DNA of 64,000 bases. Origin: Cyanobacteriota bacterium. Its GTDB lineage: Bacteria; Cyanobacteriota; Vampirovibrionia; Vampirovibrionales; Vampirovibrionaceae. This document shows, in pieces, positions 1 through 64,000 of this stretch. The stretch lies in NCBI GenBank assembly GCA_019751815.1, contig JAIEMW010000004.1, forward strand, positions 911,933 through 975,932, given 5' to 3'. The notes beneath the pieces are model-generated. The model searched no databases. It saw only the letters and a list, made by a program, of their open reading frames with translations, and was not told the DNA's origin. Made by a program: the position numbers and the translations under genes. Position 1 is the first letter of the stretch. Each line of letters opens with the position of its first letter.

Positions 1-2377
1 CTCCTAATCCAGTCAGTGTACTGCTGCTGATAGATTCCTCATTTAGGAGGCTTTGTGACTGGCTAACATCTTCTGGCGAAATGACCCCAGCAGCCACTGG
101 TCCGAAGGTAACAAAATGATCCGGTAAAGGCGGTAAGGCTTCATAGAGTGAGTAATCTTTTTTTCGGTTATCAACGAGCGTCTTTAAATCCTGTGTACAG
201 GCGGTTCCTTGGATGAAAGAGCGTATCTCCTCAACTTCTAAATAGAAAATATCGCGTGGATGGTTGAGGAGACCTGCCCGTGAAAACCAAGTGCCAATGG
301 CACGGAAAATTCGTCGCACCAAGGCAAACGCTCTGGTTCTGGCGAGTCGTTGATTTTCTCGGTTTCGGATTGCAGAACGGGCTCTAAACAAAATCCAACG
401 GTAAATCCAGTAACAGGGATTTAAGGGTGCTTTCATTTTTCGACGCAGCGTTTCTTCCGCTTCTTCTCGCAGTCGAGCGTTGTTTTCGTCAGATCGATGT
501 TCATCTGAAGTGAGTGTTTTCAGATAGTTCTGGATCATGGAAATACAAAAGTCAGGATTGTCCCGCATCGAGAAAGATTCCAGTTTCAGCTCCTCCATGC
601 AGCGATCACCATATTTTGCTAAATATTGGCAAAAAGCATCTCCAAGGCTTGGGTGAGTTTCCAGGAGTTTCAACGCGCTTTGAAGATCGCTTTGGATAAA
701 TTGTGCTTTAAAATCGGGCTCAGTTTCTATCTGACGGGCAATGGCCAGTAACTGCTCCATGACCTGTGTACTCTCAATTTCCCCTTGCCCACTGATGAGC
801 GCGTTTTGCAGTGAACCATCTGGATCTATCTTCCAATTTGCAGTCAGTTTTTTAAGTATCCCATAATAAATCATGGCAGAAAAATCATTGATAATGGGGG
901 CTTTCCAGCTCCAAAGTACTTCTTGCTCAAGCGTCTCAAAATGCTTCAGGTTTTCATGCGGAGCCAAATACTCAAAGTCGATCGGATTCAGTGTGCCATA
1001 GATTTTATTGAAGTGTTGATGGAATAAATCAACGCGCTTCCATAAAGTCCACTGAAGCCATATCATCTGAAAACCGACGCGTATCAAGCTTGGCAGCTCT
1101 TCAACATATTTCTGTTTAATCCCGAGTGATGTTTTATTCAGCTCATCGGGGGTTTCTAGGCCCATCATCGCTTCCATAAAACCCTTGTTAAATTGGAACC
1201 CAGGCATCATTGAAACCAACTGGTACCAGTTTAGAAGGTTATAGTAGACGCGTCCTTGGATTAGGCCGAGCATATTATTGAGCATGCTTTCATGTCGCTG
1301 AATTACCTTTTCAGTAATTCCCAGTACTTCACAAAATTGCCAATAAACGCAGTAATAGGCATTACGAATAAACGAAAATGTCAGCGGGAGCGTGATGCCG
1401 GGATAACTTTCATTGATATTGGCATTGTCCCAGACTTGTCGGTTTCCATCCTCAGGTTTTTTTCTGAGAACAAAACCGGTGACTGGCCTGGCCTGGAGAA
1501 AATAAATCTCCTCGCCAGAGGCAGAGACGGCAAATTCGATATCAAGAGGGTGTCCTGTGATCTTTTCAGCAAGTAGTGCCTGCTGCACCAGTGTTTTGAT
1601 TTGTGGATCGCAGAGAGAGGCCTTCTCCTGTAATTCCATTGGAACGTCTGAAAGTTCGGTCAGCCCAGTGACCTTAGCACTAATTTGCTTGGTTTTATGC
1701 ACGATGCTTCGGCTCAAGACGGTTCCCGTTCGGTCTGTGATAAAGGTATCGGCATCCAGCTCGCCGGAGACCAGACCTTCTCCCAAGCCCCAGACACTGC
1801 TGATCAAGAGTTCATCTGGACGACCCGAAACTGGGTTGACGGTGAACAAAACGCCGGCAGCCTCGGGCTTTAGCATATGCTGAAAAACAACAGCCATAGC
1901 GAGTTTTTCGGGATCAAGAGCTCCCTTGCTGGTTCGATAGGTGTTGGCCCGATCACTGTGGAGAGATCGCCAGCAGGTTAAAAGTGCGGATGAAAGTGTT
2001 TCCCGTGTGGTAATGTTCAGGCAGGTCTCCATCTGGCCAGCGTAAGAATTTTCGGAGCCGTCTTCATCAACAGCAGAAGAGCGGACTGCCAGGGGAATGT
2101 TTCCGTTGCCCAGAGCGAGCCATATGGTATCGAGACACTGTTCCATCTCTGGAGATAATCTCTCAGGTAATACATGTCCGGGGCAGCTGTCGCGGTAAGC
2201 ATCAGCAGAGAGTAATAAAAAGGGAGGTACTGTCAGCCCAAGAGACTGAAGTCGAAAAAGTCCTGCCCCCTTTCCCCCGATTTTATCTGTCGTTACGAAT
2301 TCGGACGCGTGAGTTACCAGCCACGGATGCGTGTGGCACTGACGTGTTAATTCAGTTGCATTTATCGGGCCAGACAT
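1..2377 (-). CDS. PEP synthase / pyruvate phosphate dikinase-like protein (3' end beyond window)
   Basis: My reading of the minus strand from ATG 2377 stays open to the window edge (about 792 codons). The N-terminus has PPDK_N ATP-binding hallmarks: DKIGGKGAGL near residue 23, VRSSAVDEDG near 95, FTVNPVSGRPDELL near 185, and LQARPVTGF near 300. A long mostly helical middle follows; the phosphohistidine swivel domain would lie outside the window. Family members use ATP to phosphorylate a histidine and pass it to pyruvate or another acceptor. The long linker resembles rifampin-phosphotransferase-like PPDK homologues more than the housekeeping PpsA, so the substrate is open. The start overlaps the end of the UbiA-like gene by 16 bp, so it is the third gene of an operon with the ligase and prenyltransferase. 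Family confident, substrate unknown. Confidence 0.85.
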   Translation of the reverse strand, partial: MSGPINATELTRQCHTHPWLVTHASEFVTTDKIGGKGAGLFRLQSLGLTVPPFLLLSADAYRDSCPGHVLPERLSPEMEQCLDTIWLALGNGNIPLAVRSSAVDEDGSENSYAGQMETCLNITTRETLSSALLTCWRSLHSDRANTYRTSKGALDPEKLAMAVVFQHMLKPEAAGVLFTVNPVSGRPDELLISSVWGLGEGLVSGELDADTFITDRTGTVLSRSIVHKTKQISAKVTGLTELSDVPMELQEKASLCDPQIKTLVQQALLAEKITGHPLDIEFAVSASGEEIYFLQARPVTGFVLRKKPEDGNRQVWDNANINESYPGITLPLTFSFIRNAYYCVYWQFCEVLGITEKVIQRHESMLNNMLGLIQGRVYYNLLNWYQLVSMMPGFQFNKGFMEAMMGLETPDELNKTSLGIKQKYVEELPSLIRVGFQMIWLQWTLWKRVDLFHQHFNKIYGTLNPIDFEYLAPHENLKHFETLEQEVLWSWKAPIINDFSAMIYYGILKKLTANWKIDPDGSLQNALISGQGEIESTQVMEQLLAIARQIETEPDFKAQFIQSDLQSALKLLETHPSLGDAFCQYLAKYGDRCMEELKLESFSMRDNPDFCISMIQNYLKTLTSDEHRSDENNARLREEAEETLRRKMKAPLNPCYWIYRWILFRARSAIRNRENQRLARTRAFALVRRIFRAIGTWFSRAGLLNHPRDIFYLEVEEIRSFIQGTACTQDLKTLVDNRKKDYSLYEALPPLPDHFVTFGPVAAGVISPEDVSQSQSLLNEESISSSTLTGLG

Positions 2378-3249
2378 AAACCACTCACCAGATAGTACAA
2401 GACAATAAATAAACCCATTCCGTTACGAAACCAGCGGGATTGGGGACAATGAGGCTGCCCCATATAGATCAGGCACAGTGCAAGACAGGCAACCCCCAAA
2501 ACAGCGGGGATATAAAATAAATTGTTTGGCTGTAGCCAGTATAACCCGGCAATGGCCAATAGGGCGTTGAACAGTGTTAACAACCCTGCCCCAATAGGGG
2601 TGAGCCTTTGCGAGTATGTCTCTTCATGACAGGGGTCTTCAGGAAGGGTTTCTTCATCACTACCAAAAGTCTTTCGAGCAAACTCAAACACATTGAAAAC
2701 CAGCCAGTTACACCCGGAAAAAACCACGCACTCGATAGGCAGCATATTCAAGGCTGTATCACTCAGGGCTGTGGCGATAAAAAGGCCAATCCAGACGGCA
2801 ACCCATGTATGAGTTAGTGCGTAGAATTCCATTTGGGGCCGCAGCCACCGGCCAACGAAAAATTCCCGGTACATCAGGACACTATAAACAAACAAAAGCC
2901 CCCAAGCACAGAAGGCATTGGTGCCTAAATACAAAGCCAATAGTCCTTCTGCAAATGCCAAGGCGAAAGCAACCATTTTCGCTTCTAATAGCGAGATTAA
3001 TTTGCGGGCAAGGGGCCGCGAAGGTTTAATCCGGCAGTCAGTTTCATAATCTTTAATGTCATCAAAAATTCGGAGTCGAAAAAAAATAAAAAAAGTAACC
3101 AATGTGACAATTGCAATGCGGCTAGAGGGCAGGTCATTGGGCGAGTGGCTGGCAACCACCACGGTGTTTCCCCAGACGAGTGCCAGTGTCATGAGCCCAT
3201 GGCTTGAAGGGGAAAAACGCTCCCATAAGAATGTCCACCAGCGAAGCAC
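2362..3249 (-). CDS. UbiA-family membrane prenyltransferase-like protein
   Basis: A 295-residue polytopic membrane protein with about seven to nine hydrophobic segments. The first UbiA aspartate motif is seen as DDIKDYETDCRIKPSRPL near residue 62. The second acidic motif region carries FEFARKTFGSDEE near residue 185. UbiA enzymes transfer a prenyl or similar chain from a diphosphate donor to an acceptor in the membrane, using Mg2+ bound by these aspartates. Start and upstream stop overlap as ATGA with the AMP ligase (3249), and its end overlaps the PPDK-like start, so translational coupling is likely. It does not look like UbiA, MenA or a chlorophyll synthase closely enough to assign a pathway. 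The operon suggests a dedicated lipid or secondary-metabolite route. Confidence 0.82.
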   Translation of the reverse strand: MLRWWTFLWERFSPSSHGLMTLALVWGNTVVVASHSPNDLPSSRIAIVTLVTFFIFFRLRIFDDIKDYETDCRIKPSRPLARKLISLLEAKMVAFALAFAEGLLALYLGTNAFCAWGLLFVYSVLMYREFFVGRWLRPQMEFYALTHTWVAVWIGLFIATALSDTALNMLPIECVVFSGCNWLVFNVFEFARKTFGSDEETLPEDPCHEETYSQRLTPIGAGLLTLFNALLAIAGLYWLQPNNLFYIPAVLGVACLALCLIYMGQPHCPQSRWFRNGMGLFIVLYYLVSGLCLAR

Positions 3250-4910
3250 TAGCCAACTGTCCGAGAAGAGACTGATTCCGCCAGAATGCTTTCGCGAAGT
3301 TTGGCGTATTCCACCTTGCTGTGATGGCGCGGATCCAGGGGTATATCATTTACCACTAAAATTTTATCCACAGGAATGCCTTCAACGGTAAGGGCTTCTC
3401 GAACCCTTTCAATGGCATCGTTTTCTGGGGTGTTATCCTTGATAGAAAAAGCCGCCAGCGCCAGTTCTCCCAGATGCTTATCGGGAAGTCCAAGATAGGC
3501 AGAGACTTTTACAAAAGGGAGCCGGTTCATCACCACTTCGGGCTTCACCGGAAAAAGATAGGTGTTGTTTCTAACAATCACATTATGCAAGCGACCAGCC
3601 ACCCACAGTCGGTTTTGTGAGTCGAAAAAGCAAAGATCCCCAGTGCGGTGCCAGATGCGGCCGTCTGGATCCAGAATTTTTGTATTGGAAAAGGCGTCGG
3701 GATTATTGTAGTACCCTCGGCACACGTGTTCTCCACTTACAGCCAGTTCCCCGACTTCTCCGGTGGCAACTTCCCAAGACTGCCAGCCGTTAAGACCAAG
3801 GGTTATCGGATTTTTTTCTAATTTCAGTAACTTATGCTCAAGCCCTGCTGCCAGTGTGCCGACGCAGACCCCGTCGTGTTCGGTTTCATCCGGCATATAG
3901 TCAGTCAGCAGGTGGGCAATGGGTTCTACTTCCGTTGATCCATATAAAATATGGAGTTCTGCATGGGGGGCCACTTTCTTGAACCGGGCCACATCGTCCG
4001 AGTTAATGGGAGCCCCTCCGGTGGCGACGCGTCTTAAGCCGTTTAACGTAATACTCTGATCAAAAGCTGCCTGCGTTACTTTTCTGAGTAACGAAGGAGA
4101 CAAAGTGCAGCAGGTAGTGTTGCGGTCTTGAATTTGCCGAATGAGGATTGCACCATCATGATCTTGGGCCTTGGCCAGGTCTATCTCAGGCAGGACGGTC
4201 GTAACACCACCAGCCAGATTATTGAGTGAGAAAATCGGAAAGACGGGCAGATCGATATCATCTGGTTGGTAGGGTAGGCAGGTCTCCAGTGCATAATGCT
4301 GGGCGCATAAAAAACGGTGGGTTCTGTCCGCGCCTTTAGGGGGTCCAGAACTACCCGTTGTAAAGGTAATGAGTGCAGTGTCTTCTTGATTAACGGCAGC
4401 GATGGGATGGGTGTTGCCTTCTTGTGCAAGTGTTTCAAGTTGGGCGCTGTAATTGTCCTGATGCGGACCTGTAACGATTTTATACCTTAGACAGTCTAGT
4501 TCAGGCAAGTGGTCAGTGTAGGCAAAGGCTTTTTCAGGGGCGATAAATGCGACTGGGCTGGCCTGAGCGGCACACATTCCCAATTGGTCTGAGCGGGCCC
4601 ATGAGTCCAGAAAAACGGCAATGGCTCCTAGCATTTGTACAGCAAACATGGCGACATACAGGTTGGAGGACATTGGGATAAAGATGAGAACGCGCTCTCC
4701 GCGCTGAATCCCGAGACGGTGAAGTCCATAGGCTGTGGATTGGATTTGCTGCCACAATTCTAAATAGGATAAGGGAGACTCATTTTTTGTGTTTGAGTCA
4801 GCAAGAAAAGCTGCTTTGCTCGGAATGGTTTCCGCATGGCGGTGTAAAAAGGCAATAACGTTGTTATTGGCTGACTTTCCGGTAATGTATCCCAATTTCT
4901 CTTTTGACAC
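3249..4910 (-). CDS. AMP-forming acyl ligase, OleC-like
   Basis: A 553-residue ANL-superfamily enzyme that activates a carboxylate as an acyl-adenylate. The P-loop is TFTTGSSGPPKGADRTH near residue 190, the adenine motif YGSTEVEPIA near 320, and the hinge WHRTGDLCFFD near 418. The C-terminal stretch DPRHHSKVEYAKLR near 530 supplies the candidate catalytic lysine. The sequences around the P-loop and the C-terminal RHHSK resemble the OleC branch (beta-lactone synthetases and 'peptide synthase' homologues) more than 4-coumarate-CoA ligase; that is judgement by eye. The start is GTG 4910 with AGGA about ten bases upstream. First gene of the ligase-UbiA-PPDK operon. The acid substrate cannot be read from sequence. 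Confidence 0.85.
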   Translation of the reverse strand: MSKEKLGYITGKSANNNVIAFLHRHAETIPSKAAFLADSNTKNESPLSYLELWQQIQSTAYGLHRLGIQRGERVLIFIPMSSNLYVAMFAVQMLGAIAVFLDSWARSDQLGMCAAQASPVAFIAPEKAFAYTDHLPELDCLRYKIVTGPHQDNYSAQLETLAQEGNTHPIAAVNQEDTALITFTTGSSGPPKGADRTHRFLCAQHYALETCLPYQPDDIDLPVFPIFSLNNLAGGVTTVLPEIDLAKAQDHDGAILIRQIQDRNTTCCTLSPSLLRKVTQAAFDQSITLNGLRRVATGGAPINSDDVARFKKVAPHAELHILYGSTEVEPIAHLLTDYMPDETEHDGVCVGTLAAGLEHKLLKLEKNPITLGLNGWQSWEVATGEVGELAVSGEHVCRGYYNNPDAFSNTKILDPDGRIWHRTGDLCFFDSQNRLWVAGRLHNVIVRNNTYLFPVKPEVVMNRLPFVKVSAYLGLPDKHLGELALAAFSIKDNTPENDAIERVREALTVEGIPVDKILVVNDIPLDPRHHSKVEYAKLRESILAESVSSRTVG

Positions 4911-5175
4911 TGGATTGTTGTCCTAGCCTCATTTTTCCCAGCCTGTGAGGAGCGACCCACACAATACTTTTTAGAGATTGTAGCAAAAAAAAACGAGAAA
5001 ACAGAGCAGGAAACCAAGCGATTAAATCGCGTAAGTGATTCAATTGCGGCAGTAACGCGGTGTGTGAGTGAGTGTTTGAGCTCTGTTTTTTGAGGCTTCC
5101 AATTTTAGATACGAATAGTCAGATAGGCTGAAATAGCAACTATAACTGAGCCAAAAGGGAGACAAGTATGTCGAC
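4911..5175. other. Intergenic stretch between ligase operon and efflux operon
   Basis: 265 bp between two minus-strand operons. It should contain the promoter of the ligase operon; TACAAT is present on the minus strand near 4980 but I see no convincing -35. No clear terminator hairpin for the efflux operon is visible. Confidence 0.4.
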
Positions 5176-6663
5176 TTATCGCCAACCGCCACCCAATGCC
5201 CGGTATAAATCGACTTTAGAGCCGATTAAATTCATTTTTAGTTCCAACAAGTCTTGTTGAGCACTGAGCTTCTCTTCTTGTGTCAGTAAAACCTCAACAT
5301 AATCGGCCTTGGCATACTTGAATAAACTATTGGCAATGTCTATAGAGGCATCCAGTAACTGGACTTCTCTTTGTTTCGCTTCAAAGCTGTGTTGTAAATT
5401 CCTGATATTTAACATTTGATTCAGGACTTCGGTATAGGCTTGTAGAAGGGTTTGCTCATAATTTAGGACAGCTTGTGTTTGACGTGCATCTGCAATTTGT
5501 ATTCGCGCAATAATGGCCTTTCGGTTAATAATCGGCGTCATGATAGTACCCAATGTGTCATAGGAGTATGATCCTGAAGCAAAGATTTGACCGGGATCAA
5601 ACGTTGAAAAACCAGTACTGGCATCAATCGTAAAGCTGGGATATAAATAGGCCTTCAGACTTTTTAAATCTAATTTTGCGGCCTTTATTTCATACTCTGC
5701 CTGGCGAATATCCGGCCTGTATTCTAAAAGTTGCGTAGGGATACCCACTTGCAGTTCATCGACTTTCATTTCCATGAGTTTTGCAGCATCTCTGCGAATG
5801 GGCTGCTCATCATAAATCCCTGATAAAAACCGCAGACGATTTTCTTTCTCGACTATTTTTTGACTTATTTGGAAGCGCATGCTTTTTGTTTTTAGTAACT
5901 GTGCTTCAAAACGATTAACTGCCAATTGATTGGATTTAGCATATTTTTTGAGTTCTCTCATTTTAAGAAAAGCAGCATTCTGAATTTTAATATTCTCATC
6001 CATGATCGCTAAGGAATTATCCAGAGCCATCAATTCATAATAATTACGGGCTATTTCGGCTACCAGCCTCGAAAGAAGATAATTCCGACCTTCGTATTTC
6101 GCCATAAGACGCATTCTTGCGGCTTCTTTTGCATTGCGTAATTTTTTCCACGTGTCAATTTCCCATGTCAGACTTGGGCCTATCTTCAAATCAAAGTTGG
6201 GGTGTCTTAAATTATCCCTGTCGAGAGCCTTTTCTACGACGCCATCAAATGTATTGTCGGGGGTGTTAAATCGAGATCCTCTGAAACCCAAACCTATTTT
6301 GGGCAGGTACTCACCTTGTTTCTCTTTGACCTCATTCTTGGCAATTTCTATATCCTGCATAAAAATATTAAATTCTTGATTGTTGGACAAAGCGGTTTCT
6401 ATCAGCGAAATAAGATAAGGATCTGAAAAAAATTCATGCCAATTCATAGAGCCGGCACTGTCAAATTCTTCAAGACTGATAGCGCCTTTTAACTGAGCAG
6501 AACTGAAGTTTTGGGGGATATTAAATTTTGCCTCTCTTTTCTCAAGGCTCAGGGGGCGGAACCAGGACTTTGCCAGGACAGATTCTTGCATAGGAAGCAC
6601 GAGCAGTCCGACGGCAGAGTAGCAAATAATTCTATTGATAAATTTCATATTCTCTAACTTCAT
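5176..6663 (-). CDS. Outer-membrane efflux channel (OprM/TolC family)
   Basis: A 495-residue outer-membrane factor with an N-terminal signal sequence (hydrophobic IICYSAVGLLVLP, cleavage likely near SVLA). Two OEP repeats follow with long heptad-like helices typical of the TolC barrel-tunnel, including LEYRPDIRQAEYEIKAA near residue 305, the NodT/OprM-type signature. It forms the exit duct of the tripartite pump encoded by the two genes upstream (RND transporter ends at 6691, 27 bp away). An alternative start is ATG 6648, five codons downstream; both are preceded by AGAGA. No lipobox cysteine is evident, unlike many OprM proteins. Confidence 0.9.
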   Translation of the reverse strand: MKLENMKFINRIICYSAVGLLVLPMQESVLAKSWFRPLSLEKREAKFNIPQNFSSAQLKGAISLEEFDSAGSMNWHEFFSDPYLISLIETALSNNQEFNIFMQDIEIAKNEVKEKQGEYLPKIGLGFRGSRFNTPDNTFDGVVEKALDRDNLRHPNFDLKIGPSLTWEIDTWKKLRNAKEAARMRLMAKYEGRNYLLSRLVAEIARNYYELMALDNSLAIMDENIKIQNAAFLKMRELKKYAKSNQLAVNRFEAQLLKTKSMRFQISQKIVEKENRLRFLSGIYDEQPIRRDAAKLMEMKVDELQVGIPTQLLEYRPDIRQAEYEIKAAKLDLKSLKAYLYPSFTIDASTGFSTFDPGQIFASGSYSYDTLGTIMTPIINRKAIIARIQIADARQTQAVLNYEQTLLQAYTEVLNQMLNIRNLQHSFEAKQREVQLLDASIDIANSLFKYAKADYVEVLLTQEEKLSAQQDLLELKMNLIGSKVDLYRALGGGWR

Positions 6664-6690
6664 ATTCTCTTTCTGGTCAAGTTAATTTCA

Positions 6691-9600
6691 TTAGCGGAAG
6701 TTTTTCCGAATAAATAATTTCAACAGGGCTTTTAATCTCTTGAATTTTCTTTTGTTAAAGCTTCCTCTGTCTACAAATGATTCCGTCAATGGTTTTAGAT
6801 CTTCATCAACCAATAGTTTCTTTCCATCACCCAGGGTTGCAAATGCATAATACAGCCCGGGGATGATCAATACCCCGATAATCGTTCCAGAAATCATCCC
6901 TCCCATAGCCGAAGAGCCAAGCGTTCTATTTCCCACCGCGCCGGCACCATGAGAGATAACCAAGGGTATAAGACCCGCTATAAAGGCAAATGAGGTCATC
7001 AAGATGGGTCTAAAACGCATTTTCGCCCCTTCAAGGGCTGCATTGATAATGGTTAAACCCTCATTGCGTTTTTGGACCGCAAACTCGACAATTAAGACGG
7101 CATTTTTACCCAAAAGCCCCACCAGCGTGATCATCGCAATCTGGGCATAGACGTCGTTTGCCAAACCCATAATACTCAGCATTAAATACGAGCCAAAAAT
7201 GCCAACCGGCAAGGATAAAAGAACCGCCAAGGGTAAGATAAAACTCTCATATTGTGCTGCGAGTACCAAATAGACAAAAAGGACAACAATTAAGGATATC
7301 ATCGCAAACTCATTGCCACGTTTCGCCTCATCGTATGAAAGGTCTTCCCAGGCGATATCAAACCCACCGGGCAAGGTGTTTTTAGCAACTTCTTTGATAG
7401 TGTTAATAGCATCACCTGAGGTAAAGCCTTTTGCGGGTAGCCCTCTAATAACGGCTGAGTTATAAAGGTTGTACCGTGTCACTTCGTTCGCGCCTTTTGT
7501 CTTTTTGGTTGTCATAAATGACGTATAAGGCACCATTTCTCCGTGATCATTTTTAACAAAGAAGTTGTTCAGGTCATCGAGATTCCTTCTGTATTCAGGG
7601 CCTGCCTGTGTAAACACTTTGAAAAACCGTCCAAACTTAATAAACCCCTGTTCATAAGAACCGCTATTTAAAATGTTTAAATTTTCCATCGCATTTTTAA
7701 TCGTAACGCCTTTTTGCATTGCCAGTTGGTTATCTATTTTGATTTCAAATTGAGGATATGAGGCGTTGTAAAAGGTAAATAAGCCAGTAATTTCTTTGCG
7801 CTTCCCCAGATTATGCATGAAATCTCTTGTGACTCTTTCAAGCTCTTGGTATCGGGTATCACCCGACTTGTCAAGAAGACGTAAGGAAAACCCACCAGAA
7901 GCACCAAACCCAGGAATGGCTGGGGGTTCAAAAAATTCTATCTTAGCACCCAAACCTCTGGTTTTCTGTTCGAGCGCCTCCATAATTTCGTGCACATTCT
8001 GTGTTCTCTCTTCCCAGGGTTTTAGGTTGATAAGACAGGTCCCAGCATTGGAGCCTCTGCCTTCGGTCATAATTTCATAACCCACGATTGAAGTAACGGA
8101 TTCGATCCCTTTTACTTTTTGGGAAATTTTTTGAAGCTGGTTAACGATTTGATTCGTGTACTCCAGAGTAGAACCTGGCGGGGTTTGAACAATCCCATAG
8201 ATGGTGCTTTGGTCTTCATTAGGCACAAAACCTGAAGGGACTAGTTTATTGTAAAAGAAGATACCCGCTGAAAATAAAAGGACGATGCCGAAGGTGAGGA
8301 TTCTTTTTGCAATAATTTTATCCAAAGACCAGATATATCCGTGAGTCAATTTATTGAAAAGGACGTTGAACTTATCAACAAGTCGACTCAGGACGTTGCG
8401 AGATTGCTTATGGCCGCCATGGTTCTTAAGAAACATGGCACACAAAACAGGTGTTAAGGTTAATGCAACCACCCCAGAAATGATGATAGAACTGGCCATG
8501 GTAATGGAAAACTGTCGGTAAAATACGCCCACCGGGCCACTCATAAAGGCAATCGGGCAAAATACGGAAATCATAACCAAGGTAATCGCAATAATCGCCC
8601 CACCCAACTCCGACATTGCTTTTTCGGTCGCCTCATAGGGTGTCAAAGAGGGATCTTCTTCCATTTTGCTGTGCACAGCTTCTACAACTACGATGGCATT
8701 ATCGACAACAATCCCTATCGCCAACACCAACGCAAATAAAGTAATCAGGTTGATCGACATGCCAAACATTAAGAGCACAAAAAATGCGCCAATTAACGAG
8801 ATAGGCACTGCGATGATGGGAATAATAGTAGAGCGCCAATCACCCAAAAAGATAAATACGACGAGAGTGACAAGAATAAAGGCATCTCTGATGGTATCAA
8901 TGACTTGTGCAATAGAGGCATCTAAGAATTTGGAAACGTCATAGCTGTACTTGACTTTAATGCCGTCTGGAAAATTCTTTTTCAGCTCATTAATCTTGTC
9001 TTTAATATTTTTGATTACTTCTCGACCGTTGCTGGTGGGTGTTTGCTTGAGCACGATGGAGGCAGAGGCTCTTCCGTTAAGATTGGAGTAGATGTCATAA
9101 AATTCACTCCCTAGCTCAACTTCGGCAATATCCCGCAGTTTAACGATTTCTCCCTGTTCAGAGCTTTTGATAATGATATTTTCATACTGCTCAGGCTCAT
9201 TATACCGGCCGATATAATTCAGCACGTATTCGGTCGATTGGGCTGTTTTACCAGAACTTAATCCCAGTCTGCCCGGACGTGCAATAATACTTTGCTCGCC
9301 AATCGCCTCAACGACCTCTTTGGGGGAGATGTTGTAGGCTCTCATTCGATCGGGCTTAAGCCATATACGCATCGAATAGGTTCTGGTGCCCAGCAAAGTG
9401 GCATTGGCTACACCATTGATGCGTTGAATTTCTGGAATCAGTTTGGTATAGGCATAATTAAAAAGATATTTCTGATCGATTGTCTTGGACTCAGAATACA
9501 AGTCGATATACAACAGCATAGAGGGCTGGAGCGGTAATATGATAACCCCTTCTCTTTGGACCAAGTCGGGTAACGAGGTCAATACCTGATCCACGCGTGT

Positions 9601-9924
9601 TTTAACATTGACAACAGCCTGGTTTGGATCGGTGCCGGGTTCAAATACAATTCTCAGGGTTGCTTCGCCGGCGCTGGTTGCATCTGAAGCGATGTAGCGC
9701 ATGCCTTGCACGCCATTAATTGCCGATTCGATCGGAATGAGCGTAGATTTTGTCAGTACATCGGCACTGGCGCCGGGATAGGCAATGAAAATATTAACGA
9801 CAGTGGGGGCAATCTTTGGAAACTGTGAGATAGGGAGCTGCTGGATGGCAAGACCACCCAGACAAAGGATAAATATTGAAATAACCAGTCCTAATACAGG
9901 TCTTTTTAGTACATTTCCAAACAT
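6691..9924 (-). CDS. RND efflux transporter, HAE1 (AcrB-like)
   Basis: A 1077-residue inner-membrane proton-drug antiporter with the usual two-fold repeat: a first transmembrane segment near residues 10-28, periplasmic loop, TM2-6 from about 340, a second periplasmic loop from about 560, and TM8-12 near the C-terminus. TM4 reads ALVLAIGIVVDNAIVVVEAV, containing the paired aspartate region used in proton relay. Near the N-terminus it has KRPVLGLVISIFILCLGGLA, as in AcrB/MexB. It would assemble with the adaptor 17 bp upstream and the channel downstream to expel hydrophobic toxins or lipids. The C-terminal tail is Lys/Arg-rich. Substrate cannot be assigned. Confidence 0.95.
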   Translation of the reverse strand: MFGNVLKRPVLGLVISIFILCLGGLAIQQLPISQFPKIAPTVVNIFIAYPGASADVLTKSTLIPIESAINGVQGMRYIASDATSAGEATLRIVFEPGTDPNQAVVNVKTRVDQVLTSLPDLVQREGVIILPLQPSMLLYIDLYSESKTIDQKYLFNYAYTKLIPEIQRINGVANATLLGTRTYSMRIWLKPDRMRAYNISPKEVVEAIGEQSIIARPGRLGLSSGKTAQSTEYVLNYIGRYNEPEQYENIIIKSSEQGEIVKLRDIAEVELGSEFYDIYSNLNGRASASIVLKQTPTSNGREVIKNIKDKINELKKNFPDGIKVKYSYDVSKFLDASIAQVIDTIRDAFILVTLVVFIFLGDWRSTIIPIIAVPISLIGAFFVLLMFGMSINLITLFALVLAIGIVVDNAIVVVEAVHSKMEEDPSLTPYEATEKAMSELGGAIIAITLVMISVFCPIAFMSGPVGVFYRQFSITMASSIIISGVVALTLTPVLCAMFLKNHGGHKQSRNVLSRLVDKFNVLFNKLTHGYIWSLDKIIAKRILTFGIVLLFSAGIFFYNKLVPSGFVPNEDQSTIYGIVQTPPGSTLEYTNQIVNQLQKISQKVKGIESVTSIVGYEIMTEGRGSNAGTCLINLKPWEERTQNVHEIMEALEQKTRGLGAKIEFFEPPAIPGFGASGGFSLRLLDKSGDTRYQELERVTRDFMHNLGKRKEITGLFTFYNASYPQFEIKIDNQLAMQKGVTIKNAMENLNILNSGSYEQGFIKFGRFFKVFTQAGPEYRRNLDDLNNFFVKNDHGEMVPYTSFMTTKKTKGANEVTRYNLYNSAVIRGLPAKGFTSGDAINTIKEVAKNTLPGGFDIAWEDLSYDEAKRGNEFAMISLIVVLFVYLVLAAQYESFILPLAVLLSLPVGIFGSYLMLSIMGLANDVYAQIAMITLVGLLGKNAVLIVEFAVQKRNEGLTIINAALEGAKMRFRPILMTSFAFIAGLIPLVISHGAGAVGNRTLGSSAMGGMISGTIIGVLIIPGLYYAFATLGDGKKLLVDEDLKPLTESFVDRGSFNKRKFKRLKALLKLFIRKNFR

Positions 9925-9941
9925 AGTGATATCAGCCTACG

Positions 9942-11036
9942 TTAATTCGCATATAAATCTAAACCCTGTATGACCTTTTTGGGATCGAGGATCTGGTATT
10001 TGATTTTTTCTCCTTTAGAGAGCTTGTTTTGTCCTTCGAGCACGTACATTTCATCTGGATTGAGTCCAGATTTGAGAATAAAAATATTGGGCGCTTCTTC
10101 AGCGACGATGATTTCACGCTCATGAAGAATGCCTTGTTTGTCCACAACGAGAACAAATTTTTTATCTAAAACTTCAAATGTGGATTTTTGGGGAATAATC
10201 ATGGCATTTTTTAGTGTTGTCGGCCAGAGAATATTTCCAGTTTCCCCGTGACGTAGAAGTGAATGGGGGTTATTAAAAGTAGCTCTGAAAGCAATGTTGC
10301 CAGAGGTGTTATTAAAATCCGATTGAATCGTTTCCATGGTCCCAGCTTCAGGATAGACCTCACTGTTTGCCAGTTTCAGCTGAACCTTTTGAGCAATATT
10401 ATTATGTTTGCTCTTCATGTAGTCTAAATACTGAACTTCAGGCACATTAAAATACACCCATATTTTATGGGTGTCGCTGATTGTGGAAAGCAAATCTCCC
10501 TCATCGAGTAAGCTACCTATCCTAATGTCGCCAAACCTACCAATTGTTCCATTAAAGGGGGCTCGAATTTGGGTAAATCCCAGATGCGTTTTGGCGAGTG
10601 CTAATTCTGCTTGGGCTTTGGCTAGTTTGGCAGCCGACATGGCCGGCTCAGTTTTAGAAATAATATCTTTTTCTACCAACGCCTTGTTGTTCTGTAGTTC
10701 TATCTTGGCAAAGTCGATCTCAGCCAGTGATTTATCGACATCGGCTTTATAAATATTCGGATTGATTTGAAAGAGCATTTGTCCCTGGTGAACCAATTGT
10801 CCTTCATCCACGAATATTTTTTGTAAGTAACCCTTTTCAAGCGCACGAAGCTCAATATGCTGAATGGCTCTAATTTGACAGACATATTCTTTATTAATTG
10901 TCATATCCTGAACCAAAGGCCTGCTAACCTGGTAAGTCAGCTCAGCTTCCTTGGTTTCAGGTGTTGATTGACAGCCCGTTAGAAGAAAAGGGATTAAACA
11001 ACAACAAATAAAAGTGAGTATCTTGATGCGCTTCAC
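9942..11036 (-). CDS. RND periplasmic adaptor lipoprotein (AcrA-like)
   Basis: A 364-residue membrane-fusion protein. The N-terminus is a lipoprotein signal (FICCCLIPFLLTGC), so Cys22 is the likely lipidation site. A short biotinyl-lipoyl half motif (GYLQKIFVDEGQLVHQGQML), an alpha-hairpin of about 60 residues, a second lipoyl half (IRAPFNGTIGRFGDIRIGSLL) and beta-barrel follow. First gene of the adaptor-transporter-channel operon. Size is normal for the family. Confidence 0.93.
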   Translation of the reverse strand: MKRIKILTFICCCLIPFLLTGCQSTPETKEAELTYQVSRPLVQDMTINKEYVCQIRAIQHIELRALEKGYLQKIFVDEGQLVHQGQMLFQINPNIYKADVDKSLAEIDFAKIELQNNKALVEKDIISKTEPAMSAAKLAKAQAELALAKTHLGFTQIRAPFNGTIGRFGDIRIGSLLDEGDLLSTISDTHKIWVYFNVPEVQYLDYMKSKHNNIAQKVQLKLANSEVYPEAGTMETIQSDFNNTSGNIAFRATFNNPHSLLRHGETGNILWPTTLKNAMIIPQKSTFEVLDKKFVLVVDKQGILHEREIIVAEEAPNIFILKSGLNPDEMYVLEGQNKLSKGEKIKYQILDPKKVIQGLDLYAN

Positions 11037-11205
11037 GATTCAGTTGCTTTCTGTCCTATCTATTGACTGACGCATGGATGGTGGGTGAGAAAAAAATCCG
11101 CAGTAGCTTTTATTTTGACATAGAAACAAGGATCTAAAGGCTCCGACTGCCTTGAAAAAACACTGTTGTGTTGCCTGCTTCCGCGATTTAGACAGCACTG
11201 CCAGA

Positions 11206-11847
11206 TTAGAGCACATGACGGAAACTGCCATTTGATCGTTTCAGTCTATCTACTTCAACATTATCAAGATAACTGCTTTCCTCAGTTAACTCGCTGAGAT
11301 CGACCGTATTTGGGATCCCACTACTGAAAATAAACATGAAGATCAGGTTACCGATCACCAAGCGCTGTTGCAGACCGTACAGCCGGTCTAGTAATTTGCG
11401 TTTGTCAAAGGAAGGGAAAAAATCCACTCGAGAAACGTTATCAATATTCTTTCGGATTTTTTTGATATCTCGCCTGAATGCGAGCACTTTATCCCCGTTA
11501 ACCTCATTTTGTTCCTTAGCGACCTGGATCATCTGCTCCAGTTTCGCCAGGCAGTGCTCTATATCTTTATAATCGTTCAGTCGTTCTCTGCGAAAGATTT
11601 CCACCACTTTTTCATGGGGCATGTTTTCAAAGCAGTCAACCTGCATTAGTAGGACTCTGCCTTTTTCTTGCTCTATTTCGTTGGCCAACCAGCGCAGTGC
11701 TTCTACACATTCTTCCATGTAAGGCAGAACGTACACACCACTCTTGGGAGACACAGCGCCAGATTTTCTCAGTTTTCGCCAGATTCTGATTCGCAAACTC
11801 GCACTTAGCTTGGATGGAAGCGAGTATGACAACACAAGCCATTTCAT
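11206..11847 (-). CDS. ChrB N-terminal-domain protein
   Basis: A 213-residue soluble protein. The start (WLVLSYSLPSKLSASLRIRIWRKLRKSG followed by GVYVLP) matches the ChrB N-terminal domain, which opens with LVLSLP, an R-x-R-x-WR segment and an aromatic-LP strand. ChrB proteins are associated with chromate resistance, often as sensors or regulators, but no chrA is visible here. The middle is helical with many Lys/Glu; a hydrophobic segment (VIGNLIFMFIFSSG) sits near residue 165. It lies 170 bp upstream of the RND operon on the same strand, so it may be transcribed with it or regulate it. Role uncertain. Confidence 0.7.
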   Translation of the reverse strand: MKWLVLSYSLPSKLSASLRIRIWRKLRKSGAVSPKSGVYVLPYMEECVEALRWLANEIEQEKGRVLLMQVDCFENMPHEKVVEIFRRERLNDYKDIEHCLAKLEQMIQVAKEQNEVNGDKVLAFRRDIKKIRKNIDNVSRVDFFPSFDKRKLLDRLYGLQQRLVIGNLIFMFIFSSGIPNTVDLSELTEESSYLDNVEVDRLKRSNGSFRHVL

Positions 11848-12078
11848 TCGGGACTGCCTTTTAATGAAGTGATGTTTGAAACACTAAAATGTAACTACTG
11901 TTTCATTTTAACGCAAACATGACGATAAAAAGGTCTATTTAATTCGTTGTCCCTCAGCGGTCGGCTTGCTCATATTCCGCCTGCCCTCTAGCTGAAACCC
12001 TAATCAGCTTTTAAAAGTCTTTGCCCGGAAAAGCATTGGCAATACTTTGGATCTTGGGAGCAATAAAAATTTATAGAA

Positions 12079-12096
12079 ACCCGATTCTTTTCGGGT
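12079..12096 (-). terminator. Terminator-like hairpin after truncated tRNA-Glu
   Basis: On the minus strand ACCCGA and TCGGGT pair around a 6-nt loop, followed shortly by TTCTATAAATTTTT. If the island inserted in the tRNA 3' end, this is the original terminator of tRNA-Glu, now separated from the gene by the island. Confidence 0.45.
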
Positions 12097-12117
12097 AGCG
12101 CTTGCGTTACAAAAAAG

Positions 12118-12165
12118 CTCTACCCCCAAGGGAATTCGAATCCCTGCCGCCTCCGTGAAAGGGAG
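12118..12165 (-). repeat. Left attachment-site repeat (3' half of tRNA-Glu)
   Basis: These 48 bp are identical to 24937-24984, the 3' half of the intact tRNA-Glu(UUC) gene (anticodon loop, 3' anticodon stem, variable region, T arm, acceptor strand) plus 3 bp beyond its end. The 5' half of a tRNA is absent to the right of 12165. Same orientation as the intact copy. This is the classic footprint of site-specific integration into a tRNA 3' end by a tyrosine recombinase. Confidence 0.9.
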
Positions 12166-12189
12166 CCGAGTGCGAGTTTAAGAACCTTT

Positions 12190-12218
12190 ACTGTAGAGGG
12201 TTTCAGATTTCAAGTCAA
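12190..12218 (-). promoter_or_regulatory. Minus-strand promoter facing the truncated tRNA
   Basis: TTGACT (12213-12218) and TACAGT (12190-12195) are spaced by 17 bp. Transcription would start near 12183 and cross the tRNA-Glu fragment. The intact tRNA-Glu has a similar -35 (TTGACT) with the same spacing. Confidence 0.5.
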
Positions 12219-12234
12219 GCAAAAATGGTCAAAA

Positions 12235-12256
12235 TTCGGAAGTTTTTCGGAAGTTT
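12235..12256 (-). repeat. Tandem 11-bp direct repeat near attachment site
   Basis: AAACTTCCGAA occurs twice head to tail on the minus strand (12246-12256 and 12235-12245), about 70 bp inside the island end. Short tandem repeats beside an att core are typical of recombinase arm-binding sites, which is an inference here. Confidence 0.5.
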
Positions 12257-12529
12257 GCTGCAACTCAGTCAATGAAGGCGTTTTAGCCAGTTCGATCTAC
12301 CGCTATCTCATATGGAATAAGGGTTTTAGGTTGATTTTTAAAGCCGATTTTAGTCAAATTTCTGTTTAAATCTGAAAGTTTAGTTTAAAGAGGGAGAGGG
12401 CTGTATAAAATAAACGACAAACGTTACTGATTTGGTAACAAATGTAGTCTGATTTATGAGTAACAGCCAACCTCAACTTATACAGAGCCCCTGGGGACTA
12501 AGCTGATTCAGTAGTTGACTCCGGAAGGA

Positions 12530-12558
12530 TTGACAGTTTTTATAATTACGATTATTAT
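12530..12558 (+). promoter_or_regulatory. Promoter of the ATPase gene
   Basis: TTGACA (12530-12535) lies 17 bp before TATTAT (12553-12558); a second possible -10, TATAAT, is at 12556-12561. The surrounding DNA is very AT-rich and leads directly into the gene starting at 12589. Confidence 0.6.
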
Positions 12559-12588
12559 AATTTAAATTATTATTTTTAGGGTTTTGTC

Positions 12589-13971
12589 ATGCCGTTTATT
12601 GGTCGTGAAAAAGAGCTGAATCTCCTGGAAGAGCGTTATCGCTCGTCCAAAGCGGAGTTCTTTGTCCTTTATGGTCGGCGGCGTGTGGGGAAAACCGAAC
12701 TCCTGAAACAGTTCAGCCAGGGCAAACCGGTTATTTTCTATACCGCCGGTCAAACGGAAGCTCAAGATAACCTAAACCAATTGACAGAACGATGCCAAGA
12801 GTTTTTTCAGGACAGTATGCCTCGAGGCATGACTTTCAAGACCGTAGAGGGCGTCTTGGAGTATCTGGTTGAGAAGGCACAAGGCGAAAAACTCGTGGTG
12901 ATTCTGGACGAGTTTCAGTATTTGGTGAATGCCGATCAATCTATTCCGTCCCTTATGCAGCGCTTTTGGGATCACAAGGGGCGACATGCCAACCTGATGC
13001 TGGTGTTATGTGGATCGTCTATTAGTTTAATGGTGGACTATGCGCTCGCTGAAAAGTCTCCTCTGTATGGCAGGCGAACCGGACAACTCCAACTCAAACC
13101 GTTTGACTTCCGAACTGCTGGAGAATTCTTTCCCGACTGGTCGTATCAAGACAAGCTTCTGACCTATGGCGCGTTGGGGGGCATTCCCGCCTATTTGAAC
13201 CAGTTTGACCCCAGCATCAGCTTTGAAGACAACATCACCCGCCATATCCTGAGAAAAGATACCTTCTTGGGGGAAGAGGCCGAATTTCTGCTTAAGACCG
13301 AGCTACGGGATATCAAGTCTTACACCAGCATTCTAAAGGCCATTGCCGCCGGGAATACGACGCTCAAGGATTTGACCTCCAAGGTCAGCCACACGGCAAC
13401 CAGTATTAGCTCATACCTTAGCAATCTTCAAACCCTTCACCTGGTGGCCCGAGAAGTATCGTTGGCTGAACGCGCGCCCGAGAAAAGCAAAAAGGGGCGT
13501 TACACCATCCAGGACAACTTCCTCAACTTCTGGTTTCGCTTTGTAGAGCCCAATATGACCCTGGTGGAATTTGGGCAGGAAAAAGCGCTCTATCAAGAGA
13601 AGATCCAACCAGCCCTTTCACAATACATGGGCTACGTGTTTGAGGCGATTTGCCAGCAGTATGTGCTGCTTTATTGGCAAGAAGCTGGCCTTCCAATCCC
13701 CCGGCGGATAGGCAAAGTATGGGATAAAGACTATGACCTGGACGTGGTAGCTGAAGGTATCGACGGGTCTTACCTCTTTGGGGAGTGCAAGTGGTCAAAC
13801 AAGCCAGTCGATCCAGGGATTGTCCATCTGCTGAAAGAGCGAGCCGAGAAGTCTGGCCTGGAAACCCAAAAAGCTCAGTACGTGTTGTTTTCATCAGGTG
13901 GTTTTCAAACGAAGGTCAAGTCAGACAAAGCGGTAAAGTTGGTATCGACAGAAGAATTGTTTGGGAAATAG
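12589..13971 (+). CDS. AAA+ ATPase with DUF234 (PD-(D/E)XK-like) C-terminus
   Basis: A 460-residue STAND/AAA-type ATPase. Walker A is YGRRRVGKTEL near residue 29 and Walker B VVILDEFQYL near 102. A sensor-like segment MLVLCGSSISLM follows near 140. A winged-helix region (TLKDLTSKVSHTATSISSYLSNLQ) spans about 265-290. The C-terminal DUF234 region (DYDLDVVAEGIDG then LFGECKWS near 385-402) has the D-(x)n-E-x-K pattern of a PD-(D/E)XK nuclease-like fold. Such proteins are common in archaea and sporadic bacteria; their job is not well established. It has its own strong promoter, ATG 12589 is preceded by AGGG, and it is the first gene of the island. It could be a defence or element-maintenance protein. 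No CRISPR family link is known to me. Confidence 0.85.
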   Translation: MPFIGREKELNLLEERYRSSKAEFFVLYGRRRVGKTELLKQFSQGKPVIFYTAGQTEAQDNLNQLTERCQEFFQDSMPRGMTFKTVEGVLEYLVEKAQGEKLVVILDEFQYLVNADQSIPSLMQRFWDHKGRHANLMLVLCGSSISLMVDYALAEKSPLYGRRTGQLQLKPFDFRTAGEFFPDWSYQDKLLTYGALGGIPAYLNQFDPSISFEDNITRHILRKDTFLGEEAEFLLKTELRDIKSYTSILKAIAAGNTTLKDLTSKVSHTATSISSYLSNLQTLHLVAREVSLAERAPEKSKKGRYTIQDNFLNFWFRFVEPNMTLVEFGQEKALYQEKIQPALSQYMGYVFEAICQQYVLLYWQEAGLPIPRRIGKVWDKDYDLDVVAEGIDGSYLFGECKWSNKPVDPGIVHLLKERAEKSGLETQKAQYVLFSSGGFQTKVKSDKAVKLVSTEELFGK

Positions 13972-13974
13972 TCA

Positions 13975-13984
13975 AATCACGATT
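13975..13984. promoter_or_regulatory. Palindromic site 1 (AATCACGATT)
   Basis: First of three AATCNNGATT sites upstream of cas6. Here the symmetry extends to GTCAAATC and GATTTGAC (13971-13988) around a 2-bp centre, overlapping the stop codon of the ATPase gene. Could be an operator; no regulator is identified. Confidence 0.4.
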
Positions 13985-14107
13985 TGACAAATCTGAATTT
14001 GGATACTATTTAGGAGCATAAACGAGTATTTTCCCCTTGAGCCTCCTGTCAATTTATGACAAGATCGGCAAATGGCTCAGCCATAGGTTGACGAGGCAGG
14101 AGATAAC

Positions 14108-14209
14108 TTGGACAAGCTTTTGACATTAGATGAACTTGCTAAAGCCTTTCGGCTTTCCACCCGGACTATCTATTGTAAGGATGTGCTTCCCGTCCAGTCT
14201 CTCTGGTAG
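14108..14209 (+). pseudogene. Truncated excisionase/MerR-type HTH gene
   Basis: Starting at TTG 14108, with AGGAG just upstream, 33 codons read DKLLTLDELAKAFRLSTRTI and then end abruptly (stop 14207-14209). This is the first half of an excisionase-type winged helix (family pattern LLTxxELAxxLxVSxRTxYR). The recognition wing (normally R-x(n)-LPAxRxGxxxR) is lost. Too short for the main gene list but well matched to the fold. It fits a formerly mobile island. Confidence 0.6.
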
Positions 14210-14221
14210 TAGCGCGCTATG

Positions 14222-14239
14222 CCGGTGATGTAGCACCGG
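14222..14239 (+). terminator. Hairpin after the HTH remnant
   Basis: CCGGTG and CACCGG pair around a 6-nt loop, followed by only TTTGAG. It could be a weak terminator of the broken gene or a protein-binding site. Confidence 0.3.
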
Positions 14240-14257
14240 TTTGAGGGTCAATAATCC

Positions 14258-14267
14258 AATCGTGATT
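14258..14267. promoter_or_regulatory. Palindromic site 2 (AATCGTGATT)
   Basis: Second AATCNNGATT site. It lies just beyond the distal end of the minus-strand mini-CRISPR. Confidence 0.4.
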
Positions 14268-14297
14268 TGAAAAGCCTGAGTTTGGCTATGCTGAATC

Positions 14298-14389
14298 AAT
14301 TAAATCGCCTTGCGGCATCAAGGGTCAGGAATTGTAAATAGCGTTCAACAATAATGAACTTGTGCTCAACGCCTTGCAGCATCAAATGG
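14298..14389 (-). ncRNA. Degenerate mini-CRISPR: candidate guide RNA repressing the cas operon
   Basis: On the minus strand, pseudo-repeat 1 (14386 down to 14362) matches 24 of the last 25 nt of the array repeat, including the full 5' handle GTTGAGCAC. Its single change (C to T) keeps the stem by a G-U pair. A 28-nt pseudo-spacer (14361-14334) follows, then pseudo-repeat 2, whose stem core (14326-14306) matches 20 of 21 nt but whose 3' handle is lost. This repeat-spacer-repeat layout with a decayed second repeat is that of CreA/CreR-type crRNA-like regulators described beside type I cas operons. The first 14 spacer nt match the cas promoter at 12 positions (see 14469-14497). I see no clear promoter for this RNA on the minus strand. 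Confidence 0.75.
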
Positions 14390-14468
14390 AAAGTAAAAAA
14401 AGTAGAAAGTGGATCGCGAATCATGTTGCAATAAGCAAAGAACTTCTTTACAGAACCCAGAGAACTTA

Positions 14469-14497
14469 TTTACATACAATGAAGTTAATTATAGTAT
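14469..14497 (+). promoter_or_regulatory. cas operon promoter containing the pseudo-spacer target
   Basis: TTTACA (14469-14474) with either TATAGT (14490-14495, 15-bp spacing) or TAGTAT (14492-14497, 17-bp spacing) is the best promoter before cas6. Positions 14482-14495 read AAGTTAATTATAGT against the pseudo-spacer AAGTTCATTATTGT: matches at 1-5, 7-11, 13 and 14, mismatches only at 6 and 12. The three bases 5' of it are ATG (14479-14481), which as I recall is the PAM reported for related I-B1 CRISPR-transposon effectors. Binding by Cascade here would cover the spacer and -10. Confidence 0.7.
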
Positions 14498-14507
14498 AGA
14501 TTACAAC

Positions 14508-14519
14508 GAATCGCGATTC
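14508..14519. promoter_or_regulatory. Perfect 12-bp palindrome at the predicted cas transcription start
   Basis: GAATCGCGATTC, containing the third AATCNNGATT site (14509-14518), lies about 10-15 bp after the -10. A related imperfect copy (GGATCGCGAATC) is at 14411-14422. The position suits a repressor operator. Confidence 0.45.
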
Positions 14520-14539
14520 AAGTTCGGGCTCCAAGCCTG

Positions 14540-14584
14540 GACACATTCGTAGGCCAAGCAGACGTGCTTGACTGCGAATGTGTC
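14540..14584 (+). promoter_or_regulatory. Large stem-loop in the cas6 5' leader
   Basis: GACACATTCG (14540-14549) and CGAATGTGTC (14575-14584) form a perfect 10-bp outer stem. Within it CAAGCA (14555-14560) pairs with TGCTTG (14565-14570) around GACG. It sits about 30 nt before the cas6 start, downstream of the predicted promoter. No U-run follows, so it is not a standard terminator. It may be an RNA control element, an mRNA-stability structure or a protein target. Confidence 0.6.
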
Positions 14585-14612
14585 GCAATAGTCAGAAAAA
14601 AGAGTGATGCCA

Positions 14613-15299
14613 ATGATGAACACACAAGCCATTAACTCTCCTACCTCTGTAGAAAACCTATCAACTCAAATGATAGAGCTGAACTTTCCTGTTTTTGGAA
14701 AAACGCTGCCCGTGCAGCATGGCTATTTGCTGTATTCGGCTATCTGCCACCAAGTTTCTGCCGCCCATAAGATTGATTTCCAGCTTGGTACTATTGTGGG
14801 TGTCCCCGATGGACAGGGGCACATTCACTTGCAGGAGGGAACCAGTCTTTATATTCGGGTAGAAACCCAGTGGATACCGCAGTTTCTAACGTTAGCAGGA
14901 AAAACCTTGGCGTTGAATGGTCACGAAATTCGATTAGGAATCCCCCGCCCATTTTTGCTAAAGCCTGCCAGCTCTCTTTATTCTCGCCTGGTTGCCATCA
15001 AAGGATTCACGGAAGTGGAGCCGTTTCAGGAAGCCCTGCAACGACAATTATCCAAGTTGAACATTCAGGCCCAAGTTATCATTCCCGTGGACAAGGAAGA
15101 AAAGCCCTCTCGCAAGGTGCTCAAGATTAAAGATAAAATCATTGTAGGTTTTAGCGTCTTGATAGAAGGCTTAAGCGCTGAAGATTCGATAAAGCTACAA
15201 ACCCTCGGCTTGGGTGGTAGACGAAAAATGGGAGCGGGTGTTATGTTTCCCGCTAAGAAAAATTTTCAGGAAAGGTCTAATGCAGCAACTTCTGGCTAA
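14613..15299 (+). CDS. cas6: CRISPR repeat endoribonuclease Cas6 (Cmx6 type)
   Basis: About 228 residues with the ferredoxin-like architecture of Cmx6. The opening MIELNFPVFGKTLPVQHGYLLYSAI, the middle LYSRLVAIKGFTEVEPF and the C-terminal G-rich loop GLGGRRKMGAGVMFP are hallmarks of the I-MYXAN Cas6 family. It cuts pre-crRNA at the base of the repeat hairpin and keeps the 8-nt 5' handle. Starts at GTG 14604, ATG 14607, ATG 14613 and ATG 14616 are all in frame; I chose 14613 for AAGAG eight bases upstream. First gene of the cas operon; its end overlaps the cas3 start by 20 bp. Confidence 0.9.
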   Translation: MMNTQAINSPTSVENLSTQMIELNFPVFGKTLPVQHGYLLYSAICHQVSAAHKIDFQLGTIVGVPDGQGHIHLQEGTSLYIRVETQWIPQFLTLAGKTLALNGHEIRLGIPRPFLLKPASSLYSRLVAIKGFTEVEPFQEALQRQLSKLNIQAQVIIPVDKEEKPSRKVLKIKDKIIVGFSVLIEGLSAEDSIKLQTLGLGGRRKMGAGVMFPAKKNFQERSNAATSG

Positions 15300-17706
15300 G
15301 TCGAGAACAGCAGGAAAAGAGCCGGTTACACTATATAGACACAGTGTACATGTTTACACTGCCGCCAAACTTCTGTTTGGAGATTCGGAGTCCACTGCTT
15401 TATGTACACAATGGCTCCATTTTTTTGGAATTGAAAATAATACCTCTAAATTCTTGCTCAACTTAAAAATTGCCTGTCTGTTTCATGACATCGGGAAAGC
15501 CAACGTAGGATTCCAAAGAAGTATTAAGAAACAAGGTCGGCAACTGATTCGCCACGAACACCTGTCTACAATCTTTTTACTGAATCCTGAAATAAAGAAC
15601 TGGCTAGAACAACACAATGATATTTTTTATGAAGGAATTTTAGGGGCAGTACTTGGCCATCATTTTAAAGCGGCTCATCCTAGTCAGACTTTAAAAGTGT
15701 TAGAACATCGATTTGGTTATTGCACGAATGAGCAAACTCAATGGGAAATTCCATTTAATATCAGACACCCGGATATTCAGAAAGTTATTCATGAGGTAGT
15801 TCAACTATTAAAGAGTCAAACGCCAGACCTCTCAAAGTTATCAGAAAGCTGGGATAATAATTTAATTAACCAGTATATCAATGAATACAAACGACAAAAC
15901 GAATGCTTTAAACGCTCTTTTCTCCATCATGAAAATCATCTATGCAGTGAAAATCGGCTGTTGCTCGCCTTAAAGACTGGGGTTGTTGTTTCTGACAGTT
16001 TAGGTTCTGCTATGCCAAGAGCACATGTTCCTCCAGAAGAATGGGTTCAGGATTTTGTTGATCAATGCTTTCAAAGTGAGTATTTATCCCCAGATTGGAT
16101 TGATGAAAAAATCATACGCCCACGGCAAAAAGAAGTAGAAAACATCACCGGTTGTCAATTTGAATTGAAAGATTTTCAACAGGCAGTTTCTACTTTAGGA
16201 GCCAGGGCTTTGTTACTGGCTGGCTGTGGTTCTGGAAAAACCTTGGCGGCATGGTATTGGATACGACAACAGGTCAATAATAATCCAACCATCCGACGGG
16301 CTATATTCTTATATCCCACAAGGGCGACGGCTACCGAAGGGTTCCGGGATTACGTCTCCTGGGCTGGGGAAGACGCTGCACTCCTGCACGGAACCGCTGC
16401 TTACGATTTACAAGGAATGTTCGAGAACCCGGATGAAGAAGACGAACGCTCTCAACATCGGTACTCTACCTCGGATGAACGCCTTTATGCCTTAGGTTAC
16501 TGGAACAAAAGGGCTTTTAGTGCGACAGCCGATAGTTTTCTATCTTTCCTGAAAAATACCTATCGTTCCGTATGCCTGTTGCCGATTCTGGCAGAAAGCG
16601 TTTTGGTTATAGACGAGGTACATGCTTTTGATTCTAAAATGTTCGGTGCATTGGAACAATTTTTAAAACTATTTAATATTCCTGTTCTCTGTATGACTGC
16701 TTCATTATCCAACAGACGACAAGAGATTCTGACAAGTGCGTGTGGTTTGGAAATGTTCCCGAAAGAGAATCAAAATTTCGAAGAATTGCAAGCTGAAATG
16801 AAACATCCCAGATATCATGTAAAGAGGTTAGAAAATGACTCTCCTGAAAACATTGCCCTTGAAGCATTGAGAGAGAACAACAAAATTATGTGTGTCGTTA
16901 ACACGGTCGATCGTTGCCAAAAAATGGCTAGACGACTGACCGAAGCGTTAGCAGAAAACGAGTACTCATTAAAGCAAGAGACATTTCTAGAGAACAGTAA
17001 AATTCTTTGCTATCATAGTCGGTTTCGAGCAATAGACCGAAAGAAAATTCACGAAACGGTTATTCAAAGATTTAAAAATGAGCCAAAAGGTCTTGTTCTG
17101 GTAACCACCCAAGTTTGCGAGATGAGCCTGGATTTGGATGCGGATATCCTCATTACAGAAGCGGCTCCAGTATCCGCCCTGATTCAAAGAATGGGGCGTT
17201 GTTGCCGAAAGATAAAGCCGGGTAGGACAGGCGAAGTGTGGGTAATAGAACCTGAAAATGAGAAACCCTATGAAAAAGAGGATATAGAGGTTGGAAAAGC
17301 ATTTATTCAATCTTTGTTATTGAAGAACAAACCGGCTTCTCAAAGAGATCTGGCAGATTACCTAGAACAGATGGATGAAGGAAGTCGCCGGGAAATGAGT
17401 GGAAAGCCCACCTTGTTTACTCATGACGGTCTGTTTGCAACACCATCCTACGAAGATCCATTTAGAGATACCGATAACTATACAATTGATTGCGTTTTAG
17501 AAATTGATATTGAAAAATATAAAGTATTACCCAATGAAGCGAAACCGGGGTATATTGTGCCGGTGCCTCGTTACCTGTCGCAAGAGAATAGCTGTCTGCC
17601 TGGATGTTTAAAGATGGCTCCAAATACCCACTACTCGGAAAAGTTTGGTTTTCACAAGGAGGAAGTGTCTGATCATGTCCGAAGAGATCCTGTGCTTATC
17701 ATATGA
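15280..17706 (+). CDS. cas3: CRISPR helicase-nuclease Cas3
   Basis: 808 residues. The N-terminal HD nuclease carries YRHSVHV near 20, LFHDIGKANVGFQ near 67, RHEHLS near 90 and GHHF near 125. The SF2 helicase carries Walker A CGSGKTLA near 317, the DEVH box VIDEVHAFD near 445, motif III MTASLSN near 470, and motif VI QRMGRCCRK near 636. It unwinds and degrades target DNA after recruitment by the effector complex. ATG 15280 is preceded by AGGAAAGG; a longer frame to 15214 would overlap cas6 excessively and lacks a ribosome site. All catalytic residues appear intact. Confidence 0.96.
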   Translation: MQQLLAKSRTAGKEPVTLYRHSVHVYTAAKLLFGDSESTALCTQWLHFFGIENNTSKFLLNLKIACLFHDIGKANVGFQRSIKKQGRQLIRHEHLSTIFLLNPEIKNWLEQHNDIFYEGILGAVLGHHFKAAHPSQTLKVLEHRFGYCTNEQTQWEIPFNIRHPDIQKVIHEVVQLLKSQTPDLSKLSESWDNNLINQYINEYKRQNECFKRSFLHHENHLCSENRLLLALKTGVVVSDSLGSAMPRAHVPPEEWVQDFVDQCFQSEYLSPDWIDEKIIRPRQKEVENITGCQFELKDFQQAVSTLGARALLLAGCGSGKTLAAWYWIRQQVNNNPTIRRAIFLYPTRATATEGFRDYVSWAGEDAALLHGTAAYDLQGMFENPDEEDERSQHRYSTSDERLYALGYWNKRAFSATADSFLSFLKNTYRSVCLLPILAESVLVIDEVHAFDSKMFGALEQFLKLFNIPVLCMTASLSNRRQEILTSACGLEMFPKENQNFEELQAEMKHPRYHVKRLENDSPENIALEALRENNKIMCVVNTVDRCQKMARRLTEALAENEYSLKQETFLENSKILCYHSRFRAIDRKKIHETVIQRFKNEPKGLVLVTTQVCEMSLDLDADILITEAAPVSALIQRMGRCCRKIKPGRTGEVWVIEPENEKPYEKEDIEVGKAFIQSLLLKNKPASQRDLADYLEQMDEGSRREMSGKPTLFTHDGLFATPSYEDPFRDTDNYTIDCVLEIDIEKYKVLPNEAKPGYIVPVPRYLSQENSCLPGCLKMAPNTHYSEKFGFHKEEVSDHVRRDPVLII

Positions 17707-18904
17707 CGTATTTTCGTTGCCAACTGCGCAACACCGAGCGGGTTTGGCCGGGCTTTTGGTATTGCTCGATACTATGCAGGGTCGAAAGATAAATCCATTA
17801 CCTCAGGTTGAAAACACGGAATTTGGCGTTTATCAATTTCATTGGACAAAAGAAAGTCTTCGGGCTGTTTTGAATGAGTTCTATGATGCCACTATGGAGG
17901 AAAGACCCTCTAAAACAAAGCGTAGCGGTCAAACAGCACTCAAAGAAGAAGTACGGAAAAATGAAAAAACGGGCAAGGATGAGAAGCTATATTATTACGA
18001 ACAGTTGGCACCAAAAGCTTCTTTTTTTAGGGCACTGGATATGCATGATATCTGGATGAAGCTTTGGTGCAATGCACTTTGGCAGGTTTTACGGGCACAA
18101 CCTGCAACAAGAAAACCTTTTGACAACAGACAACAACATCAAGATGCTCTTGAAATCGATAAAGAATGGCAGGACTTGGCTAAATTCCAAAACACGATTG
18201 AGAGTAATGGGCAATTTCTGACAGCCAGTCTTTCAGGGTGTTACTTTATTGGCAGTCAGGCACATAATGCTGAGAAAGTAGCTTTTCGAGGGCGGGTTGA
18301 CGAAAATTTTCTGCTACATTTCTGGCCAATTGTCATGGGTGTTTATCAACCTAATATTCTAATGAATGACGGTAAAATGGAGTTTCAAGGCTATGTTTTA
18401 GTGATTCCTGATGTACTGGATGTCGAAGGTTTCAAGGAAGACTACAAACAGGCCATTGGACAGCTTTCATCAGAAGTCGCTGGCTATCGTCCGAAAGATT
18501 CAATTATTAGTATTCATCATGAAGGTGGACTTGCCTATGCCTGGCATTTAATGAAAATTGCCAGTGCTCAAGCCCAAAAATTACAAGCTTATGAGTTCAA
18601 GGTTTCTGGGGTAGAAACTTATCACCTCAAACGAGAGGGTAACAATGTTTATATGCTGGCCTCTGATCGTTTAAAGCTATCTAAATCCATTTTAGAGCAG
18701 TATGAACGCATTGTTCAAAAATATACTCATCCAATATTTAAGCGACAGCTCATTGTAAATCTTTTAGAGAATGACCGGCCTTGGTACAGAGGTTTTGATA
18801 ATATTTTTTCCAAAATGTCGATAGAACATTTTATCGGAAATACTACAAAAGGATTTACATATAACGTTTCTCAAAAACTAGACACTGAAAGGAGTACACA
18901 ATGA
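17675..18904 (+). CDS. cas8: CRISPR effector large subunit Cas8 (Cmx8 type)
   Basis: 409 residues. The N-terminus (LCLSYDVFSLPTAQHRAGLAGLLVLL) is typical of Cmx8 proteins, which recognise the PAM and recruit Cas3. A central basic region (RPSKTKRSGQ) and the segment SLSGCYFIGSQAHNAEKVAFRGR follow. ATG 17675 has an excellent AAGGAGGAAG ten bases upstream; the start lies inside the cas3 end (32-bp overlap). It ends in an ATGA overlap with a 143-residue gene that looks like the usual Cas8 C-terminal helical part, so the large subunit appears split here. Confidence 0.88.
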   Translation: MSEEILCLSYDVFSLPTAQHRAGLAGLLVLLDTMQGRKINPLPQVENTEFGVYQFHWTKESLRAVLNEFYDATMEERPSKTKRSGQTALKEEVRKNEKTGKDEKLYYYEQLAPKASFFRALDMHDIWMKLWCNALWQVLRAQPATRKPFDNRQQHQDALEIDKEWQDLAKFQNTIESNGQFLTASLSGCYFIGSQAHNAEKVAFRGRVDENFLLHFWPIVMGVYQPNILMNDGKMEFQGYVLVIPDVLDVEGFKEDYKQAIGQLSSEVAGYRPKDSIISIHHEGGLAYAWHLMKIASAQAQKLQAYEFKVSGVETYHLKREGNNVYMLASDRLKLSKSILEQYERIVQKYTHPIFKRQLIVNLLENDRPWYRGFDNIFSKMSIEHFIGNTTKGFTYNVSQKLDTERSTQ

Positions 18905-19332
18905 CAACAAGGTTAGAAATTGAACAACCTGTTATCAATAAAAGAGAATTACCTATTCTGATTCATGATTTAATCAAAGGCTATATCATTCGAACAACTG
19001 AAGAAAAAACAAATAAAGAAAATTCTCAAAAATATTGGGATAAACGTGAAAAAACATGCTTAAATGCCTTTTATCGTTTAAGAGCCTGTAAAAATAGGGA
19101 AGATTTTTTAGTCTACTTCACTGGAACACTATGCTCTGTCCCGCAATTCATCCGAGAAGAGGAGTATCAAGTAATCGCGGAATATCTTACTGGAAAAGAA
19201 AACTGGGAAGATGTGAAATCATTATCAATGCTAGCACTGTCAAAATTAAGTTACCGCCCAAAATCTGAGCAAAATCAAGAAAAACAATCAGATCAAGACA
19301 TTACATCTCAAACTGAAGAAGGAGACGAATAA
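18901..19332 (+). CDS. Cas11-like small subunit / detached Cas8 C-terminus
   Basis: 143 residues, predicted mostly helical, with an acidic Gln/Glu-rich tail. The segments YWDKREKTCLNAFYRLRACK, FVYFTG-like LVYFTGTLCSVPQFI and WEDVKSLSMLALSKL recall the C-terminal helical bundle of Cmx8-type Cas8. In several type I systems this region is also made separately as Cas11, which lines the belly of Cascade. Here it is an independent gene, coupled by ATGA to cas8 and two bases from the cas7 start. Position in the operon supports an effector role; the homology is judged by eye. Confidence 0.7.
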   Translation: MTTRLEIEQPVINKRELPILIHDLIKGYIIRTTEEKTNKENSQKYWDKREKTCLNAFYRLRACKNREDFLVYFTGTLCSVPQFIREEEYQVIAEYLTGKENWEDVKSLSMLALSKLSYRPKSEQNQEKQSDQDITSQTEEGDE

Positions 19333-19334
19333 CC

Positions 19335-20303
19335 ATGAACAAAAATCTGTTTGCAACTGTACTCACATACCCTGCGCCTTCCTCCAACTACCGGGGGGAA
19401 TCGGAACAAAATCGAACAATTTTGCAAAAAATAACGCATGGGAAGCATGAATATGCGGTAATTTCTCCTGAGGCCATTCGAAACGCCTTGAGAGAAATCT
19501 TTTGGATTTATGATAAAGACATCTGTAACCGTGAACGTCTCCATAATGAAGAACAGTTGGCTGTTCGATTCAAAGATTTCCCATACCCGGAACGGTATAT
19601 TGATGATTTTTTCTTTGGTTACTTGGTTGCTGATCGTAAACAAGTGCCAAACGATGTTCAAAAGGAGCGCAATTTTCAGTTTAAACGGGATTCAATTTTA
19701 CGAAATAACCTAGCAGTGGCCTTGGAACCTTACCGCCATGATACCGTATTTAGCCAGTCCCCTCAAAACAGCAAAGATTCTAAATGGAAAAATGCTGATA
19801 ATTCGCAACTGTTACACCGGGAAGAATCGTTGACGGCTTTTCAATATCCTTTTGCGTTGAACCTGAACGACTGCAAGTTAGATGATTCCCAACACGGTGA
19901 AAAATTTAAGCAATGGCTCCAATATCTATTAAAGGCAATTGCTGAACTCAATGGAGTTGCTGGTAATGCAGCCCGAAGCTATTTTGAAATGCAACCTGCC
20001 AGTATTGTAATGAGATTAACTCCCTCCTTGGTGGCCAATTACAGTACATACGGCTTCAAACCTGACGGTACTTTCCCTGAGGTTATTAACGGCATCTTAC
20101 AAGGCGATTACCCTGGCCATGAGTTTTATTTTGGTGGTGTAATCGTCCGAGAAAAACTGGATGAGGAAACCCAGAATCAATTAAAACAAAAAGGTGTTCA
20201 CCTGTATCGTATGGCCAATCAAGCTTTGGACGTGGTATCACAAGAAGTCACCGGTCAGGGATTTCTTCTTAATGCACCTGCTGTAGAGAAGGTGAGCTCA
20301 TAA
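19335..20303 (+). CDS. cas7: CRISPR backbone subunit Cas7 (DevR/Cst2 family)
   Basis: 322 residues beginning MNKNLFATVLTYPAPSSNYR, the diagnostic start of DevR-type Cas7, with VISPEAIRNALREIFW near 45 and a C-terminal GNAARSYFEMQPASIVMRLT. It polymerises along the crRNA and cleaves nothing in type I systems. The gene starts two bases after the small-subunit stop and its stop overlaps the cas5 start (TAATG), indicating coupled translation. Confidence 0.93.
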   Translation: MNKNLFATVLTYPAPSSNYRGESEQNRTILQKITHGKHEYAVISPEAIRNALREIFWIYDKDICNRERLHNEEQLAVRFKDFPYPERYIDDFFFGYLVADRKQVPNDVQKERNFQFKRDSILRNNLAVALEPYRHDTVFSQSPQNSKDSKWKNADNSQLLHREESLTAFQYPFALNLNDCKLDDSQHGEKFKQWLQYLLKAIAELNGVAGNAARSYFEMQPASIVMRLTPSLVANYSTYGFKPDGTFPEVINGILQGDYPGHEFYFGGVIVREKLDEETQNQLKQKGVHLYRMANQALDVVSQEVTGQGFLLNAPAVEKVSS

Positions 20304-21043
20304 TGAGGTTGCGAATAAAAGCCCCTTTTGCAACCTTTAGAACCTTTACAGCTGGTTGGTTTCGTCCTTCCGCAATGTATATTACACCCAGTGCCGCTTA
20401 TGGTCTTCTTTTAAATCTGGCGGGTATTGAGAGCCGATATGATGACGAAAAATCAGCCATGACACTGATGAAGCCAGATCTACCGGTTTGTGAGATTGCA
20501 TTAGGCATGGTTTCTGAAAAAGCCGAATTGGTGGAGGAACAAACCCTTTATCAGCAAGTCCACAACTATCCAGTCGGATCTTCCGGTAAAGAGAGTAAAG
20601 ATGATTGCAAAGGGAACAAATATAATATCCAGCCTGTTCGTAGAGGCTTTCTGACAAACATTGATGGGTATATTGTTATTCGTAACAATCCTGAATTAGA
20701 AAAAAAAATTCGCACAGGATTACAACATGGCCTTTCTTCTCTTACAGAAAACAATCAGCCTCGTTATGGTGTCCCTTTCTTAGGCGACAACAACTTTATG
20801 ATCGATTTTCTCAGAGAAGAAAACGGGACGTTGGGGACTCTTGTGAAATGGTTATACAGGGCTGATTTAAAGTCCATCTCAAATCAGCCAAGATTACCAG
20901 AAGAGTTTCCCCTTATGCAACGAATGCCTGTTTGGATTGATCGGCAAGACATGACAAAGACCATCTCCACACTGATTGGGGTTCAAGAAGAGCCTGATAT
21001 TGACCCGCCTGATATGGCATGGTTCAAGGTAGGGCCTCAATAA
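20303..21043 (+). CDS. cas5: CRISPR effector subunit Cas5 (DevS/Cmx5 type)
   Basis: 246 residues. The start MRLRIKAPFATFRTFTAGWF with TPSAAYGLLLNLAGIES matches Cas5 proteins, where the N-terminal RAMP strand and the G-rich loop (SAAYGLL) bind the 5' handle of the crRNA. The C-terminal PVWIDRQDMTKTISTLIG region is also typical of the DevS branch. Overlaps cas7 by one base. Confidence 0.92.
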   Translation: MRLRIKAPFATFRTFTAGWFRPSAMYITPSAAYGLLLNLAGIESRYDDEKSAMTLMKPDLPVCEIALGMVSEKAELVEEQTLYQQVHNYPVGSSGKESKDDCKGNKYNIQPVRRGFLTNIDGYIVIRNNPELEKKIRTGLQHGLSSLTENNQPRYGVPFLGDNNFMIDFLREENGTLGTLVKWLYRADLKSISNQPRLPEEFPLMQRMPVWIDRQDMTKTISTLIGVQEEPDIDPPDMAWFKVGPQ

Positions 21044-21102
21044 AAGGCAATTATGACTAGCCTCTCGGTTTGATTAGAACGTATCAAACCGGATGTAGGC
21101 TT

Positions 21103-22788
21103 ATGACTCCATCAACACCAACCGTCATACCCACTGAACACCGATACGATGAGACTCTTCGAGTTAATGCCTTGCATGCTCTACTATACTGCCCGAGGCT
21201 CTTTTACCTTGAGGAGGTAGAGGAACTCTACACGCAAGACGAGCGAGTCTATGCCGGGCGGCGGCTTCATGCCAAGCTGGAACAGAATTATGCGGATAAC
21301 GAAACCATCGAAGCTTATACACTGGAATCACCCAAATTGGGCTTGAGAGGGAAGGTCGATTGTCTAAAAACCGAAAAGGGCCAGTTCATTCCTTATGAAC
21401 ACAAGCGGGGGCGCTCCCTCCGCAAAAACGGCAAAGCCACTCCTTGGCCAAGTGATCGGATTCAGGTGCTGGCCTATGCCTTGCTCTTGGAAGATTGTTT
21501 ACAGGTCGAGATTACTGAGGCCCGCATTCGTTATCACGCGGAAAATGTCCTGGTTCATGTCCCGGTGGATGAGGAAGGTCGGAAGGAAGTCTGCCAGGCA
21601 ATTGTACAAGCCTATACACTCCGTCAGAGCACAGATCGCCCGCCAGTTATAGAAAACGAAAAACTGTGCGCCACTTGTGCACTAGCCCCTGTTTGCCTGC
21701 CAGAGGAGTCACGGTTGCTGGAACGTTCAGAACAAAAGACAAGACGATTTTTCCCTGAGGATGATTCCCGACAGATCCTCCATATCACTAGCCCTGAATT
21801 CAAGGTTGGACGAAGTGGTCACCAGGTTAAAATCACGCATGTCAAGGGTGAACAGCCGGATATCACAGTTCCAATCAATGATATTGGCCAAATAGTGCTC
21901 CACGGCTTTCCACAAATCAGTACGCAAACGTTGGCATTTTGTTCAGAACACGATATCGGTGTTCATCTGATTTCTCGCGGGGGAAAATATATCGGAAGCT
22001 TTCAGCCAGGAACATCTAATGTCCAGAGAACGATTCGTCAATACAAAGCGCTTACCGACTCTGGCTTTTGTACCAATTTGGCTCGAAAAGTGGTTGGTTG
22101 TCACGCCGAACATCAGCGGCAGGTTTTGATGCGCTACAAGCGCAGCGGCATCAAGAATGCAGATGAATTGCAAACTATTACGAATCAAATGGCGATCCTG
22201 ATTAAATCCATCCCGACGGTATCGGAACTTGAGACATTACTTGGGGTAGAAGGTAATCTTGCTCATCTGTATTTCCAAGCCTTACCATTGATTCTATCTG
22301 ATACGTTGGATGAGCGGATGATCCCAAAAGGTCGAAATAAACGCCCTCCCTTGGATCGCTTTAACGCTCTCTTGAGTTTTGGATATAGCATGTTGTTAAA
22401 AGACGTCATGAACGCAATTATTACCGTAGGTTTGGAACCTGCCCTGGGCTTCTATCATCAGCCACGTTCGCAAGCTGCGCCATTAGCCTTGGATTTAATG
22501 GAGATATTTAGAGTATTGTTGGTTGATATTCCAGTTATCAACTCGGTAAATCGGCATCAATGGTCTCCAGACGAGGATTTTACGATTGCGGGCCAACAGG
22601 TTTGGCTGAATGACGATGGACGGAAGAAATTCATTGACCTTTATGAAAAGCGTAAAAAAGAAACCTGGAAACACCCTGTTATTGGCTACTCACTCTCATA
22701 CAGCCGCCTCTTAGAACTGGAAGTTCGTCTTCTGGAAAAAGAATGGACGAATGAAGGCGGATTATTCGCACAATTGAGGATACGCTAA
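21103..22788 (+). CDS. cas4-cas1: Cas4-Cas1 fusion adaptation protein
   Basis: 561 residues. The Cas4 half (about 1-215) has the iron-sulfur cysteines (YCPRLFYLEE near 29; CATCALAPVC near 189) and the nuclease motif GKVDCLK...PYEHKRG near 86-100 with DRIQVLAYALLLED. The Cas1 half begins near 225 (ILHITSPEFKVG) and carries the metal ligands: E in GVEGNLAHLYF near 382, H in GFYHQPRS near 451, and D/E in LDLMEIFRVLLVD near 464. The fusion selects and trims PAM-containing prespacers and integrates them with Cas2. ATG 21103 was chosen over TTG 21070 because the Cas4 domain starts right after it. All active-site residues are present. Confidence 0.95.
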   Translation: MTPSTPTVIPTEHRYDETLRVNALHALLYCPRLFYLEEVEELYTQDERVYAGRRLHAKLEQNYADNETIEAYTLESPKLGLRGKVDCLKTEKGQFIPYEHKRGRSLRKNGKATPWPSDRIQVLAYALLLEDCLQVEITEARIRYHAENVLVHVPVDEEGRKEVCQAIVQAYTLRQSTDRPPVIENEKLCATCALAPVCLPEESRLLERSEQKTRRFFPEDDSRQILHITSPEFKVGRSGHQVKITHVKGEQPDITVPINDIGQIVLHGFPQISTQTLAFCSEHDIGVHLISRGGKYIGSFQPGTSNVQRTIRQYKALTDSGFCTNLARKVVGCHAEHQRQVLMRYKRSGIKNADELQTITNQMAILIKSIPTVSELETLLGVEGNLAHLYFQALPLILSDTLDERMIPKGRNKRPPLDRFNALLSFGYSMLLKDVMNAIITVGLEPALGFYHQPRSQAAPLALDLMEIFRVLLVDIPVINSVNRHQWSPDEDFTIAGQQVWLNDDGRKKFIDLYEKRKKETWKHPVIGYSLSYSRLLELEVRLLEKEWTNEGGLFAQLRIR

Positions 22789-23084
22789 TGGTGGCCGATG
22801 AACATTGGTATTTGTTGTCATACGACATTCGCGATGATAAGCGGTATCGTCAGGCAGTCAAAGTCATTAAAGGATTTGCTGAACGTCTCCAATACTCGGT
22901 ATTCCGTTGTAAACTTTTCCCAAAAAAACGAGAAAAAATCCGGTTGGAGCTATCCAAAATCCTAGCTCCAGACGATAATATCCTTATTGTTGAATTGTGC
23001 CATCAGTGTGTTGAAAAGGTTAAACGAACAAACAACACCTCAGATTGGTTACCAGAACCAGAAAGTTACCGAGTTATTGGATAA
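22788..23084 (+). CDS. cas2: CRISPR adaptation protein Cas2
   Basis: 98 residues with the ferredoxin-like Cas2 fold: strand WYLLSYDIRDDKRYRQAVKV with the conserved Asp at about 13, then RLQYSVFRCKL and DNILIVELCHQC. It dimerises between two Cas1 dimers as the integrase scaffold. The start overlaps the cas4-cas1 stop (TAATG). Last cas gene, immediately before the leader. Confidence 0.95.
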   Translation: MVADEHWYLLSYDIRDDKRYRQAVKVIKGFAERLQYSVFRCKLFPKKREKIRLELSKILAPDDNILIVELCHQCVEKVKRTNNTSDWLPEPESYRVIG

Positions 23085-23338
23085 ATTCAAGAACGTGTTT
23101 TTCTTCCAGTGTTTTTGTGAAGGAAAAGGGTTAAGAAGTGCTGATACGAAAGGGCTGTCCGGCATGTTATTTGGCTGTTATATCCTTGAAAAATCTGGAA
23201 ATCCTTTTATAGATGGAGTTAAGAGGTTCATACTTATACTAAATAATGTCTGCTCAGATGGTATTTCCCTCAAATTTTCTTTATACCTTGAATACACAAT
23301 GCTGCATGCCTTATACTGCTTGAAGAAAAACGTCTACT
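23085..23338 (+). promoter_or_regulatory. CRISPR leader with array promoter
   Basis: 254 bp, AT-rich, no credible gene. TTGAAT (23288-23293) and TATACT (23312-23317) with 18-bp spacing predict a start near 23324, just before the first repeat. This sets transcription and new-spacer insertion at the left end of the array. Confidence 0.75.
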
Positions 23339-24529
23339 CCGCATAGACCTTTGATGCCGCAAGGCGTTGAGCACGAAATAAAAATAAACAAAGAAGGGAA
23401 GGCTCATTGCCCGCATAGACCTTTGATGCCGCAAGGCGTTGAGCACGCTTCATTGTGGGCCTGTTTTCTTGCTAGCATTATAGCCGCATAGACCTTTGAT
23501 GCCGCAAGGCGTTGAGCACAAAGCAGAAGGGGGATCCCTGACATCCCGGGAGCACCGCATAGACCTTTGATGCCGCAAGGCGTTGAGCACAAAGATACTA
23601 CTTGTTTGGAAAAAAGCTAGGTAGGCCGCATAGACCTTTGATGCCGCAAGGCGTTGAGCACTGCAATAATGGCTTTCATGCCTGCGAAAATATTTTCCGC
23701 ATAGACCTTTGATGCCGCAAGGCGTTGAGCACGAGACCCTGCACAATTAGAAACTCAAAGTCAGCAGTCCGCATAGACCTTTGATGCCGCAAGGCGTTGA
23801 GCACTACAACTGAGGTACTTGCCGTGACACAATCGAATATCCGCATAGACCTTTGATGCCGCAAGGCGTTGAGCACGGCAAGGCCAGAAAAACAACCGTT
23901 CGCGATGGGGTCCGCATAGACCTTTGATGCCGCAAGGCGTTGAGCACGTACAAGCTTGACGAAAAAGGGAGGTTTGTTGAGGCCGCATAGACCTTTGATG
24001 CCGCAAGGCGTTGAGCACATCTATTCCCTATTTCTGGTGGACTGACTGAAACACCGCATAGACCTTTGATGCCGCAAGGCGATGAGCACTAGAACTATGC
24101 GCCCATTTGCCGGCTGTGGAACCCGCATAGACCTTTGATGCCGCAAGGCGTTGAGCACGTGCGCCCATACCCTTAGTCCGCTAGCAGGTACGACCGCATA
24201 GACCTTTGATGCCGCAAGGCGTTGAGCACTTGGCGCTGATCCTATCTCGATAGGCACAGAGTCAATAACCGCATAGACCTTTGATGCCGCAAGGCGTTGA
24301 GCACGAAAATCATTACATGACGACTGTAGGCAGTGGTGCCCGCATAGACCTTTGATGCCGCAAGGCGTTGAGCACCAGCTCAAAGCAAGGCCCCAATTTT
24401 TGGCCCTACCGAGCAGATCCGCATAGACCTTTGATGCCGCAAGGCGTTGAGCACCCATATGATCCCAATTGAAATCACAGCTCATATAGATCGCCGCATA
24501 GACCTTTGATGCCGCAAGGCGTTGAGCAC
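23339..24529 (+). CRISPR. CRISPR array, 17 repeats of 36 bp, 16 spacers
   Basis: Repeats start at 23339, 23411, 23484, 23555, 23626, 23697, 23769, 23841, 23912, 23983, 24054, 24123, 24194, 24269, 24340, 24419 and 24494. Each begins CCGCATAGACCTTTGATGCC and ends GGCGTTGAGCAC. All are identical except the eleventh (GTTG to GATG near its 3' end). The RNA forms a stem with a GCAA tetraloop (GATGCC/GGCGTT) and leaves UUGAGCAC as 5' handle. Spacers are 33-43 nt: mostly 35-37, with 39, 43 and 39 among the four leader-distal ones. No degenerate terminal repeat: the last repeat is intact and abuts a gene remnant. No spacer obviously matches this window. Confidence 0.98.
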
Positions 24530-24691
24530 TCTCCAAGGCGAGAGCATTCAAGGAAGCCGGATGGGCAATATACCCAGATTGAGAAAATGTATCCTAGCTT
24601 AAGAAAGATCGAGCTATTCGCCCGAACCCGACAAGAGGGCTGGGACGCATGGGGTAATGAAGTTGAATCCTCTTTAGAGTGGGGGGCTTAG
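24530..24691 (+). pseudogene. C-terminal remnant of an MT-A70-type adenine methyltransferase
   Basis: The frame directly after the last repeat reads SPRREHSRKPDGQYTQIEK, then MYPSLRKIELFARTRQEGWD and AWGNEV, ending at 24691. The HSRKPD, KIELFAR and GWDxWGNE motifs are the C-terminal signature of MT-A70 N6-adenine methyltransferases, common in phages and integrative elements. The catalytic DPPW motif and all upstream sequence are missing: the open frame continues back only into the repeat. The array end therefore joins this gene at a breakpoint. Confidence 0.75.
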
Positions 24692-24936
24692 ACAATTCTC
24701 TCAGTTGTCGCTGCCATAACAGGAAAGAAAAAAAGAATGGAGGTCCTTCTACACCTCCCCGTGAAAACGGCACATCCCAATAACAGGGTTGATACTTTTG
24801 GCCCCAAGCAGTACACTGAAAATATCGAGTTTTTTGGGGAATTATTAAAATTTTACAGAAACCTCGAATCTACCTATTTTCGCTGCGTTGAAGGCAACGG
24901 GGAAATTCAAAAGGTTAAGGTTTCTTTACAACCTGC
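24692..24936. other. Non-coding island end before the tRNA
   Basis: 245 bp between the methyltransferase remnant and the attachment repeat. A short inverted repeat (AGGTG at 24752 region with complementary CACCT/CCTCC) and AT-rich DNA are present. I find no gene; an open frame starting at 24737 runs into the tRNA and is not credible. Confidence 0.4.
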
Positions 24937-24984
24937 CTCTACCCCCAAGGGAATTCGAATCCCTGCCGCCTCCGTGAAAGGGAG
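24937..24984 (-). repeat. Right attachment-site repeat
   Basis: Identical over 48 bp to 12118-12165. It covers the anticodon loop through the 3' end of tRNA-Glu plus 3 bp, so insertion of the island rebuilt an intact tRNA 3' half. Confidence 0.9.
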
Positions 24985-25012
24985 GTGTCCTAGGCCACTA
25001 GACGATGGGGGC
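24940..25012 (-). tRNA. tRNA-Glu (anticodon UUC)
   Basis: A 73-nt cloverleaf on the minus strand: acceptor GCCCCCA with TGGGGGT, D arm, anticodon stem CCTCC/GGAGG around CTTTCAC (anticodon TTC), and T arm AGGGA-TTCGAAT-TCCCT. The discriminator is A, and CCA is not encoded. The first acceptor pair is G-U. Its 3' half is the island attachment site. Confidence 0.96.
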
Positions 25013-25035
25013 AAAAGCATTTTGTTGTGTTGATT

Positions 25036-25064
25036 ACGATACTGAAACCAGTCGATCGAGTCAA
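25036..25064 (-). promoter_or_regulatory. Promoter of tRNA-Glu
   Basis: TTGACT (25059-25064) and TATCGT (25036-25041) with 17-bp spacing; predicted start about 15 nt before the mature tRNA 5' end. Confidence 0.6.
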
Positions 25065-25127
25065 GCCAGTCTGAAAAGGGTTTGCTCGTTCGCTGCCAGT
25101 CAGGGTTTGGTGACTGAATAGCTGCCT

Positions 25128-25496
25128 CTAGTTTATTTTATCCTCAATGGAGACAACCACATGGCCGGCTTCACGGCTGATAATATCCAATGTAATCTCG
25201 TGGCTGCCTGTGTCTAATGTGATTTCTTTGATATGGCAGGTAATCACTTGATTCAAGGAGACAGTCAAAGGGCTTTGCTCATTGACTGAGGCCGCAATCT
25301 GAGGCTCATGAACATCCACTTGAATCCACACTTGCTCGGCAGAGAAGTCATTTTCATTGATTCGAACCCGGTTAAGCCTTGTGAGCGTACCGGCTCCTAC
25401 CGTGTTTTTAAACGAAAACCAGACGCCTTCCTCATTTTGCTTGAGACTTCCCAGTACATAGAGGCGTTTTAGTAAAAAATTCGGAATAATTGTCAT
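25128..25496 (-). CDS. Small conserved-looking beta-rich protein, unknown
   Basis: 122 residues beginning MTIIPNFLLKRLYVLGSLKQ. Alternating hydrophobic and polar residues, with no signal peptide or membrane segment, suggest a beta-sandwich. Motif-like parts are FSFKNTVGAGTLTRLNRVRI and the C-terminal GSHEITLDIISREAGHVVVSIEDKIN. It lies 30 bp downstream of the GH35 gene on the same strand, so probably in one operon. I do not recognise a characterised family. Confidence 0.7.
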   Translation of the reverse strand: MTIIPNFLLKRLYVLGSLKQNEEGVWFSFKNTVGAGTLTRLNRVRINENDFSAEQVWIQVDVHEPQIAASVNEQSPLTVSLNQVITCHIKEITLDTGSHEITLDIISREAGHVVVSIEDKIN

Positions 25497-25526
25497 CAGA
25501 ATGGCTCATTTGGTTAGATAAAACGG

Positions 25527-28277
25527 TTAAGGACGAACCTTCGTCCATTGGGCATAAGACGTTAGATACGCATTATCGATGCTCGGCTGACAATACTTCA
25601 AACTAATCAGGGGATCGGTGTTGATTAAGACTAAAGATAGTGTGTTTTTCTGCCCTTCAGCGGTTCTCAATAAACCCTCAGGCAGATAAAACAGATTTTG
25701 CCGTTGGCAAGCGCGCCAGTACCGACCAATTAAGGTGTGGTTGAGATAAATATTGATCCGCTCGGCATCGATGCCTTCAAGGCGAAGACCCAATGGGCAG
25801 AGTACATGGTCTGAAAGTTCTAGTTTGAATTGTGTTTCTAGCTTCACGACGGGGGTTTCCGAAGGGTGGCTTTTCAGGCGTTCAAGAGCAGAAAGAGGAT
25901 GTTTGGCATCAAAATCAGCCATCATCAAATCAATCGAGACCCCATTCTTTTCTTTGCTCGCCACGGGGTCGATCTCTAACCCGTTGATCTTTAGACTGAG
26001 CAGCCCCTCTGAGAGGCTTGCATCATCGTGAAAACCCTTGGGGTGACCTAACCCGTCAACCAGAATAATCAGCTCTTGCTCGCCTTTGTTCTTGAGGAAT
26101 GCAGGGGGAATATTCAGCACACTAGGGACGGGCGACGCTTCTCCTGGATTTAAGAGGATATGAGTGCCATTACCTAAAAACTTTCCATTCATAAAGGCGA
26201 ACCAGAGATGTCTGGCATCAATTTCGACGGTGGCAGGATTGATATGAGGAGCGATTTTGATCCGATACCAGGCACTGCCCTCGTATAGTTGATTTTGATC
26301 AAAATCAAAGCCTGTTTTGCTTATAGGGCGGTAGGCTCCCGTGTGTGCATCCCAGAGAGGCCAGGCAGCATCTTCTGCCTTCCAATGAGTGAGTTCGGGA
26401 AGCTCTATTTTTGAATGTCTTTCAAAGCCAACTTCACGCTCCAGACTGCCCACAGCGGTGACCACGTTGATTTCCATAAACTCGTTTAGCGCAACAGGAC
26501 TGTCACGATCATCTAAAAGGCACTCAGGCCCTATTAATAATTGCGATTTATCATCCAGCCAGAGTCGATCCAGCTGATCTTGACCCAGGATGACGATCAA
26601 TAAATTACCGATCTCGCCGGTATAAAAAGCGTCTGGTGTGATGTTTTCAGCTGTAATTCTAACCAATCTTGGGTTTGCACAATCCTGAGATAGCTTTAAC
26701 TGGTTATGATTGCTGTGTGTCTTTAGCTCAGTAATCAAGGTGCTCTCAGATATCTCAATCAGACAATCAACGGATTGAACACCGCTAATCACTAGGCGGT
26801 ATTTGGGATCCGGATAATTGCCGTCTTTGACACGGTCTGAGTGATACACAAGTTCTGTTCGAGAGAAGAGAACCGTGTCCCCATTTTTGAGAGGGACGTG
26901 ATACGGTAAAATACACATTTCATGGGGTTGAATGGATAATTCTATGGGGAAGACTGTGTCGCAGTAGGGAACCGTTAGTGAACTAGTCTGTGTCGTCTCA
27001 GTAAGGTTGCGAAAAAACAGCCAATGGGCGGGATCATTTTTGCTTTCTGGCGTGCTTTCTGGCGCCTGTAAAGGGGCTGTTTTTCTCACAGCAAACAGTG
27101 TTTCTGTGTTGGAGAGTTGAAACGGAAGTGCATCCAGAGAAACACGATCAGTGGCCGTAAAATCGAAGCTTGAGAGAAGGAGATTAATCTGTTTGCAAGT
27201 GTAAAACCGCTCATTGGGTAGCCCGTTTTCTCCAATGGGCGCACCAAAATCATAGGACGTATAGGTGTCTGTACTTCCAATTAAGCCCCAATTGGTTCCG
27301 CCTATGGCTTTGTAGTGATTGAAAATGGTAAGCCCTTGTGCCAAAAGAGTTTTGGTGGAAATCCGAATATGGTCCCGACCCAAATGTTCAATGATAGTGT
27401 CGTATTGCTTGCCTTTCCAGGTGCCAAACCAGCCGGCTTGTAATTCTGCAACCATTAAGGGCCTGTTTTCACAATAGGGCCTAAAATTCTCTTCTGCGTT
27501 ATCTAAAATATCAAACACACCCTGGATTTTTCGCCAGTCAGTGTCAAATTGAGTTACTGAGTAATTGTCAAAGGCGTATATGTCGACTAAATTCTCGTAC
27601 AGGCCTGAGGCATAGAGATCGTTGTGAAAAAGAGGAACGTGGACGCCCAGTTCACGCGTCCAATCAATCAAGGTCTGCATGTAAGTGGGTTCCATCTCCA
27701 GCGTGGCGTATTCATTTTCCACTTGCATCAAGATAACATTGGGCGCCTTGGCAATAATCGGAACGATATGCTCCCACCACTGCCTTACAGCCTTCATGTA
27801 GGTATCAGACCATTCATAAGTGCCGTCCGGATGCCTGTTTCGCAGCACGACATTGGGTTGCGCTATCAACCAGCCAGGCAAACCACCCGCGGTATATTCC
27901 GCATTGATGTACGGGCCAGGACGGGCAATCACGAACAGTCCCAACTCCTGGGTTATTTCAAGCAGGGCCTCCACGTCTCGAATCCCATGAAAGTCATACA
28001 CCCCAGGGGACGGGGAGTGAAAATCCCAGCAGAAATATAAGTCGACCGTGTTATATCCACCGGATTTTAGCTTATATAAGCGATCTCGCCACATTGATTG
28101 AGCCGGCAGCCGGAAATAATGCATCGCCCCAGAGCGAATCAGCTGACGCTGTCCGTTAATGATCAACGAGTAGCGATCATAACTGATATGGAGAGACTGG
28201 GCGCCAGAATAGTAGCTGCCTGTATTTTGGTTTGTGCTGAGGTTGACCGGTGACAAAATGGGGCCTTCTTTATTCAT
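25527..28277 (-). CDS. Beta-galactosidase, glycoside hydrolase family 35
   Basis: About 916 residues. The N-terminal TIM barrel shows GH35 hallmarks: SGAMHYFRLP near 45, GGYNTVDLYFCWDFHSP near 75, RPGPYINAEYTAGGLPGWL near 115, the acid/base Glu in MQVENEYA near 187 and the nucleophile Glu in VAELQAGWFG near 277. The remaining 500 residues are beta-sandwich jelly-roll modules, including WYRIKIAP and FMNGKFLGNG carbohydrate-binding-like parts. It would release terminal beta-galactose from glycans; no signal peptide is evident, so possibly cytoplasmic. ATG 28277 is chosen; TTG 28298 would add seven residues. Neither has a clear ribosome site. Confidence 0.9.
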   Translation of the reverse strand: MNKEGPILSPVNLSTNQNTGSYYSGAQSLHISYDRYSLIINGQRQLIRSGAMHYFRLPAQSMWRDRLYKLKSGGYNTVDLYFCWDFHSPSPGVYDFHGIRDVEALLEITQELGLFVIARPGPYINAEYTAGGLPGWLIAQPNVVLRNRHPDGTYEWSDTYMKAVRQWWEHIVPIIAKAPNVILMQVENEYATLEMEPTYMQTLIDWTRELGVHVPLFHNDLYASGLYENLVDIYAFDNYSVTQFDTDWRKIQGVFDILDNAEENFRPYCENRPLMVAELQAGWFGTWKGKQYDTIIEHLGRDHIRISTKTLLAQGLTIFNHYKAIGGTNWGLIGSTDTYTSYDFGAPIGENGLPNERFYTCKQINLLLSSFDFTATDRVSLDALPFQLSNTETLFAVRKTAPLQAPESTPESKNDPAHWLFFRNLTETTQTSSLTVPYCDTVFPIELSIQPHEMCILPYHVPLKNGDTVLFSRTELVYHSDRVKDGNYPDPKYRLVISGVQSVDCLIEISESTLITELKTHSNHNQLKLSQDCANPRLVRITAENITPDAFYTGEIGNLLIVILGQDQLDRLWLDDKSQLLIGPECLLDDRDSPVALNEFMEINVVTAVGSLEREVGFERHSKIELPELTHWKAEDAAWPLWDAHTGAYRPISKTGFDFDQNQLYEGSAWYRIKIAPHINPATVEIDARHLWFAFMNGKFLGNGTHILLNPGEASPVPSVLNIPPAFLKNKGEQELIILVDGLGHPKGFHDDASLSEGLLSLKINGLEIDPVASKEKNGVSIDLMMADFDAKHPLSALERLKSHPSETPVVKLETQFKLELSDHVLCPLGLRLEGIDAERINIYLNHTLIGRYWRACQRQNLFYLPEGLLRTAEGQKNTLSLVLINTDPLISLKYCQPSIDNAYLTSYAQWTKVRP

Positions 28278-28483
28278 AGAAAACAGCAGGGAAAACAACA
28301 GGATACCAGACCTATGGCAAGATTGTAGAGATTGAAAATTTGCTCAGGGGGTGCCAAGGGGGTGTCTGCATGAAGTCATGCAAGAATTTGATCCTGGGGA
28401 CTTTCCTTGTCCGAATTATAATAATGCCTTTGGTCCCGACCAGGAAATTCTAGACTAAAAAAGTTTACGGATACGGTGGTTTT

Positions 28484-29245
28484 ATGCAACGAATGACACA
28501 GCTGCGAGTTAATGGAGGACTCTGTACTGGCAGACAGATCTTTTGGGGGCTTGTTCTCAGCTTTTTTGGGTCTGTCTTTCCATTTCTTACTGCTTCTGCC
28601 CAAGAGATTTTTGCTGATAATACACTGGCTGCTGTATGTGCGATGGATGTCTCACCACAAGAAGTGGCCACCATGAATCAGCTACTTGCTGAATCGTTGG
28701 ATTTGCAGACCTGGCAGGAAAGTCAGCACGTTTTGCTCCAGGCAAAACAGTATCTACTCTCCCAAAAAGCCCATATTAAAAGAGGCCATCCTGTTTTTAA
28801 GCCTGCCGTCGTATTTGATCTGGATGAGACCTTGTTGGATAACCGAGGGTATTTTGCTCGTTATTCCCGCTTTGCTAAGCCCTGCTGGGATGCTTGGGCG
28901 CTGACTGGACAGGCAAGTCGGCTCCCTCTGAGTTATGAACTTTATCAGTGGGTGATTAACAAAGGTTACACAGTGTTTTTTATTTCTGGGCGTAGTGAAA
29001 CACTCAGAAAAGCGACAGAAAAAAACTTAAGCCAGTTGGGATACTCACGCTATAGGCACTTGTACCTAAAACCACTGGAGATGCAAACGCTTCCAACCGG
29101 TCTCTATAAGGCTAGAGTTCGACATAAGATACAAACAGAGGGCTTTGTGATACAGGCTAACGTCGGTGATCAACAGTCTGATTTGGAAGGTGGATATTTT
29201 CGTCGTGGCTTTAAGCTTCCCAACAAACTGTATACCGTGAAGTAA
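28484..29245 (+). CDS. Secreted HAD-superfamily acid phosphatase (class B/e(P4)-like)
   Basis: 253 residues with a signal peptide (hydrophobic IFWGLVLSFFGSVFPFL, cleavage near ASAQ). The HAD motif I FDLDETLLDN near 112, motif II FFISGRSET near 167 and a C-terminal NVGDQQSDLEGG near 228 are intact. The arrangement matches subfamily IIIB acid phosphatases such as lipoprotein e(P4), which strip phosphate from nucleotides or sugar phosphates outside the cytoplasm. There is no lipobox. The OppA-like gene follows after 4 bp, suggesting a nutrient-acquisition operon. Confidence 0.88.
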   Translation: MQRMTQLRVNGGLCTGRQIFWGLVLSFFGSVFPFLTASAQEIFADNTLAAVCAMDVSPQEVATMNQLLAESLDLQTWQESQHVLLQAKQYLLSQKAHIKRGHPVFKPAVVFDLDETLLDNRGYFARYSRFAKPCWDAWALTGQASRLPLSYELYQWVINKGYTVFFISGRSETLRKATEKNLSQLGYSRYRHLYLKPLEMQTLPTGLYKARVRHKIQTEGFVIQANVGDQQSDLEGGYFRRGFKLPNKLYTVK

Positions 29246-29249
29246 GCGG

Positions 29250-30866
29250 ATGCGCCATTGGGGTCAGTTTTTATCTGTGTTTCTCAGCTTTTTGCTGGTG
29301 ATAATCTGTGTTTCAGGCTGCGACAGACCTCTCGAAAGACATTCTTCTCCTAGTAATGAAGCGCCTCGGGTCTTTAGAATGAATCTGGGAACGGAACCAC
29401 CGGATTTGGATCCCGCCAAAGTAACGGATTTAAACTCTTTTACGGTATTACAAAACATCATGCGTGGCTTAACCACTTTTGGTGATAACGGGAAAGTCGT
29501 CCCCGCAATCGCAGCGCGCTGGGATATCAGTAAAAACGGCCGAAGAATCACCTTTCATCTCCGGCCAGATGCGCTTTGGAGCGACGGGAAGCCAGTAACG
29601 GCCAGTGATTTTCTGTTTTCCTGGAAGCGCGCACTAGACCCCCGTCGAGCAGCGCCTTATGCTTTTTTTCTGTTTGATATTGAAGGGGCAGAAGACTATT
29701 TTAAGGGGAAACCCGTGCCACTGGGTATTCGGGTGCTGGATGAGCGGACGCTAGAGGTCTCTTTAAGGCGCTCTATCCCATTTTTCCTGGATTTAATGGC
29801 CTCTCCAGTGGCATTGCCCTTGAGGCCAGAGAATATTCGTCATACGGATGATGCCTTTACGGAAGAAGCCCAGTGGATTGTGAATGGGCCCTTCCAAATC
29901 AAAGCGTGGCGGCATGATGAGCGGTTAAGTTTGGTGCCTAATCTTCGATATTATGGGTTTTCTCAAAAAAAGCCTGGTTTAGACAGGATTGATATGCTGA
30001 TGATTGGCGATAGTAACACCAGTGTGGTGATGTACGAGAATAACGATCTGGACTACATCGAAACGACCAGTAGTATCCCCTCCTTTGATGTTCGGCGTTT
30101 ACGAAAACTGCCTGAAGCCCGTGTTCAAACGCTGCACCGGATTGATTATCTGGGATTTAATACCAAAAAACCGCCTTTCAATGATGTCAATGTCCGCCGT
30201 GCTTTTGCCATGAGTCTGGACAGGACCTACTATCCCCGTCTCCTGCAAAGTGGACAAAAGCCAATAGCTTCTTGGATTTCTCCCGGCATGCCAGGCTACA
30301 ATCCTGCGATTGGGATTGCGTATCAGCCGCAAAAAGCCAAAATAATCATTCAAAATTGGCAGCAGAAGCATACAAAAATGCTAGAACCCATTAGTTTGGG
30401 CTATCAAACTGGGTATGACATCCAGAAACAGGTTGAAATTGCCCAATTTCTCTGGAAGCAAAATTTAAAACTCCCGGTGCATCTGGAAAATATGGAATGG
30501 AAGGTTTATTTGCGACGACTGAGTGATGACCCACCCAGTATCTTTCGTCTGGGTTGGTATGTGGATTATCCAGATCCAGACAGCTATCTCTCACTATTTA
30601 CCACTGGTAACGGCAATAATTACACGGGATGGCATCACCCGGACTATGATCGTTGGGTGAAAGAAGCTGCCGTGACTTTGGATCCGGCGAGGAGAAAGAG
30701 TCTGATGGACAAGGCCCAGCGCTTATTGCTGGAACAGGACGTGGTGATTGTGCCCTTGTTTGTGAGCGAGAAAACGTATCTTGTGAAGCCCTGGGTACAC
30801 GGGTTTTCGGTCAATGCGATGAATTTGATTCAACTGGAAAGGTTACAGGTCGACCCCCACGCATAA
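29250..30866 (+). CDS. Oligopeptide ABC transporter substrate-binding lipoprotein (OppA-like)
   Basis: 538 residues. The lipobox VSGC ends a hydrophobic signal (Cys24). SBP_bac_5 hallmarks: RMNLGTEPPDLDPAKVTDLN near 45, LRPDALWSDGKPVTASDFLFSWKRALDP near 105, and near 330 NDVNVRRAFAMSLDR. It binds peptides in the periplasm for an ABC importer. No permease or ATPase genes are adjacent, so it must use a system encoded elsewhere or act as an orphan receptor (MppA-like). Confidence 0.92.
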   Translation: MRHWGQFLSVFLSFLLVIICVSGCDRPLERHSSPSNEAPRVFRMNLGTEPPDLDPAKVTDLNSFTVLQNIMRGLTTFGDNGKVVPAIAARWDISKNGRRITFHLRPDALWSDGKPVTASDFLFSWKRALDPRRAAPYAFFLFDIEGAEDYFKGKPVPLGIRVLDERTLEVSLRRSIPFFLDLMASPVALPLRPENIRHTDDAFTEEAQWIVNGPFQIKAWRHDERLSLVPNLRYYGFSQKKPGLDRIDMLMIGDSNTSVVMYENNDLDYIETTSSIPSFDVRRLRKLPEARVQTLHRIDYLGFNTKKPPFNDVNVRRAFAMSLDRTYYPRLLQSGQKPIASWISPGMPGYNPAIGIAYQPQKAKIIIQNWQQKHTKMLEPISLGYQTGYDIQKQVEIAQFLWKQNLKLPVHLENMEWKVYLRRLSDDPPSIFRLGWYVDYPDPDSYLSLFTTGNGNNYTGWHHPDYDRWVKEAAVTLDPARRKSLMDKAQRLLLEQDVVIVPLFVSEKTYLVKPWVHGFSVNAMNLIQLERLQVDPHA

Positions 30867-30939
30867 TCTCCGTATAATAAAAGCCTCTCGATTGGGAGAT
30901 AGTGAATCCCGTTTTAGTGTTTTGTCCAGAGAGTCTGCT

Positions 30940-33900
30940 ATGTCAAACAGTGCTAACACAGCTGCATCCCCATTTTTTCAGCAAACACGTGAAAAAGTGC
31001 TTATCTTTGACGGGGGCATGGGCACTTGCATTCAAAATTACACACTCACCTTAGACGATTTTGAGGGTCTGGACGGTTGTAATGAAATTTTGGTGAAAAC
31101 CCGCCCTCAGGTCATTCAAGAAATCCACGCGGCGTATTTTGAGGCCGGGGCGGATGTGGTAGAGACCAATAGCTTTGGATCGAACCCCATTGTTCTGGCA
31201 GAGTACGATATCCCTGAGCAAACCTACGAGTTGAACCGACTGGCCGCAAGACTGGCCAAAGATACCGCCATGAGCTTCTCGAGCTCAGGTCGTCCTCGTT
31301 TTGTGGCAGGCTCTATGGGTCCCTCAACTAAATTACCCACTTTAGGGCATATCTCTTATGCCGATATGAAGGCTTCTTATGTCCCCCAAGCAGAGGGGTT
31401 GATAGACGGTGGCGCGGACATCTTACTGATTGAAACCTGCCAAGATCTCTTACAAAGTAAGGCGGCCCTTTCTGCGGTGTTTGCCGTTAAGCACGCGAAA
31501 AAGTCCAATATTCCGGTCATGGTGCAAGTCACCATTGAAGCCACTGGGACCATGCTCGTGGGCAGTGACATTGCCTCTGTCTTGACCGCTCTAGAGCCCT
31601 ATCCCATTGATGTGCTCGGGATGAATTGCGCGACCGGACCCAATGAGATGGCAGAGCATGTTCGTTACCTGGCGCAAAATAGCCCGTTTTATATTTCTTG
31701 TCTACCCAATGCGGGGATTCCAGAAAATGTCGGCGGCAAAGCCCATTACCATCTCACGCCAGAGGCACTCGCCACGCATTTAACCCACTTTGTCAAAGAT
31801 CTGGGTGTCAACATTGTGGGGGGATGTTGCGGGACCACGCCCGATCATATTCGGGTGGTGTCTGCCGCTCTGAGCGGCATCAGCCCTGCGGTCCGGAAAC
31901 CGGAGTATCAAAATAGTCTCTCAAGTCTCTATTCCACGGTGCCGCTCAAAATTGATCAACCTCCCGTGCTGGTTGGCGAACGAACCAATGCCAATGGCAG
32001 TAAGTTGTTTCGAGATCGTCTGCAGCAAGAAGACTATGACGGTCTGGTGGATATTGGAAAAGGTCAGGTCAAGCAAGGTGCGCATGTTCTGGATGTTTGT
32101 ACCGCTTATGTGGGTCGAGACGAAGTCCGTGATATGTCCGAGACAGTGTTGCGGTTTAACGGCCAGTTGGACGTCCCCTTGATGATTGACTCAACGGAAG
32201 TCCCAGTGATTCAACGGGCCCTCTCATTGATTGCCGGAAAAGCCATCGTCAATTCAATTAATCTCGAAGACGGCGAAGAGCGTCTCGATCAGGTTTGTCA
32301 ATTATGCAGTGAATTTGGTGCCGCGGTGGTAGCCCTCACCATTGATGAAGACGGGATGGCAAAAACCGCGGATAAAAAATTGGCGATTGCCCGACGTATT
32401 TTTGACCGGGTGACCGAAGTCCATCATATACGACCGTCTAATCTGGTATTTGATACGCTGACATTTACCTTGGGCAGTGGTGATGAGGAATTCCGCAAAG
32501 CAGGTGTGGAGACCATTGAAGCGATTCGCCTGATTAAGGAAAATATGCCAGAAGTCAGCACAGTTTTGGGTATTAGTAATATCAGTTTTGGTCTCAAACC
32601 CGCAGCTCGACACGTGTTAAACAGTGTTTTTATGCATGAAGCTGTTGCCGCTGGACTCGATATGGCGATTATTAACAGCCAGCATATCTTGCCGCTGCAC
32701 CGGATTAGTGATGATGAGAGAACACTCTGCCTGGACTTAATTTATGACCGTCGACGAGACAATTACGATCCCCTGATTGAATTGATGGCCTTCTATGAGG
32801 TCAACAGTGGATCTCAAGCCGCATCCGTCAAAGAAAGTTTGCCCGAAGCAATTGAAGAACGCTTGAAATACCGAATTATCAATGGGGAAAAAACCGGCTT
32901 GGAAGCCGATTTAGAAGCGGCCTTGAACACCTATCCGGCCCTTGAAATTATAAACACTATTTTACTGGACGGGATGAAAACCGTGGGCGATCTGTTTGGA
33001 CGCGGTGAAATGCAGTTACCTTTTGTCTTGCAATCGGCAGAAGTGATGAAGACAGCAGTCGCTTTCTTAGAACCTTATATGGAAAAATCCGACGCAGACA
33101 CCGTAAAAGGCACGGTTGTTCTGGCGACGGTAAAGGGGGATGTTCACGATATTGGTAAAAATTTGGTGGATATTATTCTCACCAATAACGGTTACCGAGT
33201 GATTAATTTGGGGATTAAACAACCGTTAGAAACGATGCTGCAAGCACAACAAGAACACCATGCCGATGCGATAGGGATGAGTGGTCTGCTGGTTAAATCA
33301 ACGGCCATTATGAAAGAGAACTTGGCAGTGATGAAGGAAAGAGGGGTGGACATTCCTGTCATCTTGGGCGGGGCGGCGCTGACTCCACGGTTTGTTACTG
33401 AAGATTGCCAAGCGGTCTATGAGGGGCCTGTGTATTATGCCAAAGATGCTTTCTCGGGTTTACACGCGATGGAAAATATTATGCAGGGGGTGAACCAGAG
33501 TGGGAAAGAATTAGCCGCGGTGAGTGCTGGATTAAATGCCACCGAAAAGCAGCTGAGTTCAGACGAAGAATCAGTCTACCAGGTAGTCGGGGATCTTGGG
33601 CAAAAAGCACAATACGGCCTACCTGAAAGTTCTCCGGATTTTAATAAGCGTAGCGAATCGGTTCGGGAAAATGTTGCTGTTCCTGCAGCCCCCTTCTTGG
33701 GAACAAAAGTGGTCTCTTCGATATCGCTTTTGGATGTGTATCCTTTTATCAACACCCGGGCCATGATTGCGGGACAGTGGCAAATTAAGCGGGGATCTCG
33801 CAGTGCGGCAGAATATGAAACGTACCTTCAAGCAGAGATTATTCCAGAAGTACACCGCCTGCAAGAGCGTGCCATTTCAGAAGGTTTGCTAGAACCCCAG

Positions 33901-34491
33901 GTGATTTATGGATACTTTCCCTGTGCCGCTGAAGGCAATACCCTGATTATTTACCGGGATGATTTAAAGACAGAATGGCAACGGTTTCAATTCCCACGAG
34001 GTGGGGCTCAACGGCTGTGTATTGCCGATTATTTTCGACCCATTCAATCCAATTCACAATCACAATTAGCAACCGATGTGATCGCGATGCAGATGGTCAC
34101 AGTGGGTCAAGCCGCCTCACGATACGGGCAACAGTTGTTTGCGGAAAATCGGTATCAAGAGTATTTGTATTTCCACGGATTTTCTGTGGAGATGGCCGAA
34201 GCGACGGCTGAATATTGGCATCAGCAAATCCGGCGTGAGTGGAATATTGCCAATAGCGATGCCGATGATTTAAAGCAATTGTTGAATAAGCAATACCAAG
34301 GCTGTCGCTATAGTTTTGGTTATCCCGCCTGCCCCAATTTAGAGGATCAAAAACAGTTATTTACCCTGCTGGAACCCGAGCGTATTGGTGTTTATTTATC
34401 AGAAGAATTTATGCTGGAGCCAGAACAATCCACATCCGCAATTATTGTCCATCACCCAGATGCGCGCTATTTTGACGTCAGACAAAATTAG
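30940..34491 (+). CDS. metH: Cobalamin-dependent methionine synthase
   Basis: 1183 residues with all four MetH modules. The homocysteine domain starts IFDGGMGTCIQNY near 20 with the zinc cysteines in GGCCGTTPDHI near 293. The pterin domain carries VGERTNANGSKLF near 344. The cobalamin module has DVHDIGKNLVDIIL (axial His) near 732. The activation domain near 925-1183 includes RDDLKTEWQRFQFPRGG. It methylates homocysteine using methyl-tetrahydrofolate and needs flavodoxin reactivation. ATG 30940 is preferred to an in-frame start at 30892. I see no cobalamin or SAM riboswitch in the 73-bp gap upstream, only a TATAAT at 30873. Confidence 0.97.
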   Translation: MSNSANTAASPFFQQTREKVLIFDGGMGTCIQNYTLTLDDFEGLDGCNEILVKTRPQVIQEIHAAYFEAGADVVETNSFGSNPIVLAEYDIPEQTYELNRLAARLAKDTAMSFSSSGRPRFVAGSMGPSTKLPTLGHISYADMKASYVPQAEGLIDGGADILLIETCQDLLQSKAALSAVFAVKHAKKSNIPVMVQVTIEATGTMLVGSDIASVLTALEPYPIDVLGMNCATGPNEMAEHVRYLAQNSPFYISCLPNAGIPENVGGKAHYHLTPEALATHLTHFVKDLGVNIVGGCCGTTPDHIRVVSAALSGISPAVRKPEYQNSLSSLYSTVPLKIDQPPVLVGERTNANGSKLFRDRLQQEDYDGLVDIGKGQVKQGAHVLDVCTAYVGRDEVRDMSETVLRFNGQLDVPLMIDSTEVPVIQRALSLIAGKAIVNSINLEDGEERLDQVCQLCSEFGAAVVALTIDEDGMAKTADKKLAIARRIFDRVTEVHHIRPSNLVFDTLTFTLGSGDEEFRKAGVETIEAIRLIKENMPEVSTVLGISNISFGLKPAARHVLNSVFMHEAVAAGLDMAIINSQHILPLHRISDDERTLCLDLIYDRRRDNYDPLIELMAFYEVNSGSQAASVKESLPEAIEERLKYRIINGEKTGLEADLEAALNTYPALEIINTILLDGMKTVGDLFGRGEMQLPFVLQSAEVMKTAVAFLEPYMEKSDADTVKGTVVLATVKGDVHDIGKNLVDIILTNNGYRVINLGIKQPLETMLQAQQEHHADAIGMSGLLVKSTAIMKENLAVMKERGVDIPVILGGAALTPRFVTEDCQAVYEGPVYYAKDAFSGLHAMENIMQGVNQSGKELAAVSAGLNATEKQLSSDEESVYQVVGDLGQKAQYGLPESSPDFNKRSESVRENVAVPAAPFLGTKVVSSISLLDVYPFINTRAMIAGQWQIKRGSRSAAEYETYLQAEIIPEVHRLQERAISEGLLEPQVIYGYFPCAAEGNTLIIYRDDLKTEWQRFQFPRGGAQRLCIADYFRPIQSNSQSQLATDVIAMQMVTVGQAASRYGQQLFAENRYQEYLYFHGFSVEMAEATAEYWHQQIRREWNIANSDADDLKQLLNKQYQGCRYSFGYPACPNLEDQKQLFTLLEPERIGVYLSEEFMLEPEQSTSAIIVHHPDARYFDVRQN

Positions 34492-34503
34492 CGAGGTGGC
34501 TGT

Positions 34504-35013
34504 TTACTTTTTTAATGCCGCGATCTGATTGACGGTATTAAAAAGATCAGTAAATGAGGTCAGCAAACTGGAATAGACAGAATCCTGCTGAGAGGTGTTG
34601 AGGAGGTCTGTCAGCGAATTGTGGGTCGCTTGGTTTGTCGTTGTATTTCGAGCAGCTGGGGTCGCCACATTTTGTGAATTGAGAGGCGTGCTTAATAGGC
34701 TGAAATCAAATCCGCTAAACATTTGGCTGAGTGGGGAGAATGTATTGCTCGTGAACGCATTCCCGAAAGGCTGGTTCCCAATCAATTCGGAATCAGCAGT
34801 GTCTGAAGTGTTGGTGAAAAAGGAAGGTAAAAAGTTGCTGGAAAATAAGGGGCTTGAAAAAATCTGATTGAGCCCTGATCCTTGATTGCCTTCTGCCAAG
34901 GTGTCATCCCATGAACTTGAACTCGAATCCATTAAAGTAAAATCCATGTCCAAGGGGTTGCGGCTTTGCCATGGGGAGAATAATTGATAATTACTAAAGA
35001 GAAGGGGATTCAT
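34504..35013 (-). CDS. Ser/Asn/Thr/Phe-rich protein, unknown
   Basis: 169 residues, no cysteine, rich in Ser, Asn, Thr, Leu and Phe, with low-complexity runs (MDSSSSSWDD) and several GFDFSLLSTPLN-like segments. No signal peptide or membrane span. The C-terminus (LLTSFTDLFNTVNQIAALKK) resembles the C-terminus of the next upstream gene (LLSDYSTLLGTINTLGKVN). Convergent with metH, 12 bp apart. Function unknown; it could be exported or a surface/structural protein. Confidence 0.6.
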   Translation of the reverse strand: MNPLLFSNYQLFSPWQSRNPLDMDFTLMDSSSSSWDDTLAEGNQGSGLNQIFSSPLFSSNFLPSFFTNTSDTADSELIGNQPFGNAFTSNTFSPLSQMFSGFDFSLLSTPLNSQNVATPAARNTTTNQATHNSLTDLLNTSQQDSVYSSLLTSFTDLFNTVNQIAALKK

Positions 35014-35173
35014 CGTTGTGGTTCATTTCTGTATGCTTGCAGTGGGAGTTTGGGATTTGGAACTTCATTTGGAAAGGGAATAATATATTTTAATTAAATA
35101 AAAACATTTTGTTGAAAATAATTGCCTTTTAATAAAGATTGATAATACCTGTTTTCAGTACTTTCTGAGAGTG

Positions 35174-36166
35174 TTAGTTGACTTTCCCCAGGGTATTAAT
35201 GGTACCCAACAGGGTCGAGTAGTCGCTGAGTAAGGTATTGTTGTTGCCAAAGGTGTCTACCAGGTTAAAACCTCTGGCTGCAGTATTGGGTGTATCTAAG
35301 CCTGGGATAGGACCAGTAAGGTTGTAGCCACCAATATTTAAGGCTCCCGGTGATGACCCCTCGAGCAGTGCACGAGATAGCCCTAATTGTGCGGACAGTA
35401 AACCGTCCAAAGAACCGGTATTGGCGGTTGTATTTAAATCCTTTTGAAGGTCTTGCTGTTGTTTTTCCAGTGCGGTTAAAGAAGAGCTGAATGGACCGTC
35501 ATTGGTTTTGTTCAAACCAAGCAGTTGTGCCAACCAACTATTGCCCAGTAAGCCTGCTAAGCCCGTTGGTTTTGGCTTGCTTTCAATACCCGCTTTTTTC
35601 AGCGCCTCTTGAATATATTTATTGGCTTCATCAATTTTCTTGTTATCGGTTAATTTACCGAAATCACCGTATTTTTTCTGAGCGTCGCCCAAAATTTTAT
35701 TTAATTCACCCAGTTGTTTATCGGATTTCACCAAATCTTTATTGGCAAACACCCCGGCTTTATTGGCCGCAGCCAGAGAATCAACGGTGATATTGCCTTG
35801 CAAATTGGAGACCGCATTCAGTTGCGTAGAAATGGTCCGGTTTTTTTCTAATGCGGCCTGTTGTTTTTTATCCAGAGGGGCGGCCGTAAAATTTTGTGCC
35901 CCCAGGGGATTTAATAAATTGCTGACCACATCGACACCAGGAAATGCATTAATCGTATTGGCTGTTGGTGCTGCCTGTCTAGCAGCTGGTGCTATCGCAT
36001 TACTGGTGATGGCTTGATTAACCAACTGATTGGGGCTCTCTACAGCTTTACCAGTTGAAGCACTTAAAAAATTATTACTGCCATTTAAAACGGCTTGAGC
36101 TCCGGCCGACAAGCCAGGTGTGGCTGCCAGATTCGCCAATTGAGCTGTTCCATTGGTGTTAGCCAT
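35174..36166 (-). CDS. Asn/Ala/Leu-rich protein, unknown
   Basis: 330 residues, no cysteine, rich in Asn, Ala, Leu, Gly and Thr. A Lys/Asp-rich helical middle (LEKNRTISTQLNAVSNLQ; LNKILGDAQKKYGDF) separates two low-complexity ends. It lacks a signal peptide. Its C-terminal 25 residues share spacing and hydrophobic pattern with the neighbour at 34504. The composition resembles extracellular or filament-associated proteins exported without a Sec signal, which is speculation. The 198 bp upstream (36167-36364) hold no gene. Confidence 0.6.
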   Translation of the reverse strand: MANTNGTAQLANLAATPGLSAGAQAVLNGSNNFLSASTGKAVESPNQLVNQAITSNAIAPAARQAAPTANTINAFPGVDVVSNLLNPLGAQNFTAAPLDKKQQAALEKNRTISTQLNAVSNLQGNITVDSLAAANKAGVFANKDLVKSDKQLGELNKILGDAQKKYGDFGKLTDNKKIDEANKYIQEALKKAGIESKPKPTGLAGLLGNSWLAQLLGLNKTNDGPFSSSLTALEKQQQDLQKDLNTTANTGSLDGLLSAQLGLSRALLEGSSPGALNIGGYNLTGPIPGLDTPNTAARGFNLVDTFGNNNTLLSDYSTLLGTINTLGKVN

Positions 36167-36364
36167 GGGACTACCGTCTTTCCTCTATATCTCTCTGCTT
36201 CCAATAGACATTTGCTTTGTTCCGCCACAAGTCACGTTGGCGGTGTCAATCGGGGGATAAACTAAAATTAACTGTATAAAAATAAAAACAGTTTATTAGA
36301 CTGAATTGATCAGTCACCCTGTGCTAGTAATAAAACGTTACAATTTGGCTCGCTCAATACGGGA

Positions 36365-39136
36365 TTATTTAACAGCGGCTGTATTACTTTCAGGAGCAGT
36401 CGCAGGAGTATTTGGGGCTGGAGTAATTGGAGTAGGGGTTGTCAGTGAATCTGTAGAACGAGAATTTTCTCGCAGATCCCTCATTGCGATAGATGTGAGC
36501 GTGTAATTCAGCATGCGGTTGAGCCGTTCTAGATACTGCTTAAAATATTGCACGCGAAAGGGGTGAGTGGCATCCTCGCGCTTTAACCAGTCGAGGGTTT
36601 TTTGATTGAGGACCCAGAATTGATTTTGTAACGCTCTCATCGCCTCTATGGATTGTGTTTGCATAGAAAGTGATTGAATTTGGGTACTCAGCCCTTGTGC
36701 GGTTTGTTGAAGCACTTGAATATCACTGGGTTTCATCTGGGTCATCTCGCCTTGTAAAATCATCAAGTTCAGCTGGTGTTGGAATTCATCGGTGAGCTGT
36801 GCCAAGCCGGTGAGTGGCTCATGATGTGGAGCGGAGGCGGGTTTCACTTTATAGGGACCCTGCTTTAACGCACGGAGTTTATCGTCGTCCAGATGGGCCA
36901 TCGCAAACATGGTGCTGCCCATCCCGCCGTTCTCGCGAATAATTTCCAAATGTCCCAATAGATCCGTCGGGTCCAGTTTAAAGAGAGCAATACCAGGGTA
37001 AATCAGAATTTTTTGCTTGCTGGCGTGGGTGACGTAATTAATTAACCGCTTAAATTCTTTTTTAGATGCGGTGTAGGTCATGGGGCTCAACGTGTCTATC
37101 CATCCGTTATCTGCCCACGTTTCCCAGTCCTGTTGAATGGCAAAGAGCCGTTGGGTTCTCGACATCGGAAAGACCGCACCAGACAATTTAAGATTGGGGT
37201 TAATGGCTTTTAGGGTACTCGAAACCTCTTTGACAAAGGTATTGACCTGGTAGGCCTTCCAGGCAATCCAGGTTTTTAAGACCCCTTCTCCGCTGTTGGG
37301 CGAGAGCCCGGTGTCTTCGCGAAACCGGGCTTGTCCCACGGATTCGTACCCCACTTGAGAATAAGAGCGCTGGAAGGGATAGCGAATGTAGTCCAGCTGA
37401 AGTCCGTCTACCTTATAAGTGCGAACGATTTCAGAGAACAATTCTTTGAGAAAAGCTCTGGCCTTTGGGCTGGCGGGGCTAAGCCAGTATTCATCTTGTC
37501 CGTCAGGTACCAGTCTACCGCTGGCAGAGCGGATGGCCTCAGACATCAGATCTCGGTCTTTCAGAATAGGGCCGGGATAGGAGTCGGGTTGTCCTATCAC
37601 CCGGTTGTGTTTGATATTGCCCACGGCAAAAGTCCAAACCCACGCATGGACTTCCATTCCTAGTTTATGGCCCTCTTCTACTGCAACAGCCAGTGGGTCC
37701 CAGCCAGTAATGAGCGGGTTCTGCGGCAGCAGTTTGCTGGGATAGATTGGAAAGCCCGCATTGACAGTCTCAAAATACACCAGATTAATGCCGCTCTGCT
37801 GGAGTTTTCTAAGCAGGTTTCTCAGTCCTTCGGGCCCGCCTGTGGCGACGATACTCGATCGGTCCAGCCAAAGACCACGCCCCTCGATACGGTAAGAGGG
37901 ACTGGTGAGAATAACCGCTTTTTGCAGGAGCTGCTTGGCCTGATCAAAGGCGCTGATCCCTTTATTGAGTTCACCGTTTAAAAAGGCAGATTCAAACTGA
38001 GCTGTCTCAATGCGGGATTCAACCAGGAGTTGCTGAGCTTCTTTAACAGGCATACCCAAAGACAGCTGTAAAGAAGAATCAATCGCGTCTGTGACCCACC
38101 GCTTGTATGTATCTAGGGTTTTGATATTTTTGTTGTACGTCGCTAAATCCAGCCCAGACGGAGTTAACTGGTTTTCCACAATCCATGGATCCGCGCTATC
38201 GGGGACTGGGGCTGCGCTGTCAGGCAGCGGAGGTTCTCGAAATTCCTCCCGTTCGCTAAAGGCTTTTGGCAGGGCCGCTTCTGCAACGGGAATCGCTTCT
38301 ACTGCGGCAGGCTTATTGGAATTATTTGAGACCACAGGTGGTTTTTCAGAAGCCTCATTGGTCAAAGCGTGCTGACTGCTCAGTGCCAAGGTTAAAGCGT
38401 TTATGTTGGTTTCTGGTGAGAGCTCTGCGCCCCAACGCCAGTTAAAGAAATAGCCGACAGGGGTTTGAATAATTGCGGGTAAGGCAAGAGCGGATTTTTC
38501 TCCTGATGCGGGGGTAAAAAATAGGGTGGTTTTGGCGGTTTTGCCGGCAACTGGCATCACCATTTCCTGACCCGGCTCTAAGGACTCCGAGCCACTGGCC
38601 AAAGAGCCAGTTGTATTGGGCCATTTGATTTGAATCGTCTGCGTCAACGCTAGACTTCCTGTCAGCGTAATATCCATCCATTGCAGGACGGGAAAGCTGG
38701 CCTGAGGGTCTAAACTGTGATGGGCTGGAAACAGAAGCACACGCCCCTTGTTTTGATGAATAAATTTGTCCACGAGACCCAGTTGTAGGGGGCTACTGGT
38801 ATTGGTGAGAGGAATTAAAAGAGTCCCGCGCGCAGTTTGGAGCTTATCTGAATCCTCTGGAATCACATCGTAGGCAACACCGGCCTGCTGCAACAGCGTT
38901 TCAATGGATTGTAAATACCAGTCTGAAAGGACTTTGACTCGTAAAATATGAACAGAGTTTTTGACATCTTTGACATCATTGATGATGATGTTGTTGTTGT
39001 TCGGGGTTTCCGCAAAGCTGCTTACATTCACATGCAGCATCAAAAACAGCATTGCTAAGACAGTCAAAGGGCGCAAAAAGAACGATAAACCCTTTAAAAA
39101 AAGACTTTTTTTGAGCTGAAACAGTTGTTTTTTCAT
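36365..39136 (-). CDS. Family-10-like glycoside hydrolase (GHL10/YngK type), secreted
   Basis: About 923 residues. A signal peptide starts at Met (39136): basic KKQLFQLKKSLFLKG then a hydrophobic core FFLRPLTVLAMLFLMLHVNVSS. An N-terminal receiver-like alpha/beta region is followed by a Pro/Ala/Ser linker. The GHL10 barrel comes next (GRGLWLDRSSIVATGGPEG near 425, MEVHAWVWTFAVGN near 495, KVDGLQLDYIRYPF near 590, SPMTYTASKKEFK near 680). The C-terminus is Gln-rich helices and a Thr/Pro tail. Related proteins are widespread in cyanobacteria and Bacillus and are thought to act on cell-wall or exopolysaccharide glycans. An upstream start at 39199 is possible but lacks a ribosome site. Confidence 0.88.
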   Translation of the reverse strand: MKKQLFQLKKSLFLKGLSFFLRPLTVLAMLFLMLHVNVSSFAETPNNNNIIINDVKDVKNSVHILRVKVLSDWYLQSIETLLQQAGVAYDVIPEDSDKLQTARGTLLIPLTNTSSPLQLGLVDKFIHQNKGRVLLFPAHHSLDPQASFPVLQWMDITLTGSLALTQTIQIKWPNTTGSLASGSESLEPGQEMVMPVAGKTAKTTLFFTPASGEKSALALPAIIQTPVGYFFNWRWGAELSPETNINALTLALSSQHALTNEASEKPPVVSNNSNKPAAVEAIPVAEAALPKAFSEREEFREPPLPDSAAPVPDSADPWIVENQLTPSGLDLATYNKNIKTLDTYKRWVTDAIDSSLQLSLGMPVKEAQQLLVESRIETAQFESAFLNGELNKGISAFDQAKQLLQKAVILTSPSYRIEGRGLWLDRSSIVATGGPEGLRNLLRKLQQSGINLVYFETVNAGFPIYPSKLLPQNPLITGWDPLAVAVEEGHKLGMEVHAWVWTFAVGNIKHNRVIGQPDSYPGPILKDRDLMSEAIRSASGRLVPDGQDEYWLSPASPKARAFLKELFSEIVRTYKVDGLQLDYIRYPFQRSYSQVGYESVGQARFREDTGLSPNSGEGVLKTWIAWKAYQVNTFVKEVSSTLKAINPNLKLSGAVFPMSRTQRLFAIQQDWETWADNGWIDTLSPMTYTASKKEFKRLINYVTHASKQKILIYPGIALFKLDPTDLLGHLEIIRENGGMGSTMFAMAHLDDDKLRALKQGPYKVKPASAPHHEPLTGLAQLTDEFQHQLNLMILQGEMTQMKPSDIQVLQQTAQGLSTQIQSLSMQTQSIEAMRALQNQFWVLNQKTLDWLKREDATHPFRVQYFKQYLERLNRMLNYTLTSIAMRDLRENSRSTDSLTTPTPITPAPNTPATAPESNTAAVK

Positions 39137-39213
39137 TACAGTATCCGTTACAATAATAGTACGATAAGCCGCCCACAAGAGTTTCTTGGGAATATTCATG
39201 CTTGGAAATGTTT

Positions 39214-39909
39214 ATGTCTGAAGACGATATTATCCGTATTGTAAAAGAAAAAAGCAGCGCAACCCAGGATCGATTGGATGCCATTTTATTAATGGCCAGT
39301 CAATACCTCCCGGTTTACTTTGATGTCCTGGAAGACATCTTAAATGATCACGAAGATAAGCCAGATATCCGGAGTGCAGTCGCTCTGGCTCTGGGAAAAA
39401 TTGGTCGCTCTAAATTTTCGCCCCCAGAAAAAACACTGGAAGTATTGAAACCACACGCTTTTGATGAAGATGTGACGGTGAAAAATTATGTGATACAGGC
39501 CTTGGGAATGTTGGGGACCTCTGATGCAGCGCCTATCTTGATTGATGCCTTAAAAGATAAAAGTAATATTGTATTTGCCAGTGCGGCAGAAGCCTTGGGT
39601 AGGCTTGGAGAACCCGTTGGGCCCTATTTGACTGACTTGGTAGTAACTGGAGCTGATGATGCCCGCTGTGTTGCTGCTTGGCAGCTGGGGGAAATACGAT
39701 ACAGAGGCGCCGTAAACACCTTGGCAAATGTGGTAAAAGAGGATGAAAACATTGAGGTGAAGGCGCTGGCGATTTGGGCACTGGGGCAAATTGGTGTGGG
39801 GACTCCAGAAGTAATGTCGGTACTCAACTGGGCCAGAGTGCAAGAGGATCCTGACATTCGCCTTAGGGCAGAACCGGCTATCAAAAAGATTGTGCGCCAC
39901 TCTAATTAA
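39214..39909 (+). CDS. HEAT-repeat (PBS lyase-type) protein
   Basis: About 231 residues made of HEAT-like repeats: IRSAVALALGKIGRSKF, VKNYVIQALGMLGTSDAAP, VFASAAEALGRLGEP, ARCVAAWQLGEIRYRG and VKALAIWALGQIGVG. Such solenoids serve as protein-binding scaffolds; in cyanobacteria some are bilin lyases, but no catalytic residues can be claimed. ATG 39214 is used; TTG 39202 and ATG 39208 are in frame. It diverges from the glycoside hydrolase and precedes cinA by 30 bp. Confidence 0.85.
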   Translation: MSEDDIIRIVKEKSSATQDRLDAILLMASQYLPVYFDVLEDILNDHEDKPDIRSAVALALGKIGRSKFSPPEKTLEVLKPHAFDEDVTVKNYVIQALGMLGTSDAAPILIDALKDKSNIVFASAAEALGRLGEPVGPYLTDLVVTGADDARCVAAWQLGEIRYRGAVNTLANVVKEDENIEVKALAIWALGQIGVGTPEVMSVLNWARVQEDPDIRLRAEPAIKKIVRHSN

Positions 39910-39939
39910 GTTACTCTCGGCTTATGATACATTGAGTGC

Positions 39940-41262
39940 ATGCAAGCAGAAATTATTGCGGTTGGAACAGAGTTACTGCTGGGAGAAGTGGTCAATACCA
40001 ATGCGGCCTGGATCTCTCAGGAGTTGGCGTCCCTGGGCGTCAATGTCCGAATTCATGTGACAGTGGGGGATAATCCTGCGCGGATTCAACAAGTAATAGC
40101 GCAAGCCTTGGAACGTTCCAATATCTTGATTTTTACGGGCGGGCTGGGGCCAACCGATGATGATTTAACCGTTGCCACCATTGCTGATTACTTTAAAACT
40201 CCCTTAGCCGCTGATCCTGAATCTGAAGAGACGATTCGGTCGTACTTTATTGCCCGCGGTATGCCGATGTCGAAAAGTAATATCAAACAAGCCCTCAAGC
40301 CCGTTGGGGCGGATACCATTAAAAACCCAGTCGGAACGGCCCCGGGGATATTATGGGATGTTTCTGATAAAGTCGGTAAACCTGCGGTGATTGCCACGTT
40401 CCCCGGTGTTCCCAAAGAGTTGTATGCGATGTGGCCCTCCATTACAGAAACCCTCCGAGGCTTCTATACCCAGCACGGAGAAAATCCAGAGGGCATTTAT
40501 TCTTCTTTCTTGCACTTCTTTGGGATTGGGGAATCCAAGCTGGGCGAATTATTGCGTGATCTCATGCAGGCAGAAAGCCCAACAGTTGCCCCATATGTGG
40601 GTCAAGCGGTGGTTAAAATTCGTCTGGCTGCAAAGGCACCAACACGAGAAGAGGCCCTTGCTGTGATTGAACCGGTGAAGCAAGAGGTGATTCGCCGAGC
40701 AGAACCCTATTACTTTGGCGAAGGGGAGATGACTCTGGAAAAATCTGTTGCTGCTATTCTTACGGAGAATCATTGGTCCGTGTCAACCGCAGAATCCTGC
40801 ACAGGCGGACTACTCAGCAGTCGCTTAACCGATGTGCCTGGCAGCTCTCAATACACACACCTCAATTTGGTGACTTATAGTAATGCCGAAAAACACAGAC
40901 AGCTCGGCGTCCCTCTTGACCTCTTGGAAACCTTCGGTGCGGTGAGCCCTGAGGTGGCCAATGCGATGGTGTTGGGATTGAAAGAGCGAACGCAATCCGA
41001 TGTGGCAATTGCTTTGACCGGTATCGCGGGTCCGGATGGGGGAACTGAGACCAAACCAGTGGGCCTTGTCTATATTGGTATGATCGCCCCAGGGATGACG
41101 GATCCCATTGTTAAAAAAGTATTGGTGAATCCGCGTTACGGGCGAGTGGATATTAAATATTGGTTTACGCAATATGCCCTGCATTATCTGCGCCATGCTC
41201 TTTTGGGGCGGCTAGAGCCCGATCAATCAGAGGCGAATTTACAGTTAGGAAAAACTTCCTAG
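39940..41262 (+). CDS. cinA: CinA: NMN deamidase / ADP-ribose pyrophosphatase family
   Basis: 440 residues. The N-terminal MoCF domain starts MQAEIIAVGTELLLGEVVNT and contains FTGGLGPTDDDLTVATIAD near 66. A linker/KH-like domain follows. The C-terminal amidase domain (from about 265) has the catalytic region WSVSTAESCTGGLLSSRLTD near 277 and ALTGIAGPDGGTETKPVGLV near 352. CinA recycles pyridine nucleotides and in some bacteria is linked to competence. Length and motifs are full. Confidence 0.96.
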   Translation: MQAEIIAVGTELLLGEVVNTNAAWISQELASLGVNVRIHVTVGDNPARIQQVIAQALERSNILIFTGGLGPTDDDLTVATIADYFKTPLAADPESEETIRSYFIARGMPMSKSNIKQALKPVGADTIKNPVGTAPGILWDVSDKVGKPAVIATFPGVPKELYAMWPSITETLRGFYTQHGENPEGIYSSFLHFFGIGESKLGELLRDLMQAESPTVAPYVGQAVVKIRLAAKAPTREEALAVIEPVKQEVIRRAEPYYFGEGEMTLEKSVAAILTENHWSVSTAESCTGGLLSSRLTDVPGSSQYTHLNLVTYSNAEKHRQLGVPLDLLETFGAVSPEVANAMVLGLKERTQSDVAIALTGIAGPDGGTETKPVGLVYIGMIAPGMTDPIVKKVLVNPRYGRVDIKYWFTQYALHYLRHALLGRLEPDQSEANLQLGKTS

Positions 41263-41386
41263 CACAAAAATTCTTCAGTGGTTTTTATAGTGATGTAGCG
41301 TGGATTACCGCGTTATCTTCTCTCAATGAATGAAGTCTCAATAAATTCAATTCACCACACACATAAATAAGAATGGAGATATTCCC

Positions 41387-41701
41387 ATGCAGATGGTCTC
41401 CCCTGCATTGGCTTCGGCCCGTGCCTATACACCGCAAAGCGGAAAAAACGGAAACACAGCAAAGGCTGAAAATGGCTGTGGAGTCTGCTTCGGTGCTTGT
41501 ACCCCCAGTAATCACGGACAACTCAAGAGCAATCCTAATCAGCCAAAGTTCGGCTTTGAGCCAATTACCATGGCCGGCATTGGCTGTGGTGGCTGCTTAG
41601 CGGTTTTAGGCTGCCTGGTGGGAATTCCCTTGCTGGCGATTAAATTGGTTGCCAACGGGGTGAAAAGCCTCAATCCTTTTCACGGCAAGGAAGCGGCCTG
41701 A
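41387..41701 (+). CDS. Small Cys/Gly-rich protein with one membrane segment
   Basis: 104 residues. Cysteines cluster as GCGVCFGAC near 30-38 and GIGCGGCLAVLGC near 64-76, the second leading into a hydrophobic stretch (LAVLGCLVGIPLLAIKLVANG) that could span a membrane. The spacing resembles neither a zinc ribbon nor a ferredoxin. It precedes the YidD-domain gene by 52 bp on the same strand. No ribosome site stronger than GGAGA (near 41372) is seen. Function unknown. Confidence 0.6.
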   Translation: MQMVSPALASARAYTPQSGKNGNTAKAENGCGVCFGACTPSNHGQLKSNPNQPKFGFEPITMAGIGCGGCLAVLGCLVGIPLLAIKLVANGVKSLNPFHGKEAA

Positions 41702-41753
41702 TAAGGCAATGCTCAAACACGGATCATTAAAATAAACCTTCAGGGGACTATTT

Positions 41754-42251
41754 ATGGCAATGGCCATGGCTTCAATCTCACGACCTCAAGGGGCTTTCCC
41801 CTATGGTCTTAGTCGAAATGTTACCGCATTAAGACCGGCCGTAATTACGTTTGGCTGCAAAGATGAAGCAAGTGCTAATCCAGGTGCTAATTCAGAAAAT
41901 AATTTTGTCGATCCCAATCAGCTAAAATACATTCCTGGCAAAATTTATTCCCCCTCGGGAAAGTTATCCTGGGGACAGCGCCTGTGTACTCAAATGATTC
42001 TTTGGTATCACGGCCAAACTCGCAATAAGCCCGACTCTCTGGGGAAAAAAATCAGCGGGATGTGCCCCTTTCCCAAATGGGGGCAACTCAGCTGTTCAGA
42101 ATATATGCTGATTGCTATTCAGCGCCTGGGTGTTGTGAGCGGTATTTGGACAGGGGTGAAGCGGTTGCTTCGTTGTAATCCCTATACAGCTCTCAGCAAA
42201 ACGCCGCGGCCAGATCCGAAATGGCCAGATCCCAAAAGGGTAGTTGCATAG
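41754..42251 (+). CDS. Divergent YidD-domain protein
   Basis: 165 residues. The C-terminal part LSCSEYMLIAIQRLGVVSGI, WTGVKRLLRCNPY and the closing DPKWPDP follow the YidD pattern (CSxYxxxAIxxxGxxxGxxxxxKRLLRCxP). YidD helps YidC insert proteins into the inner membrane. Normal YidD is about 70-90 residues; this one has about 95 extra N-terminal residues with VITFGCKDE near 30 and an unusual CPFPKWGQLSCSEY in place of CRFxPSCSxY. It is not beside rnpA/yidC, so it is probably a specialised paralogue. Confidence 0.7.
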   Translation: MAMAMASISRPQGAFPYGLSRNVTALRPAVITFGCKDEASANPGANSENNFVDPNQLKYIPGKIYSPSGKLSWGQRLCTQMILWYHGQTRNKPDSLGKKISGMCPFPKWGQLSCSEYMLIAIQRLGVVSGIWTGVKRLLRCNPYTALSKTPRPDPKWPDPKRVVA

Positions 42252-42277
42252 CAGTTGAGCTGTGATGATTAAATTCG

Positions 42278-43174
42278 CTACTTAATCCGGACAACCGTGG
42301 TGTTTTTCCGGGTTTTGGTGCGTCCAAGCTCTGTGTTGAGGGCAATAATCCGTTTTTTCACATATTCGGCGCTGTTGATGGTGGTGTTGAGATCCAGCAG
42401 CCGGTGATAGACGTCAAGGGCTTTCTTTTTCTCACCAGATTTATCCAAGGTCAGTCCGAGACCCAAATAGCCTCGCGAAAAATCGGGTGCCCTTTCAATT
42501 AAATTCTCAAAGGTTTCTTTGGCTTGGGTAAACAAACCACTGCGCAGATAGATACTGCCCAAGTTATTGTAAGCAGGCAAGAACCCAGGGTCTTGGGCAA
42601 TAATCTCTTGGTACAATTTGGTGGCGTAAGTGATGTCTTGATTGAGCTCTACCACCAAGGCCAGACTGAATTTCGCCTCTAAAAACTGTGGATCCAGTTT
42701 GAGGGCCCGTTCGTAGTGACGAATGGAAGGAGCCAGTTGGCCGGCTTCGTTATAGCTTTTTGCCAGCTCCAAATGGACTTCTTTGTCAAAGGGAGTGCTG
42801 CTGAGGGCGGACTTAAAATGTTCAATGGCTTGGTGATAGATGCCTTTTCTGCGGAGGCATTTGCCCATACCGACATGGGCCTCTGTCATATCTTCACGCA
42901 GTGTGAGGGCTTCCTCATAATGGGCCATGGCGGCGTCCACGTCCTCTTGGTAGCGAAGAGAGTCACCGGTAATTAATAGCTCATAGGCTTTACCGTATTT
43001 GGCCAGCATCGGGTGTTTCACCTCGGTGGCCAGCCCTCCGGTAAATTTATTGAGGGCATTGAGAAGCTTGGAGGAATATGAAAGCCTGTTTTGAGAGCCA
43101 GGCGCCTCTAAGGTCGCAATTTTTGTGTTGGCAGCAGGTGAACTGCTAGAGGGATGCTCGCTGGAGCTCATCAT
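42278..43174 (-). CDS. TPR-repeat protein
   Basis: 298 residues with about six tetratricopeptide repeats from residue 57 on (for example MAHYEEALTLREDMTEAHVG, HQAIEHFKSALSSTPFDKEV, SIRHYERALKLDPQFLEAKF, YNNLGSIYLRSGLFTQAKET). The first 50 residues are Ser/Pro-rich and disordered-looking. No signal peptide or membrane span. TPR proteins act as interaction scaffolds; the partner is unknown. Confidence 0.85.
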   Translation of the reverse strand: MMSSSEHPSSSSPAANTKIATLEAPGSQNRLSYSSKLLNALNKFTGGLATEVKHPMLAKYGKAYELLITGDSLRYQEDVDAAMAHYEEALTLREDMTEAHVGMGKCLRRKGIYHQAIEHFKSALSSTPFDKEVHLELAKSYNEAGQLAPSIRHYERALKLDPQFLEAKFSLALVVELNQDITYATKLYQEIIAQDPGFLPAYNNLGSIYLRSGLFTQAKETFENLIERAPDFSRGYLGLGLTLDKSGEKKKALDVYHRLLDLNTTINSAEYVKKRIIALNTELGRTKTRKNTTVVRIK

Positions 43175-43535
43175 AAGATAGATATCCCGTTCGTTACTGA
43201 CGTGACCAATGAACCGACAAAATTAGATCTCGTTATAAATAGATCTCGTAGAGATTTCCGACTATAGAGAGTTCTCGAAATAGAGAGCTTGTTTTATCCC
43301 TGGGGCCACACGCGCTTAAGGCAAAAATAACTCGCTATCCACATGTTTCATTCTAGGAGATGGTGAGACCCGGGGAATCGACCATCTGGTGGATAGGATC
43401 TTGACCAGTGGATGCAACTCTATGGATTGGTTATAAAGGATTCGTTTTTAGTGCAGACTTTCTGTTTGCAAGCTCTTTGCGGCATAATGGGTCCACCCCC
43501 TTTTTTTCCCTCACTGACAGGATAACCCTTACGCG
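43175..43535. other. Intergenic region between TPR gene and uvrA
   Basis: 361 bp between divergent genes. TAGATCTCGT is repeated at 43224-43233 and 43240-43249 near the TPR start and might bind a regulator. A CATAAT at about 43482 may be the uvrA -10. I see no LexA-type box that I can support. Confidence 0.4.
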
Positions 43536-46418
43536 ATGTCTTCTAAAACAAGAGATATACAGATTCACCGGGCGCGGACGCACACCCTGAAAAATATTAC
43601 TTGCCGGATTCCCCATGCCAAATTAACTGTGGTGACGGGCCCTTCTGGTTCTGGAAAATCATCTTTGGCGTTTGATACCCTGTATGCCGAAGGACAGCGC
43701 CGTTATATCGAGTCGATGTCTTCATATGCTCGGCAATTTTTAGAACGCATTGAAAAGCCGGATGTGGACCGGATCGATCACATTTTGCCGGCCATTGCCC
43801 TTGAGCAAAAAAACGGGGCCAAAAATGCACGCTCTACCGTGGGTACAGCGACCGATATTTATGATTACTTGCGACTGCTATTCGCTCATCTGGGACAAAC
43901 CCGCTGCCAGGATTGTGGAAAGCCTGTTCGTCGAAGTACACCCGAAGATATTGGGAAACAGTTGAAAAAGACAGTGCCAGACGGGAGTAAATGCTGGGTG
44001 GTGGCTCCCGTAGATAGGGCCTATGCTTCTTTGGAGACGCTCATTCAGCAAGGGTTCTTTCGGTTTATTCAGCCCGCAGACAGTACTGTGGTCGAACTGA
44101 CCCTAAATCAGTTAAACGAGCCAAAAAGCGTCTGGAGAGAGTCGCTTCTTCATCAAGGGCGTTACTTGGTCCTGATTGACAGAGTGGTGTTTCGCCAAAA
44201 AATGGACGCCAAAGCACAACAGCGACTGCAAGAATCACTGTCCCAAGGCTTTTTCTGGGGACAAGGCCGTGTGGAGCTGCATGTTTTGGAAGCTGACAAA
44301 CATCCAACAACCATTCATGCGTTTCAGCGAGATTTTGCGTGCACTGGCTGCCAGCGTGTCTATCAGGAGCCCACCCCTGCGTTGTTCTCTTTTAATAGCC
44401 CCTTGGGCGCTTGTCCCACCTGTGAAGGGTTTGGCCGGATTATCGGACTGGATTTAGATAAGGTCATCCCAAACAAGCACCTCAGCCTAAAAGCGGGGGC
44501 AGTCCATCCCTTTAATTCTCCCTCCAATCAAGAAATGCTGGACGCGCTATTGAAAGAAGCCAAGAAACGCAAAATTCCCGTCGATGTGCCTTATCACGAT
44601 TTATCAGAGGCCCACCGTGCCTTTGTGATTGATGGGGGCGGTGAATATGAGGGGATCCGTGGTTTTTTTGATTGGTTGGAAACCAAGCGCTACAAAATGC
44701 ATGTGCGTGTGATGCTCGCTAAATACCGTGATTATTCCGAATGCCCAGATTGTCATGGGGCCAGGCTTCGTCCTGAAGCCTTATTGGTCACCATAGAAGG
44801 GCACACTCTTTGGGCACTGTGTGAGTGGTCCATCACCGCCCTGAATCTGTTTTTTAAAGATCTGCCCGAGCAACTCAGTCAACTGGAGCAAAAGATCGCC
44901 TCCCGCTTATTGCTTGAAATCCAGACGCGACTCGCGTATTTGCAGCAGGTAGGTCTGCATTATCTCACTCTTTCTAGGCAAATGCGGACACTCTCAGGGG
45001 GAGAAGCACAACGCATCCAGCTTTCAACGGCCCTGGGTTCTGCGCTGACAGATACGTTATATGTTCTGGATGAACCAACCGTTGGGCTGCACGCCCGAGA
45101 TACAGACCGTTTACTGAGTGTGATAGTTGCTCTGCGGGATTTGGGCAACACGATGGTGGTGGTTGAGCATGACCCCCAAATGATTCGCGGGGCGGATTAT
45201 ATCTTGGATATGGGCCCTTGTGGAGGCGAAGAGGGTGGACGCATTGTTTTTGAGGGGACTTACGAGGATTTGATCCAAAATAGCTTTTCTAAAACAGCGA
45301 TTGCCCTGAATTCAGGTTCGGGTTCAGGTCATGTTGTGGCGCAACCAGTGAGCTCTGCGGATAAAAAGCGGGCACGAAAAGCCAAAAGCGCCATAGAGAT
45401 TATGGGCGCATCTGGCAATAACCTCAAAAATATCGATGTGTCGATTCCCACAGGGCAATTGGTTGGTATCAGTGGCGTCTCTGGTTCGGGAAAATCGACG
45501 CTCATAAAACAAACACTGTATGCCGGGTACCAGCGAGACAAAGGGGCTGCCCTGACGATGGAAATGGCCCCATGTAAGGCGCTGCGAGGGCTAGACGCTT
45601 TCGAGGATGTTATTTTGGTAGATCAAAGCCCACCGGCCCGCTCGCTCCGTTCAAACCCGGTGACGTATTTAAAGGCCTACGACGAGATTCGGCAATTAAT
45701 GGCCAGTACTCGTGAGGCAATGGTGCTCGGGCTAAAAGCCACGGATTTTTCGTTTAACACGGCGGGTGGCCGTTGTCCCTCATGTGAGGGCTTGGGCTTT
45801 ATCACGGTGGACATGCAGTTTATGGCTGATGTGACGGTGGTTTGTGATACTTGCTCTGGTCAGCGCTTTAAGCAATCAGTGTTGTCAGTCCCCTACAAAG
45901 AAAAGAACATTCATCAGATTTTAGAGTTGACCGTTGATGAGGCTATGGCATTTTTTAAGGGGCAGTCGCGCCTCTGTAAAAAGCTGGCCCCGCTGCAGAG
46001 GATTGGTTTGGGGTATTTACGCCTGGGACAATCGACAACCACCCTCTCTGGTGGAGAAGCCCAACGGCTGAAGCTGGCGCATTATTTAAAAGAATCAGAA
46101 AATCAGCAAAATACCGAAAAGTCATCAGGCAAGCAGGGTGTGTGTTTACCCAGTTTGTTTTTATTTGATGAGCCCACGACAGGGCTTCATGTCAGTGATA
46201 TTGAGGTGTTGGTCGGGGTGTTAAAAACCTTGGTCAGCCATGGTCATTCAGCAGTGGTGATTGAACATAATCTCGATTTTCTGGCCGCCTGTGATTATCT
46301 GATAGACCTGGGGCCGGACGGGGGAGATGCGGGCGGGCAAGTTGTTGCCACAGGGACGGTTGCAGAAATACAGGCCTGTAAAGCCAGTATTACGGGGCGA
46401 TATCTTAAAAACTACTAA
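43536..46418 (+). CDS. uvrA: Excinuclease ABC subunit A
   Basis: 960 residues with two ABC ATPase halves. Walker A motifs are GPSGSGKSSLAFD near 36 and GVSGSGKSTLIKQ near 646; signatures are LSGGEAQRIQL near 486 and LSGGEAQRLKL near 839. Zinc-binding cysteines are present (CQDCGKP, CTGCQRVY...CPTCEGFG, CPSCEGLG...CDTCSGQRF). With UvrB it scans DNA for bulky damage. The N-terminal details (VVTGPSGSGKS, RQFLERIEKPDVD) place it in a sequence branch distinct from the E. coli type but still complete. Convergent with the next gene. Confidence 0.96.
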   Translation: MSSKTRDIQIHRARTHTLKNITCRIPHAKLTVVTGPSGSGKSSLAFDTLYAEGQRRYIESMSSYARQFLERIEKPDVDRIDHILPAIALEQKNGAKNARSTVGTATDIYDYLRLLFAHLGQTRCQDCGKPVRRSTPEDIGKQLKKTVPDGSKCWVVAPVDRAYASLETLIQQGFFRFIQPADSTVVELTLNQLNEPKSVWRESLLHQGRYLVLIDRVVFRQKMDAKAQQRLQESLSQGFFWGQGRVELHVLEADKHPTTIHAFQRDFACTGCQRVYQEPTPALFSFNSPLGACPTCEGFGRIIGLDLDKVIPNKHLSLKAGAVHPFNSPSNQEMLDALLKEAKKRKIPVDVPYHDLSEAHRAFVIDGGGEYEGIRGFFDWLETKRYKMHVRVMLAKYRDYSECPDCHGARLRPEALLVTIEGHTLWALCEWSITALNLFFKDLPEQLSQLEQKIASRLLLEIQTRLAYLQQVGLHYLTLSRQMRTLSGGEAQRIQLSTALGSALTDTLYVLDEPTVGLHARDTDRLLSVIVALRDLGNTMVVVEHDPQMIRGADYILDMGPCGGEEGGRIVFEGTYEDLIQNSFSKTAIALNSGSGSGHVVAQPVSSADKKRARKAKSAIEIMGASGNNLKNIDVSIPTGQLVGISGVSGSGKSTLIKQTLYAGYQRDKGAALTMEMAPCKALRGLDAFEDVILVDQSPPARSLRSNPVTYLKAYDEIRQLMASTREAMVLGLKATDFSFNTAGGRCPSCEGLGFITVDMQFMADVTVVCDTCSGQRFKQSVLSVPYKEKNIHQILELTVDEAMAFFKGQSRLCKKLAPLQRIGLGYLRLGQSTTTLSGGEAQRLKLAHYLKESENQQNTEKSSGKQGVCLPSLFLFDEPTTGLHVSDIEVLVGVLKTLVSHGHSAVVIEHNLDFLAACDYLIDLGPDGGDAGGQVVATGTVAEIQACKASITGRYLKNY

Positions 46419-46431
46419 GATATTGCTGCTA

Positions 46432-46956
46432 TTACTGATCGCCGCGTCCCATTTGGGCTTCAGCGGATTCCTCTACCACTCGGTTGCCGAAGATGTCCGG
46501 AATTCCGAGATCGTTCAACTCGCGTTTTTCTTTTTCTTCTGTCTTGTCTTTTTTGTGGCCAAAGAAAAAGCTTAAAACTTGTCCCACCACGGCTTCCATT
46601 TGCTGTCCACTGCGGTTTAATAAACCCGCCAAGGCATTGGGCAGCGGTAAGGTGGTGCTTCTGCTTAATGCTTGAAGCAGTAATGCGGTATTGAGAAGTG
46701 GCTGCAGCAGACCGCCCAAAACACGTTGAAACCCAGTAAAATTTTGATTGCCAGGCAGTGTGTTTGCGGCAAAGGGGCTGTCAGAGGCGCCCCCGTATCG
46801 ATAGTTGGCCAGGCGTTGAGATGAAGTGTAGAGGGTTTCGGCCACATCCCGACTGACCCGGTTTTGACCGCGCTCAAAGGCAGCATCTTCGTTGTAGCGG
46901 CGTTTGTCTAGATAACCTTCACCGCAGCAGTATTGGTAATATTTCTGGATATCCAA
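46432..46956 (-). CDS. Unknown protein with helical membrane-like core
   Basis: 174 residues, starting MDIQKYYQYCCGEGYLDKRRYNED (two adjacent cysteines). An amphipathic or membrane-associated middle (VLGGLLQPLLNTALLLQAL) is followed by a charged tail (GHKKDKTEEKEKRELND). No signal peptide. No family recognised. It lies between convergent uvrA and divergent argF. Confidence 0.6.
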   Translation of the reverse strand: MDIQKYYQYCCGEGYLDKRRYNEDAAFERGQNRVSRDVAETLYTSSQRLANYRYGGASDSPFAANTLPGNQNFTGFQRVLGGLLQPLLNTALLLQALSRSTTLPLPNALAGLLNRSGQQMEAVVGQVLSFFFGHKKDKTEEKEKRELNDLGIPDIFGNRVVEESAEAQMGRGDQ

Positions 46957-47233
46957 TGGCGCACTCCTGAGTGGGGATTCAGTTTCGTGCCTATTAAAGA
47001 AAGCGATATCTGGGAGAGCTGTATATGGGGAGGCAAGTGATTTTTGAAATGTGTGATTATTCGCTTTGGCTAACTAACTACATTAGCAGATAAACAATCA
47101 TTTGAACAGCAGTTTCCCACGCTCTTCTGGTCGTTTGCGATTCGTCCCAGCTTGCGATCGGTCTTTGTCCTAAAATAAACACATGACAGAAAATTGCCTT
47201 TATTGGACATAAAACAAAAGGAAACAACGACAA
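46957..47233. other. Intergenic region upstream of argF
   Basis: 277 bp between divergent genes. AAAGGAAA just before 47234 is a good ribosome site for argF. No clear ARG box or other operator could be identified by eye. Confidence 0.4.
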
Positions 47234-48199
47234 ATGAATGCTGCTTTGGCCCGTCTGGACATCCCTGTACTAGGTACCCAGGACTTTTTACGTGTGGCAG
47301 ATCTGACGGCGGATGAATGCCGGGCGTTGCTGACACTGGCGACACAGCTTAAGCATATGCGCCGTGAAAAACAGCCACATCGCTTGCTGGAAGGTCAATC
47401 TGTGGCGATGTATTTTGAGAAACCCAGTAACAGAACGCGGGTCAGTTTTGAAGTGGGCATTGCTGAACTCGGGGCTCATCCTGTGATGCTAAGGAAAGAT
47501 GAAGTGAATCTCGGGGTGCGTGAATCTATTGCAGATACGGCCCGTACTCTCAGCCGTTATGTCCACGGGATTATGATCCGTACCTTTGCCCAAGCGGATG
47601 TGGTTGAACTGGCAGAGTATGCCACTGTGCCTGTGATTAACGGACTCACGGATGATCACCATCCTTGCCAAATTTTGGCGGACTTACAGACGGTGCAGGA
47701 ACATTTTGGCTCCTGTGCTGGAAGAACATTGGTATACGTGGGTGATGGAAACAATATTGCCCATAGCCTACTGGAAGGGTGCGCCCGGGTTGGAATGAAC
47801 GTCACCATTGCGGCACCCAGTGGGTACTTCCCCAAAGAAACGATTGTGCAACGGGCCGAAGCCGTTGCCAAAGAAAATGGTGCCACTGTCTCTGTCACCG
47901 ATGATGTGCGTAAAGCCGTTGCGGGGGCTTCGGTGGTGTATACCGATGTCTGGGCCAGTATGGGTCAAGAGGCTGAACAGCAGCAGAGAAAAGGGATTTT
48001 TCAGCCCTATCAAGTGAACGCTTCTTTGATGGCGTTGGCTGCACCAGAGGCCATAGTGTTGCATTGTTTACCCGCGCACAGAGATGAAGAGATTTCTCAC
48101 GACGTTCTGGAAAACCACGCCAACACAATTTTTGAACAGGCCGAAAACCGCTTGCACGCCCAAAAAGCGGTGATGGTTGCTCTGATGCTACAACGCTAA
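47234..48199 (+). CDS. argF: Ornithine carbamoyltransferase
   Basis: 321 residues. The carbamoyl-phosphate loop reads FEKPSNRTRVSFEVG near 61-75 (SNRTR in place of the more frequent STRTR). The HPCQILADLQT motif is near 143, and HCLPAHRDEEI near 277 is the OTC signature that distinguishes it from aspartate transcarbamoylase. It makes citrulline from ornithine in arginine synthesis, as a cytoplasmic trimer. The gene is followed after 62 bp by surE on the same strand. Confidence 0.95.
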   Translation: MNAALARLDIPVLGTQDFLRVADLTADECRALLTLATQLKHMRREKQPHRLLEGQSVAMYFEKPSNRTRVSFEVGIAELGAHPVMLRKDEVNLGVRESIADTARTLSRYVHGIMIRTFAQADVVELAEYATVPVINGLTDDHHPCQILADLQTVQEHFGSCAGRTLVYVGDGNNIAHSLLEGCARVGMNVTIAAPSGYFPKETIVQRAEAVAKENGATVSVTDDVRKAVAGASVVYTDVWASMGQEAEQQQRKGIFQPYQVNASLMALAAPEAIVLHCLPAHRDEEISHDVLENHANTIFEQAENRLHAQKAVMVALMLQR

Positions 48200-48261
48200 A
48201 TGGCGATATGGGGTTAAAATGATAACTACAAGCAACAAGACACTATAGGAACCGATGAACG

Positions 48262-49053
48262 ATGATGAAAGTACTGGTCGCCAATGATGATGGGATCCAC
48301 GCCAACGGGATTCGAACCTTGGTGGAGTATTTATCTCGCCAGTTCGAAGTGTATGTTGCCGCCCCCGATCGAGAGCGCAGTGCAACTGGGCATGCCTTAA
48401 CGCTGCATAAACCCATTCGGGTGGATGAATTAGACATGGGTATTCCGGTTAAAAAGGCGTACTCTGTAACCGGGACTCCCAGTGATTGTGTGAAAATTGC
48501 ACTCAATGCCATTCTCGACATTAAGCCTGATATCGTGGTGTCTGGGATTAATCACGGGCCCAACCTGGGGGTGGATGTGCTGTACTCAGGAACTGTCAGT
48601 GCGGCTCTGGAAGGGGCCATTCACGGTCTTCCCAGTGTGGCAATCTCTCTCACCAATGGCTATGAGCGAATGGCTGATTTTTCTCATGGGGCGGAATTTT
48701 TGTGCTGCTATCTTCCCAAGGTGTTAGAAATTGGGATGCCAGCCAAAACCATTTTGAACATTAACATTCCGGCCATCCCTTTGTCTGAAATGACCGGAAT
48801 CAAGCTAACGCAGCTTGGCACTCGGATGTATACCGATACCTATGAACGTCGGGTTGATCCACGGGGCCTGGTTTACTACTGGCTTGCAGGAGAAATTGCC
48901 GAAACCGGTGAGCCCGAAGGGACCGATGTCCATGCGATACGCAATAATATGATTTCAGTGACCCCGGTGCATATTGATATGACCAATTATCAGGTACTGA
49001 AAGATCAGGTCGACTCTCTGGAAATAATGGGTTGTGTCCGAGAACTGCTCTAA
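48262..49053 (+). CDS. surE: 5'/3'-nucleotidase SurE
   Basis: 263 residues. The N-terminal MKVLVANDDGIHANGIRTL supplies the metal-binding Asp-Asp; APDRERSATGHALTLHKPIR near 36, VSGINHGPNLGVDVLYSGTV near 93 and SAALEGAIHGLPSVAIS near 113 complete the active site. SurE removes phosphate from nucleoside monophosphates and short polyphosphates under stress. Start ATG 48262 or 48265. Full length. Confidence 0.96.
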   Translation: MMKVLVANDDGIHANGIRTLVEYLSRQFEVYVAAPDRERSATGHALTLHKPIRVDELDMGIPVKKAYSVTGTPSDCVKIALNAILDIKPDIVVSGINHGPNLGVDVLYSGTVSAALEGAIHGLPSVAISLTNGYERMADFSHGAEFLCCYLPKVLEIGMPAKTILNINIPAIPLSEMTGIKLTQLGTRMYTDTYERRVDPRGLVYYWLAGEIAETGEPEGTDVHAIRNNMISVTPVHIDMTNYQVLKDQVDSLEIMGCVRELL

Positions 49054-49150
49054 AGTGAGCCTTCGTCCTTAAATTTATCAATCTTGTAACACTTTGGGCT
49101 GTTGATTACAGTTTTTACCGAAGTGCTCCGATAGAAATTGAGTCAGGAGA

Positions 49151-49189
49151 GGAACGTGTGTGCGTCACAAACGTTCCGCATAATTTTTT
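49151..49189 (+). terminator. Hairpin with T-run between surE and the next gene
   Basis: GGAACGT (49151-49157) pairs with ACGTTCC (49171-49177), with a GTG/CAC inner pairing, followed by TTTTTT at 49184-49189. Likely terminator for argF-surE. Confidence 0.5.
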
Positions 49190-49285
49190 GATTTATGTTT
49201 CCCCATTAACTATTTGCGCGTGATACCGTTTTTCGCTATCCGTCTTTTTTGAAAAAGATGTGTTGATAAAGGAACTGTTTGCCCC

Positions 49286-49693
49286 ATGCCGATTCCACCC
49301 TTAAAACAACGTTGGTACGATCAACATCCCACACTCTCAATGGCAGTGAGTTTGCTCCAAAACGCCAATAAAACCAACCAGCGACTGACCTCTGAATATA
49401 TGTATTCTCTGCTTGATTCCGGTCAATATGACGGTAAGGCCACTGGTGCTTTGGCCCCCAAAACCAGTAACACCCCAAAAACCAGTAATCCGCTTTTGAC
49501 ACTATTCAGCAATAAGCGCGTGACTGTGGATCGATCGGTCTGGAAAGTGCTGGAAACAATGCGTCATATGTCGCCCGAGCAGCAACAAGAACTTGCTCTG
49601 CTGATGATTGAGTATATTTATCATCTCGATCTAATGGAAACTGTTGATCAGACCGAAATCACTCCAGCAAATGCGTTTCGATCCGCGATGTAA
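49286..49693 (+). CDS. Small unknown soluble protein
   Basis: 135 residues, starting MPIPPLKQRWYDQHPTLSMA. Two helical blocks (AVSLLQNANKTNQRLTSEYM and VWKVLETMRHMSPEQQQELA) flank a Thr/Asn/Pro linker that contains an internal repeat (PKTSNTPKTSN). No signal peptide, cysteines or known motif. Confidence 0.6.
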   Translation: MPIPPLKQRWYDQHPTLSMAVSLLQNANKTNQRLTSEYMYSLLDSGQYDGKATGALAPKTSNTPKTSNPLLTLFSNKRVTVDRSVWKVLETMRHMSPEQQQELALLMIEYIYHLDLMETVDQTEITPANAFRSAM

Positions 49694-49864
49694 GGCCAGT
49701 ACGATCTAATGTAACGATTCGTGTGTCTCTTGGCAGGCAAGGGCAATCGTGACCATCTTAATGTTTTTATAACTATACACGGGTATCACTTGCAAAAAAT
49801 ATATCCTGTATTGTTGTTACCGTTGGACGGCTTAGCCACAACGGATAGAGAGAGAGCAGACACG

Positions 49865-50065
49865 ATGACAGAATTAGAAATGGCTTTGACATTGGGCATT
49901 TTACCAGATCCGGTAGAAAACCGTGTTCCTGTTGATGCCGCATTGATAGCAGAAGTGGCGTTTTTGAGCCGAATTTTTTCACTGAACACAGAGCAGAGAC
50001 GCACAATTGGTCCAGTGAATCCTGAACTATGGTGCGAATTGCTCCCCTGGCATAGCCTAAACTAA
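49865..50065 (+). CDS. Small unknown protein (66 aa)
   Basis: ATG 49865, preceded by the purine-rich GAGAGAGAG at about 49848-49856, opens a 66-codon frame: MTELEMALTLGILPDPVENR and so on to PELWCELLPWHSLN. A longer frame from 49721 exists, but its extra part has no family features or ribosome site. Acidic, Leu-rich, no membrane segment. Weak case for a real gene. Confidence 0.4.
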   Translation: MTELEMALTLGILPDPVENRVPVDAALIAEVAFLSRIFSLNTEQRRTIGPVNPELWCELLPWHSLN

Positions 50066-50071
50066 GTATAG

Positions 50072-51340
50072 CTAGGGTAGCGGGCTTTGCCCCAGTAGAC
50101 GGGGTTTGTTAATCAGACCAATGCTGTAAAGTAGTCTACTTTGGCTGAGATGAACGTCCATCAGGCTGTTGACGAAGTTTACTTGCGCTTGTCCGTAATC
50201 GCTTTGCGCGTTGAGATCATCTTGATTGCTACTGAAGCCAGCCTTAAAGCTTGTCTTTGCCTGCTTAACTGCTTTTTCGGCGAGATTAAGCTGTTGTTCA
50301 GCCAGTTCCAGCTTATTGAGATCAAAATCACATTGCTGAATCGCCAGAATTGTAGAAGCACGAATGGATTGTTCTGAGTCTTGGAGCTTGAGTTCGAGCT
50401 GTTTGGCAGAAGAGCGAAGTACATCCGATTCGTCTCTGTCCTCAAATACGGTGGACTTCACCAGGCTTTTCACTGATTCTTGCTGGGCTTGAATCTCTTT
50501 TAGCTCAGGGCGGTTATTCAGGGCGATATCTTCCCATTGTTTGGGTGTACTTAACCCGCTGCGGTTAAAGAGTTTGAGCGGACGGAAAAGAAGTTGATTC
50601 CCTTCAAAAGAGAGGGCACTGGGATACAGCCATGGAGACTGGGGCAAAGATAAAAACCGAGCCATATCGAGAGAGGCTTGATAATAAGCCAACTCTGCAG
50701 TTAGGTACTTCTGATAGAGCTGCACCAGCTTGGTTTGGGTTCTTAAGACGTCGAAATTTGTGCTCTCTCCTGAAATAAACCGGCTTTTATAGAGTTCGAG
50801 TTCTCGAATGCCTTCCTGAATCTGAAGAAAAAGATTGTACTTAGCGGTAGTTGCCCTCATCAGGGCGTCGTACTTCTCAGTCGCCTCCCAGTAGGCTTGG
50901 TGTGTGATGGTTTGAACGTGCTCATTGGCGAAGGTTACTTCATGCTGTGCCGCTTCTTCCAGATTGGCCGCGTTGAAAAACTTGAACAAAAGCCAAATGC
51001 GCTTATTTTCAATGCCCCGCTTTTTGGCCTTCGATTGTTTGACCTTTTCGGCGTTGACTAAAATCTCCAAGTTATTGAGTTCAGTAATGGTGAGGACTTC
51101 TTCGTAGGAGAGTTGCCGGGCATTGGTGGGGATGGCTTCCCAGTGGAGGGTCTTTATACAAGCAATGGTTTTTTCTGGGGTCAGACTGCTGTCTTTCGGG
51201 CTCTCTCCTTGGGTCTCACAGGATGCAGCCCAGCTCTGGCTGAGAGTCATCCCGGTTATGATCAGCGTGAAGCTGGCCAACATGAGCGAGCAAAAGAGGG
51301 AGAGAAACTGACGCTTGTGTCTGTGCGCGAAAAGAGTCAT
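50072..51340 (-). CDS. TolC-like outer-membrane channel of the ABC exporter
   Basis: 422 residues. A signal sequence (LFCSLMLASFTLIITGMTLSQSWAA) is followed by two OEP coiled-coil repeats, for example ELYKSRFISGESTNFDVLRTQ near 195 and LNLAEKAVKQAKTSFKAGFSSNQDDLNA near 355. It would form the outer exit of the exporter encoded just upstream; four bases separate it from the permease gene. Confidence 0.85.
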   Translation of the reverse strand: MTLFAHRHKRQFLSLFCSLMLASFTLIITGMTLSQSWAASCETQGESPKDSSLTPEKTIACIKTLHWEAIPTNARQLSYEEVLTITELNNLEILVNAEKVKQSKAKKRGIENKRIWLLFKFFNAANLEEAAQHEVTFANEHVQTITHQAYWEATEKYDALMRATTAKYNLFLQIQEGIRELELYKSRFISGESTNFDVLRTQTKLVQLYQKYLTAELAYYQASLDMARFLSLPQSPWLYPSALSFEGNQLLFRPLKLFNRSGLSTPKQWEDIALNNRPELKEIQAQQESVKSLVKSTVFEDRDESDVLRSSAKQLELKLQDSEQSIRASTILAIQQCDFDLNKLELAEQQLNLAEKAVKQAKTSFKAGFSSNQDDLNAQSDYGQAQVNFVNSLMDVHLSQSRLLYSIGLINKPRLLGQSPLP

Positions 51341-51343
51341 TGC

Positions 51344-52558
51344 TTACACCACCTGTTTCTTAAAGCGGTTAATACTGGCCCCCAGTAGCACAATTGCCAG
51401 AATGGTCAGCAGCACCGTCTGGGGCCATAATTCCATGAATCCTGTACCTTTAATCACTACTCCCCGAATAATTTCCAGGTAATAGGTTAGCGGGAGAGAA
51501 TAGCTTACTATTTTAATAAACCATGGCATTGGCTCCAGTGGAAATACAAAGCCGCTAATGAGAAGACTGGGCAGCAAAAGCCCCATGGTTAGTTGAATTG
51601 CCTGAACTTGTGACTGACACGTGGTCGAAATCAGTAAACCGATCCCTAAAGAAGTGAGGATAAAGATAACCGAGGCACCGCAGAGAAACCAAAAATTCCC
51701 CGAAATACTGATTTCAAAGAAACAGACCATCACAATCAGGGTTAAAATCATATCCAGAAAGCCAATAGCGGCATATGGAAGAACTTTCCCAATCATCAAG
51801 TCAGCCACGCGAATGGGAGTGACCATTAATTGCTCCAGGGTACCATTTTCGCGCTCTCGAACGATGGCAAAACTGGTAAACAGGATGGTCATCATATGCA
51901 TAATAATGGCCAGAATCCCGGGGATCAAGAAATACGCCGACATGAGATCCGGGTTATACAGGACTTTAGTCACCAGAGAAATGGACCCAGCAGCAGGAGT
52001 ACTCCCTGAGTTGCTAGAGGAATCAGACGGGTAAGGGTTCAACATTTGGCTTTCAAGGCTTGCCTTTGATTCTTGTGCCACAATCAAGCTGGCTGCATTG
52101 ACGATCCCCTTTGCAATGGAGGCGTTGGCACCGTCTACCACCACATTAATTTCAGCAGGTTCAGACCCCGACAAGATTTTGCTGGAATAGTCAGGAGGGA
52201 TAATGATTCCGACCCGGTAACGGCCCTGACGAATCGCCTGAAATACAGCTTGATCACTATTGACATAGTTTTTGTCATTGATATCAAAAAAAGTACTGTT
52301 GTCGAAGGCGTTCAGCAGATCGTAGGACGCATTGCGCTGATCATAATTGCATACGATGGTCTCGATATGCTTTAAATCTCGCTGGATAGCCAGTCCCGAG
52401 ATCACCAATTGGATGATGGGCAGTGTAATGATAAACGCGACCAGATACGGATCTCGCATTAGCTGTAATAGCTCTTTTCGGAAGATAGAGCGAATTCCGT
52501 CCCAGGTCCAGCGGGGTTTTTTAGCTGTATCAGACACTGAGACTTTGCTCCTCTGCAA
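51344..52558 (-). CDS. ABC-2 type permease
   Basis: 404 residues. TM1 (YLVAFIITLPIIQLVISGLAI) is followed by a large periplasmic domain of about 170 residues and a C-terminal block of five membrane spans. RENGTLEQLMVTPI near 250 is the classical ABC-2 cytoplasmic signature. YbhS/YhhJ-like. The start overlaps the end of the ATPase gene by 29 bp. Only one permease is encoded, so it probably works as a homodimer. Confidence 0.92.
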   Translation of the reverse strand: MQRSKVSVSDTAKKPRWTWDGIRSIFRKELLQLMRDPYLVAFIITLPIIQLVISGLAIQRDLKHIETIVCNYDQRNASYDLLNAFDNSTFFDINDKNYVNSDQAVFQAIRQGRYRVGIIIPPDYSSKILSGSEPAEINVVVDGANASIAKGIVNAASLIVAQESKASLESQMLNPYPSDSSSNSGSTPAAGSISLVTKVLYNPDLMSAYFLIPGILAIIMHMMTILFTSFAIVRERENGTLEQLMVTPIRVADLMIGKVLPYAAIGFLDMILTLIVMVCFFEISISGNFWFLCGASVIFILTSLGIGLLISTTCQSQVQAIQLTMGLLLPSLLISGFVFPLEPMPWFIKIVSYSLPLTYYLEIIRGVVIKGTGFMELWPQTVLLTILAIVLLGASINRFKKQVV

Positions 52559-53516
52559 TGCGCCGTTCTTCTTCGATGTTAATCTGCGTCAGTGTGACAA
52601 ACACGTCTTCCAGAGAAGGTTCAATCGGCCGTTGGGAAATGACCGAAACACCTGACGCCGAGAGGTCTTTTTGGAGTTGTTCGGCCTGGATACCTTGTTG
52701 AGTAACCACATGGAGAGCCTGGCCAAAAATAGTCACGTCCTCAACATAATCCAAGCTCTTGACGATGTTAAACGTCTTTACCAAGGGGCGGCAGATGACT
52801 TCAAAACGTTGATTGTTGTGCCCGACGATTTGTCGGATTTGTTTCAGTTCATCTGGTCCACCGCTGACAATTAAACGAGAGTTATAAATATAACCAACAC
52901 TGCTGCAGCGCTCCGCTTCATCCATATAATGGGTGGTTACAAAGAGGGTGACTCCCGCACTGGCTAGTGAAAAAAGCAAATCCCAGAGTTCCCGGCGAGC
53001 AACAGGGTCCATAGAAGCGGTTGGCTCATCTAGGAAGATAATTTCAGGCTCATGAACCAGGGCACAGCATAATGCAAGCCGTTGTTTCCAGCCACCTGAA
53101 AGATGTTTTGCTAAATAGCGTTGATACCTAGAGATACCAACCAGTTCAATCACTTCTTGCTTACGAAGATGCCCGGCTTTTCCTGTCACACCGTAGAGAT
53201 GGGAGTAGAAGTCCAGGTTCTCTTGAACAGTCAGATCCTCGTAGAGGCTAAACTTTTGGGGCATATAGCCAATTTTGGACCGAACCGCTTCAGGGTCTGC
53301 CACCACATTCACCCCACTGACCGTAGCAGTGCCAGAAGTCGGCGGGAGAAGGCCACAGAGCATTTTGATGGTGGTCGATTTCCCGGAGCCATTTGGGCCG
53401 AGAAAGCCGAAGATTTCCCCGCGGGCAATCGACAAGTTCAGGTCAGTAACGGCTGTCTTATCGTTAAAGCGCCGGTAGAGGTGTTCCGTCTGGATGGCCC
53501 ATTCCTGTGAGGTCAC
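52530..53516 (-). CDS. ABC transporter ATPase (DrrA/YbhF-like)
   Basis: 328 residues. Walker A GPNGSGKSTTIK near 39, Q-loop MPQKFSLYEDLTVQENL near 90, signature LSGGWKQRLALCC near 142, Walker B IIFLDEPTASMDP near 163 and the switch His in VTTHYMDEAE near 197 are all present. The C-terminal 90 residues form the usual regulatory domain. Energises the ABC-2 permease. Confidence 0.95.
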   Translation of the reverse strand: MTSQEWAIQTEHLYRRFNDKTAVTDLNLSIARGEIFGFLGPNGSGKSTTIKMLCGLLPPTSGTATVSGVNVVADPEAVRSKIGYMPQKFSLYEDLTVQENLDFYSHLYGVTGKAGHLRKQEVIELVGISRYQRYLAKHLSGGWKQRLALCCALVHEPEIIFLDEPTASMDPVARRELWDLLFSLASAGVTLFVTTHYMDEAERCSSVGYIYNSRLIVSGGPDELKQIRQIVGHNNQRFEVICRPLVKTFNIVKSLDYVEDVTIFGQALHVVTQQGIQAEQLQKDLSASGVSVISQRPIEPSLEDVFVTLTQINIEEERRIAEEQSLSV

Positions 53517-53529
53517 TAAAACAACGCCT

Positions 53530-54756
53530 TTACTGATTCGGTTTTTGGGTGAAAATCACGTTGACGCGCATCCCTGGGTTGAGATGCTTTTTCCCTTTGG
53601 TATCCGTATTGTTGATGTGGATTTTAACCCGAAATGAGGGCTGTTCCGAATTATTACTGGTACTACTGCCAGGAACAAACTCACTTTTGGGGTTGATGGT
53701 GACGATTTGTCCTTTAAATTCACTGCGAGGATACACGGGAGAGAGCACCTTGACCTCATCACGAAGTTGTAGAAAGTCCAATTTATCCTCTGGGACGTAG
53801 ATATCGGTCCACAGAGACTCGTAATCAATAATAGAAACAACAGGCCGGCCGGGTTGAATGAGTTCGCCTGGATTGACGGTGATGCTGCTGATAAAACCAG
53901 GGATGGGGGATTTAATAATCAGTTCGCTTTGCTGTGCCTCTAAGGAGCCCAGTGAGCTGTCTGCCTGCTCGACGGAGGCTTTTGCAATTTGCACCTCTCC
54001 TGGCTTAGCACCTTTTGCCAGTTTTTCGTACTGGGCTTGCGCTGCTTTCAGTTGTGCTTTGGCAATCAGGATTTGCTCTTGGGGCGCTTTTTTGAGGAGT
54101 TGCAGACTAGCCTTGGCAGTATCAAGGGCTGATTTTGAGGCATTAAACTGTCCGCTAATATCATCATAGCGTTGCTGAGAGATAATCCCTTCGTGGAGCA
54201 TCTTGGCCGCATTGTCCAAGCTGGCCTTGGTGGTGTTGTACCGGGCTGTTGCTTCGCGCAGTTTTGCATCGGCTTGATCAAGTTCTTCTGGACGCCCCCC
54301 GCGAGAGAGCATCCGAAAATTCTCTTCGGCTTGTTGCACTTGGGCTTGGGCCTGCTTAATATCAGATTTGTCAGGCCCTTGGGCTACGATGGTTTCTTGA
54401 GCTTGGGCTTGCGTCAGTGAGGCCCGGGCAGAGGATATTTTGGCCCTCATTTCGGTGTCATCAAACACAATCAAAGGCTGGTCTTGCTCGACGGTGTCGC
54501 CCTCTTTGACCAAGACCTGTTTGACCCGTCCCCCCAAACGAGAGGCGTTTTTGACTTCTTTGGCCTGCACGATACCAGAAATGGTAAAAGTGGGTTGAGC
54601 GGGAAAGAGCACAGAGAAAATTAGCCACAGGACCAGCAGAACACTAGTCGTTGTGGTCACTGGCCGCCAGGGAAGTTTGGACCAGTCAAACTCAGATAAA
54701 ATCAGTTTCAACGACAGATTTTTTGAGGGTGTGTTTGAGGGCGTATTCATATTCAT
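53530..54756 (-). CDS. HlyD-type adaptor of the ABC exporter
   Basis: 408 residues. A single N-terminal membrane anchor (TTTTSVLLVLWLIFSVLF) is followed by a biotinyl-lipoyl half, a long alpha-hairpin with Gln/Ala-rich heptads, a second lipoyl half (IKSPIPGFISSITVNPGELI) and beta-barrel. YbhG/EmrA-like. First gene of the adaptor-ATPase-permease-channel operon, which together resembles the Ybh/Yhi exporters of drugs or lipids. Confidence 0.92.
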   Translation of the reverse strand: MNMNTPSNTPSKNLSLKLILSEFDWSKLPWRPVTTTTSVLLVLWLIFSVLFPAQPTFTISGIVQAKEVKNASRLGGRVKQVLVKEGDTVEQDQPLIVFDDTEMRAKISSARASLTQAQAQETIVAQGPDKSDIKQAQAQVQQAEENFRMLSRGGRPEELDQADAKLREATARYNTTKASLDNAAKMLHEGIISQQRYDDISGQFNASKSALDTAKASLQLLKKAPQEQILIAKAQLKAAQAQYEKLAKGAKPGEVQIAKASVEQADSSLGSLEAQQSELIIKSPIPGFISSITVNPGELIQPGRPVVSIIDYESLWTDIYVPEDKLDFLQLRDEVKVLSPVYPRSEFKGQIVTINPKSEFVPGSSTSNNSEQPSFRVKIHINNTDTKGKKHLNPGMRVNVIFTQKPNQ

Positions 54757-54850
54757 AAGGGGTGAGATTCAACTTGTGATTCAACCAGTTAAGCGCCCTT
54801 ATCTTAACAAAAGCAGTTTTATTCACCAACCTCCCTTTAATGGGCACCGT

Positions 54851-56878
54851 TTAATAAGCGATGGGGCCTGAAGGACAAGCCTTGTCTGGCTTTAGTAGTG
54901 CCTTGTTGTGTTTTTGCCAGACGCCGACCAGGAGTATCCTGGGTTTAAAATAGATAGTATCTGAATCGAGAGACTCAAATGGAAGTAGATGGCGCCCGTC
55001 TCCATCAAATAAAGCTTTGTCGGTGGAGTAATCACACAAATCCGGGGAGGGGATATAGAACACGTTCCCTGGGGTATCTTTGGGCGACCAAGCTTGATCG
55101 TGGACCAGATTAAGTGGATTGCTGGGTTTCCCGAGCTGTTCCAACGTAATCTCTGCAGCGTGCTTGCTTTGTACGGAATCGAGCACAAATTGAGGGAGTT
55201 TTAGGGAGGCATAGCGGGTTTTGACAAAGCCTTGCGGTTTTTCCTGATTGAGCTCTTGGAGATCTAGACCCAGCTCATTGACGGTGAGACTCAGATTCTC
55301 TGAGTTTTCGCGAGTCAGCGCGCGAGTCAGTGCGTGAGTCGTCATGGGCTCTGTCTCAAACATCAGGTAAACAGCAGCCAACTTTTTACTGAAGAAACTC
55401 GCTGGTACGTCTATATGCCGAGAAATACTTTGACCAGAAATGCCTTGAATAGAAACGCTGGATTTATTTTCCTGCGGGAATAACAGCAGAGGCATGCCCC
55501 CAAAAATAAGCACACCAGCCACCCAAAGCGCAGCAAACAGTCTCCAGGTACGCTCTAAAGTATTTCTACCAAAATAAAGAAGGCCCATGCCTGTCCAGAT
55601 AAGTAGCTGGGCGAGCATTAAATTGGCCTTATTGGGGCCAGGGAAATACGAAAACAAGCAGGAAAACAAGCCCGTGGAGAAAATCAGAAAGAGAATCAAC
55701 AGGCTGAAAGGCAGGTCAATTTTTTGCTTGTGTCGCAGGGGGGACAGCACATAATAGAGCGTAAAGAGCATCCCAACGCCAAGCAACCCGGCATTGCTGT
55801 CAGGTCGGAGCTGGCCGTTATTGAGTAGCACACAGGAAAGCAATGTCACAATCAAGACGGCATGGCTGGTTAATTTCGCCTGAAACGGCATGGACGCCCT
55901 ATAGAGTCCGCGTAACCAAACAGGAAAACCGAGTAAAAAAGCGCCCGTCAGCCAAGCATGCAAGGCATAGATAAAGGGATGAAGCTCAGGAATCCGGATA
56001 CTGGAGAGTAGCCATTGCGGAGCAAGGGTCATCATGCTATCACCCTCTGGGGTAAAAAAGAGGTTTTGGACACTCCCCCGGAGTGCTTCTTGCGTTTGGT
56101 GGAGTTGCTTCAGTAAAGGTATTTCCCGCAGAAACATGAGAATAACCAGCGCACTGGCTAACCAGGTGAGTACAAGACTGGCAAATGAGCACGAAGCCTG
56201 CATGAGCGCTGGGAGAGAGGGGGCCTGCGTCTGAGTTTCTATCGCCGTTACTGGCCCCAGTCGTTGATGTTTGCAAATAAAGAGGTAAATCCCTGTGAGC
56301 GTCCAAATAGGCCAGAAGATCTCAGTGCGCAGCATCATCAGCAAGGCCAGTAGCGGTAGAATGAGACTCCCTGTCTCTAGTAATGGGATTTTGGGGCATA
56401 ACATTATCGTTGCCAGTGTCAAAATAACTAACAAGTGCAGAAGCCCAGGGCTGTACGTCGAGATCATTGCAACGATAGGCAGATAAAAAACCAGCAATAA
56501 AACTGAAATATAGGGAATAAACGACTCTGGACTGTGAAAAGAGAGGCGTCGAAATCCACTGGGCAGAAGCCATCGGGTAAATGACACCAGGCAAACACAA
56601 CAGAGTAAGTGGAGAGTTGCCTGTAAATCGACAAAGTCCGGTTTTGACAGATTGAGCAATAAACGCTCAATGGCTTCTGCAATTGAAGCGGGTGCAGAAG
56701 CACTTTTTAAGTGGGCAATCGCTGCTTGAATGTCTTGGCTCACCACGCTATGGGCGGAATAATCTGGTCGTGTCAACAGAAAAGCAGGTAATAGCAGTAA
56801 ACCCCACCAAATTAAAAAGCCAAACCCTGCCAGACGAGTCTTTAAAGCGTTCACAGAAAACCAGTTTTCTACTACCAA
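54851..56878 (-). CDS. Large polytopic membrane protein with soluble C-terminus, unknown
   Basis: 675 residues. About eleven to thirteen hydrophobic spans cover residues 15-480; the last 190 residues are a soluble, probably periplasmic, beta-rich domain. The topology resembles GT39-like or O-antigen-type membrane enzymes, but I see no D-E/D-D catalytic loop motif that would prove it. It ends 95 bp from the HlyD-type gene and starts next to the sigma-factor gene on the same strand. Function unassigned. Confidence 0.7.
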   Translation of the reverse strand: MVVENWFSVNALKTRLAGFGFLIWWGLLLLPAFLLTRPDYSAHSVVSQDIQAAIAHLKSASAPASIAEAIERLLLNLSKPDFVDLQATLHLLCCVCLVSFTRWLLPSGFRRLSFHSPESFIPYISVLLLVFYLPIVAMISTYSPGLLHLLVILTLATIMLCPKIPLLETGSLILPLLALLMMLRTEIFWPIWTLTGIYLFICKHQRLGPVTAIETQTQAPSLPALMQASCSFASLVLTWLASALVILMFLREIPLLKQLHQTQEALRGSVQNLFFTPEGDSMMTLAPQWLLSSIRIPELHPFIYALHAWLTGAFLLGFPVWLRGLYRASMPFQAKLTSHAVLIVTLLSCVLLNNGQLRPDSNAGLLGVGMLFTLYYVLSPLRHKQKIDLPFSLLILFLIFSTGLFSCLFSYFPGPNKANLMLAQLLIWTGMGLLYFGRNTLERTWRLFAALWVAGVLIFGGMPLLLFPQENKSSVSIQGISGQSISRHIDVPASFFSKKLAAVYLMFETEPMTTHALTRALTRENSENLSLTVNELGLDLQELNQEKPQGFVKTRYASLKLPQFVLDSVQSKHAAEITLEQLGKPSNPLNLVHDQAWSPKDTPGNVFYIPSPDLCDYSTDKALFDGDGRHLLPFESLDSDTIYFKPRILLVGVWQKHNKALLKPDKACPSGPIAY

Positions 56879-56884
56879 ACTCTT

Positions 56885-57595
56885 CTAGTCTATATGGTCA
56901 TTTTCTTTCAGGTAATCACGGACCAGGTTGAGCGATGCTTGCACAATCCGGGTGATACGAGAGCTAGAAAGACCTACCAGTGAAGCGATATCTTTCACCT
57001 GCATATTGCGGTAAAAGCGGTATTCCATAATGGTTCGCTCTTTGGGAGGGAGATTGGCGATGGCTTTTTTGATCGCACGACCCAATTCTGTGATTTCTAG
57101 CCGCTCATCTGGGGTTGCTGAAGTATCCTTGATGAAATCATAGGGTGTATCGCCGTCTGAGCCCTCTTGAATGCTGTCAATCGAAAGAATTGTCTCATAG
57201 ACAGCTTCTCGAACTTGCTCTGGGCTGTGTCCGGTTTGACCAGGTGTTGCCCCTTCGCCAGTAGCTCCTTCTGGGGTTTGGCCTTCAGTGCTGGCGGGAG
57301 TCTCTTCCTCTTCTTTGTTATGTTTCAGGGTGTACCACTTGTAGCGGGTGCGCAACTCATTGCGAATCGCCCAACGAATGGCGGTGGCCATATAAGAGGT
57401 ATTCATTTTTTCAATGTCTTCAGGGCTCTTGTTTCTAAAAAGTGCCTGAATCGCAATCGCACCAATGTTGACAAGTTCTTCGTAGTCCACCATATGTGAA
57501 GGTATCCGGCGGTATTCCACTTTGGCAACACGCTCTACCAGTGGTAAAAACTGGGTGATGCTGACACGGGTGGTGCTACGCCGGGGGGTGGTCAC
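56885..57595 (-). CDS. RNA polymerase sigma factor, FliA-like
   Basis: 236 residues of the sigma-70 family. Region 2 includes VDYEELVNIGAIAIQALF near 38 and SYMATAIRWAIRNELRTRYK near 67. An atypical Gly/Thr/Glu-rich insert (about 97-125) replaces a compact linker. Region 4 includes LPPKERTIMEYRFYRNMQVK near 178 and IASLVGLSSSRITRIVQAS near 200. The organisation fits sigma-28 flagellar regulators, and flhB lies 14 bp downstream of its start side. A promoter class cannot be confirmed from the window. Confidence 0.85.
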   Translation of the reverse strand: MTTPRRSTTRVSITQFLPLVERVAKVEYRRIPSHMVDYEELVNIGAIAIQALFRNKSPEDIEKMNTSYMATAIRWAIRNELRTRYKWYTLKHNKEEEETPASTEGQTPEGATGEGATPGQTGHSPEQVREAVYETILSIDSIQEGSDGDTPYDFIKDTSATPDERLEITELGRAIKKAIANLPPKERTIMEYRFYRNMQVKDIASLVGLSSSRITRIVQASLNLVRDYLKENDHID

Positions 57596-57609
57596 AATCA
57601 GAGATTCCT

Positions 57610-58704
57610 TTAATGGGGATTAATGTTTTCAGAGGGGTCTAGTGGAAGGGCCTTGCCGCGACTGCGCCAGGCAAAGAGTAGGATTTCTGCAACCGCTTGA
57701 TAGACATCGGGAGGTATTTCGTGATCCACATCAACCAATCTGTATAAGGTTCTGGCGACTGTGGGATTCTCCACAATCGGGATCCCGTGCTCGTTTGCAA
57801 TCTCTTTTATCCGCTCTGCAAAAAGCTCTGTCCCTTTGGCCACCACTTTGGGTGCCTCCATGATATCAGCATTATACTGGATTGCCACCGCAATGTGTAT
57901 CGGATTGGTTGTAATTACGTCCGCATCGGGCACAGCCTCCAGCATACTTTGTTGCAACATCATCATCCGCCGCTGTCTCAACGCGGCTTTCACGTGGGGG
58001 TCTCCCTCGGTGTTCTTGTACTCGTCTTTGATTTCTTTAAAGGACATTTTTTGGTCTTTGAGGAATTTCCAGCGCTGAAACAGAAAATCCATGCCCCCGA
58101 GCACAAAAAACGCGATACCGGCCACCATCACAAACTTAAAAACCAGTGCGCCCAGCACAGACATCAACGAAAAGATGTTCTCTGTGCCACCCGTCAGCAG
58201 CAGCTGGGGTAGAAACTCTTTAAACACCATAAACCCGGCCCAGCCAAGCACGAGCATTTTGATGATGTTTTTGACCAGCTCAACTAAAGTTCGCATCGAA
58301 AAAATATTTTGAAATCCCTTGACTGGATTGAGTTTGTCAAATTTAGGGTTAATCGATTTTGTTGCAAAGAGAGGGCCCACCTGCAAAAAATCAGTGATCA
58401 CCGCCACGAGCACCCCCACGGCGAGAAAAGGGCCAATCAGCAGAATCAGAGACTTTGCAGAGAGTGTAGCCAGATACTGCCAGCCAATTTCTTCAATGCC
58501 TTTGTTGGGGATCTGCTCAAAGATCAAGATGAACAAAGACGCCACTTCGTGCCAAATCATCGGCGCCATAATAATGACCATGCTGAACATGGAAATTAAA
58601 AAGATAGAAGAGGACAGATCCTTACTTTTAAAGACCTGGCCTTCATCACGGGCTTTCTTCAGTTTCTGAGGCGTGGCCTCAAACTGTTTATCCTCATCGG
58701 CCAA
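57610..58704 (-). CDS. flhB: Flagellar export switch protein FlhB
   Basis: About 364 residues from TTG 58704 (GGGG a few bases upstream); an in-frame start at 58788 would add an unlikely 28 residues. The N-terminal EATPQKLKKARDEGQVFKSK is diagnostic, followed by four membrane spans and the cytoplasmic domain. The autocleavage site reads TNPIHIAVAIQY near residue 266, with Ile where most FlhB proteins have Thr (NPTH). It switches the flagellar type III export gate from hook to filament substrates. Confidence 0.93.
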   Translation of the reverse strand: MADEDKQFEATPQKLKKARDEGQVFKSKDLSSSIFLISMFSMVIIMAPMIWHEVASLFILIFEQIPNKGIEEIGWQYLATLSAKSLILLIGPFLAVGVLVAVITDFLQVGPLFATKSINPKFDKLNPVKGFQNIFSMRTLVELVKNIIKMLVLGWAGFMVFKEFLPQLLLTGGTENIFSLMSVLGALVFKFVMVAGIAFFVLGGMDFLFQRWKFLKDQKMSFKEIKDEYKNTEGDPHVKAALRQRRMMMLQQSMLEAVPDADVITTNPIHIAVAIQYNADIMEAPKVVAKGTELFAERIKEIANEHGIPIVENPTVARTLYRLVDVDHEIPPDVYQAVAEILLFAWRSRGKALPLDPSENINPH

Positions 58705-58821
58705 GGGAATACCCCATTCAAGATAGAATTCAAGACAAAGCGTGAAACAAAACGGTCCAAACGTCTTGATATTATAGGCCGGACACAACAGGATTGCAGA
58801 CAGGATGTTTTAAGGCAGTGT

Positions 58822-59220
58822 TTACACACTGGTTCTGGCGTAACGCAGAAAGGGCGCTGCTAAGCCCAACATGCCTGTGACAATCAGCAACGGGTACATT
58901 CCTGTGGCTACCGCAACAATCCCGCTGAGCACAGCGGCGCTGCCGCAAACGGTAGCATCGATTTTACGGCGTCTCACATCGGCGGCCTCAATGGCGGCCA
59001 TGCGCTTGGGGTGCTCTTCGATCCTTCGAGTGAGATCTCGCCACTCGGCTTTCAGCCAATCGGGCCAATCGGCCGGTAAATCGTCTACGGGTAAATTTTC
59101 TGAGGGGTGATTGTCTGATCGTGTTTTGGGCTCCTGCTCTCCAAAGCGGATTTGTCCAGACACTTGTTTGGCCCCAGAAACTTGTTTGGCCATGAAACGG
59201 TCTTGTAAAGGCACTCGCAT
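58822..59220 (-). CDS. Small membrane protein with two hydrophobic spans
   Basis: 132 residues. The N-terminal part repeats AKQVSG twice and contains QIRFGEQEP near 25; acidic and Trp-rich LPADWPDWLKAEWRDL follows. Two hydrophobic segments near the C-terminus (GSAAVLSGIVAVATGMYPLL and IVTGMLGLAAPFLRYA) form a likely hairpin. The start could also be Met10. No family recognised; 118 bp from flhB, same strand. Confidence 0.6.
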   Translation of the reverse strand: MRVPLQDRFMAKQVSGAKQVSGQIRFGEQEPKTRSDNHPSENLPVDDLPADWPDWLKAEWRDLTRRIEEHPKRMAAIEAADVRRRKIDATVCGSAAVLSGIVAVATGMYPLLIVTGMLGLAAPFLRYARTSV

Positions 59221-59329
59221 CGTCTATTCCCCTCTAAAATAAGAGCGACTAGTTATCGCCCTTGATCGTTATTGCCCTTCATTATAGACCGGAAACATGA
59301 ATACCCTGAATAGTCCGGCACGGTTGTTT

Positions 59330-59605
59330 CTAACACAAGGCCAAAAACGACAGAAAGGTGAGCCAGATAATTTTTTTGCGGTGAGGGGTTAGTGCAAATA
59401 AGTCTTGCCATAAGGATGTAGCAGATTTATCACTAGTGGCATTGCTGTGCACCACCGTAAAATGGGGGAGCGAGGTAGGCAGTGGTTTCTTGACAGTGCT
59501 GGGAAGTTTCCCTGAGCCTGGCGGCATGAGATTTCCCGTGGCCATTTGGCCAAAGCGAATGGCCGGATAGCGAATGGTTGGTTTTGGAGTTGATGCAATC
59601 GTCAT
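59330..59605 (-). CDS. Small tail-anchored protein (91 aa), tentative
   Basis: ATG 59605 opens a frame with YPAIRFGQMATG near residue 13, Pro/Ser-rich middle, and a C-terminal basic-hydrophobic end HRKKIIWLTFLSFLALC that could be a tail anchor. The IRFG motif recurs in two other small proteins of this window. Overlapping frames exist on the same strand, so this is moderate evidence only. Confidence 0.4.
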   Translation of the reverse strand: MTIASTPKPTIRYPAIRFGQMATGNLMPPGSGKLPSTVKKPLPTSLPHFTVVHSNATSDKSATSLWQDLFALTPHRKKIIWLTFLSFLALC

Positions 59606-59652
59606 GCACCACTAAAAACAAAAGCCGTCAAGAGATTGCCTGTTTGAGAATT

Positions 59653-61707
59653 TCAGCCGCAATACTGTTTCAGCCATTCTTGCTCAGCTTTACTGAGAAA
59701 AGGCGCGAGTTTTTGCTGCACGCTGCGGTGATAATCCGTTAACCAGGCTTTTTCATCCGGTGAGAGTTGCGCGGTCTCAATCAGCCGCCCGTCAAAAGGC
59801 ACGTATGTTAAGGACTCAAACCCCAGCAAGGCCCGTTGGTCAGGCTCGCTTTGCCGGGCTAAATCCCGCACAATATAGAGATTTTCTAACCGGATACCGC
59901 CCCAGCCAGGCTTGTAAAAGCCCGGTTCGATACTGGTCACCATGCCTGGCACTAAAGGCTCAGAAGCCCTTCCGTGAATGCCGTTTGGCCCTTCATGCAC
60001 ATTCAAAAAAGCACCCACCCCGTGCCCCGTTCCATGGCCAAAGTCTAAGCCTTCTTGCCATAGGGCAGATCGGGTGATCCCGTCCAGCTTAATCCCATCG
60101 GTCCCTTTGGGAAAGATCTGTCTGGCGCAGGCAATATGGGCTTTGAGAACGGCGGTATATTTTTCTTTTTGCGCGGGGGTGGGGTTCCCGACGATGACGG
60201 TTCGCGTATCGTCGGTGGTACCGCACCAGGGTTTGGCCGCTGCTTTTTCAAAATATTGGGCACCCGAGTCGATCAAAAAGAATTCTCCCGGGCTAAGGAC
60301 TTTTTTGGGATTGGGCGTGCCGTAGTGGACAATGGAACTATTGGCCCCAGCACCGGCAATGGTATTAAAGCTTAGCCCGACAAAGGCAGGGTCCAGAGCG
60401 TAGAATCCTTCGATGGCTTGGCGAAAGGTTTCTTCAGTCACGGTTTTGGCTTGTGCGAGCTGTTGATCTAGCCAGAACAAGGCCTTGGTTTTGGCCACGC
60501 TGGCCCTGAGATTGGCCGCTCTCATCCCGTCCAGTTCAGTCGGGTTTTTCAGCGCCTTCATCATCTGTATGGGGTTTTGGGCGGGTACAGATGTGGCCTT
60601 AATACCTGAAACAAGATGTAGTGTGCCTTCTGTGGTATGGGCTGAGTCTATCAACACAGTTTTGCCGCGGCTCACCTGCTTGAGTGTTTTGGCATAATCC
60701 GAGTAGGGTAGTGTCACAACCCCGTACTTGCTCAGCATCCGCTCGGCAGCAGGATCGATTCGGCCCGTTTCGCTGAAGAGATAGGCTTTTTTGGGCGTAA
60801 TAATCCCATAAGAGAGAAAAACGGGATTATAGGGAATATCTGCCCCGCGTAAGTTAAACACCCAGGCAATCTGATCCAACTTAGTAATCGGAAGAACCTG
60901 GGTTTGCAGTGTCTTCATCTGCTTACGGACTTGGGTCAACTTTTCTTCAACTGATCCCCCAGTTGCTTTTTCAGGAATGGAGAAGACCCGGGAATGAACG
61001 GGTTGCGGGCGTGTCTGCGTCCAGAGCGTATCTATCCAGTTGCCTGTGATGGGGAGCAGCTTGCCGCCCAGGGGTGTCAGCAGTTTTTGATACTGCTGTG
61101 CTTGGCCTAGGGTCAATGTGAAGGGATCGTAGCCTAGTTTAAAGCCTTTGCCTGAATTTCGTGCTTTTTGGGCCAGGTTTTTCAACGTATCAGTGAGTGT
61201 AGGTTCTCCGTCCAGTCCCACTTTGCTCACGGTGAATACCCGAGAATCCACTTCAGCGTCTGCCTGTTCGTAGTAGCGAGAGTCTGCGTAGACCCAGGCC
61301 CCTGTTTTACCCACCAGGCAATCGCCGGCAGAGCCCGTAAAGCCACTGAGCCATTCTCTGCGGGCGTGCTCTTTTGGCAAATACTCATTAATATGCTCAT
61401 CGGCAGAGGGGATCAGATATGCATCCACCTTGTGCTGGGCCATCAGCGCTCTGAGCGCATCGACTTTGGCCCCTGGAGTCTGTGGCTCAGCCTTGCTTGG
61501 TGCGGCTGCAAAGTGCGGGGATGAAGACGTGTGTAATGCTGTTTGCCGAGACATGGACCAGGCTCCCATAAAAAACAGTGTGATTGGGCTGCGTTGGGAT
61601 GGCAACTTAACGTAAGTCTTTGGAGGTAAGTCTTTGGGTAAATTGTGTTGAGATCCCGACCTCTCTATTGTAAATCGATTGACCGGCAATGTTGTTTGAA
61701 CGCGCAT
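59653..61707 (-). CDS. Xaa-Pro aminopeptidase (M24B, APP1-like)
   Basis: 684 residues. Two creatinase-like N-terminal domains (VDALRALMAQHKVDAYLIPS near 83; later VLPITKLDQIAWVFNLRGAD) precede the pita-bread M24 domain. Metal ligands are seen in LIDSGAQYF and CGTTDDTRT (two Asp), GTGHGVGAFLNVHEG (His), SIEPGFYKPGWGG and IRLEN (two Glu). It removes N-terminal residues before proline. ATG 61707 is supported by GGGGGA seven bases upstream, although it adds about 50 residues before the conserved region; Met at 61569 or 61554 are alternatives. Confidence 0.93.
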   Translation of the reverse strand: MRVQTTLPVNRFTIERSGSQHNLPKDLPPKTYVKLPSQRSPITLFFMGAWSMSRQTALHTSSSPHFAAAPSKAEPQTPGAKVDALRALMAQHKVDAYLIPSADEHINEYLPKEHARREWLSGFTGSAGDCLVGKTGAWVYADSRYYEQADAEVDSRVFTVSKVGLDGEPTLTDTLKNLAQKARNSGKGFKLGYDPFTLTLGQAQQYQKLLTPLGGKLLPITGNWIDTLWTQTRPQPVHSRVFSIPEKATGGSVEEKLTQVRKQMKTLQTQVLPITKLDQIAWVFNLRGADIPYNPVFLSYGIITPKKAYLFSETGRIDPAAERMLSKYGVVTLPYSDYAKTLKQVSRGKTVLIDSAHTTEGTLHLVSGIKATSVPAQNPIQMMKALKNPTELDGMRAANLRASVAKTKALFWLDQQLAQAKTVTEETFRQAIEGFYALDPAFVGLSFNTIAGAGANSSIVHYGTPNPKKVLSPGEFFLIDSGAQYFEKAAAKPWCGTTDDTRTVIVGNPTPAQKEKYTAVLKAHIACARQIFPKGTDGIKLDGITRSALWQEGLDFGHGTGHGVGAFLNVHEGPNGIHGRASEPLVPGMVTSIEPGFYKPGWGGIRLENLYIVRDLARQSEPDQRALLGFESLTYVPFDGRLIETAQLSPDEKAWLTDYHRSVQQKLAPFLSKAEQEWLKQYCG

Positions 61708-61768
61708 TTAAATTCCCCCAAGCACATTGCTTGCAAATCTCACACAGTGCTTCGACACAAAATGGATT

Positions 61769-62461
61769 TTACCCCACAGGGCCGGCTGCTGTAAACAACA
61801 GAGCCGCCTCAAGCGCCAGCTGGTGCTCTTTCCATAAAGTATCCAGGCTGACATCTTCGGCCAGCTCCACTGTTACTGTGGGGATTCCTCTTTCTTTGCC
61901 AACGTAAGTCCCAAAAGAACCAGGTGTGGGGTAGCCAATATCCGCCACAACCGGATAACCACAGTGACTTGCCATGGCGTTGGCCAATGCTTCAGCCGGT
62001 CCGTCAAAATTCAGCACTTTATAGGGTGTGTGCAGGCTGATAATTTTACGGGGCTTTGTGGCTTCTAGCAATGCCAGCAAAGCTTCGGTCTCGGGCTCAC
62101 TGGCGGCCTGGGGGCCAGAATAATACGGGGTGCCCGTTTCTATTTCTGCCCAGTTTTGCGTGGGGAAATTGCGGTTGAGATCCACCCCGCGGGCGTTGGT
62201 GCGGGTTTGTCTGTGGAGTCCGTCTGGGTTGACCACTGGGACCAGGATAAAAGCGGGTGAGTGTGCCCATTCTGCTGGATTGTTTATCAGATGTTGCCGC
62301 CAGCGAGACAGTAGTTGCTCACTCAGGGGTTCATCCCCGTGGAAAGCCGCCAAAAATAGTGTGTCTACTTCGCTAACCCCGGGCAAAAACCGGGTGGCAA
62401 CAATGGGCCGTCCCTCAACGGAATACCCAAGTGTGATCTCTTCGTAAGCCGGCATGTTCAT
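61769..62461 (-). CDS. M14-family zinc peptidase (MpaA-like)
   Basis: 230 residues. Zinc ligands in [14 protein letters not shown] near 38 (His, Glu) and SLHTPYK near 142 (His); substrate-binding [16 protein letters not shown] near 88; the general base Glu in [10 protein letters not shown] near 197. The compact size fits murein-peptide amidase MpaA and relatives, which act on gamma-D-Glu-mDAP bonds of recycled peptidoglycan peptides. No signal peptide, so cytoplasmic. Divergent from rpe with only 27 bp between starts. Confidence 0.88.
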
Positions 62462-62488
62462 AGTGAGCCCATACTAACATGTGCTAGC

Positions 62489-63148
62489 ATGTCGGGCATG
62501 CAGACACGTCCCACCCTGATTGCCCCATCGATTTTATCTGCCGACTTTGCAAGGCTTGGCGAGGAGTTGGCTTGCCTGGAGACTGCCGGAGCGGATTGGA
62601 TCCACGTGGATGTGATGGACGGGGCTTTTGTGCCCAATCTCACACTCGGGCCTCCGATTATTGAAGCGTTGCGGCCGCATACGAAGTTACCCTTTGATGT
62701 CCACCTGATGATTGAACACCCTGAGCGCTCGATTGAGCAATATCAAAAGGCAGGAGCCAACGGAATTACCGTTCATGCTGAAGCATGCGTTCATCTCAAC
62801 CGGACTTTGGCAGAAATCCGCCGCTTGGGCTGCCGGGCTGGCGTGTCATTAAATCCAGCAACACCGCTTGTGGCCCTCTCTCATGTGCTGGATCAGCTTG
62901 ATTTAATTTTAATTATGTCGGTCAATCCCGGGTTTGGCGGGCAGTCCTTTATCCCAGAGACGCTCAATAAGTTGCAAGCACTCAAACAACTGGTGGGCGA
63001 TCGCCCGATTGATATTGAAGTTGACGGCGGGGTGAGTCCCTCCAACGCGGCTGCTATTCGAGCAGCCGGGGCCAATGTCCTGGTCGCTGGTTCTGCTGTT
63101 TTTAATAGCCCGGACAGGGCCCAAACCATTCAAGCACTGCGTGGCTAA
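62489..63148 (+). CDS. rpe: Ribulose-phosphate 3-epimerase
   Basis: 219 residues of TIM-barrel type. [17 protein letters not shown] near 9, [19 protein letters not shown] near 35 (metal Asp), [10 protein letters not shown] near 68, [17 protein letters not shown] near 142 and [12 protein letters not shown] near 173 give all active-site residues. It interconverts ribulose- and xylulose-5-phosphate in the pentose phosphate pathway. ATG 62498 is a slightly shorter alternative start. Confidence 0.96.
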
Positions 63149-63153
63149 AGCAG

Positions 63154-63900
63154 GTGATGCCCTTGCCCATACTCTATTCTGTCAGACTCTGGTTGGCCGC
63201 TATCGTCACCGTGATACTCATATGGCCTGCGTTTATAGTGCCTGCCTTTGCCCGACGTGGACAAGACGGGAATGTTAGCCCCTACAATCCAGGTGTCTGG
63301 GACGGAATCTATACTGAGGGAAAATCTGGCACCGAAGGGGATCTCAATGACCCCAAAAATAGCGAGGGAAAAACGGGAGTAAGCCCCGATCCACAGCATT
63401 ATTACATTCCACCGCCACGGTATTTTTACGACGTTGAAAAAGACGATATCACTGTCCGCCGTGCCCCGGATTATAACAAAGATGCCTTGGTCACCCTGAT
63501 GCAACCGTTTCGCTATCAAAATCAATGGATACCCAAGGGTTATTACCACGTTCATCTGGGGAAATTTGACGCTGGTTCAGAAAAGCACCCAATCAACCTC
63601 TCGACTGAGGCAGCCATTCAACCACCCGAATTGCCCAGGTCTCGCTTGAGTCGGCTGCGAGATAAAACCCCCCTGTTAAAATCCGATAAGCCCCCTGAAG
63701 ACTTTCATTCCGTGATCTTTAAGCAACTCGGCAGAGTGATCGCGGTGCTGCCCATCACCAATAAAGAGCTGTATGAGCCCCAAAAGGGCCAGGTAAAGCA
63801 GTACAAAAAACCCAAGGCCATTGTGGTGTTTGAACAACAGCACCCCGTTCTAAAAATTGTCTACCGCCGGATTATCTATTCATGCCAACTTCCACAGTAG
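63154..63900 (+). CDS. Secreted or membrane-anchored protein, unknown
   Basis: 248 residues from GTG 63154 (or ATG 63157). The N-terminal hydrophobic stretch LWLAAIVTVILIWPAFIVPA is followed by AFARR, a plausible signal-peptidase site. A Gly/Asp/Pro/Tyr-rich middle (YNPGVWDGIYTEGKSGTEGD; YYIPPPRYFYDVEKDD) and a basic C-terminal domain ending KIVYRRIIYSCQLPQ follow. It begins five bases after rpe and so is probably cotranscribed. No family recognised. Confidence 0.65.
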   Translation: MMPLPILYSVRLWLAAIVTVILIWPAFIVPAFARRGQDGNVSPYNPGVWDGIYTEGKSGTEGDLNDPKNSEGKTGVSPDPQHYYIPPPRYFYDVEKDDITVRRAPDYNKDALVTLMQPFRYQNQWIPKGYYHVHLGKFDAGSEKHPINLSTEAAIQPPELPRSRLSRLRDKTPLLKSDKPPEDFHSVIFKQLGRVIAVLPITNKELYEPQKGQVKQYKKPKAIVVFEQQHPVLKIVYRRIIYSCQLPQ

Positions 63901-63941
63901 CCTTAAACCCGGTACAATAAGTCAAAATCACAATTTAGGGG

Positions 63942-64000
63942 ATGTCTTTAGTGATACTGGAAGCGTTCAGTCAGCGCCTGCAACAAGAGTACGGGGGGAT
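63942..64000 (+). CDS. Start of a further gene (cut by window end)
   Basis: A frame open to the window edge reads from ATG 63942 or, better placed, GTG 63951 (AGGGG nine bases upstream): ILEAFSQRLQQEYGG. TACAAT at about 63913 may be its -10. Too little sequence to name. Confidence 0.4.
   Translation, partial: MSLVILEAFSQRLQQEYGG

Follow-up and report, generated by a model that had tools for sequence, protein, structure and literature searches.

Seven genes, cut by the left edge of the 64,000-nucleotide stretch analysed here (the window, from a genome designated G000), make up a set that recurs, is inherited together and was assembled horizontally. From the observed linkage, and by deduction as regards the chemistry, we put at about even the chance that its members act in a single pathway for the biosynthesis of an ether-type amino lipid. 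We know of no standard pathway that uses this gene set, in line with the first-pass annotation. The locus matters because no described pathway or paper on the set was found among the open-licence papers of PubMed Central (preprints excluded).

Three overlapping and coupled genes had originally been described, encoding a ligase, a UbiA protein and a PPDK-like enzyme. The overlaps were borne out, and all of the open reading frames (ORFs) lie on the minus strand at the claimed positions. The three-gene unit was incomplete, since leftward extension adds genes for a formyltransferase, an HMG-CoA-reductase (HMGR)-like protein, a DUF3419 protein and a kinase-like protein. In the whole-genome reading, the minus-strand operon runs ligase–UbiA–PEP-synthase-like–formyltransferase, with overlaps of 1 base between ligase and UbiA, 16 bases between UbiA and the PEP-synthase-like gene and 4 bases between the latter and the formyltransferase gene. 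It converges stop to stop with a plus-strand operon of HMGR-like, DUF3419 (BtaA-like) and dolichol/phytol-kinase-like genes. The features are as follows, with window coordinates equal to the L002 position minus 15000:

5176..11036, minus strand: RND efflux operon with HlyD-type adaptor, AcrB-type pump and outer-membrane channel, directly upstream of the ligase gene
3249..4910, minus strand: LIG, AMP-forming ligase of the PRK09274/OleC branch, 553 aa, GTG start (ORF, Pfam, curated models)
2362..3249, minus strand: UbiA-family membrane transferase, 295 aa (ORF, Pfam, motifs)
1..2377, whole gene L002 14702-17377, minus strand: PEPS, PEP-synthase-like/rifampin-phosphotransferase-like protein, 891 aa, cut by the window edge with 298 further bases to the left in the whole genome (Pfam, models, PDB)
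L002 13914-14705, wholly left of the window, minus strand: FMT, formyltransferase (Pfam, alignment)
L002 12610-13917, wholly left of the window, plus strand: PHK, dolichol/phytol-kinase-like protein (alignment motifs, Pfam of relatives)
L002 11513-12610, wholly left of the window, plus strand: DUF3419 (BtaA-like) protein (Pfam)
L002 10234-11523, wholly left of the window, plus strand: HMGR/FcrA-like reductase (Pfam, pocket residues)

A promoter and terminator scan of the locus gave counts like those of shuffles (15 versus 12.7 and 15 versus 13.3).

The same gene families were found clustered in 45 genomes or records. Such clusters occur in other classes of the same phylum, in the phylum of a Wallbacteria genome and on a Roseinatronobacter plasmid, and two stretches (L048 and L051) carry complete eight-family cassettes. 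L007 has a six-gene cassette with UbiA-PEPS-DUF3419-PHK-GNAT-LIG. At 36 of the 52 UbiA places, UbiA and PEPS share a strand and lie no more than 800 b apart, and this pairing recurs far outside close relatives, more than chance would give. The proposed coupling of the three genes is supported. Co-occurrence confined to close relatives had been named as grounds for abandoning that proposal; UbiA and its partners instead occur together across classes and in another phylum. Among 386 genomes of the same phylum, 22 contain UbiA, 26 contain DUF3419 and 20 contain both (P = 4e-26), and 13 contain HMGR, 11 of them with UbiA (P = 8e-14), in a test that ignores kinship. Two of the 20 UbiA/DUF3419 co-occurrences (G062 and G077) depend on DUF3419 matches that are weak and partial, at 22 and 38 bits. 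Our tabulation of clustering omits G092, G138, G238, G244, G349 and G369, which have distant DUF3419 matches only, and G083 and G095, which have other HMGRs only; the HMGR scores tabulated for G053 and G020 arise from the ligase portion of a fusion used as query and do not indicate HMGR.

The distribution is patchy near the window genome. UbiA was found in 4 of 58 searched genomes, the window genome included, and was absent from the 17 others of its family and order, which counts against the proposed pathway. The locus is also a mosaic, its ligase and UbiA grouping with proteins of the Wallbacteria phylum and its reductase and DUF3419 protein with same-phylum genomes. This mosaic origin of the two operons suggests that the parts were brought together by selection. 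Each of the enzyme families is common by itself, so an ordinary operon of unrelated housekeeping enzymes brought together by chance can be imagined, but it is hardly credible given the co-occurrence counts and given that the same subfamilies co-cluster repeatedly across classes and in another phylum, with fusions and replacement pairs.

In the pathway that we favour, an AMP-forming ligase would activate a carboxylic acid, whose thioester would undergo a four-electron reduction to an alcohol by the HMGR/FcrA-like enzyme, supplying a fatty alcohol. The DUF3419 protein may transfer the 3-amino-3-carboxypropyl group of SAM onto a lipid hydroxyl, giving an ether-linked homoserine, whose free amine would be formylated by FMT here or acylated elsewhere by an unrelated GNAT that substitutes for it. 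The OleC-branch ligase could activate a carboxylate, either on the homoserine intermediate or on another building block, for use by UbiA, a step suggested by the fusion of ligase and UbiA in other genomes (G074, G455 and G457). PEPS would pass a phosphate from ATP to the substrate or product of UbiA, PHK (elsewhere a diacylglycerol-kinase-like enzyme, DGK) would phosphorylate a lipid alcohol, and an MMPL or RND pump would export the product. MMPL exporters occur in many cassettes, and MMPL and LolA-like genes lie nearby in the Wallbacteria phylum; from its position the adjoining RND operon may tentatively be regarded as the exporter where other cassettes carry MMPL.

The ligase matches Pfam AMP-binding at 174.6 bits. 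Its best curated model is PRK09274 (375.7 bits, below the cut-off of 478), followed by two OleC NCBIfam models (226 and 207 bits, below cut-offs of 900 and 850). The name OleC-like is thus correct at the level of the branch, and by these best models the protein lies outside the ordinary acyl-CoA-synthetase branch, a placement that would have counted against the original proposal. The C-terminal lysine motif reads DPRHHSKVEY, and the lysine is retained in 17 of 18 cassette ligases.

The UbiA prenyltransferase superfamily is characterized by two aspartate-rich motifs, NDxxDxxxD and DxxxD. The window protein barely exceeds the Pfam UbiA cut-off (34.3 versus 34.2 bits), and its relatives score 50.6 (L007), 51.8 (L009) and 23.9 bits (L012, below the cut-off). 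Motif I (R-x-x-D-x-x-K-D-x-x-x-D) partly keeps the aspartate-rich pattern, while the second motif is replaced by E-x-x-R-K in all 43 alignment rows, so that the two-motif signature is lacking. The family assignment made at first therefore stands, but the isoprenoid transfer that accompanied it is unproven because of this replacement; as the motif is unlike that of prenyltransferases, the ligase–UbiA step could also be something else. An AlphaFold2 model built with 5 sequences had a mean pLDDT of 47.5 and was set aside. UbiA relatives were not found in phage records.

PEPS was originally termed PPDK-like. Pfam detects PPDK_N (214.6 bits) and PEP-utilizers (91.1 bits) domains and no PEP-binding C-terminal barrel, so the architecture is not that of PPDK or PEP synthase; the order of ATP-grasp, long middle region and phospho-histidine domain is that of a phosphotransferase. 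The Ser-His motif is kept in 32 of the 32 rows with letters at that site (35 rows aligned), as expected of rifampin-phosphotransferase-like proteins. The best PDB matches are 5hv2 and 5fbs, which we take to be rifampin phosphotransferases. A PEPS match on a Methylocystis plasmid was set aside, its context being different and distant. PEPS also reaches 357 bits against PigC and 350 bits against RedH, and together with the MMPL exporters, the sporadic distribution and the plasmid location this raises the idea of a secreted small natural product, a signal or antibiotic, in which PEPS would condense as PigC does for prodigiosin and UbiA would prenylate an aromatic or amino-acid core. We regard this as quite unlikely: the PigC cut-off is 1300 bits, far above the PEPS score, no NRPS, PKS or aromatic-core genes were seen in the locus of the window genome, and a lipid is indicated by both the BtaA-like enzyme and the interchangeable lipid kinases. 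The presence of UbiA in 24 of the 39 genomes of the Wallbacteria phylum better suits a structural lipid. A modified lipid, as first suggested, is the likeliest product class.

The cassette reductase belongs to the HMGR family by Pfam. Its pocket was compared with the residues listed in PMC11948995, where FcrA is described as a fatty acyl-CoA reductase of wax esters and proposed also for ether lipids. The protein of the window genome has E, M and F at the positions of Ser684, the pocket Lys and Leu862; it thus lacks the HMG pocket and shows the FcrA pattern of a kept catalytic tetrad, an acidic residue at 684, a lost pocket lysine and a bulky residue at 862. In the 23-row alignment, counting rows with letters, position 684 is acidic in 22 of 22, the lysine is absent in 23 of 23 and Phe occurs in 21 of 22, and the FcrA pocket is uncontradicted in 22 of 23 rows; only R438b_L163, which has Leu, departs from it. 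By analogy, the cassette protein may be a fatty acyl-CoA reductase like FcrA. A role for HMGR in making mevalonate as an acyl group was dropped once the FcrA residues had been read.

Membership in the HMGR family and the role of FcrA in wax esters (PMC11948995) would also fit a reductase that supplies wax esters or the mevalonate pathway amid a coincidental neighbourhood, which we consider highly improbable. HMG-CoA synthase was found in only 1 of 22 genomes and not in G000. The profile may miss divergent synthases, since it detected none even in genomes such as G062 that have a good mevalonate kinase, and the absence is relied on only jointly with the presence of Dxr and the lack of a credible mevalonate kinase (best match 20 bits) in G000. 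WS/DGAT was found in 0 of 17 genomes, with a control that also matched nowhere. The recurrent clustering itself speaks against coincidence.

The DUF3419 protein of the window genome matches its profile at 234.3 bits (cut-off 28.2), and all 12 members of alignment A4 likewise match the profile. This domain is that of BtaA in betaine-lipid synthesis, and BtaA transfers homoserine from SAM onto diacylglycerol, according to PMC10685587. On inspection of the locus, no BtaB was recognised adjoining DUF3419 in the window genome. Other DUF3419 proteins adjoin PKS/NRPS-like genes (L059-L061), a point against the favoured pathway.

Two pairs of unrelated enzymes replace each other among the 45 fetched stretches: GNAT occurs in 18 and FMT in 13, and PHK in 9 and DGK in 10, in each case never together. 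The FMT family of the window genome also occurs in cassettes of the Wallbacteria phylum, and a search for a cassette-type GNAT in the window genome, run without a positive control, gave nothing at E 0.1. The motifs RKxxH, D-A..A..G..YG and KxxEG, presumably those of CTP-dependent dolichol/phytol kinases, are invariant in 9 of 9 PHK members; 5 of the 9 match CTP_transf_1 (best E 2.6e-5), and the PHK of the window genome does not.

The gene order around the reductase allows another assignment, in which the HMGR-like enzyme would reduce the activated carboxylate of an N-formyl/N-acyl homoserine lipid to a primary alcohol (homoserinol), to be phosphorylated by PHK or DGK into a sphingoid-like amino alcohol phosphate. 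In the Wallbacteria phylum, FMT and ligase genes come after an AMP-binding-HMGR fusion; several cassettes have a GNAT or FMT gene next to that for HMGR or ligase, and a DGK-like gene adjoins HMGR in eight genomes (G062, G066, G071, G077, G089, G101, G424 and G425). We nevertheless think it unlikely, as the only characterised relative with the same pocket reduces long-chain acyl-CoA (PMC11948995) and the f6 cassettes carry the kinase without HMGR. HMGR was not found in the f6 genomes G020, G053, G133, G141 and G233, which have UbiA and DUF3419; the reductase is therefore dispensable or replaceable.

Returning to the ether-type amino lipid, the two non-homologous swaps (FMT/GNAT and DGK/PHK), together with two fusions, place unusually tight constraints on the chemistry. 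It is conceivable, although we lean somewhat against it, that cyanobacterial relatives, the Wallbacteria phylum and other, scattered bacteria make an exported class of ether-linked N-formyl/N-acyl homoserine lipids, using a UbiA-family enzyme that does not take ordinary prenyl diphosphates, and that this class has been missed through misleading gene names (HMG-CoA reductase, PEP synthase, UbiA and acyl-CoA ligase). If so, linked misannotations extend across a group of genomes, where "HMG-CoA reductase" and "PEP synthase" serve different functions, and a type of lipid that has a dedicated exporter is still to be isolated. Because it is compact and is carried by a plasmid of the cultured alphaproteobacterium Roseinatronobacter sp. 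S2, the cassette lends itself to testing.

Each component resembles a known system in part. LIG has the OleC beta-lactone synthetase models as its nearest curated ones after PRK09274, but reaches only about one-quarter of their cut-offs; on inspection, the fetched cassettes showed no OleA, OleB or OleD. PEPS shares with rifampin phosphotransferase, PigC and RedH the domain order without a PEP-binding barrel, but falls far under the family cut-offs, and its gene usually adjoins UbiA. DGGGP synthase, which we take to be the UbiA-family enzyme of archaeal ether lipids, is likewise a membrane transferase; the cassette UbiA keeps some of the motif I aspartates and differs in its uniform E-x-x-R-K motif II. 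Like FcrA, the cassette reductase has a class-I HMGR fold, the catalytic E/K/D/H, an acidic residue for Ser684, a bulky residue at Leu862 and no pocket lysine, whereas it has Phe where the N. pharaonis enzyme has Trp, and it is both part of this cassette and, in the Wallbacteria phylum, fused to an AMP-binding domain. The AMP-binding-HMGR fusion recalls ElbD of Myxococcales, an AMP-forming ligase fused to a fatty acyl-CoA reductase, which PMC11948995 cites as a FadD-FarA-ACP-PlsC ether-lipid enzyme; the reductase of the cassette fusion is of the HMGR/FcrA family, and Pfam detects no PlsC domain. Finally, the cassette shares the BtaA domain with BtaA/BtaB betaine-lipid (DGTS) synthesis, but has FMT or GNAT where BtaB would N-methylate and adds UbiA, PEPS, ligase, reductase and kinase.

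The window (G000:C2:911933-975932) lies in a genome of 2.62 Mb in 7 contigs and contains the following features.

3249-4910, minus strand: AMP-forming ligase (LIG), at the left edge
2362-3249, minus strand: UbiA-family protein, at the left edge
starts at 2377 and leaves the window to the left, minus strand: PEP-synthase-like protein (PEPS)
5176-11036, minus strand: RND efflux operon, immediately upstream of the ligase and on the same strand
14604-22788, plus strand: Type I-MYXAN CRISPR-Cas operon

In the whole genome, the PEPS gene ends 298 bases beyond the window's left edge and overlaps a formyltransferase gene (FMT) by 4 bases. FMT in turn overlaps PHK, which encodes a dolichol/phytol-kinase-like membrane protein, by 4 bases, stop against stop. 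PHK is the final gene of a plus-strand operon ordered HMG-CoA-reductase-like gene (HMGR), DUF3419, and PHK, with overlaps of 11 and 1 bases. The two operons together span ~9.7 kb (10234-19910 of L002, the stretch around the left edge, where position minus 15000 is the window coordinate). No MMPL exporter gene was found in this locus, and the RND operon could be a candidate product exporter in its place. The CRISPR-Cas operon encodes Cas6/Cmx6 (197 bits; cutoff, 99), Cmx8 (338 bits; cutoff, 150), Cas3, Cas7/Cst2-like, Cas5/DevS-like, and fused Cas4-Cas1 proteins. ORFs at 23676-24551 resemble a translated repeat array, with recurring AQRLAASKVYA and LNALRHQRSMR, and this is presumably the array of the preceding operon.

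A search of 58 relatives recovered the UbiA protein from 4 genomes, one of them the window genome, and from no other member of its own family or order. The remaining three come from different families of the class, and in each a single run holds UbiA-PEPS-DUF3419-PHK together with a GNAT-type protein and LIG. Searches of 386 phylum genomes found DUF3419 in 26, the UbiA profile in 22 (E 1e-15), and HMGR in 13. UbiA and DUF3419 occurred jointly in 20 genomes (Fisher p 4e-26, kinship ignored), 2 of which (G062 and G077) depend on weak partial DUF3419 matches, and UbiA and HMGR in 11 (p 8e-14, kinship ignored). In the six genomes where DUF3419 occurs without UbiA, the DUF3419 proteins are more distant (E 3e-40 or weaker). 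The same HMGR search found none in the cassettes of G020, G053, G133, G141, and G233, which have UbiA and DUF3419. One scan across the contigs of named genomes yielded five loci, in ADurb.Bin243, JPNA_metabat.86, UBP16, Wallbacteria, and a Heimdall archaeon, the last with a UbiA context unlike the others. The UbiA profile matched 24 of 39 genomes in the phylum to which the Wallbacteria genome belongs. In Roseinatronobacter sp. S2, a plasmid encodes HMGR-UbiA-PEPS-DUF3419-PHK-GNAT-LIG, all on the same strand and with HMGR spanning the record start, and two stretches (L048 and L051) hold LIG, UbiA, PEPS, DUF3419, HMGR, GNAT, DGK (diacylglycerol-kinase-like), and MMPL inside ~12 kb. Second, divergent UbiA genes lie apart from the main cassette in L133, L134, and L135 (genomes G068, G098, and G066), near GNAT and PEPS relatives, and possibly represent a sister pathway.

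The reductase was compared with FcrA, a class I HMGR homolog. FcrA is reported to reduce fatty acyl-CoA to the alcohol with NADPH, to be inactive on HMG-CoA, to have an acidic residue for Ser684 and a bulky one for Leu862, to lack the pocket lysine (printed as Lys795), and to retain the catalytic tetrad of Glu, Lys, Asp, and His (PMC11948995). Aligned to the archaeal enzyme 6hr7, the window genome's protein has E, F, and M at the Ser684, Leu862, and pocket-lysine places. For this comparison, the printed Lys795 was taken to be Lys735. Among 23 aligned cassette HMGRs, position 684 is acidic in 22/22 rows with a letter, 862 is Phe in 21/22, the pocket lysine is absent in 23/23, and the catalytic tetrad is kept wherever a letter is present. 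The window genome encodes Dxr (443 bits), and searches of it found no HMG-CoA synthase and no credible mevalonate kinase (best, 20 bits). Mevalonate kinase exceeded the cutoff in 7 of 22 genomes; in one of these, G062, a second HMGR match lies just ahead of it on contig C87. Judged from these residues and genes, the cassette enzyme is unlikely to be an HMG-CoA reductase. In the motif TGNAAGQNM, Asn replaces Asp solely in the window genome's gene (L002 10234-11523); the others have Asp in 21/22 and no letter in 1/22.

In 45 tabulated genomes or records, limited to fetched stretches and tracking lineage, GNAT occurred in 18, FMT in 13, both in 0, and neither in 14, and PHK occurred in 9, DGK in 10, both in 0, and neither in 26. 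FMT is distributed in the Wallbacteria phylum and the window genome. The pattern suggests equal steps, with a formyltransferase taking the place of an unrelated acyltransferase and one lipid kinase family standing where another does. In the Wallbacteria phylum, HMGR is fused C-terminally to an AMP-binding domain (AMP-binding at residues 17-353 and HMGR at 630-999 in L130), and FMT follows the fusion. Ligase and UbiA are fused in a single unbroken frame of 871 aa in G074; G455 and G457 have such a fusion as well, their UbiA match being shorter.

PEPS has a phosphotransferase architecture without the PEP-binding barrel and keeps Ser-His in 32/32 rows with letters (35 aligned), and in UbiA, E-x-x-R-K replaces the second aspartate motif in 43/43 rows. 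In 13 aligned rows, FMT keeps Asn (12), His (12), and Asp (13), which we take to be catalytic; the exceptions are gaps. PHK has a weak CTP_transf_1 match in 5/9 members. DUF3419 is the domain found in BtaA, the enzyme of betaine-lipid synthesis that transfers homoserine from SAM to diacylglycerol (PMC10685587). Distant DUF3419 proteins in L059, L060, and L061 adjoin PKS/NRPS-like, Rieske-type, and acyl-CoA-dehydrogenase-like genes (names judged by eye), possibly for a natural product with a 3-amino-3-carboxypropyl group. Wallbacteria-phylum cassettes include MMPL exporters and a LolA-like protein, and in one a radical SAM/SPASM protein sits between PEPS and DUF3419 (L154 5815-6963). An SRPBCC (Polyketide_cyc2) protein follows the ligase in two cassettes (L082 16650-17258 and L054 16820-17323).

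Quick maximum-likelihood trees revealed a mosaic origin. The window genome's ligase and UbiA each group with Wallbacteria-phylum sequences at a support of 100. The UbiA row forms a long branch, and of the 13 ligase rows from the Wallbacteria phylum, 7 are, judged by locus, ligase halves of the HMGR fusion. HMGR and DUF3419 group with same-phylum genomes (support of 100 in a group of four and 98 in a group of eight including the Roseinatronobacter plasmid row, respectively). Pairwise identities agree, with 46% to G436 for the ligase and 58-61% (HMGR) and 57-61% (DUF3419) to G063, G065, and G258. Because two half-cassettes of different origins meet stop to stop, we read this as evidence that they function jointly.

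What we observe is a recurring gene set with fusions, swaps, characteristic residue patterns, and a mosaic origin, and on this basis we propose, at about even chances, an ether-type amino lipid pathway, each reaction of which is predicted. Alcohol formation by the FcrA-like enzyme would be its best-founded step, and the putative roles of UbiA and PEPS are the least secure. No description of this gene set was found in open-licence PubMed Central papers. That the cassette marks out a separate class of lipids is a tentative idea that we hold to be somewhat improbable, and the locus is classed here with bacterial lipid biosynthesis clusters.
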